From the IMG/VR virus record IMGVR_UViG_3300032194_000096, positions 1 through 26,682 of that record: 26,682 bases of DNA. One strand, written 5' to 3'. The stretch's first letter is position 1. Each line of letters opens with the position of its first letter. Below, in pieces: positions 1 through 26,682 of this stretch. The notes under the pieces were generated by a model that did no database searches, was not told where the DNA came from, and saw nothing but the letters and a program-made list of their open reading frames with translations. Source of the stretch: a virus. Both the position numbers and the translations under genes were made by a program.

Positions 1-19
1 CGATCAGCGCCGCTTGATC

Positions 20-28
20 TGGTATACT
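20..28 (+). promoter_or_regulatory. Extended -10 promoter element (TGgTATACT)
   Basis: TG-n-TATACT is an extended -10 sequence with five of six matches to TATAAT. The -35 position would lie at the window edge and cannot be judged. It sits 22 bases before the ATG at 50, so the transcript leader would be short and C/A-rich. A host sigma-70 type early promoter is inferred. Confidence 0.45.
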
Positions 29-49
29 ATACACAACACACAGCACAGC

Positions 50-241
50 ATGAAACGAGTTCACAACGGTTGCTTTCTGGTTAACGACACCGCAGCAAAC
101 GACCCCATCTGCCAGCAGGTCATGGCATCCTACCTTGAGCAGGTGCAACGTGACGCCATGCGTTCAAAGGCAATCCGTGAGGGTCGCATCCCTGCACCCG
201 AAGGACAATGGGGCAACTGGCATATCAGCGATCGCGACTGA
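50..241 (+). CDS. Small hypothetical protein (63 aa), probably early
   Basis: I do not recognise this protein. It begins MKRVHNGCFL and is mostly polar, with a helical middle part (residues 20-40) and a tryptophan-containing end (GQWGNWHISDRD). No membrane segment or signal peptide is visible. I chose the ATG at 50 rather than the in-frame TTG at 14, because the earlier start would overlap the TATACT promoter element. There is no Shine-Dalgarno before the ATG; the leader is almost purely A and C. Base composition is clearly richer in G and C than the structural genes further right, as in the next small gene, suggesting that these two belong to an early accessory group. Confidence 0.6.
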   Translation: MKRVHNGCFLVNDTAANDPICQQVMASYLEQVQRDAMRSKAIREGRIPAPEGQWGNWHISDRD

Positions 242-286
242 GCGCCCTGGGCTCTACAATTCACACATACCAAACAAACACACATC

Positions 287-535
287 ATGAACGGATTCGC
301 CAACTACGAAACCTGGAATGCTGCCCTCTGGGTTGGCAATGATGAATTCCTCTACAACACTGCCAAGGCATGTGTGGAGTTCTGCGATGTTACCGAGACC
401 CCATGGGATAAGTTCGTGCGGTGCATGACTGACGGCGTGGTAGGTCGCTTTATCGGTGAGACAGGCGACGGCGTGCGTTGGAATGACCCTGCGATTGATG
501 CCGCTGAGATGAACGAATTGCTGGCAGATTTGTGA
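287..535 (+). CDS. YETWN-motif small phage protein (82 aa; DUF7249-like)
   Basis: The protein starts MNGFANYETWNAALWVGNDE. The pattern YETWN-x-ALW-x-x-NDE-x-LY is one I know from small phage and cyanophage proteins of unknown function (I recall the family as DUF7249). The length of 82 aa fits such proteins. It is acidic, soluble, and has no membrane segment. It follows the previous small gene by 45 bases. A weak -10-like TACAAT lies at 255-260 with no matching -35 box, and the leader is again C/A-rich without a Shine-Dalgarno. The stop codon lies inside a short inverted repeat. The function is unknown; the family is often found among early, host-takeover type genes. Confidence 0.75.
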   Translation: MNGFANYETWNAALWVGNDEFLYNTAKACVEFCDVTETPWDKFVRCMTDGVVGRFIGETGDGVRWNDPAIDAAEMNELLADL

Positions 536-549
536 CACTTAGCGTCACA
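531..549 (+). other. Perfect 6-bp inverted repeat over the stop codon
   Basis: TGTGAC (531-536) and GTCACA (544-549) form a perfect inverted repeat with a 7-base loop, overlapping the TGA stop of the 82-aa gene. As RNA it would make a small hairpin. There is no T-run after it, so on its own it is not a strong terminator. It may act together with the G5/C6 hairpin 15 bases downstream. Confidence 0.4.
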
Positions 550-563
550 CAGTTAGTGATACT

Positions 564-585
564 GGGGGACAGTTAATTGCCCCCC
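564..585 (+). terminator. Possible weak terminator hairpin, G5/C6 stem
   Basis: GGGGG at 564-568 can pair with the C-run at 580-585 across an 11-base loop. It is followed by the AT-rich stretch TTAATTGTTACTT. It lies at the end of the early-type small genes and before the late promoter at 657, which is where a transcription boundary would be expected. The loop is long and the U-tract poor, so termination is uncertain. Confidence 0.4.
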
Positions 586-656
586 TTAATTGTTACTTAG
601 GGTTGCCGAGCGAAAATCGAAGGGTCCCTCTAACCTACAAAAGTATCCAGACGACC

Positions 657-664
657 GATAAATA
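657..664 (+). promoter_or_regulatory. T4-type late promoter (GATAAATA)
   Basis: GATAAATA matches the T4-like late -10 box TATAAATA and the NATAAATA form of cyanophages in seven of eight positions. It is in a non-coding, A-rich stretch, 46 bases before the ATG at 711. Such boxes are read by the late sigma factor gp55 with the sliding clamp (family knowledge). It would drive the structural genes from 711 onward. Confidence 0.7.
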
Positions 665-710
665 TTTTTGAAATACTTGAAAATAAAAAAATTTCCGCCA
701 GAAAAAAATC

Positions 711-956
711 ATGAAAAAGGTCGATGAAAACCTATACGAAAACGCACTAAAGAATTTTGAGGAATTTTGCGATGGATTTGAACGAGCAGCATCTGAGAGC
801 TACCTCAGAGGAAACGGAGACACCCGAATCAGTCACTATACAGATAAGTATCGAGGAGATACTCCAGAAGTTATCCGAGAAACTCCTGGAAGTGGAGAAG
901 AAGGTTTTGGAGTTGGAGTCCCCGACATTGATGTATCGCCGCCCGAGTTCGACTGA
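711..956 (+). CDS. Hypothetical protein (81 aa), overlaps the next ORF
   Basis: This is the first ORF after the late promoter at 657. It begins MKKVDENLYENALKNFEEFC, with a polar, helix-forming first third and a glycine- and proline-rich acidic end. From 772 to 956 it shares its DNA with the 86-aa ORF in another frame. No Shine-Dalgarno precedes the ATG at 711; only an A-rich leader is present. Codon choice in the non-shared first 60 bases looks like that of the neighbouring structural genes, which supports translation at least there. I do not recognise the protein. Either it is real and the next gene overlaps it, or it is a leader ORF whose translation helps expose the strong ribosome site of the next gene. 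Confidence 0.45.
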   Translation: MKKVDENLYENALKNFEEFCDGFERAASESYLRGNGDTRISHYTDKYRGDTPEVIRETPGSGEEGFGVGVPDIDVSPPEFD

Positions 957-1032
957 GCACGAGAAATTAGCAGAAACACTCGATTATCTGCACAATAGTG
1001 TAGAGGAACTCAAAAGATGCCAGTCCAACTAG
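772..1032 (+). CDS. Short coiled-coil hypothetical protein (86 aa)
   Basis: The ATG at 772 is preceded by GAGGAA (759-764) at a good distance, better than the in-frame TTG at 757 that could also open the frame. Residues 27-48 form a clear coiled coil: I27, L31, L34, L38, V41, V45 and L48 follow strict 4-3 spacing. The N-terminal part is acidic; a second helix near the C terminus contains LDYLHNSVEEL. The last 16 bases overlap the next gene (ATG at 1017), whose own ribosome site lies inside this gene, suggesting coupled translation. A small oligomeric virion or assembly protein is an inference from the coiled coil and the location among baseplate genes. Confidence 0.65.
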   Translation: MDLNEQHLRATSEETETPESVTIQISIEEILQKLSEKLLEVEKKVLELESPTLMYRRPSSTEHEKLAETLDYLHNSVEELKRCQSN

Positions 1033-1922
1033 TAACAACACCATCCTGCATAGTAACTGGGAATACTTTCAAATTGGTCCCTGCACCGAATTATGTGAAG
1101 TATGTTGAGGAGACTCGTCCGATGGGTGAATACCCATGGTTATACGAGATCATCAACCCTAGCACAGTGATCACGGCGATTGGTGTTGGGGGATGCCCAC
1201 CACCGAAGGTTCCAGAATTAATCACAGGAATTCGTATTGAAGGGACTGGTTGCAGCATTCTGAAGATTGCTGATGTTGCGTATGAGCAAGGATATCCTAT
1301 ACCACAAAATATTCCTGAGATGACGCAGGGTTTCAACGAACCCTTCGTGGAATATGGAAGTATTGTATCGGCACCAGTTCCATCGCTTTCATTGGTAAAT
1401 CCATTGATTGGGTATTATAGTGAAAAATATTTCCATGACTCCGAGTGGATCTTCGGGACGTTTTACGAGACTGAGACTGATATATTAAAGAATAATTACA
1501 CGTCAGTGGATTTAATCCGAGGGTATCGAAAGATGAACCTAGAGGATGTTCCACCAGAGGTAGATCAATTAACATCGGAAGTATTTCCAGGTCAGTATGC
1601 ACAATTGGATGTTAATAAACTAGCACCTTTAGATCCACTGTATGTTCAAACGAAGGGCACCGACTTTTTCGATCAATTTGAACCTGAGATCTCATTATGG
1701 GTAAGGATGAAACCATCATTGATTGAATTGATGCAATATCAATATCTTTTAACGGTTACGCATACATGTCCACCGTATGTCACAACATTTACTGGAACAA
1801 TGGATGTTGTGAATAATTGGACACCTACTGCGAATCGTATTGGGTATTGGCTAGATAGAACAGTAGGATTTTTACCACCTCCACCAGGGGTAGAGTCTAA
1901 TTTACCAGGGGTTAATGATTAA
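1017..1922 (+). CDS. Conserved-type unknown protein before the PAAR tip (301 aa)
   Basis: I do not recognise a family. The protein starts MPVQLVTTPSCIVTGNTF and has mixed beta-type sequence with many prolines, no signal peptide and no membrane segment. The C terminus is proline-rich (PPPPG near residue 290). GAGGAA at 1003-1008 is a good ribosome site for the ATG at 1017. The stop overlaps the ATG of the PAAR gene (TAATG), so both are probably made together. Its place directly before the spike-tip gene suggests a virion or baseplate-hub role, for example a spike-associated protein, but no motif shows this. It is not recognisably T4 gp5: no lysozyme domain or spike-type repeats are visible. 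Confidence 0.75.
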   Translation: MPVQLVTTPSCIVTGNTFKLVPAPNYVKYVEETRPMGEYPWLYEIINPSTVITAIGVGGCPPPKVPELITGIRIEGTGCSILKIADVAYEQGYPIPQNIPEMTQGFNEPFVEYGSIVSAPVPSLSLVNPLIGYYSEKYFHDSEWIFGTFYETETDILKNNYTSVDLIRGYRKMNLEDVPPEVDQLTSEVFPGQYAQLDVNKLAPLDPLYVQTKGTDFFDQFEPEISLWVRMKPSLIELMQYQYLLTVTHTCPPYVTTFTGTMDVVNNWTPTANRIGYWLDRTVGFLPPPPGVESNLPGVND

Positions 1923-2218
1923 TGGCGAAACTGAGACCAATTAGCGCACAAGCAGATCTACATTCTGGACATGGATGTCACCCACCACAGGTAGGAGCAG
2001 CATCATCACCGAATGTATTTGTGAATGGAAGACCAGTGCATGTTGTGACAAACCCATTTGTGCCTCATACATGTGGTCCAGACACTCACCCAGACATCGC
2101 TGCAGTCGGTTCTACGAAGGTTTTAACCAACGGTCTATCTACTATGAGGTTAGGCGATAAACTGGCACCTCCTAGCATCATGGTGATGGGTGCATGGAAT
2201 GTGTTTGCAGGTGGTTGA
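1922..2218 (+). CDS. PAAR-motif spike tip protein (T4 gp5.4-like)
   Basis: At 98 aa this is close to the 97 aa I recall for T4 gp5.4. PAAR proteins form a small cone that caps the central spike and binds a metal ion, usually through three His and one Cys. Here the matching pattern is visible: NVFVNGRPVHVV, then PHTCGPDTHPDIAAVGS, then VLTNGLSTMRLGD. H40, C51 and H56 with H17 or H20 are candidate ligands. The classical Pro-Ala-Ala-Arg stretch reads STMR here, as is common in phage versions. The protein is glycine-rich throughout. It starts in a TAATG junction with the 301-aa gene. The product should sit at the very tip of the tail and help to pierce the outer membrane. Confidence 0.9.
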   Translation: MAKLRPISAQADLHSGHGCHPPQVGAASSPNVFVNGRPVHVVTNPFVPHTCGPDTHPDIAAVGSTKVLTNGLSTMRLGDKLAPPSIMVMGAWNVFAGG

Positions 2219-2223
2219 AACTG

Positions 2224-2232
2224 TGTTATAAT
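2224..2232 (+). promoter_or_regulatory. Extended -10 promoter element (TGtTATAAT)
   Basis: A perfect TATAAT (2227-2232) with an upstream TG lies directly after the PAAR stop codon and 24 bases before the ATG of the 48-aa basic gene. The -35 region (near TTGCAG at 2205-2210, 16-base spacing) is poor, as is common for extended -10 promoters. It suggests that the next small gene has a sigma-70 type promoter of its own inside the late cluster. Confidence 0.5.
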
Positions 2233-2256
2233 ATGGGAGTCAATCAATAGGATACT

Positions 2257-2403
2257 ATGGCACGAAGCAAAGTTGGACTTTCTGGCGGACCTAACATCGA
2301 GTCCAAACCCAAAAAAACGCGACAGGGTTCGGGGCAGCACACGAAATATGCTGCCAGTTCTCGTAATAACAAGCGTAAGCGTTATCGTGGTCAAGGACGT
2401 TGA
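2257..2403 (+). CDS. Very basic 48-aa protein, nucleic-acid binding likely
   Basis: This short ORF starts MARSKVGLSGG and ends KRKRYRGQGR. I count 14 Lys/Arg and only one acidic residue in 48, and it is rich in Gly and Ser, so it should be unstructured and able to bind RNA or DNA (inference). I recall similar short basic proteins with this N-terminal pattern in other T4-like cyanophages, always of unknown function. A ribosome site AGGA (2249-2252) precedes the ATG, and a TATAAT promoter is just upstream. The last bases overlap the TTG start of the 224-aa gene. It may be packaged, or act on transcription or ribosomes; nothing in the sequence decides this. Confidence 0.75.
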   Translation: MARSKVGLSGGPNIESKPKKTRQGSGQHTKYAASSRNNKRKRYRGQGR

Positions 2404-3074
2404 ATTTAATCTGTAATCTTCCTGCTAAAAAGGTATGGGTTCGTAAAGAATATCTAAGAGATCATCAGGACGGTCACGGAGAGTTTGTAGAGGGCGTCTG
2501 GGTATCGGCAAAATCGATACCTGGGCGTGCTTTTTACTTTGAGACCTACCTTCCTGAGTATGGAGCGATGTATGATAAGTTACCTATCAGTGCTTTTCTC
2601 CGAGCGCCGAAAACACCGACGCCAGATTTGTCTTTAGAGAACCTACAGTTTTGGAACTGTATGGATTATGGGGTTACATGCATCAATAAAGGTTTTGTGT
2701 CTTCTATGGATGCAGAGATCTTCACCCGCGACCATGGTTTGATTCATGGTCAATATTTGTTTACATTAGATAACTATCATGCAAACATTGATGTGATAGA
2801 TAATAATGTAAGTGAGACTCCTGCCGAACACAAGAGTCATAATTGCATAGCACTAGAGAATGGTCAGTTTGCATTGTATCCTAATAACAGGATGCGTCTG
2901 TATGACCTCTCTATAACGCCTGAAGCGCCCCGTTTCCCTGATTTCAAGGTATCTACCATAGAATACCAAGTAGAGGCAGGAATCGACTGGGGACGTTTAG
3001 GTGATACTGATGATTATTTTTGGGAAACCAATGCTGAACGAAAACAACGGACGGAGACCAATCATGGGCAATAG
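2400..3074 (+). CDS. Unknown protein, 224 aa, conserved type in cyanophages
   Basis: The frame opens with TTG at 2400, overlapping the stop of the 48-aa gene (GTTGA). No ATG or GTG occurs near the N terminus, so the TTG is the best start; AAGGA (2393-2397) is very close to it and coupled translation is likely. The protein begins MNLICNLPAKKVWVRKEYL and has a conserved-looking centre with GRAFYFETYLPEYGAMYDKL. I recall similar proteins in cyanophages near gp25 and gp6 but no function. It contains no membrane segment and no signal peptide. The C terminus is charged and overlaps the next gene by 11 bases. A role as virion or baseplate assembly protein is inferred only from the neighbours. Confidence 0.75.
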   Translation: MNLICNLPAKKVWVRKEYLRDHQDGHGEFVEGVWVSAKSIPGRAFYFETYLPEYGAMYDKLPISAFLRAPKTPTPDLSLENLQFWNCMDYGVTCINKGFVSSMDAEIFTRDHGLIHGQYLFTLDNYHANIDVIDNNVSETPAEHKSHNCIALENGQFALYPNNRMRLYDLSITPEAPRFPDFKVSTIEYQVEAGIDWGRLGDTDDYFWETNAERKQRTETNHGQ

Positions 3075-3237
3075 CAAAGTCGATAAAAGTCAAAATTTTA
3101 TTGATGAGGGTATGACTCTCATTACCGAAACCGATAGTGAACGTCATCTCAAGCGAGCTCGTAAAATGAAAGATGTCAAAGAGGGTGAGATCTTTGACAA
3201 CCAGGAAGAATGGGCGGATGGGTTCTGTGGTAAGTGA
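3064..3237 (+). CDS. Small charged hypothetical protein (57 aa)
   Basis: The start is the ATG at 3064, with GGAG (3053-3056) at normal distance; it overlaps the end of the 224-aa gene by 11 bases. A longer frame from 3001 would run deep into that gene and lacks a ribosome site. The protein starts MGNSKVDKSQNFIDEGMTL and is highly charged, probably one or two helices, ending in WADGFCGK. I do not recognise a family. The TGA stop is part of the late promoter of gp25 (GATAAATA at 3236). It may be a small assembly factor; that is a guess from position. Confidence 0.65.
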   Translation: MGNSKVDKSQNFIDEGMTLITETDSERHLKRARKMKDVKEGEIFDNQEEWADGFCGK

Positions 3238-3243
3238 TAAATA
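3236..3243 (+). promoter_or_regulatory. T4-type late promoter for gp25-gp6 (GATAAATA)
   Basis: GATAAATA overlaps the stop codon of the 57-aa gene and lies 25 bases before the gp25 ATG. It is the same form as the box at 657. gp25 lacks a clear Shine-Dalgarno, and the transcript leader would be only about 15-20 bases. Confidence 0.75.
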
Positions 3244-3267
3244 GAAACAGCCTAATAGTGTGTCTAC

Positions 3268-3657
3268 ATGCCAACGTTTCAAACCTTTAAGGATTTGAAT
3301 ATAACATTTAAGAAGCATCCAAATTCTGATGATTTGGTTGTTATTAAGGATGATGCTGCAATTAAGCAAGCAATCAAGAATCTGTTATTGACAAATGTTG
3401 GTGAAAGACCATTCCAACCTGCTCTTGGTTCAAAAATCCCAAGACTTTTGTTTGAACCATTGGATTACCTCAGTAGTTCATTGATCAAAGACGAAATTAA
3501 AAGAGTTATTGGGACATATGAACCAAGAGTAGAACTCATCAGAGTTGATTGTGAACCAAACGCTGATGAAGATGGTTATGATGTTGATTTTGATGTGAGA
3601 ATCTTAGGGCGTGATAATGTTATATCATTAGAACTATTTCTAGAGAGAACCCGATAA
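3268..3657 (+). CDS. gp25: Baseplate wedge protein gp25
   Basis: This is the gp25/GPW family, a small wedge protein of contractile tails (129 aa here, 132 in T4). The family mark is the central stretch LTNVGERPFQPALGSKIPRL, followed by the helix LFEPLDYLSS and a C-terminal beta part ending in SLELFLERTR. In T4 it sits at the inner wedge beside gp6 and gp53, next to the sheath initiation site. In cyanophages the gene commonly precedes gene 6, as here; in T4 it is elsewhere. It starts 25 bases after a late promoter and ends in TAATG, so its stop overlaps the gp6 start and expression is coupled. Confidence 0.95.
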   Translation: MPTFQTFKDLNITFKKHPNSDDLVVIKDDAAIKQAIKNLLLTNVGERPFQPALGSKIPRLLFEPLDYLSSSLIKDEIKRVIGTYEPRVELIRVDCEPNADEDGYDVDFDVRILGRDNVISLELFLERTR

Positions 3658-5462
3658 TGCCATACGCTCAATTAGCAAATCTAGATTTTGATCAGATTAA
3701 GATTGCTCTTAGAGAATATATCAAGAGCACATCTGATTTTACTGACTATGATTTTGAAGGTTCTGCCCTTTCGGTCATAATCGATACTCTCGCCTATAAC
3801 ACCTACTATACGGCGTTTAATGCCAATATGGTAGTCAATGAACTATTCATTGACTCTGCTACCTTGAGAGACAATGTGGTGGCGCTGGCAAAACAATTAG
3901 GTTACACCCCGAAGTCTATTGTTGCTCCAACAGCAACTGTAACGTTTAATGTAGACTTTACGGGTTCAACACCTGCAAACAATCAAATTGTTTTAGAAAA
4001 AGGCACTGGATTTGTTGCGACATATGATAATAACTTATATCAGTATGTTGTTGTCAATGATGTAAAGCGATCGATCGTATCAAATCAGGCAATTTTTGAC
4101 AATGTAGACATCAAAGAAGGAACTTTAATTACTGATACCTACGTTGTAGATAACTCCAAGAAAAATCAGAGATTCCTTATTGAGAATAGAAACGTGGATA
4201 CGTCCACGATTACAGTAGATGTATACCTCAACGAACAATCTACTGTTGCAGAAGAATATAAACTATCGACAAATATTCTTGGTGTAAACAAAGAGTCCAA
4301 GATTTATTTTGTCAATGAGATTGAAGATGAAAGATATGAGTTATTCTTTGGCGATGGTGTATTAGGAAAGAAACTTGACGATGGTCAGAAGATTGAGGTT
4401 TCTTACTTAATTACCAATGGTCCAGAGACTAACGGAGCAAAAGACTTTACTTTTAGTGGTGTTTTAAAAGATAACATTAATAATACCAACTATCCGTTTA
4501 CAACGTCTATCAATTCGTCCGCTACGGTCGCTGCAAACGGCGGTAACGAGATCGAAGGCATTAAGAGCATAAAGTATAACGCACCCAAGTATTTCGGCAC
4601 ACAGGACCGTGCAGTGACCGCTGGTGACTATGCTGCTATTGTCAGAAATGTATATCCTGCTATCTCTGACATCATTTCTTTTGGTGGTGAGGAGCAAGAA
4701 CCACCTGCATATGGACAAGTCTTCTTGGTGATCAAACCAACCAGTGGTTCTTATTTGTCAACATATACAAAACAGCAGATCAAGTCTGCTTTGAAAGATT
4801 ACATGGTTGCTTCTGTAACTCCTGAAATCTTAGATCCATCTATTTTATATGTCGAACTTGACAGTAAGATCTTCTACGATACAAGAAAGACCAATTTCAC
4901 TAATGAGCAAATCAGATCTGGAGCAATCAATAGTATCGAAGGTTACCTTGCACAGTCAGATACCGAAAAGTTCAATGGTAAATTTAGATACAGTAAGGTA
5001 GTTGGTGTCATCGACGAGTCTGATATGGCAATCAACTCAAACCTGACTAGTGTAATCATGAGGAAGGACTTCTATCCTCAGTTAAATTCAACCTTCTATT
5101 ATGAGGTTTGTTATCAAAATACATTCTTAGATGATGACGATCCCGTTATGAGTTCAACTGGGTTTGTTGTTTCCGAATATCCCAATTATACCGTGTATTT
5201 GGAAGATAGGGTTGGCAAAATCATCCTATATAGAATAGATCCCCTGTCGGGAGAAAAGGTTGTCTTGAACTACTCTCAAGGCGATATTAATTATGAAAAG
5301 GGTGAGATCATGTTATATGATTTAACTATCATCAAAGGTAGTTTTAATGACAATAGAATTGAACTTAGAGTTCTTCCTAAGTCCAATGATATTGTTGCAA
5401 AACGCGAGGTTTACTTAGACGTAGACATTGCAAAAAGTAAATTCCAAGTATATCAAGAGTAA
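3657..5462 (+). CDS. gp6: Baseplate wedge protein gp6
   Basis: gp6 forms the dimeric ring of the wedges, the core of the baseplate (Baseplate_J family). At 601 aa it is near the size of T4 gp6 (about 660). The N terminus shows DYDFEGSALSVIIDTLAYNT and NELFIDSATLRDNVVALAKQ, the conserved first helical domain. Residues around 300-325 carry the J-type signature NAPKYFGTQDRAVTAGDYAA. The C terminal part is beta-rich. The ATG overlaps the gp25 stop. The stretch at about 4500-4630, coding for the J signature, uses more C- and G-ending codons than its surroundings. Function in the wedge together with gp25 and a gp7-type protein is established for T4. Confidence 0.95.
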   Translation: MPYAQLANLDFDQIKIALREYIKSTSDFTDYDFEGSALSVIIDTLAYNTYYTAFNANMVVNELFIDSATLRDNVVALAKQLGYTPKSIVAPTATVTFNVDFTGSTPANNQIVLEKGTGFVATYDNNLYQYVVVNDVKRSIVSNQAIFDNVDIKEGTLITDTYVVDNSKKNQRFLIENRNVDTSTITVDVYLNEQSTVAEEYKLSTNILGVNKESKIYFVNEIEDERYELFFGDGVLGKKLDDGQKIEVSYLITNGPETNGAKDFTFSGVLKDNINNTNYPFTTSINSSATVAANGGNEIEGIKSIKYNAPKYFGTQDRAVTAGDYAAIVRNVYPAISDIISFGGEEQEPPAYGQVFLVIKPTSGSYLSTYTKQQIKSALKDYMVASVTPEILDPSILYVELDSKIFYDTRKTNFTNEQIRSGAINSIEGYLAQSDTEKFNGKFRYSKVVGVIDESDMAINSNLTSVIMRKDFYPQLNSTFYYEVCYQNTFLDDDDPVMSSTGFVVSEYPNYTVYLEDRVGKIILYRIDPLSGEKVVLNYSQGDINYEKGEIMLYDLTIIKGSFNDNRIELRVLPKSNDIVAKREVYLDVDIAKSKFQVYQE

Positions 5463-5468
5463 GATTAG

Positions 5469-8400
5469 ATGGTCGTAAAGAATAGGAGCATCTCTCATTT
5501 AATTGAGGATCAATTACCTGAATTTATCGTAACCGATTATCCACTATTTGCTCGTTTCTTGGAGAAATACTACGAGCAAGCAGGATCTCGTGGGCAGCCA
5601 TTTGATATTCTCAATAATCTAGAAACATATAGAGATATTGATTTCTATGAGGAGTCTTTGCTAGATCAAAGTTCCCCTTTGGTTGGAATTATCAACAATA
5701 CCGATTCTACTATTGAAGTAGAAGATGCGTCTTCATTCCCTAGTAAAAACGGTTACATCAAAATCGATGATGAAATTTGTTTTTACAAAGAAAAGCAAGG
5801 TAATGTTTTCTATGATGTTTCCAGAGGAGTAAGTGGAAACACCAAACTAGGAGATCTTTACACTGAAAGTGAATTTGTTACCACTCAGGCAGCAGCACAC
5901 TCTGGAACTGAAGTATACAATGTAAGCAATCTGTTCTTGTATGCATTAGTCAAAAACTTTGAACTCGATTATCTCGATTCATTTCCACAGAAATATTTGA
6001 AGCAAGAAATTGATAAGAGGACACTTATCAAGAATATTTCTAATTTTTACAAAGTAAAGGGAACCGAGACTTCAATCAAGTTTATTTTCAACACGATTGT
6101 TGCTAGGGATTCTGATAATGTTCCTACAACATATAACCCAAAAGACTTCACTTTAAAGTCTTCTACTTCTGATTGGACAACTGCATATTCTTTAAAAGTT
6201 AAAATACTTGGGGGTGACCCACAGGACCTTATTGGAAATAGAATTACACAAAATAATGGTGATTTAGGATTCTCTTCTGCGGTAGTTGATAACGTAAGAC
6301 CAATCGGTGGATCACCTGATGAACAGATCCACGAAGTCATTCTAAACCAGTCAACTGTCAATGGAACGTTCAGGATTGCATCCCGAACTGAACTAGAAAA
6401 AGACATTCCAGAAACAACATCGAAAGGAGATTTAGTAACAGTTCAATCAACTGTTGGATGGAAGAGGTTTGGAAAGTTTATCGTCAACAACGAAACCTTT
6501 GAATTCAATGATAAGAATGTAAAACAGTTTACATTACTTGGCAGAGATGGTTCTGCTACTCATGCTGCAGGAACATCTGTATATGATTATGCTCCAGCAG
6601 TATACCGCGATTTTGAATTAATTGTTTTTGGCGTCTTATATGACCTAGAAACTCAAAGTAATTCGACTTACTCTCTACCTGGAGATCCAGTTCAATCAAC
6701 TCTTCCTGGATTTACCACAAAAGATAGAATCATTTATGATGTTGTAGATGAAGCAGTTCGTTGGAGAGTCAATTTAAACAATGCATATCCAACTGCAGTG
6801 ACTAATAATGTATTGCAACCTGAGTTAATAAAATATCTCGGTGGTGTATCTGCAATTTATGAAGATGATCAATTCTACTATATCTGTTCATCTGGATATC
6901 CAACTTATGATATTCTAACTGCTGCAAGTTCTGGAACTCTTTCTGATGCAAAGAATTTAAAGATTGTTAGAAAGAGACCAACTCAAACAACAGAGATTTA
7001 CAAAACCACTAATACTTCGGTAGGTGTGTTCTTAGATGGAACTATTGCTTATAGTTTTAGAGATTCTGATCTTGTAAAATTTGGCAGTATTCAAGAAATT
7101 GAAGTTACTCAAAAAGGATCTGGATACAAAGCAGCACCTTATGTTCTAGTTAATAATCAAGCAGGAAAAGCAAGAGCATTCTTAAGTGGCGAAACAGTTG
7201 ATAGAATTGTATCACTTGATGATACGTCATATACTACTGATCCAGAAATTACAATCACTTCTGGTAGAAATGCAAAAGTTCGTGCTATTGTCACTAATGG
7301 AGCGGTAACGAGTCTCGTAATTGAAAATCCAGGAGAATATTACTCTTCACCTCCTATTGTAAGAATTACTGATAGAAGTGGAAGAGGAAAGTTTGCATCT
7401 TTCAATGCAATTATTGATAATGATGGTAGATTAGTTGATTTTGAAAGGATTGAGACTGGAAGACTATACACTCAAGAATTTGTAAAGGTTGAGATAATTG
7501 CAGAAGGTAATTTTGCAGAAGCAGAAGCAAATATCAGAGAATGGGTTAAGAACAGATATTCTGTTGAACAATCTTTATTGGATCAAAATGGAGGAACTTT
7601 ATTTGACAATACCTTCACCACTAACAAAAAACTTTATGGTGTTATCAGTAATCCACGAAGACTTCGTTTATTACTAAGCGACAATATTCAAAGTAATCTA
7701 TCAGAAGCAAATATACTAGCACACTCTCCTATAATTGGATATGCATATGATGGCAATCCGATCTATGGTCCTTATGGATATAGCGACCCAGGAGATTCGT
7801 CCTCTTCTATTTCCAGAATGATTTCTGGATACTCTTTGAATAATTCAAGAACTGGTGGTCCTTCGACTACAACATATCCATTAGGAACGTTTATTGATGA
7901 TTATACATGGAGTAAGAGTGAACTGACTGGTAAAACTGCTCTCGATGAAAACAATGGTAGATATTGTGTAACTCCAGAGTATCCTGAAGGAACATATGCA
8001 TACTTTGTCACCATCACTGCGACTGGTCAACCTGCATATCCATACATTTTAGGAGAAAATTATTATTCACTTCCAGTTGCTTCAAACTATGATCAATCTC
8101 TAAATCAAGATGATCTGCCTACTGATATTAGCAGATTGAATGTTAATAACACTTTAGATGCTAGTGGATTTAATTCTATTGCAACAATTAGATCGACAAC
8201 TAGAGGTTCTGTAAGTGGCGCAAATGTTGAGGTCAAAAACACTACACCACGTTCTTTTTCTGTGGATTGTGTAGTAGAAATTGATGACTCTTCAACAAAA
8301 GGTGTAGGAGCTCTTGCAACTATTAGTGAAGTTACAGGAGAGACGATTGACAAGATTGAGTCTGTTCAGACAAAATCAGTAAAAATTAATACTATTCGTC

Positions 8401-11400
8401 CAATTTATTTCTTCGATGGTGATACTGTCACTCAAGGAACTACTACAGGAACTGTTGTTGGCGACTCTTTCAATACAAATGAGTTTTTATTGAGAAATGT
8501 AAGTGGAACTTTCAATGCCACTGATAGAATTAAGTCCAATAGAACTATTATTAACGTAATTGTTGATAAAGAATCTGAGTATACAAAAGGATCTACTATT
8601 TCTTTATTTGATGGCATTGATAGCATCATTGCTACTGCAACTGTTTTAGAGTCTACTAAAGGACAAAACGCAGTCAAACTCCAGGTTTTAACTGGAAGTT
8701 TTGTTGTTGATCCATCTTATAGTTTAGTTAGCAATCAAATTACAGATACCAGTGGTTCAAAAATATTATCTGTTATTTCTTTGAGTAGTGATGTAGATGT
8801 ATTTTCTGTTGATGATAATGTAATTTCTGTATTTACAGATGCTGATCACAACCTTTCTGTTAATGATACCGTAAATGTATCTGTAATTCCAGATGATACT
8901 ACTACAGAAACCGTTTATTACATTAGAAAGAGAAGATTCCAACAAGTAAAACTACAATCACCAGAATTTGCTTCGACTATTAGAGATACTGGTATTGGTA
9001 GAATTGATACCTTACTTGCTGGAACTGATTATGCAAACACTACCTATGGTGGTGGAACCTTTACAGATGTTGAAGTTATCTTTACAAATCCAGACTCCGC
9101 AAGAAGTGCTACAGGTCAAATTGTAGGTTCTGGTGCTGGAACTACTGCAGTTCTTGGCAATGAAGGTGGAGAGAGAAATGCTAGAGCTACGGTTACTGTA
9201 GGTTTTACTAAAGTTGTTGAGAGTGTAATTAACTCCACAAAGACCATCCAGGTAGACGATATCGATAATGTATATGTTGGACAGAATGTAAAAGGTGAAA
9301 ATATTGCAGCAAATACTGTTGTTCTTTCTATAGATTCTGCAAATAGAAAAGTAACTCTAACAAATCCAGATACAACTAACATTTTTACAGGGAATGTAAA
9401 TTTTGCAATCTTCAATCCTGGTGTCATTTCCAATGTTGTTATCACTACCAGAGGAACTACTTACAGAAAAGGTGATTTAATTTCATTCAAAAATTCTGAT
9501 GTAGATAAACCAACTCTAGCAATAACTAGAGATTTCATTGGAATTATTGATCATGTTGGATATTCTGTATCTGATTCTACGCTAAGATTAACCAGTGCTA
9601 GAGGTCTTTCTAAAGATGACTTACTGCAAGTAGGTTCGGAAATTGTTAAAGTATTGAGTGTAGACCTAGAAAATAATCAGGTTGAGACTATAAGATCTCA
9701 AAACAATACTACTGCTTCTGATCATTTCAATGGTTCATCGGTAACTTTAATCAATCCACAATATAGATTCAACGTTGGATATCGTCCATCTGGAAATACC
9801 AACAGTGATCCATTTGTATCTTCTTATGATCCAGTAACTCAACTACTAACAGTTTCTTTTGCTTATAGTCAATCATCAGTAACTGAATTGTCATTGAGTT
9901 CTGTTTTCAATGATCAGAGTGTTCCTGCTAAACCTGTTAGAATAGTTAAACTAGAGTTTGTAAACAATAAGTTTGAATTTTCTCCCGAAGATGTTGAAAA
10001 TACATTCACAGAACTACAAACTATAGAACTTCAAAATTATTACAAATACAAATTTGATACTTCACATAGTTCTATGGCAAACACATACTTGGAATTTTCT
10101 CCAAGTATTAACAAAAATATTATTGCACTTGATAGTTTTAGAAACAGCATTGCTCCAGGAAATGCAGGATCATATATTACGCTAAAACCAGGAGCAAACT
10201 TTGGTTATTTGGGTAATGGATTTACTACTGTTAGCAGCAGTGACACCATTCAAGGAAATTCAACAATTAATACTGAAGCAAGTTATAAGACCAGTTTTAC
10301 TAATTATTATTTCTTTGATAAAAATGGCGATGTAGAGACTGCAAATCAGTCATTTACCATTGTTCCTGATTCATTAGAAGGAGAAAAGGAAGTAATATAC
10401 AAGACTAATAATGTATTTGTATATTCATACGATAAACCACCACAATATGATGGTTCTGGAACCATGTCATATACCACTAGTGGAAAATCTGCTATTGGTC
10501 AACCACATGCAATTAAAATTGATAACGTTGGAGAAGGGTATGACATTATTCCCCCAGTTCTTGGTATTCTTCCATCGGAAGAAAATAGAGCAACGTTAGA
10601 ATTAACATATGATAATCTCAATAATAACATTGCAAATGTTGTTGTTAAAGAAGGTGGATCTAAGTATAGAAAACCAAAAGCAATTATTGATGGCAATGGT
10701 CTCAGAGCAGAGATTGAATTGGTCAATCAAAATGGATCCATTGTTTATGCATATGTTACAAATAAAGGATTTGATTATACCGAACTACCAGAAGTAAGAG
10801 TCATAGAGACTGATGTAGACTGTTATTTGGAGTCTAATGATATTGGAGTTCCAGAATCAGTTGAAGTTACTTCTAGTGGATTCTTGTTCAATACGGATAC
10901 TTCACATAGAAGAAAGTATTTTTCTAATACTCAATTAAGGATTTCTAACTTTGAGCAGAAAGCATTTTCTGTTGGTGAAAAAGTCACACAAGAATACCTT
11001 GGCGTGGAATATGCTTCTGGTGTTGTTTCTAAAAATGGTTTTAGACAAGGAACAAATATTCTTAGATTAGAGTCGGTAACTGGAGAGTTTATCAAGGGTC
11101 TTACTATTAAAGGTAGTGCAAAAAATAACACTGCTAAAGTAGAAGAAATCTCTGTATCTGAGTTTAGTCCATCTATAAAATCTTTCTCTGACAATATCGG
11201 TTTTTACACCTCAGATAGAGGAAAACTCAGTCATTATACTCAAAGAATTACAGATTCGTATTTCTATCAAGACTATTCATATGTAATTAAATCAAAGACT
11301 CCAATTAATGTTTGGAGAGATTTGATTTTGCAAACAACTCACCCAGCAGGATTTAAAGTATTTGGCGAAGTAATTGTCAATACTGAGCAAAAGAGCAGTA

Positions 11401-14400
11401 TCAAGAAGGGTGGAGCAGTAAGTTGCACAAAGATTGATTTGAGTGTTCCTCAAATTTCACAACATAATCAGTTTAGAACTATTCAGCAGTCATTCGTCAA
11501 TTTCAACAATATTGATGAACAGTATGGTGCTGGAACAGTATATGTCAATGCTCAGAATAATACTGAGACATATGCAACTGAAATTATCCTTAATACTCCA
11601 TTTGATGGTGTAATCGACCCTGTTACTGGCGTTGTATCTGGAACTAAGACGTTTGTAATGATTGATAAGTCAACAAACTTACCAATCACGCCATTCAATG
11701 AGCAGCAATTACTAGTAACTATTGATGGTGTAGTCCAAGAACCAGGAGAAGCATTTACTGTAAGTGGATCTAACATTACATTTGCAGTTGCTCCTCTTGG
11801 AGAAAACACCGTAGAGTCTCAAGTTGTTCCAGCACAAAAATTCCATTGCAGATCATTTAGATTTAAGCGTGATGATCTTAATACAGAGTATCTGAAGAAA
11901 ATTAGAAACTTCTTCCAAAGAGGTGGTAGATGGATTGATTCTGCAAATCAGATTAAATTTAACAAAGACTTTATTGTAGAAGAATCGATTGGATATGCAA
12001 TTGAGACTCATCCAAATGTTCCATGGAACATCTATGAGCAGAAATGTTCTAGAGATATTAGACTTATCTTGGATGCTATCGAGCATGATATTAGATTTGG
12101 CGGAAACAGAAAGGTTCATGAAGCAGGTTCTTCATACTTCTTGTCTACCAATGCATTAGATCATATTGATAATGAACTTACTGAAAGTTTAGATACATTC
12201 AAGTATGCAGCGAAATTATGTTCTGCTGCTCTTAGAAACTGGGATTACACTGTAACAAATGCTGTCATTACCCCAACATCTAATGTAATTACAGTTCCAG
12301 ATACATTTGGAATTGTTGTTGGAATGAACGTAAGCAGTGGATCACAGTTCCCAGAAGATACAAAAGTAACAGAAGTTGTCAATGATACTCAAATTAGAGT
12401 CTCTAGCAATGCAAGAATAGCAGCATCCACTGCTTTAGTGGTGACAACTGGATCGACAGAAGTCATTTCAGTTGACACTACTGTTACCACTGTTGTTAAC
12501 GAAGGCAACATTGAAGTTGGAACTGTTTCTGTTGCTAGCGGTGGAACTACGACGTTAACATCTACCTATTCGGTTAATAACATTCCTCAAGCAACGTTCT
12601 CCTTAAGTAAGATCAATAATGGCACATTCTATGATGCTTCTAATCTAATTGAAGCAAACAGAACTTACATTCAAGAAGAAACTATTGGATGGGTCAAGAC
12701 AACGTATCCAACATTACAAATCCCAGATGAAACCAAGTGTAAGAGAGACACTGGTCTTTTAGTGGATGCTGTTGTCCACAACTTACGTTTTGGTGGCACC
12801 ACTAAAATTGTAGATTTTGCGAAGTCTTATTATATTGGCAATAGAGTAAAGCATATTAACAACGAACTTGCAGAGTCCGTAGCAGCATACAAATTTGCAG
12901 TTTCTCTTATGGTTCTTGCCATGAGAGGATCACTACCTTCTGGAAATTACACCAATGAAACTCCATATTATGACACAAATATTCTAGATGATCCCAATCA
13001 GTATTTCCCACAGTGTGCTGAGGTAGAGTCTGCATTGAATTCTTATGCTGGAATTATTGACACTCTATTGATGGATGGTATTGGTTTGATACAACCAGAA
13101 CCAGAAAATAATCAAAGAGCAGGTAATTGGACTACTAGGAGAACGTATTCCAATTACAATTTAATCCCAGATCCACTCTTGCTAGCAGAGGAGTGCAATA
13201 ACGTCGTAGAGTCAATCAAGTCTCTTAACGGTGTCCTAGACGGAGTTCTCAATAATGGTCCAAATTCTGTTCCAAAAACAAATCCAGACTTCATTGATGG
13301 TGAGAATACCGATTTTGAATTATACTATGAAGGTGGAGCAAGAGTAAAAACCGCACCAAGTGAAGACCTTCTCGTATTCATTAATGGTGTTGTTCAGTTA
13401 TATGATAGTTATGATATCATCAGATCTGAAGATCCATTAGTTCCTGATATTATTCGTTTCTCTGAAGCTCCAAGATGGGAACAAGAAGACAACGTATTAA
13501 CTGTTCAGGAACCTCTTGCCGTTGATAAAACGTTTATCGTTAGAACAGGAAGTTACGAAAAGGCAGTCATAGACAGCGATTTGGTTCGTATCAAAGGAAC
13601 TGGTCCTTTCCCACTATATGATTCTGAGGATGGAAAGATTAAGTATATCGATGATGACAGATATGCTTACGTTTTCGTCGATGGTGTATTCCAGAGAAGA
13701 GGAGATTCTTATGTTCAAAGTGGTTCTACAATCACATTTAAGAAACCTCTTGTTTCTACTACCTTAGAGGATGGAACTACTGTTGCAAATAGAGTCGATG
13801 TTCTCGTATTATATGGTAGAGATTTAGATCAGAAACTCACATTCTACGATTTTGAACCAGAAACATATGTAAACGAAGTTACTTTAACAATTACTGAAGA
13901 AGAAACTTTACCATCATATCCAACAACTGCAGATCTTTCTGTTTGGTATTTTGTTAATAACAGAAGATCTGATGTATATGTTTATGAATTGATCAGTGGA
14001 AGCACAACTAACTTCCAGATACTTGGCAATTTCAAGTATTCCGAATTTACAGAACCATATGTATCTAATTTAATTCTTGGTAGTAGGTGGAATCTATATG
14101 ATATTCAACCAGATTCTGTTATTGTATTGTCTTCTGCTCCTACTTGGTATGATGTTGTTCAACAATACAACAATCCTTCATTGAGAACTTTGGAGTTTAG
14201 AGCATATCAATTAGATGGTGATCTAGTCGCAACATTTGATTATTATAAAAATGTTGATGACGAGAGACTTCTTACCAGAGATGCTATTGCTCTATTCTAT
14301 AAGAGACCTGGCGGAGCAAGAGAATATTGGGATGAAAAATCTGGTCCATTCGTCAACCTGAGACCAGGAGATAAAATTAAAATTGATGGCGAAAAATCTC

Positions 14401-16541
14401 GCAGAACTATTACAACTATTCCTGATTTTGCTAAAACACGAGATTTTAGACCAGGAGAAGAAGTTCCGAACTTTATTCAGGCAGAATTAACTGCTACTGG
14501 ATATAATGGATATACTGATGGTGAAGGTCTTGCTGCAGTGGCAGAAGTAGATCCTGTTACTGGAGGAATCACAAAACTAGTTTGGAATAAGAGAAACTTA
14601 CAATTGTATGTTGAAAACAATTATAAGGACAAACAAACTGCTTATGGTTATGTTACTGCTCCATTCTTGAAATTTGTTCCTAGAGATGAATTTGGTGGTG
14701 GTGCAAGAGCAGAGGTTCTAGTTATTGATGGTGATGTTGTTGATGTTTATATCACAGATCCTGGATCTGGATACACCCAACCACCTCAGGTAATCACTAC
14801 TCGTGGATACACAAGAATTAAAGAAAAGAAAGTATCTTATGGCATTACTTTCAGATTCCTTTACAGACTTGATCTTCGTGTATTCTTACCACTTCCAAGT
14901 GCAGAAGTTACTCTAATTGTTGGTGGCGTCCAACCAATTGTATACACTTCTTTCGAGATTCTCGATTCTCCAAAAGAAGCATCGAGACAGATTACTCAGG
15001 AAATCTATCCATATGTAGAACTTCCTGTTGGAGAATTTACAATTCTTCCAAATGTAGATCCTGTATTTACTACTTCATGGACCGCTCCTGTTGGTGAAAT
15101 TCCTCTCCCAGACGCACCAGAAGTTCCTTATACAAAGGTTCTAACTACGGTCGATCTAGATCTCGATATCGCTATCGATGTAGATGATACTTATAGAAGA
15201 GTTACTGAGGTAATTAATCCTTATATTGAACCATATAACGAGTTCAATCTCCAAAGATTTATTACATCTGGATGGACTACATCATCTTCTGACAAGACTA
15301 TGCCAGAAGCACCAGAAGACACTAATACGTGGGTTTCTGTAACGGTAAGACCAGAAGTTATTGATTCTGCGGTAGCTGCTGAGACAACTATTAAGTTTGT
15401 CGAAGAGATTCATCCATATATTGAACCATACACTCAACTTGGAATCAATCCATTCATTACAACAGCATATAAGTCTTTTGCAGATATTGATTCGGATCAT
15501 GATACTTTCACTTATATTAAGACTGCGGTCAAACCAATTTCTACTGATGTAACTCTATATTCTGATAGAACTTCCAGATTTATTACTGGCATTATTTCAC
15601 TTGAAACTGCTAAGGTTCCTGAAGCAAATGCTTTAGATTCAACTCAGGACATTGGAACAATTCTTTCTGCTCCAATGTCTGATACAGCAGACTACGCTTA
15701 CATCCTAAGCACTGCAAGATTCCCAGATGAAGGAAGATTGTTCATTGGTGATGAGTTTGTATCTTATGCAACTAAGCAAGAAGGTCGTATTCTTGATGTA
15801 GAAAGAGGACTGTTTGGAACAACCATTCAGAATCACCCTGCAGGTGAGTATATAAGACTACTAACAGAAACTGTTACTGTCCTTCCAGAGTCTGGAATCT
15901 CTGGTGTTGTTGAAAGTGAAATCAACCTTGTTACTGTCACAGAAGCACCAACTAAGGTCACCAGTATTATTTCTACGTCTGCTGTAACAACTGTTACAGG
16001 CACTGAAATTCAAATTACAAGACAATCATCTACTGGTGCAGTAGATCTTCGCTATGAGACTAATTTGAAGGGAGATCATTATACACAAGCGGTTCTAGGA
16101 ATATCAACTCATACATTTGGTAATGTATTTGTTTCTCAACTTGATTTTGGTCATCTAGATGTAATTCCAGATTTCGATAGTATTGAACAGTTTGATTGGT
16201 ATTACCCTGGATTGACTATTGGAGATACTAGAGTTTCTTCCACCGTTGATAGTCATGGAAATCCATTTGATTATGTTCTTCCTTCTTTTAACAATCCTAT
16301 TACTACTGTAGCAGGATCTCAACAAAATACTGCATCAATTAGTCAACTTAATGTTGCAACAACTGCAGGATTCCATACCGAAGGTCATCTATATATTACT
16401 GAGGAAGGTGTTGGGGATTATACTGTAATTCATTACACTGGTAAAACCGCGACGGCGTTTACTGGCGTCACATTTGTAAGAGGTTCTACCACCTTTGTTG
16501 AGGTCGATGCTTTAATCATCCCACACGCAATAATATACTAA
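5469..16541 (+). CDS. Giant baseplate wedge protein, gp7-like by position (3690 aa)
   Basis: One uninterrupted ORF of 3690 codons lies between genes 6 and 8, the place of T4 gene 7 (about 1,030 aa). Residues 1-265 contain FLEKYYEQ, EIDKRTLIKNISNFYKVKG and SIKFIFNT, which resemble the part of T4 gp7 where DKR, a KGIE helix and KFLF occur (compared from memory). A second block, residues 1929-1975, has SYVIKSKTPINVWRD and HPAGFKVFGE, resembling YYVMKIKSNLP and HPVGFGF of gp7. Between and after them lie inserted modules: glycine-tyrosine beta repeats (541-680, 1680-1781, 3073-3111), a YHYH-type domain (752-867), a duplicated helical domain (2158-2259, 2390-2487), NGVxQ modules and an IxPYIEPY repeat (3173-3337). 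No signal peptide or membrane segment is seen. It starts six bases after gp6. The ORF is certain; the gp7 role is an inference. Confidence 0.9.
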   Translation: MVVKNRSISHLIEDQLPEFIVTDYPLFARFLEKYYEQAGSRGQPFDILNNLETYRDIDFYEESLLDQSSPLVGIINNTDSTIEVEDASSFPSKNGYIKIDDEICFYKEKQGNVFYDVSRGVSGNTKLGDLYTESEFVTTQAAAHSGTEVYNVSNLFLYALVKNFELDYLDSFPQKYLKQEIDKRTLIKNISNFYKVKGTETSIKFIFNTIVARDSDNVPTTYNPKDFTLKSSTSDWTTAYSLKVKILGGDPQDLIGNRITQNNGDLGFSSAVVDNVRPIGGSPDEQIHEVILNQSTVNGTFRIASRTELEKDIPETTSKGDLVTVQSTVGWKRFGKFIVNNETFEFNDKNVKQFTLLGRDGSATHAAGTSVYDYAPAVYRDFELIVFGVLYDLETQSNSTYSLPGDPVQSTLPGFTTKDRIIYDVVDEAVRWRVNLNNAYPTAVTNNVLQPELIKYLGGVSAIYEDDQFYYICSSGYPTYDILTAASSGTLSDAKNLKIVRKRPTQTTEIYKTTNTSVGVFLDGTIAYSFRDSDLVKFGSIQEIEVTQKGSGYKAAPYVLVNNQAGKARAFLSGETVDRIVSLDDTSYTTDPEITITSGRNAKVRAIVTNGAVTSLVIENPGEYYSSPPIVRITDRSGRGKFASFNAIIDNDGRLVDFERIETGRLYTQEFVKVEIIAEGNFAEAEANIREWVKNRYSVEQSLLDQNGGTLFDNTFTTNKKLYGVISNPRRLRLLLSDNIQSNLSEANILAHSPIIGYAYDGNPIYGPYGYSDPGDSSSSISRMISGYSLNNSRTGGPSTTTYPLGTFIDDYTWSKSELTGKTALDENNGRYCVTPEYPEGTYAYFVTITATGQPAYPYILGENYYSLPVASNYDQSLNQDDLPTDISRLNVNNTLDASGFNSIATIRSTTRGSVSGANVEVKNTTPRSFSVDCVVEIDDSSTKGVGALATISEVTGETIDKIESVQTKSVKINTIRPIYFFDGDTVTQGTTTGTVVGDSFNTNEFLLRNVSGTFNATDRIKSNRTIINVIVDKESEYTKGSTISLFDGIDSIIATATVLESTKGQNAVKLQVLTGSFVVDPSYSLVSNQITDTSGSKILSVISLSSDVDVFSVDDNVISVFTDADHNLSVNDTVNVSVIPDDTTTETVYYIRKRRFQQVKLQSPEFASTIRDTGIGRIDTLLAGTDYANTTYGGGTFTDVEVIFTNPDSARSATGQIVGSGAGTTAVLGNEGGERNARATVTVGFTKVVESVINSTKTIQVDDIDNVYVGQNVKGENIAANTVVLSIDSANRKVTLTNPDTTNIFTGNVNFAIFNPGVISNVVITTRGTTYRKGDLISFKNSDVDKPTLAITRDFIGIIDHVGYSVSDSTLRLTSARGLSKDDLLQVGSEIVKVLSVDLENNQVETIRSQNNTTASDHFNGSSVTLINPQYRFNVGYRPSGNTNSDPFVSSYDPVTQLLTVSFAYSQSSVTELSLSSVFNDQSVPAKPVRIVKLEFVNNKFEFSPEDVENTFTELQTIELQNYYKYKFDTSHSSMANTYLEFSPSINKNIIALDSFRNSIAPGNAGSYITLKPGANFGYLGNGFTTVSSSDTIQGNSTINTEASYKTSFTNYYFFDKNGDVETANQSFTIVPDSLEGEKEVIYKTNNVFVYSYDKPPQYDGSGTMSYTTSGKSAIGQPHAIKIDNVGEGYDIIPPVLGILPSEENRATLELTYDNLNNNIANVVVKEGGSKYRKPKAIIDGNGLRAEIELVNQNGSIVYAYVTNKGFDYTELPEVRVIETDVDCYLESNDIGVPESVEVTSSGFLFNTDTSHRRKYFSNTQLRISNFEQKAFSVGEKVTQEYLGVEYASGVVSKNGFRQGTNILRLESVTGEFIKGLTIKGSAKNNTAKVEEISVSEFSPSIKSFSDNIGFYTSDRGKLSHYTQRITDSYFYQDYSYVIKSKTPINVWRDLILQTTHPAGFKVFGEVIVNTEQKSSIKKGGAVSCTKIDLSVPQISQHNQFRTIQQSFVNFNNIDEQYGAGTVYVNAQNNTETYATEIILNTPFDGVIDPVTGVVSGTKTFVMIDKSTNLPITPFNEQQLLVTIDGVVQEPGEAFTVSGSNITFAVAPLGENTVESQVVPAQKFHCRSFRFKRDDLNTEYLKKIRNFFQRGGRWIDSANQIKFNKDFIVEESIGYAIETHPNVPWNIYEQKCSRDIRLILDAIEHDIRFGGNRKVHEAGSSYFLSTNALDHIDNELTESLDTFKYAAKLCSAALRNWDYTVTNAVITPTSNVITVPDTFGIVVGMNVSSGSQFPEDTKVTEVVNDTQIRVSSNARIAASTALVVTTGSTEVISVDTTVTTVVNEGNIEVGTVSVASGGTTTLTSTYSVNNIPQATFSLSKINNGTFYDASNLIEANRTYIQEETIGWVKTTYPTLQIPDETKCKRDTGLLVDAVVHNLRFGGTTKIVDFAKSYYIGNRVKHINNELAESVAAYKFAVSLMVLAMRGSLPSGNYTNETPYYDTNILDDPNQYFPQCAEVESALNSYAGIIDTLLMDGIGLIQPEPENNQRAGNWTTRRTYSNYNLIPDPLLLAEECNNVVESIKSLNGVLDGVLNNGPNSVPKTNPDFIDGENTDFELYYEGGARVKTAPSEDLLVFINGVVQLYDSYDIIRSEDPLVPDIIRFSEAPRWEQEDNVLTVQEPLAVDKTFIVRTGSYEKAVIDSDLVRIKGTGPFPLYDSEDGKIKYIDDDRYAYVFVDGVFQRRGDSYVQSGSTITFKKPLVSTTLEDGTTVANRVDVLVLYGRDLDQKLTFYDFEPETYVNEVTLTITEEETLPSYPTTADLSVWYFVNNRRSDVYVYELISGSTTNFQILGNFKYSEFTEPYVSNLILGSRWNLYDIQPDSVIVLSSAPTWYDVVQQYNNPSLRTLEFRAYQLDGDLVATFDYYKNVDDERLLTRDAIALFYKRPGGAREYWDEKSGPFVNLRPGDKIKIDGEKSRRTITTIPDFAKTRDFRPGEEVPNFIQAELTATGYNGYTDGEGLAAVAEVDPVTGGITKLVWNKRNLQLYVENNYKDKQTAYGYVTAPFLKFVPRDEFGGGARAEVLVIDGDVVDVYITDPGSGYTQPPQVITTRGYTRIKEKKVSYGITFRFLYRLDLRVFLPLPSAEVTLIVGGVQPIVYTSFEILDSPKEASRQITQEIYPYVELPVGEFTILPNVDPVFTTSWTAPVGEIPLPDAPEVPYTKVLTTVDLDLDIAIDVDDTYRRVTEVINPYIEPYNEFNLQRFITSGWTTSSSDKTMPEAPEDTNTWVSVTVRPEVIDSAVAAETTIKFVEEIHPYIEPYTQLGINPFITTAYKSFADIDSDHDTFTYIKTAVKPISTDVTLYSDRTSRFITGIISLETAKVPEANALDSTQDIGTILSAPMSDTADYAYILSTARFPDEGRLFIGDEFVSYATKQEGRILDVERGLFGTTIQNHPAGEYIRLLTETVTVLPESGISGVVESEINLVTVTEAPTKVTSIISTSAVTTVTGTEIQITRQSSTGAVDLRYETNLKGDHYTQAVLGISTHTFGNVFVSQLDFGHLDVIPDFDSIEQFDWYYPGLTIGDTRVSSTVDSHGNPFDYVLPSFNNPITTVAGSQQNTASISQLNVATTAGFHTEGHLYITEEGVGDYTVIHYTGKTATAFTGVTFVRGSTTFVEVDALIIPHAIIY
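5730..5930 (+). repeat. DxEIxxY…RGxxG…HxxGxxV module, copy 1 of 5
   Basis: Residues 88-154 of the giant protein. The pattern is GYIKIDDEICFY, then DVSRGVSGN, then AAHSGTEV. It recurs at 6450-6605 (FIVNNETFEF, GRDGSATHAAGTSV), 9591-9758 (QVGSEIVKV, RSQNNTTASDHFNGSSV), 15708-15872 (LFIGDEFVSY, VERGLFGT, HPAGEYI) and 16356-16532 (LYITEEG, IHYTGKTATAFTGV, FVRGSTTFVEV). This small beta module, reading roughly I-x-D-E-x-x-x-Y to R-G-x-x-G-T-x-x-x-H-x-A-G-x-x-V, is common in phage tail proteins. Confidence 0.6.
6450..6605 (+). repeat. RGxxG…HxAG module, copy 2 of 5
   Basis: Residues 328-379. FIVNNETFEFNDK is followed by LLGRDGSATHAAGTSVYDY. The R-D-G-S-A-T-H-A-A-G run is close to the family pattern. 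Confidence 0.55.
7089..7508 (+). repeat. GSGY beta-repeat array in the giant protein
   Basis: Residues 541-680 hold about four units of the form (beta strand)-G-S-G-Y-x-x-x-P-x-V-x-(I/V): VTQKGSGYKAAPYVLV, DDTSYTTDPEITI, ENPGEYYSSPPIVRI and ETGRLYTQEFVKVEI. Between units lies an alanine-rich strand plus a turn such as TNGAVTSLVI. Related units are at 10506-10811 and 14685-14801 in this ORF, and in gp8 and the DUF4815 protein. Confidence 0.7.
7722..8069 (+). other. YHYH-type domain without its histidines
   Basis: Residues 752-867 carry the marks of the YHYH domain: HSPIIGYAYDGNPIYGPYGY, then ALDENNGR and TPEYPEGTY, then PYILGENYY. The family-defining Tyr-His-Tyr-His is replaced by Y843-A844-Y845-F846. 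The fold is probably kept, while any metal-binding function of the two histidines would be lost. Confidence 0.75.
9591..9758 (+). repeat. SEIVKV…HFNGSSV module, copy 3 of 5
   Basis: Residues 1375-1430. LLQVGSEIVKVLSV and TIRSQNNTTASDHFNGSSV follow the same order as the other copies, but RG is replaced by RSQ. Confidence 0.5.
10506..10811 (+). repeat. Glycine-tyrosine beta repeats, second array
   Basis: Residues 1680-1781 contain three units: DNVGEGYDIIPPVLGI, KEGGSKYRKPKAII and TNKGFDYTELPEVRVI, with intervening strands such as RAEIELVNQNG. They have the same spacing as the array at 7089. Confidence 0.65.
11709..11795 (+). repeat. NGVxQ beta module, copy 1 of 3
   Basis: TIDGVVQEPGEAFTVSGSNI followed by TFAVAP is the common phage tail-fibre pattern V-x-(I/V)-(N/D)-G-V-x-Q-x-P-G-x-x-(Y/F)-x-V-S-G-S-x-I-x-F. 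The second copy is at 13368-13472 (FINGVVQLYDSYDI, IIRFSEAP) and the third at 13662-13748 (FVDGVFQRRGDSYV, SGSTITFKKP). Confidence 0.75.
11940..12245 (+). repeat. Duplicated helical RFGG domain, copy 1
   Basis: Residues 2158-2259. Order of landmarks: IVEESIGY, KCSRDIRLILDAIEHDIRFG, SSYFLSTN, HIDNELTESLDTFKYA, AALR. Copy 2 follows at 12636 with the same order and nearly the same spacing. Confidence 0.8.
12636..12929 (+). repeat. Duplicated helical RFGG domain, copy 2
   Basis: Residues 2390-2487. Landmarks IQEETIGW, KCKRDTGLLVDAVVHNLRFG, KSYYIGN, HINNELAESVAAYKFA, LAMR match copy 1 one by one. The copies are about 130 residues apart and clearly diverged, so the duplication is old. Similar RD-x-x-x-(I/L)-(L/V)-DA domains occur in other cyanophage fibre-type proteins (recollection). 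Confidence 0.8.
13368..13472 (+). repeat. NGVxQ beta module, copy 2 of 3
   Basis: LLVFINGVVQLYDSYDI, then IIRFSEAP. It is longer than copies 1 and 3 because of a short insertion between the Tyr and the IIRF strand. Confidence 0.65.
13662..13748 (+). repeat. NGVxQ beta module, copy 3 of 3
   Basis: YVFVDGVFQRRGDSYVQSGS followed by TITFKKP. Spacing is the same as in copy 1. Confidence 0.7.
14685..14801 (+). repeat. GSGY beta repeat, third site
   Basis: GGGARAEVLVIDGDVVDVYI is followed by TDPGSGYTQPPQVITT. This is the most regular GSGYTxPPxV unit in the giant protein. Confidence 0.65.
14985..15479 (+). repeat. IxPYIEPY repeat, three units
   Basis: Three units lie at 14985-15086 (ITQEIYPYVELPVGEF, then FTTSWTA), 15195-15284 (VTEVINPYIEPYNEF, then RFITSGWTT) and 15393-15479 (FVEEIHPYIEPYTQL, then PFITTAYKS). 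Each consists of a short helix or strand ending in (E/V)IxPY, a proline turn and a T-rich strand, separated by acidic, proline-rich linkers. I know no family with this pattern. Confidence 0.7.
15708..15872 (+). repeat. IGDExxxY…RGxxGT…HPAG module, copy 4 of 5
   Basis: Residues 3414-3468. RLFIGDEFVSYATKQEGR and DVERGLFGTTIQNHPAGEYI give the best match to the consensus of all five copies. Confidence 0.7.
16356..16532 (+). repeat. Copy 5 of the module, C terminus of the giant protein
   Basis: Residues 3630-3688. HLYITEEGVGDYTVIHYTGK and FTGVTFVRGSTTFVEVDAL; the HxAG part is missing, so the copy is degenerate. It forms the C terminus of the 3690-aa protein. Confidence 0.5.
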
Positions 16542-16546
16542 TTTGT

Positions 16547-16574
16547 GTAAGTTGTATAAATATAAATAACTTAC
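16547..16574 (+). promoter_or_regulatory. Two overlapping T4-late promoters inside an inverted repeat
   Basis: TATAAATA occurs at 16555-16562 and again at 16561-16568, sharing two bases. Both are exact T4 late boxes. They are framed by a perfect 7-bp inverted repeat, GTAAGTT (16547-16553) and AACTTAC (16568-16574). The gp8 ATG is at 16610 with AAGGA (16598-16602) as ribosome site. A strong, separate late start for gp8 and the genes after it is inferred. Confidence 0.8.
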
Positions 16575-16609
16575 GAAAACTCGTCCACTTTATATTCAAG
16601 GATAAAGAA

Positions 16610-18448
16610 ATGCCTGCAATTATTTCAGATAAATTTAGAATTTTTAACGCGAAGCAGTTTATCGAGTCTTTAACCGAAGGCACTACAGCGGGGTCGGGTG
16701 GTGATCCTGAAGTTGGTGACGAAAGGACGAGACTTTACTTCTTCGTTGGTCGCCCCCAAAGATGGGATGCATTCATTGAGATCTATTCTCAATCAGGTGG
16801 TAGTTTCGCCGTTGGTGATGAAGTATACATCGGTGCTAACTACGCAACAGGTTCATTCAAAGGCATTGTAAGACAAGTTTTCCAAGATTCACTTCTACTC
16901 TATAACATCAATGGCACACAAGGCGTTGCTAGTGTTCCAACAGTAGGACAAACACTAGAAACCGCAGGTGGTGCTCAGGCAAAGGTCGGTATCTACAGAT
17001 ATGCAACCGATGAAGCAGCACCTCTTCCAGTAGACAACCAAGAAGAGAAGTATTCTGTATATGATGATATCATTGCAGCAAAGAGAATCACCAATGATTA
17101 TGTAAGAACTGTAATTAAGAGATATAACTGGCAGACTAACACCACATATGATATGTGGAGACCAGATTATTTCTCAACTCAAACAGGTAGAGTTGGTCTT
17201 CAGTCCGCTACTGGTGCTAACACCATTGGCGAAGCAAAGTTCTATGTCATGAACCAACAGTATCAGGTATTCAAGTGCCTCTACAATGGAACTGACTTCT
17301 CTAACCTCAACGGTCAAGCATCCACTGAAGAACCTTCACTAACTCCTTCTGCTGGAACATATGATTCTGCTACAGGCATCTATGAAGAGTCTGGTGGAAC
17401 ATATAAGTGGAAGTTCATGTATACCATGTCAACCGATGACGTTCTAAGATTCCTATCTACTGACTTCCTGCCAATCGTTCTTCCTACCGACCCAACCAGA
17501 GTTGACACTGCATCTAAGGTTGTTGTTGGTGCTATCGATGCATATATTACCACTGATACTGGTTCAAACATCAATGCTACCAATGGAACCTATTATGCTC
17601 CAGTAAATGGCGATGGTTCTGGCGCTATTGTTGCTCTAACCCTAGATAGCGGTTCGATCACAAATGCAGTAGTTCAAGAAAGAGGATCGGGTTATACTTA
17701 CGGCACGGTCGCAATTGCAACAGGAACAGGATCGGGTGCAACTGCATACGGTCTATTTGACGATGCTGCTCTAACTTCAAGTGCTAGCGTTAACGCTGGT
17801 GCAACTGGTAAAGTTGAAGTTATCCTACCTCCACAAGCAGGTCACGGTGGAGACATGGAACTCGAACTCAATGGTAAGCGAGTTATGACCAATATTCGTC
17901 TCTCTTATGACGAAGGTTTCGGTGACTTCCCTGTTGATAACGACTTCCGTAGAATCGGTATTATCCGCGATCCTTACGAGAGAGGAACTACAACTTATGC
18001 AACCGCAGATACTCTAAATGGTCTAACCGCATTTAGAATCACTGGAACAGGTGCAGACTACATCGTAGATGAAGTCGTTACTCAAGCTGTAACTGGTGGA
18101 ACTGCAAAAGGTCAGGTCGTTTCCTGGACTCCAGATGCTGCAGGAAGCCCAAATGGTATTCTTAAGATCTTCCAAAGCGTTGACTATCACCAAGACAACG
18201 GTGTTGTAAGAGCATTCGATGAATCTCTTGCTGCAAACCTTGATGGTGAAACCTCTCTTGCAGATGGAAGTATCGACAATACTTACAACCAAGCAGCAAG
18301 TGATACCCTATTCGGTAGTTTCACCAATGGTGTTTCTCTTCCAGAAATCGAACAGAACTCTGGAGATGTCATATACATAGAGAATAGAAGACTAATCACT
18401 AGAGCTGCTGACCAGATTGAAGATATCAAGCTAGTTATCGAGTTCTGA
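16610..18448 (+). CDS. gp8: Baseplate wedge protein gp8, enlarged
   Basis: The C terminus SGDVIYIENRRLITRAADQ followed by IEDIKLVIEF matches the end of T4 gp8 (SGEMIYMENR…AMDQTEEINILFTF, from memory). Other shared points are the N terminus SDKFRIFNAKQF, FFVGRPQRWD, NTTYDMWRPDYF, GGTYKWKFMYTMS with LPIVLP, and FRRIGIIRDP. T4 gp8 has 334 residues; this protein has 612. The extra length lies mainly in a GSGY beta insert (residues about 334-383) and a second beta-rich insert (about 475-560), plus an insert near 60-125. gp8 is a dimeric wedge protein that binds gp7 and gp10 in T4. It follows the gp7-like ORF as in T4. The start has a good ribosome site and its own late promoters. Confidence 0.92.
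   Translation: MPAIISDKFRIFNAKQFIESLTEGTTAGSGGDPEVGDERTRLYFFVGRPQRWDAFIEIYSQSGGSFAVGDEVYIGANYATGSFKGIVRQVFQDSLLLYNINGTQGVASVPTVGQTLETAGGAQAKVGIYRYATDEAAPLPVDNQEEKYSVYDDIIAAKRITNDYVRTVIKRYNWQTNTTYDMWRPDYFSTQTGRVGLQSATGANTIGEAKFYVMNQQYQVFKCLYNGTDFSNLNGQASTEEPSLTPSAGTYDSATGIYEESGGTYKWKFMYTMSTDDVLRFLSTDFLPIVLPTDPTRVDTASKVVVGAIDAYITTDTGSNINATNGTYYAPVNGDGSGAIVALTLDSGSITNAVVQERGSGYTYGTVAIATGTGSGATAYGLFDDAALTSSASVNAGATGKVEVILPPQAGHGGDMELELNGKRVMTNIRLSYDEGFGDFPVDNDFRRIGIIRDPYERGTTTYATADTLNGLTAFRITGTGADYIVDEVVTQAVTGGTAKGQVVSWTPDAAGSPNGILKIFQSVDYHQDNGVVRAFDESLAANLDGETSLADGSIDNTYNQAASDTLFGSFTNGVSLPEIEQNSGDVIYIENRRLITRAADQIEDIKLVIEF
17609..17758 (+). repeat. GSGY beta repeat inserted in gp8
   Basis: Residues 334-383 of gp8: GDGSGAIVALTLDSGSITNA, then VVQERGSGYTYGTVAI, then GTGSGATAYG. 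It has no counterpart that I recall in T4 gp8 and has the same pattern as the repeats in the giant protein on its left. Confidence 0.7.
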
Positions 18449-18490
18449 TTTAGTCTGCTTTCAAACTTAGTTTAAGTAGATACAAGTCAG

Positions 18491-21400
18491 ATGCCACAAA
18501 AAACCAACTTAAACGTAGAGCCTTTCTTTGACGATTTCGACGCTTCTAAAAATTTCTACAAGGTTCTTTTTAGACCTGGATACTCGATTCAAAGCAGAGA
18601 GCTAACTACTCTACAATCCATACTGCAAAATCAAATTGAAAGTTATGGCAAGTTCCAATTTAAACAAGGGGAACTTGTCATACCTGGAGAAGTTGGTTTA
18701 AATACTAATTTAAACTACGTTAAATTGTCTTCCATTTCGGAAGTAGCAATTAGCGATGGAGATGATATTGTATACAGAAAGTATGATATCAAAACCTTAG
18801 TTGGTCAAAAGTTAAAGGGAATTACTTCTGGTGTTGTTGCGACTGTAGTTGCAGCAGAATATTCCTCAGAAACAGAATCTGACACTATTTTTGTAAAGTA
18901 TATCAATAGTGGTGATGCAGCAGATGAAGCAACATTCAGGCAAGGTGAAACTCTGGAAGTAGTTGATGGTATCAACACTCCTCTTCTAGTCGTAGGAACT
19001 GATGGTAGCGTTCTACCTACCAGCATTAGAGTTACTGATCCAGATACTGGTGTTGCTTCAACCCTTTCTAGTCCAGCAATGGGACTTGCTTCTGCTGTAA
19101 AAGTAGAGCAAGGAATTTATTTTATCAATGGTTTCTTCGTAAGAAATGACGAACAACTATTGGTTATCGACAAGTATTACAATAAACCATCATCAAAAGT
19201 TGGTTTTACCATTTCAGAAAGCATTGTAACTTCAGAAGAAGATAGTTCTCTGTATGATAATGCAAGAGGTTATTCAAACTTTGCTTCTCCTGGAGCATCT
19301 AGACTTAGAATCAAGGTAGATTTAACTAAGTTTGGATATGCGGATGCTACAGACAAAAACTTTATCCAGTTACTGAAAATTAAGTCTGGTGTAGTTGAGA
19401 AGAAAGTAAAGCAAGCAGATTATAGACTTCTAGAAGATACTCTAGCAAGAAGAACATTTGACGAATCTGGTGATTACGTTGTAGAAGATTTCGACATTGA
19501 TGTCAGAGAGTATTATCAGAAGAATAACAATAATGGTTTCTATAGTCTAAACAGACAGACGAATACTGTTAATGGTTTATCAGTTGAAGAAGCAAGTTCA
19601 AAGATGGTTGCTTCTATCAGTTCTGGTAAAGCATATGTTCGAGGATATGAGATTGTAAACAAAGAAACGAAGTATGTTACAATCAATAAAGCAAGAGATG
19701 TCCTTGAAAGAGATAATGTAACTATTAAAGGAAGTGGTCTTTCTACCTTCAATATTACTAATGTATTTGGTTCTATTCCACTTAACGCTGAAGGATCTGA
19801 ACTAACTGCATATCCTAATGTATATTTCTACTCTGTCTTTAATGATGGTAGCGTAGGAACTAATAACACTGAACTATCTACCGATTACAAGCAAACTATC
19901 GATAGAAGAGGACAACAATATCAATTTGTTGGTTCTGATGATGTAATCTTCAATAATGAAGACATTGCAATCAAGACTATCTACTTGGATGCTAGAAGAT
20001 TGGATCGTCCATTCTCTGGTATTACTGATGCAAATTTCCTAACAGATTATGGAACTCTTTGGTTTAGAAAAACTTTTGTAGAGCCTTTTGAAGTTGATGC
20101 TGTAAAAGTTCTTTCAAGATCAATCGTAAGTAGACCAGATATTGCCGCTGGATCTACATTCTTAGAACTAACCATTTACGGCAGAAAAGATCATCTCCAT
20201 ACTTATTTTAGAGAGTATCAAGATGGTGCTGCAAATAATGAAACTCTATTGTATCTCTCAGAAAATGATGCAAAGAATACAGGTTCCGATGAATGGGCAG
20301 TTGTAAAAGATTACAACGATTTGATTACTCCATTGGTTGGTGTTGCTAAACCAAAGAACTTCTACTTTAATGACTATCCATCGGGATTCAATCCTGATAC
20401 TGACAAGATCATTTCTAAAGGAAGACTTGGACAAGGAAGAACAGCATATAATGGTATATTCTCATTAAGCTACTTCAATCCACTATACTTCACTAAGATC
20501 ACTCTAGATGCCGATATAACGTCTGGAACGTTTAAAGCAGGGAAATACATCCTAGGAGCAAAAAGCGGCGCTTACGGAGTCATAGAGGGACTTACCAACG
20601 GGTTCTACTCCACTGGCAATACCCTCTTCGTCAAAACTCTTTCTGGAAAGTTCCAACCAGGAGAAACTATTTCTGACGAAGACAACAATGTAAGAAGAAT
20701 TGCTATTGAGAATACGATTTCACACTTTGTTGTTAACAAGAGGAACCAAGGTGGTTATTCTGCAAACACTACTAAAATTTCTCTAGATGGTATTGATTTC
20801 GATCCATCGATCGTAAAACCAAATATTGACAATGGGGGCGTTTGCTATAAGATTTCTATTCTAAACAGAAATTCTTTACTACAAACTTACTCTGCACCAC
20901 CAGAAGTTAAAGCGGTTGTTTCAGAAGGTGTTACTGCACCAAATCCAGAAGTTGGTGCTTATGCAGTTCTATTCAAAGATACTGTAGTCAATTACTCTTC
21001 CGAAAATGTTAAATCATTCTACTCAGTATTTGGTCCAGGCAATACAAACAAATTTACTGCTGACGTAGAACTATCAGATGACAAATATTCAAACGTAACC
21101 AACGTTGGTGCATTCTCATTCTCTGGAGCAGAAGGATGGAGATATCTTGAGTCTACTGGATTTGGCGATGATGCTGGTAAGTATGTTCAGCAGGGAGATA
21201 TCATCCAGTTTACAGATGCTGATAGCGTTGTAAACAGAGTTATTGTTCAGTCTACCAGTAGTCCATCTGGATCTACTAAAACAAGAATCTTCCTAGACTC
21301 TGCTTTACATGCAGATGTTGTAAATTCTTCTGTAGTTAGAATTAGACCTAGACAAAAGAATAGCAATTCTTCTACACTAATTTTCCCAACTGGCAGTAAG

Positions 21401-24400
21401 CAAATTAAGACTCTCGTAAAAGATGTCTCTGATTCTAAGTTTAAGTATTACTTTAGAAGAGACTTTGTTGTTGAAGCATCTTCGGGTGGTGGTAACTTAA
21501 CGTTTGCTGCTCAACTTCCATTTGGAACCCAAAGATTTGTCAGATATACGAAAGAAAATTATATCGTAACCGTTTTAGACAAAGGTTCCTCTACTACCAT
21601 TTCAAATGGTGATATTCTTTACATTGATGACAGTTATGTAAAGATTGATACATCAACGGATTCTACTAGTGGTTTGACTTCTGGTAGTGTTAGAATTGTT
21701 CTTCCAGATGATTTCTTTGGAACAAACCTTTCTGCTCCATATCCTAAATTAAAATTAAGTGCTACGTTAGAAGTAACAAAAGCAAAACCAAGACTGAAGA
21801 CTGCCATCACCAACAAGAGAATTTCTATTGCTGCTGCTGGCGATAGAACTATTCCTCTCAGAGGATTTGATTATGATAGTGAAGACACTCAAAGCTATAG
21901 TTACTCTGATGTCTACAATCTAAGATATGTTTATCTTGGTGGTCAGAATCCACCAGTTGTAGATACTGAAGGAACACTTGTAAGTGGAGAAGATATTACA
22001 AACAGATTTACGTTTGATGATGGTCAAAGAGATACCTTCTTAGATGTTTCCAGAATCGTTCTTAAGTCTGGTTTTGATGCACCAGATGGACAGATTGTTG
22101 TTGGATTCGATTACTTTGATCATTCTCAAGGAGATTTCTGCACCGTAGATTCATATCTACATGAAGCAGGTGTTGGTGAGGATGCGATTCCCCTATTCAA
22201 TTCTTCAGTTTATGGAACAGTTTCACTGAAAGACGTTATTGACTTTAGACCAAAGGTAGATAGCAGTTCAGTTATTAGTGGATTCCAAGATAAGTCACTG
22301 CTTTCTTCTGGAGACTTTATCAACTTCACTGGTTCTGGTGGTATTGCTGCCAGCACACCTGCAGTTGATACAAACTTAGAATTCACAATTTCGTTCAGTG
22401 AATCACAATATCTCGATAGAATTGATGGTGTCTTCTTGACGAAGAAGGGAGAATTCATTGTTAAGCAAGGAAATTCTTCACTAAACCCAGCAAAACCAGA
22501 TATGGTTGATGACGCGATTGCGTTGTGCTATGTTTACATTCCTTCGTTCACAGTTTCCAATAAAGACGTAAAGGTTATTCCAGTCGATAACCGTCGCTAC
22601 ACAATGCGTGACATTGGCAAATTAGAGAAGCGCATTGAACGTCTAGAGCACTATACGACTCTTAGCATTCTAGAGCAGCAAGCTCTAAACATGCAGATTA
22701 AAGATGATCTTGGTCTAGACAGATTTAAGAGTGGATTCCTTGTAGATAATTTTGAAAGTCATAAAGTTGGAAACTTGCAGTCAATTGACTATAGATGTTC
22801 AATTGATACTCAACAGGCAGTATTGAGACCACAAGCAAGAGAAGATTCACTTGGTCTCGTAGAAGTTAATCCTGCAAATGACGAAAGAGTTATTAATGGA
22901 TATTCATTCAATGATGGTATTGTCACTCTACCATTTACCGATCTGAATCTAGTTCAGAACGTATTTGCTACGAAGACAATCAATCCAAACCCATTCGTTG
23001 TTCTCCAATATGCTGGAGATGTGGAGTTAGATCCATTCATTGATCAGTGGTATGATGATTCTACAGAACCAATTCTCGTAAATGATAATACTGGACTCTT
23101 TACAATTTTCTCTGCTAAACAGAATGTATATGAGTCATTCTCAAGCATTTACAATAACTTCATCATCAACTGGGTAGGAACGGATAGAACTTTCTATAAC
23201 ATCGAACCACTCACTTCAATTACATCTGAGAAATCAGTTTCTAGTGTTGAGTCTGCTTCTGTTGCAAGTAGTTCAAATATTAGTCCTCAGAACTTTGAAC
23301 TTGCACAAGGTATTGGCAAGAAAGTTGTTGGTGGCAAATCGGTTGTAAATGCTCTGCAACTTTTTGCTAGAGGCAAGGCAGTCAAGTTCTCTGTAAGAAG
23401 AATGAAACCAGAGACAGAGATGTTTGTCTTCATGGATGGTAGAAACATTGGTAGATATGTAGTTCCCGATATTAGATTTACAGGAGTTGCTGGTAATTCA
23501 CCATCATCATTTGGCGGATCAATTGTTACCGACGAAAATGGTAATGCTAGTGGTATTATCATTATTCCTTCTGGATATCCACCTGCACAAGGAACTTCAT
23601 GGACAGGTGATATTGAAACTGTTGTTTATGACAATACCGTAGACGGTCTTAAGTTCGCTACTGGAGAAAAGACCATTAGGTTTACTTCCAGTTCTACTGA
23701 TGAAGATAAGACAATCGTAGACACTTACGGTGAAGTTAAGTATTATTCGATGGGAGCACTTCCCGACAACCCACAATCTATCATTTCTACAAGACCTTCA
23801 GTCTTCAAAGCAAATGAAGGTGTTCAGTCAACAGAAAGCAATACTGACATTGAACTAAAACCAAATCCATTGGCACAAACCTTTAAGGTAGAAAATTACA
23901 ATGGTGGTGTATTCTCAACTGGCGTAGACCTCTTCTTCAGCAAGAAGAGTTCTTCTATCCCAATTAGAGTTTATCTAACCAATGTTGATCTAGGAAAACC
24001 TGCTAAGAACATTGTTCCTGGATCTGTATCTGTATTGAATCCAGAGACTAGACTTAGAGTCTATGCTAGTGGAAACCTCTCAGTTCAGCAAGGTGAAAAT
24101 GTTTTAGGTTCTCAATCTGGAGCATCTGGTCCTATCTCTAGAGTGTATGATAAAAATGATGTTGAAGTAACTCCATTGACTGATGGATCTATCAACCTCG
24201 ATAATGAGCAAGTATATACTTTAATACTTTCTAATCATAATGGAACTGTATTCTTGCAGAATGAAACTATTACATCACCATCACTGACATCTTTCAATGC
24301 TCAGAATGCAGCGGGTCTCACTTTGACCATCGCAAAAGATTCTGGAAAAATTGTAGAACTTACAGTTAGCAACACTGGAAGTGGATATGATAGCGCAATT

Positions 24401-26641
24401 CTAACCATCGAAAGTCCTCAACTTCCTGGTGGTTCTACTGCTACTGCCGTATGTAAAGTTTCTGGTGGCAAGGTTTATGATGCTGATATCACAATTCCTG
24501 GAACAGGATACACTGAGAATCCATCAATTGTTGTAAAGGGAACTGGTAGTGGAAATTCTGGTGCTATTATTAAAGCACGTATTGAAGTTGATACTCCTGC
24601 AGTATTGATGGGAGTTTCTACCGATGTTGAGGGAGTTACCGAGTCTATTACTCCAACACACTTCAGATTTAAGCATCCAGTTTACTTACAAAATAATGCA
24701 ACATATGCTCTTGTAATTGAAACGGACTCTACCGATTATAATCTATGGACATCCGAACTTGGACAGTCTGATATTTCAACCAATGTCACTGTCACAAGTC
24801 AACCTGGATTAGGATCAGTTTATAAGTCACAAAATACCGACTCTTGGTCTGAAGACTTATTTGAAGATATCAAGTTTACTCTATACAGAGCAGAATTTGA
24901 TATTAGCAAAACAGCAAATCTATATCTCAAGAATGAGTCTCTTGGATATGAAGAACTTGATCTCAACCCAATAGAAACTTCAGCAAGATCTGGATCAACT
25001 GCTACATCACCACTATTCAAGAACAATAACACAGTTCTCAGAGTTAACCACAGAGATCATGGTTTTGAAGACCGTGGACATTCGTATGTCTTCTTCAAAG
25101 ATGCTCTTGATGTTGGTGGCATTACCAGCGCAACTCTCAACACTAACCTATTCCAAGTCTCTAACGTTGGACTTGATAGTTATACAATCATTGCTCCATA
25201 TAGAGCAGGTGGAAGTGAAATTGGTGGCGGATCTGTTCTTGCTTCACACAATAGAAAGTATGAAAAGTTATACGCACAAGTTCAGTATTTACAGACAGAA
25301 GGAACTCAGATTAATTCCTTCGTAAGAACTACTAATGTTGTTCCTGTAGATTCTCAAACACTGAACTATACTTCATATTCAGTTTCCGATTACGAAAAGA
25401 CTTTCTTGAATGAAGAGCAATTCTTCGGCAATCAAAAGATGATTGCATCAAATATCAACCAAACAATCAATGATCTTTCAAATTCATTAACATATAGATT
25501 AGAACTTTCTTCCGATGTTTCTTATCTATCGCCTGTAGTTGATGTAAGATATTCTTCGATTAAACTATCCAGCAACCGTGTTGAAGATGGTAAAGGTCAA
25601 GAAGATAGATATGGAAAGAGGTATCAAAAACTACGTTTCTTCCCAATTTACTACTTTGCTGTTTCTGGAACAAATGATGCTATTGACCTCGGACAAACTG
25701 TTCAAGGAACTGCATCTCAAGCAAGAGGTGAAGTTCTCAAGTATGACAGTGGTGTAATTTGGGTAAGATTGACCACATTAAATTCATTCACAGCGAATGA
25801 AACACTATACTTCTCAGAACAATCTGCAACTGGTGGAGATTTTGATGGTGTCACATTAACTATCGCTCCAACCAGCAACACCAATCCAGGAGTTGTTAAA
25901 GTCAATCCATCCTTCGATGTTGGCGAAACTGTTCTTGGTATGAGTCCAGATGATACCACTGTTACTTACATCAATAAGATTTCTGGAAAGGTTATCTATT
26001 GGGATTCTCAATCTCAAGAATTGATTGTTGAAAATGATAAGCGACCAATCAATGATGATTATGTTTCTGAGATTACTGTCGGAAGTTCTTTTGCAAGAAA
26101 GGCAGCGATAGGAAATCAAGATAGTGATATCTTTAGAGCAAATGATTTGATTTATATCAACGGTGTTGCAACTTCTGATGTTAAATTCCTGAAAGTAATT
26201 TCTATGGAATTTGAAGATGGTGTTGACTTTGTTTCTGAAACAAATTCTAAGAATGGTTCATCTCTAGCAAAATATGTAACTAAGGAGATTGCAATGAACA
26301 TGTCTGGCACAGCACTTGATGTTAGACTAACAGCGAATGTAAAAGAGATCTCCGATATTAAGGTCTATTACAAGATTAAACAAGATTCTTCTCAAGAGAA
26401 TTTCAATGATATTGATTGGGCAGCATTCAATGCTGATGGTAGTCCCGATGCTGAAATGCTTCCAACTTCTTCAAATACAATTTCTGGAGATTTTGAAAGT
26501 CAGAAAGCATATCAAGAATTCACTTACAGTGATTCTGGATTGCCATCCTTTAGTTCATTTGCTGTGAAAGTTGTAATGCAAACTACTGATCCAGCATATG
26601 TTCCTAAGGTCCAAGATCTAAGAGCAGTTGCATCGTTCTGA
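18491..26641 (+). CDS. Giant DUF4815-type virion structural protein (2716 aa)
   Basis: The N terminus (PFFDDFDASKNFYKVLFRPG, then ELTTLQSILQNQIESYG) is typical of DUF4815 phage proteins. Other landmarks known from this group are SLKDVIDFRP (about residue 1244), YTMRDIGKLEKRIERLEHYT (from 1370, coiled-coil like), PNPLAQTFKVE and GVDLFFSKKSSSIPIRVYL (about 1790-1830), YLSPVVDVRYSSIKLSSNRV (about 2350) and a C terminus with IKVYYKIKQDSS and KVQDLRAVASF. A glycine-tyrosine beta array sits at 1940-2037. The distance from the N terminus to YTMRDIG is much longer than in compact members, so it carries inserts. It follows gp8, where T4 has genes 9 and 10, so a role at the baseplate edge with fibre attachment is inferred. 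No clear ribosome site precedes the ATG at 18491. Confidence 0.88.
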   Translation: MPQKTNLNVEPFFDDFDASKNFYKVLFRPGYSIQSRELTTLQSILQNQIESYGKFQFKQGELVIPGEVGLNTNLNYVKLSSISEVAISDGDDIVYRKYDIKTLVGQKLKGITSGVVATVVAAEYSSETESDTIFVKYINSGDAADEATFRQGETLEVVDGINTPLLVVGTDGSVLPTSIRVTDPDTGVASTLSSPAMGLASAVKVEQGIYFINGFFVRNDEQLLVIDKYYNKPSSKVGFTISESIVTSEEDSSLYDNARGYSNFASPGASRLRIKVDLTKFGYADATDKNFIQLLKIKSGVVEKKVKQADYRLLEDTLARRTFDESGDYVVEDFDIDVREYYQKNNNNGFYSLNRQTNTVNGLSVEEASSKMVASISSGKAYVRGYEIVNKETKYVTINKARDVLERDNVTIKGSGLSTFNITNVFGSIPLNAEGSELTAYPNVYFYSVFNDGSVGTNNTELSTDYKQTIDRRGQQYQFVGSDDVIFNNEDIAIKTIYLDARRLDRPFSGITDANFLTDYGTLWFRKTFVEPFEVDAVKVLSRSIVSRPDIAAGSTFLELTIYGRKDHLHTYFREYQDGAANNETLLYLSENDAKNTGSDEWAVVKDYNDLITPLVGVAKPKNFYFNDYPSGFNPDTDKIISKGRLGQGRTAYNGIFSLSYFNPLYFTKITLDADITSGTFKAGKYILGAKSGAYGVIEGLTNGFYSTGNTLFVKTLSGKFQPGETISDEDNNVRRIAIENTISHFVVNKRNQGGYSANTTKISLDGIDFDPSIVKPNIDNGGVCYKISILNRNSLLQTYSAPPEVKAVVSEGVTAPNPEVGAYAVLFKDTVVNYSSENVKSFYSVFGPGNTNKFTADVELSDDKYSNVTNVGAFSFSGAEGWRYLESTGFGDDAGKYVQQGDIIQFTDADSVVNRVIVQSTSSPSGSTKTRIFLDSALHADVVNSSVVRIRPRQKNSNSSTLIFPTGSKQIKTLVKDVSDSKFKYYFRRDFVVEASSGGGNLTFAAQLPFGTQRFVRYTKENYIVTVLDKGSSTTISNGDILYIDDSYVKIDTSTDSTSGLTSGSVRIVLPDDFFGTNLSAPYPKLKLSATLEVTKAKPRLKTAITNKRISIAAAGDRTIPLRGFDYDSEDTQSYSYSDVYNLRYVYLGGQNPPVVDTEGTLVSGEDITNRFTFDDGQRDTFLDVSRIVLKSGFDAPDGQIVVGFDYFDHSQGDFCTVDSYLHEAGVGEDAIPLFNSSVYGTVSLKDVIDFRPKVDSSSVISGFQDKSLLSSGDFINFTGSGGIAASTPAVDTNLEFTISFSESQYLDRIDGVFLTKKGEFIVKQGNSSLNPAKPDMVDDAIALCYVYIPSFTVSNKDVKVIPVDNRRYTMRDIGKLEKRIERLEHYTTLSILEQQALNMQIKDDLGLDRFKSGFLVDNFESHKVGNLQSIDYRCSIDTQQAVLRPQAREDSLGLVEVNPANDERVINGYSFNDGIVTLPFTDLNLVQNVFATKTINPNPFVVLQYAGDVELDPFIDQWYDDSTEPILVNDNTGLFTIFSAKQNVYESFSSIYNNFIINWVGTDRTFYNIEPLTSITSEKSVSSVESASVASSSNISPQNFELAQGIGKKVVGGKSVVNALQLFARGKAVKFSVRRMKPETEMFVFMDGRNIGRYVVPDIRFTGVAGNSPSSFGGSIVTDENGNASGIIIIPSGYPPAQGTSWTGDIETVVYDNTVDGLKFATGEKTIRFTSSSTDEDKTIVDTYGEVKYYSMGALPDNPQSIISTRPSVFKANEGVQSTESNTDIELKPNPLAQTFKVENYNGGVFSTGVDLFFSKKSSSIPIRVYLTNVDLGKPAKNIVPGSVSVLNPETRLRVYASGNLSVQQGENVLGSQSGASGPISRVYDKNDVEVTPLTDGSINLDNEQVYTLILSNHNGTVFLQNETITSPSLTSFNAQNAAGLTLTIAKDSGKIVELTVSNTGSGYDSAILTIESPQLPGGSTATAVCKVSGGKVYDADITIPGTGYTENPSIVVKGTGSGNSGAIIKARIEVDTPAVLMGVSTDVEGVTESITPTHFRFKHPVYLQNNATYALVIETDSTDYNLWTSELGQSDISTNVTVTSQPGLGSVYKSQNTDSWSEDLFEDIKFTLYRAEFDISKTANLYLKNESLGYEELDLNPIETSARSGSTATSPLFKNNNTVLRVNHRDHGFEDRGHSYVFFKDALDVGGITSATLNTNLFQVSNVGLDSYTIIAPYRAGGSEIGGGSVLASHNRKYEKLYAQVQYLQTEGTQINSFVRTTNVVPVDSQTLNYTSYSVSDYEKTFLNEEQFFGNQKMIASNINQTINDLSNSLTYRLELSSDVSYLSPVVDVRYSSIKLSSNRVEDGKGQEDRYGKRYQKLRFFPIYYFAVSGTNDAIDLGQTVQGTASQARGEVLKYDSGVIWVRLTTLNSFTANETLYFSEQSATGGDFDGVTLTIAPTSNTNPGVVKVNPSFDVGETVLGMSPDDTTVTYINKISGKVIYWDSQSQELIVENDKRPINDDYVSEITVGSSFARKAAIGNQDSDIFRANDLIYINGVATSDVKFLKVISMEFEDGVDFVSETNSKNGSSLAKYVTKEIAMNMSGTALDVRLTANVKEISDIKVYYKIKQDSSQENFNDIDWAAFNADGSPDAEMLPTSSNTISGDFESQKAYQEFTYSDSGLPSFSSFAVKVVMQTTDPAYVPKVQDLRAVASF
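24308..24601 (+). repeat. GSGY beta-repeat array in the DUF4815 protein
   Basis: Residues 1940-2037: GLTLTIAKDSGKIVELTV, SNTGSGYDSAILTI, GGSTATAVCKVSGGKVYDAD, ITIPGTGYTENPSIVV, GTGSGNSGAIIKARI. There are two full units with the same plan as those in gp8 and the 3690-aa protein. Confidence 0.7.
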
Positions 26642-26682
26642 TGAAACAATATCTGAAAGTAAAGGGGCATGAGGGTCTATAT
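26641..26682 (+). CDS. Start of the next gene (partial, 14 codons)
   Basis: The ATG overlaps the stop of the DUF4815 gene (TGATG), which suggests coupled translation. The visible residues are MKQYLKVKGHEGLY and the frame is open to the window edge. The V-K-G-H-x-G-L beginning resembles small T4-like virion-associated proteins that continue with an RD-x-x-SGAI type motif, but the window ends before this could be seen. The assignment is therefore only a suggestion. Confidence 0.5.
   Translation, partial: MKQYLKVKGHEGLY

Follow-up and report, generated by a model that had tools for sequence, protein, structure and literature searches.

Next to a run of baseplate genes, a 26,682-nt stretch of viral DNA (hereafter the window) contains a very small gene for a strongly basic protein, P48. 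The signals upstream of P48 set the gene apart from the adjoining structural genes, and the question raised by the locus is when during infection its product is made and what it does.

The P48 gene (2257..2403, + strand) encodes 48 amino acids, among them 14 Lys/Arg and one acidic residue (E15), as the initial annotation had stated. Its translation and a profile search assign it to phrog_516, the T4-GC394 family: the profile matches over the full length (residues 1-48 on 1-48/48, E 1.1e-26), and the gene takes the position just upstream of gp25. Comparison with four close relatives gives 13-16 synonymous and 3-7 nonsynonymous codon differences, and on such sequence evidence the ORF at 2257-2403 is a genuine conserved gene. 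The family is already known. The T4-GC394 label is borne by S-PM2p076 and PSSM7_087, hypothetical proteins of T4-like cyanophages, which share with P48 the full-length profile match, the size and the site upstream of gp25 and show no difference in kind; their records give neither function nor promoter. What is new is the recurrent host-type promoter, the lack of a late motif and the hairpin conserved in the neighbouring gene, of which no description was found in the open-licence papers searched. The names S-PM2p076, T4-GC394, phrog516 and CAF34140 do not occur in the main text of any open-licence paper searched, nor do passages of infection time-course papers mention the gene.

A tBLASTn search, which the initial annotation had proposed as a check on conservation, matched 443 cyanophage or marine-virus phage records at E<=0.01; the lack of conservation that would have counted against the gene was not seen. 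When the limit was relaxed or a divergent query was used, 447 and 449 records matched. The matching record names start with Synechococcus, Prochlorococcus, Cyanophage or Marine. T4-like cyanophages are abundant viruses of marine picocyanobacteria, and the majority of those sequenced appear to carry P48, judged from total counts rather than record by record: 351 Synechococcus phage and 63 Cyanophage records match P48 (E<=0.01), against 373 and 61 records so named for gp6 of the window (E<=1e-10).

The surroundings of the gene are nearly fixed. P48 is preceded by a PAAR-motif gene (1922..2218, +; Pfam PF05488) and followed by a 224-aa gene (2400..3074, +; phrog_3704), a 57-aa gene (3064-3237), the baseplate wedge gene gp25 (3268..3657, +; profile and Pfam searches) and gp6 (3657-5462). 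The placement between the PAAR gene and the 224-aa gene, whose TTG start at 2400 overlaps the P48 stop, agrees with the first description of the locus; the overlap is real, since in ACG-2014e the relative of the 224-aa gene has an ATG start that overlaps in the same way. The ribosome-binding site claimed there is present as AGGA (2249..2252, +), 4 nt before the P48 ATG, although it is moderate and not conserved rather than good. Among the non-redundant loci with enough downstream DNA, 71/72 have P48 just upstream of gp25. S-CREM2, in which no P48 was found in 3.5 kb around gp25, may be an exception to this synteny. Because the linkage to gp25 is nearly fixed, it is uncertain that P48 is unrelated to the neighbouring structural proteins, as had been proposed. 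An Rfam scan of 1900-3300 gave no match. The 224-aa gene has no Pfam or NCBIfam match, a PDB profile search with it returned 0 matches, and the AlphaFold model of its product has a pLDDT of 46.3. Different records call its relatives 'PurM' or 'ferredoxin', and both names look unsupported.

Upstream of P48 lies a sigma-70-type promoter (2204..2232, +) made up of TTTGCA (2204-2209), a 17-nt spacer, TGt (2224-2226) and TATAAT (2227-2232); the TATAAT with its TG extension (2224-2225) had been noticed initially. The site has the features that define the type (hexamers at -35 and -10 with 16-18 nt between them, or an extended -10) and, with 10/12 hexamer matches, ranks first among the 17 promoter-like sites of 1-6000. 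On window statistics alone, the P48 promoter could be chance: shuffles of 1-6000 predict 17.8 promoter-like sites, and the exact TGnTATAAT occurs once in the 26.7-kb window against 1.9 expected. It is conservation in relatives that raises the promoter above chance. Near the predicted transcript start, the motif AGTCAAT (2238..2244, +) is conserved in many relatives.

Recurrence was assessed in a first locus set, in which the P48 start was present in 110/112 loci; 80 were left after removal of short upstream regions and of those with >=75% identity over 90 nt. Within 160 nt of P48, TGnTATAAT occurs in 22/80 loci, compared with 0.5 expected from shuffles of 2-base blocks, and in 16 of the 22 the TATAAT sits at -29 to -31, S-PM2 and Sf-CH1b included. 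ACG-2014e likewise has TGnTATAAT upstream of P48. With a promoter score of simple, analyst-set weights, in which a strong match is >=5 within 120 nt, 38/80 P48 upstream regions qualify and 6% of shuffles do; at other starts in the same loci a score >=5 is reached in 6/78 (gp25), 17/76 (gp6) and 4/34 (224-aa gene). In another set, selected through the 224-aa gene and partly overlapping the first, P48 has a strong promoter in 49/116 loci. The claim of a sigma-70 type promoter of its own is thus borne out through recurrence in relatives, and control of P48 is probably of the host type. The same promoter pattern suggests early or constitutive expression. Two observations count against this explanation: 42/80 loci lack a strong promoter match in the 120 nt before P48, and gp6 scores >=5 in 17/76, though no early promoter is expected there. 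Further, one clade has a TTGACA-17-TACAAT match within the last codons of the upstream gene (frame as read by the analyst), and part of the promoter signal may therefore be coding constraint.

According to a passage in a review (PMC2984593), late genes of S-PM2 have NATAAATA, the T4-type late promoter, which is a phage promoter class; in the window the late motif GATAAATA (3236..3243, +) stands 32 nt before gp25. Within 100 nt of the start, NATAAATA is found before gp25 in 63/78 loci and before the 57-aa gene in 1/27, and it is found in 0/80 for P48, 0/76 for gp6 and 0/34 for the 224-aa gene. Upstream of P48 it is never present, neither within 160 nt in the first set (0/80) nor within 120 nt in the second (0/116), and the idea of a late promoter hidden in the TATAATA before P48 was rejected. 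With a late motif before gp25 and none before P48, P48 lies just outside the gp25 late unit; the initial annotation had set it inside the late baseplate cluster, but it is at the upstream edge of the cluster, before the gp25 motif at 3236-3243. The window also has GATAAATA at 657-664, and late transcripts from further upstream may reach P48.

The P48 promoter resembles that of gp32 in T4-like cyanophages. A search of IMG/VR for the full module TGnTATAATAnnnnAGTCAAT, a pattern built from P48, found at least 119 stretches; among the matches listed, 55 stand before P48 and 18 before gp32, 45 fall in other contexts and 1 is truncated. Because the pattern was derived from P48, it is the proportion before gp32 that carries information. 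For two of the proteins downstream of TGnTATAATAnnnnAGTCAAT taken as gp32, the identity as ssDNA-binding protein was confirmed (phrog_224). Expression of gp32 is early/middle, and this replication gene lies at another place in the genome. The gp32 of ACG-2014e has a TTGACA-TATAAT site without AGTCAAT. In passages of the review cited above (PMC2984593), homologues of early T4 genes are said to carry sigma-70-like motifs in S-PM2 and Syn9, and such motifs are said not to have been found before early-gene homologues in S-RSM4. Seven further IMG/VR loci (L116, L123, L136, L142, L150, L188, L198) have the promoter module with a TTGAC -35 and no ORF >=30 aa starting within 80 nt; these modules could possibly belong to another early unit or an RNA.

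Downstream of P48, 91 nt after its stop and within the 224-aa gene, a terminator-like hairpin (2494..2535, +) has a 15-bp stem with arms at 2494-2508 and 2514-2528 and a run of five T at 2531-2535 (MFE -29.8, z -5.5). Its stable, G+C-rich stem with a run of T behind it gives it the form of an intrinsic terminator. The constraint imposed by the protein was controlled by redrawing codons among the synonymous codons of the same gene: the median z is -3.76 over 40 distinct homologues, 36 of them below -1.5. In a larger set that includes these 40 (hairpin survey loci L002-L081 and L241-L472), 221 copies linked to gp25 or gp6 have a median z of -3.94, with 155 below -2 and 66/221 not below that value. 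Stem covariation is modest, as 82.3% of cells are paired compared with 79.8% in shuffles; cells with both sides changed number 22 against 14.2 in shuffles, and pairs with such a change 4 against 3.6. RNAalifold kept 8 pairs of the stem, none of them compensatory.

How far the hairpin belongs to P48 is a separate matter. Where the 224-aa gene has moved away from P48, the hairpin mostly follows it (L007, L030 and L075; not L074) and is hence not strictly a P48 element. The hairpin and the P48 promoter are weakly associated in a 2x2 comparison (39/49 vs 40/67, p 0.03), and promoter score and hairpin strength show no correlation (Spearman -0.01). In complete genomes, two copies of the 224-aa gene at other places encode the same 25-residue peptide and have no hairpin (S-CAM22, z +1.33; P-TIM68, z -0.42); in the wider set both fell into the ambiguous group for lack of flank. 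That set holds four unlinked segments only, one with a strong hairpin (L449), and as its contrast with linked copies gives p 0.21, restriction of the hairpin to 224-aa genes next to gp25 was not established. A terminator between early and late units is a possible role for the hairpin at 2494-2535.

The protein itself has a net charge of +13, and among 116 distinct P48 sequences the charge ranges from +11 to +15 with at most two acidic residues. Residues K19, G24, K41, Y43, R44, G45, Q46 and G47 are invariant in both alignments (23 and 25 sequences), and the near-invariant residues take the form KTRQG ... SRN ... KRYRGQG; the N-terminal part is variable and is shortened in ACG-2014f, S-CAM7 and P-TIM68. 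The AlphaFold model (pLDDT 57.7, no secondary structure) is consistent with a peptide whose folding depends on contact with a partner. A PDB profile search with P48 gave 0 matches at E<=10, and Pfam and NCBIfam likewise gave none at E<=10, so that no known nucleic-acid-binding or ribosomal family was matched among curated families or solved chains at that limit. Nucleic-acid binding is plausible from charge, composition and the near-invariant residues.

Our best explanation, to which we give a probability of about 0.5, is that P48 is transcribed by host RNA polymerase early or throughout infection and is a basic nucleic-acid-binding protein that serves replication or takeover; as to its role, early binding of RNA or DNA is the likeliest guess. 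Host RNA polymerase would make a short P48 transcript independent of late transcription. The product would be a disordered, strongly basic protein whose near-invariant residues would bind nucleic acid specifically, be it RNA, the ribosome or single-stranded DNA, and it would act during replication or takeover. The hairpin in the 224-aa gene may partly stop the transcript before gp25-gp6. If P48 does bind RNA or the ribosome early, it would be a small takeover factor, and the in-gene hairpin would show how such phages keep early transcription apart from late inside a single gene cluster. A fuller version, in which P48 is a core early protein with its own gp32-like promoter, a hairpin acting as a conditional terminator and ribosome or phage RNA/ssDNA binding all together, is improbable; here the hairpin, kept at synonymous sites in the translationally coupled 224-aa gene, would keep early polymerases out of the gp25-gp6 operon.

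The near-fixed linkage to gp25 is compatible with a late or assembly role as well. P48 would then be produced together with gp25-gp6 as a basic peptide, internal or associated with the baseplate and attached, for instance, to the packaged DNA or to the tail, and the promoter would add basal expression only. This reading is doubtful, though it draws on the position directly upstream of gp25 in 71/72 loci and in 15/18 contigs from bacterial or archaeal assemblies, and on the 42/80 loci without a strong promoter of their own, where P48 could be cotranscribed from upstream. It also draws on the usual single acidic residue, a Glu in 111/116 sequences and mostly in an [IV]-E-[STGA] context, which loosely resembles a prohead-protease site. 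The motif rule used for this comparison is that of the T4 internal-protein type. As a prohead-protease substrate P48 was rejected: divergent members (L210, L211 and SSZBM1_213) no longer have the Glu, the residue two before it varies widely, and the motif is not conserved in all members. The absence of any late motif upstream of P48 (0/80, 0/116) argues against a virion protein, as does the virion table of S-SZBM1 (PMC9146016, Table 1, 30 proteins), which lacks the P48 homologue SSZBM1_213; coming from one phage and a small protein, this is weak evidence, and gp25 (SSZBM1_210) is missing from the same table, though named as detected in the text of that paper. The S-CREM2 virion list (PMC10665884, Table 3) is no test of P48, because none was seen around gp25 of that phage. 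For S-SM1, 41 virion proteins are reported (PMC3037559). Small basic peptides that bind DNA in virions are known from other phages. The phiX174 J protein and the T4 internal proteins resemble P48 in size and charge only, and their promoter context differs.

An early host-takeover peptide that acts on the translation machinery by binding the ribosome or rRNA would suit the small size, the conserved glycine/basic/aromatic motif, the lack of a predicted fold of its own and the host-type promoter, but P48 is unrelated to any solved chain or curated family at E<=10, and we consider this specific role unlikely. Least probable of all is that the promoter is incidental and functionless, a promoter-like string that arises because the phage DNA is rich in A and T and the last codons of the gene upstream are constrained. 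The single-window statistics, which are not significant, and the TTGACA-17-TACAAT match in coding sequence of one clade (in the analyst's reading of the frame) would agree with it. However, the enrichment over shuffles and over the starts of gp25, gp6 and the 224-aa gene at the same loci, the -29 to -31 position in 16/22 loci including S-PM2, and the module before gp32 weigh against it.

Annotation of the gene is uneven. The warning that automatic gene finders can miss P48 holds for some records: among the 60 records listed of 447, two (Syn30, ACG-2014h) have no feature under the P48 match and two are without any annotation, while the others list a feature at P48. In P-HM1 (L082, 5980-6117), the annotation misses P48 and has an ORF in the wrong frame, PHM1_084, across it, so that P48 cannot appear in expression tables that follow such an annotation. 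A GTDB scan found 18 P48 loci in contigs filed under bacterial or archaeal assemblies. As both gp25 and gp6 adjoin P48 in 15 of them, these 15 are probably phage contigs; at L229, L231 and L233 the flanking DNA examined contains no gp25. One contig of 188 kb (L230, NZ_RMVE01000006.1), from an isolate assembly of Nonlabens xiamenensis, has P48, gp25 and gp6 in cyanophage order and is probably a T4-like phage genome. Elsewhere in the window, two overlapping perfect TATAAATA late motifs (16555-16568) stand just before the gp8 gene at 16610.

Follow-up and report, generated by a model that had tools for sequence, protein, structure and literature searches.

We found that the 3690-residue open reading frame (ORF) between gp6 and gp8 in the stretch of DNA analyzed here, a 26.7-kb IMG/VR virus record referred to below as the window, is very probably the gp7 baseplate wedge protein of a T4-like cyanophage, with a conserved core of about 190 residues split by inserts that would contribute to a large outer layer of the baseplate. 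The isolates nearest to the window are Synechococcus myoviruses, e.g. S-H9-1, S-RIM44, Syn1 and S-PM2. ORF scan and translation showed that the reading frame starts with ATG and contains no internal stop. The gene order is gp25-gp6-ORF-gp8 followed by a VrlC-like gene (Table 1), so that within the tail cluster the ORF occupies the genome position of T4 gp7, flanked by gp6 and gp8. An earlier note on this sequence had placed an ORF of this size between genes 6 and 8; its intactness and the identity of both flanking genes were confirmed, the latter by Pfam and PHROG profiles. Directly upstream of gp25 lie a gene for a PAAR-type spike tip (1922-2218) and a ferredoxin-like gene (2400-3074; phrog_3704).

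Table 1. Features of the window, with short relatives in the last row (coordinates in the window unless a locus is named; residues of the 3690-aa protein).
Feature	Coordinates	Strand	Support
gp25 baseplate wedge / sheath initiator	3268..3657	+	phrog_261, E 5e-49
gp6 baseplate wedge	3657..5462	+	PF21379 (E 2e-18), PF21387, PF21871; phrog_219
gp7 homologue, 3690 aa, single ORF	5469..16541	+	gp6/gp8 flanks; core HMM E 7e-23
gp7 core part A1, residues ~10-66, helix region, T4 gp7 ~648-705	5496..5666	+	core HMM i-E 1.4e-14; profile A4 on T4 647-760
Insert 1, ~100 aa, residues ~67-157; absent in T4, Moby, L204	5667..5939	+	core HMM and A4 alignments
gp7 core part A2, residues ~158-241, DKR...KGTETSIKF motif, T4 ~702-762	5940..6191	+	core HMM i-E 1.4e-17; hhalign to T4 702-789
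Insert 2, ~1670 aa, residues ~242-1911; beta-rich modules, GxGY-type repeats	6192..11201	+	distance between core blocks; split common to 45 viral contigs
YHYH domain (PF14240) within insert 2	7716..8024	+	Pfam E 6.8e-28
gp7 core part B, residues 1912-1974, YYQDYSYVIKS...HPAGF, T4 848-894	11202..11390	+	core HMM i-E 1.3e-24; hhalign 36 vs shuffle maximum 29.3
C-terminal extension, ~1716-1720 aa, residues 1975-3690	11391..16538	+	translation and survey
Phycobiliprotein-like domain 1 (likely), residues ~2135-2255, CSRD at 2193	11871..12233	+	PF00502, 30.7 bits vs cut-off 22.2; profile vs PDB E 1.9e-4; AlphaFold/Foldseek
Phycobiliprotein-like domain 2 (likely), residues ~2385-2536, CKRD at 2424	12621..13076	+	repeat of domain 1, i-E 4e-18; AlphaFold helices
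gp8 baseplate wedge	16610..18448	+	phrog_438, E 2e-162; PF09215
VrlC-like large protein, separate gene	18491..26641	+	phrog_358, E 2e-202; S-PM2 synteny; function label by synteny
Minimal gp7s (291-314 aa), uncultivated T4-like phages	L204:2989-3864, L208:205-1089, L212:133-1074		Pfam PF23786

In this protein the gp7 core is cut twice, leaving the three parts A1, A2 and B. The position of A1 was taken from the domain list of the core HMM described below, in which two HMM domains overlap in the window, S-PM2, Syn1, S-SCSM2R and the pelagiphages. The earlier note had claimed two separated blocks with gp7 motifs, and both exist: KGTETSIKFI lies at residue 197 and HPAGF at 1958, a spacing of 1761 residues, whereas their equivalents in T4 gp7, KGIEASYKFL at 738 and HPVGF at 884, are only 146 residues apart. 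We compared an alignment of T4-type gp7 with profiles of 37 tiles of 250 residues, which span the ORF and include S-PM2 and Syn1. The best scores fell on exactly the two motif blocks and in the right order, with E-values of 0.002 and 0.0036 against at least 0.017 for block-free tiles, and the tiles holding the blocks aligned to T4 gp7 732-755 and 862-892. With deeper alignments, hhalign scored both blocks at 36.0, above the maxima of 28.7 and 29.3 reached in 150 column shuffles.

Profiles were needed for this comparison, because a single-sequence phmmer search of the full ORF against the PDB returned nothing at an E-value of 1; direct tblastn of the T4 gp7 core against phages reached cyanophages only at E 4-9. 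Compared with short relatives (Moby, Mosig and others), window block A gave an E-value of 6e-21 and block B 2.5e-20, and the short relatives matched the T4 gp7 family at 2.4e-7. A core HMM built from only three short environmental gp7s, in which the blocks are contiguous, found the window ORF at both blocks (E 7e-23) and T4 gp7 at residues 652-759 (E 1.4e-6), with no match in 12 controls (T4 gp5, gp6, gp8, gp9, gp10, gp11 and gp53, and five other window proteins). We then searched 177,635 PDB sequences with profile A4, which comprises 54 rows covering both blocks and their relatives and from which the T4 sequence was excluded. The only significant matches were T4 gp7 (2.4e-8) and gp7 of Klebsiella phage KP1 (1.4e-7), the next one standing at 0.26. 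Blocks A and B lay in order on both proteins and on T4 gp7 corresponded to residues 647-760 and 854-892, which bears out the expectation that they would match adjacent parts of gp7. Among 1,147 ORFs of at least 150 residues from the loci fetched, the core was present in 220, each locus having just one intact ORF with it, and was found only in the gene after gp6.

Block B is the weaker of the two. Its own match to T4 in the A4 search of the PDB had an i-E of 0.85, and when HMMs of the window alone were compared with T4-family gp7s, a single shuffled decoy scored comparably to block B, while A2 was clear of all 606 decoys and A1 was not separable from them. Block B is convincing because of the short relatives and the order of the blocks. 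Taken together, the helical core-bundle block of T4 gp7 (~647-762), the HPxGF block (~848-894, less strongly), their order in one chain and their uniqueness in the locus were all recovered, and at the level of sequence the core is gp7.

The likeness to T4 gp7 (PF21428/PF21427/PF21456; PDB 5HX2, 5IV5) consists in the position between gp6 and gp8 and in the core, present in the same order. In contrast to T4, the window protein has about 1670 residues between the core blocks, where T4 has about 60-85, and adds a C-terminal extension of roughly 1720 residues. The N-terminal arm of T4 gp7 (domains I-III, residues 1-640) was undetected in the window ORF by profile, Pfam and tile searches, and Pfam gave no match there to domain V (PF21427) or VI (PF21456). 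In the region of domain V, hhalign alignments of the short relatives extended partially over T4 766-829 and that of the window to 789, without a Pfam PF21427 match. Since short relatives, among them L204 and Moby, likewise lack the arm and domain VI, we regard these as parts of the T4 lineage and limit the gp7 claim to the core.

Several short relatives show what the core looks like without its large insert. Six environmental loci (L204, L208, L209 and L212-L214) encode gp7s of 291-314 residues in which block B follows directly on block A (...DILKPSDGKWDAANQRWLNDDGKLSVKKFIQDSRFYQSFSYVIKTGQTIDFWRDSVKTLLHPAGFAFFGQV). The smallest, the 291-residue protein of L204, has nearly touching blocks and lies in the order gp25-gp6-gp7-gp8-VrlC. 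It exceeds the cut-off of Pfam PF23786, 'Phage baseplate wedge subunit' (34.4 vs 27 bits), as do other short relatives, whereas the full window protein stays below it (21.6 vs 27 bits). Neither PF23786 in Pfam nor PHROG 26741, 17744 and 2885 is linked to T4 gp7 by name. The group also includes a 503-residue protein of Stenotrophomonas phage Moby, flanked by gp6 and gp8, and an 874-residue protein of pelagiphage Mosig. These bare gp7s have the core in common with the window; unlike the window, they keep it contiguous or split by 0-790 residues and lack the giant C-terminal extension. Because relatives with contiguous blocks exist, the 1.67-kiloresidue stretch of the window is an insertion relative to a conserved core.

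Insert 2 forms a graded series: none in L204, ~61 residues in T4, ~245 in Moby, ~355 in pelagiphages, ~505-600 in L195 and L198, 787 in phiM19, ~1570 in S-PM2 and Syn1, ~1600 in MA10, 1670 in the window, 2150-2340 in S-CAM9, ACG-2014f, S-B05 and P-HM2, and 2700-2820 in S-RIM2, S-SZBM1 and S-SSM4 (the last ~2820). The same gene and split architecture as in the window are found in S-PM2p084, Syn1_094, P-HM2 gp7 (PHM2_086), S-RIM2 SWTG_00060, S-SSM4 CYXG_00059 and S-SZBM1_208. These giant cyanophage relatives differ from the window in the length of insert 2 (1570-2820 residues), in their C-terminal modules and, for some, in insert 1, which reaches about 600 residues in S-RIM2, S-SZBM1 and S-SSM4. 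The earlier note had proposed a gp7 core stretched by an insertion of more than 1,600 residues and continued by a C-terminal extension. The insertion is upheld, with L204 providing the empty site, and the proposal has to be amended by the further insert of about 100 residues within the first block.

Giant ORFs of metagenomic contigs can be chimeric, and the long insert between gp7-derived blocks could in principle stem from chimeric assembly or a frameshift artefact, or be a mobile element, intein or intron, that is left unspliced. In one relative the reading frame is indeed broken: the pelagiphage-type gp7 of L117 (841-2710 and 2713 onward) is interrupted between the insert and block B, which leaves the core halves in separate ORFs through either a sequencing error or a real split. 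For the window we consider such an origin most improbable. Forty-five viral contigs, some of them near-duplicates and the metagenomic loci overlapping in origin, have the window's split within a single frame, their inserts measuring 1550-1664 residues; its retention in these contigs shows that it is not an assembly artefact. It also occurs in the isolates S-PM2, Syn1, S-RSM4, P-HM2 and others, and a 6,619-residue relative has been found in virions at 13.5% coverage. Finally, the insert shows graded lengths and contains YHYH and beta modules, and the Pfam scan reported neither an intein nor an endonuclease domain. Within the YHYH region, 60-70 bases (7944-8014, residues ~826-849) are 86-89% identical to a stretch of a different gene in the otherwise diverged phages S-SSM4 and S-SSM6b, in S-SSM4 the gene CYXG_00062, annotated as a baseplate wedge subunit. 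This nucleotide identity suggests either strong constraint or an exchange of modules between baseplate genes.

Structure prediction added little to the identification of the core. AlphaFold was run on the natural contiguous relative L204 and gave a model with a pLDDT of 48 and a pTM of 0.25, which is unsurprising because T4 gp7 is interlocked with two copies of gp6. In a Foldseek search with this low-confidence model, 5iv5, 9f4a and 9gtp ranked 1-3 among 350,542 chains, with E-values of 0.057, 0.11 and 0.58. By their length, the 5iv5 chain (T4, 1004 residues) and the 9f4a chain (KP1, 1031 residues) are gp7; 9gtp is a contractile injection baseplate. The ranking of this predicted model is supporting, not decisive, and the proposed docking of the two blocks into one fold gained only this much: gp7s come first, from a model that is itself weakly informative on docking.

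The core bundle and the trifurcation of each wedge in T4 and similar machines are built from the core of gp7 and two gp6 copies (PMC6300606, PMC10457771). By inference from this arrangement, in each of the six wedges the window core would most likely be anchored together with a pair of gp6 copies, the gp6 encoded in the window being the expected partner in a (gp6)2-gp7 heterotrimer. The inserts and the C-terminal extension would leave the core via permissive loops and build a large outer baseplate layer with adhesion-type modules, which may take over the roles of the T4-specific 640-residue N-terminal arm and of separate peripheral T4 proteins. The most economical reading would be that peripheral and adhesion modules have become part of the gp7 scaffold chain itself. 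Minimal wedge scaffolds whose loops carry other components are known: XM1 gp17, a gp7 orthologue of 242 residues, attaches tail spikes through its internal loop 80-106 and its C-terminus, residues 201-242 (PMC10457771), and TssG of the type VI secretion system (T6SS) uses two loops to bind TssK trimers that are similar to phage receptor-binding proteins (PMC6300606). The orthology of XM1 gp17 and TssG is taken from the literature. Their loops measure about 30-40 residues and bind separate proteins, whereas the window inserts are of kiloresidue size and covalent; that insert 2 of cyanophages sits at the loop used by XM1 and TssG would be an analogy, without a superposition.

The presence of a relative in virions is documented: S-SZBM1_208, a protein of 6,619 residues, was represented by 71 peptides with 13.5% coverage in purified virions (PMC9146016). 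Its gene lies between gp6 (_209) and gp8 (_204), and it carries the gp7 core. That the inserts are surface or host-contact modules is our inference. They might instead serve as internal spacers or stabilizers of a double-layered baseplate, a reading that accepts the gp7 core and that we hold to be possible, if the less probable. Baseplates of Kyanoviridae and pelagiphages are called two-layered in the literature, the inserts consist of beta repeats among which only YHYH was recognized as a possible receptor-binding domain, and a LamG lectin domain was detected only in the S-SZBM1 relative; against this, the analogous loops of XM1 gp17 and TssG carry receptor-binding trimers or trimers resembling receptor-binding proteins. 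We therefore retain an outer layer with adhesion-type modules as the preferred, though inferred, reading.

The C-terminal extension contains two helical, mutually related domains that resemble phycobiliproteins. The window segment exceeds the PF00502 (Phycobilisome) cut-off, and 12 of 13 orthologous segments match the family; the full-length window protein scores 21.8 bits, and domain 2 scanned alone had no Pfam match. Elsewhere, PF00502 scored 52.7 bits in a region of S-SZBM1 and 35 in S-RIM2. When a profile of the repeats was searched against the PDB, phycobiliproteins made up nearly all of the 60 best matches and the alignment spanned the bilin cysteine, whereas a reversed-sequence control retrieved no phycobiliproteins (best E 0.08). 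The AlphaFold model of residues 2120-2569 (pLDDT 68, pTM 0.53) had a predicted phycobiliprotein (globin-like) fold: its best 49 Foldseek matches in the PDB were all phycobiliproteins with probabilities of 0.97-1.00, but at E-values of only 0.04-0.23.

CxRD is the bilin-attachment motif of phycobiliproteins, and some cyanophages carry the bilin-synthesis genes ho1, pebS and pcyA. Two of the 12 cysteines among the 3,690 residues stand in CxRD, compared with 0.03 such motifs expected by shuffling, and the motif falls at the aligned bilin position, where 33 of 45 aligned repeats have a cysteine and the rest have none. By tblastn the domain occurs in 344 phage records, of which 343 are named cyanophages and one is an unnamed marine virus; phycobiliprotein-like repeats are present 2-7 times in other cyanophage gp7s and also in separate cyanophage tail proteins. 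Among such repeats in S-SZBM1_208 (L220:22309-27111, minus strand) is a lectin domain of the LamG/concanavalin-like type (PF13385, E 4.5e-17).

Given the Pfam, profile, Foldseek and CxRD evidence, homology of the C-terminal domains to phycobiliproteins is likely, and they probably derive from host light-harvesting proteins; binding of bilin can at most be inferred. They share with phycobiliproteins the Pfam score, the predicted fold and CxRD, and differ in being repeats embedded in a viral structural protein, with the cysteine lacking from some of the repeat copies. That virions carry host-derived phycobiliprotein domains on gp7 which bind bilins through CxRD, with the bilin-synthesis genes partly serving the virion, is a speculation to which we give little credence. 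We found no report of phycobiliprotein-like domains in a phage baseplate in the open-access literature.

Published accounts of gp7 in these phages differ. Sullivan et al. (2010) assigned gp7 to the non-cyanophage core, anticipating that divergent copies would be found (PMC3037559), the DLP6 paper listed cyanophage gp7 orthologues at 4-7% identity (PMC5349666), and a 2020 study of pelagimyophages stated that gp7 is absent from pelagimyophages and cyanomyophages and that VrlC substitutes for it (PMC7029224). On the strength of the first and last of these, the ORF could be some other large baseplate or tail protein, VrlC having replaced gp7 in cyanophages and pelagiphages. We give this almost no weight: the core is confined to the gene that follows gp6, a PDB search matches it to T4 gp7, and VrlC is a separate downstream gene in both the window and S-PM2 with no core HMM match, for which reason it was also rejected as a gp7 candidate. 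Since gp7 and a VrlC-like gene are both present in the window, gp7 has not been replaced by VrlC, and as far as sequence comparison can decide, replacement is refuted. Two further candidates were set aside. S-SZBM1_205 (615 residues), labelled 'baseplate wedge initiator', had no core match, and a gp7 split over two genes in Melnitz-1 was dismissed, both blocks being in MelnA while MelnB (repetitive, 294 residues) has no core block.

The earlier note had expected the split to explain an apparent absence of gp7 from cyanophage gene lists. The gene is there, and annotation had not missed it entirely: records already carry the labels 'gp7' (P-HM2), 'similar to gp7' (S-RIM2) and, in others, 'baseplate wedge initiator'. 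The name thus has precedents; for the splitting of the core, the series of empty-site relatives and the profile-based demonstration we found none in the open-access literature.

Our results locate a structural gene that had been missing from viruses ranking among the most abundant in the ocean, and correct the published view that gp7 is lacking in cyanophages and pelagiphages or has given way to VrlC. They indicate that a universal wedge scaffold of about 190 residues has grown, through inserts at two or three permissive points, from proteins of 291 to about 6,900 residues, and the graded insert lengths offer a natural series for structure work. The likely phycobiliprotein-like domains, apparently unreported, would link phage structure to host photosynthesis genes in a way that is open to simple bench tests.
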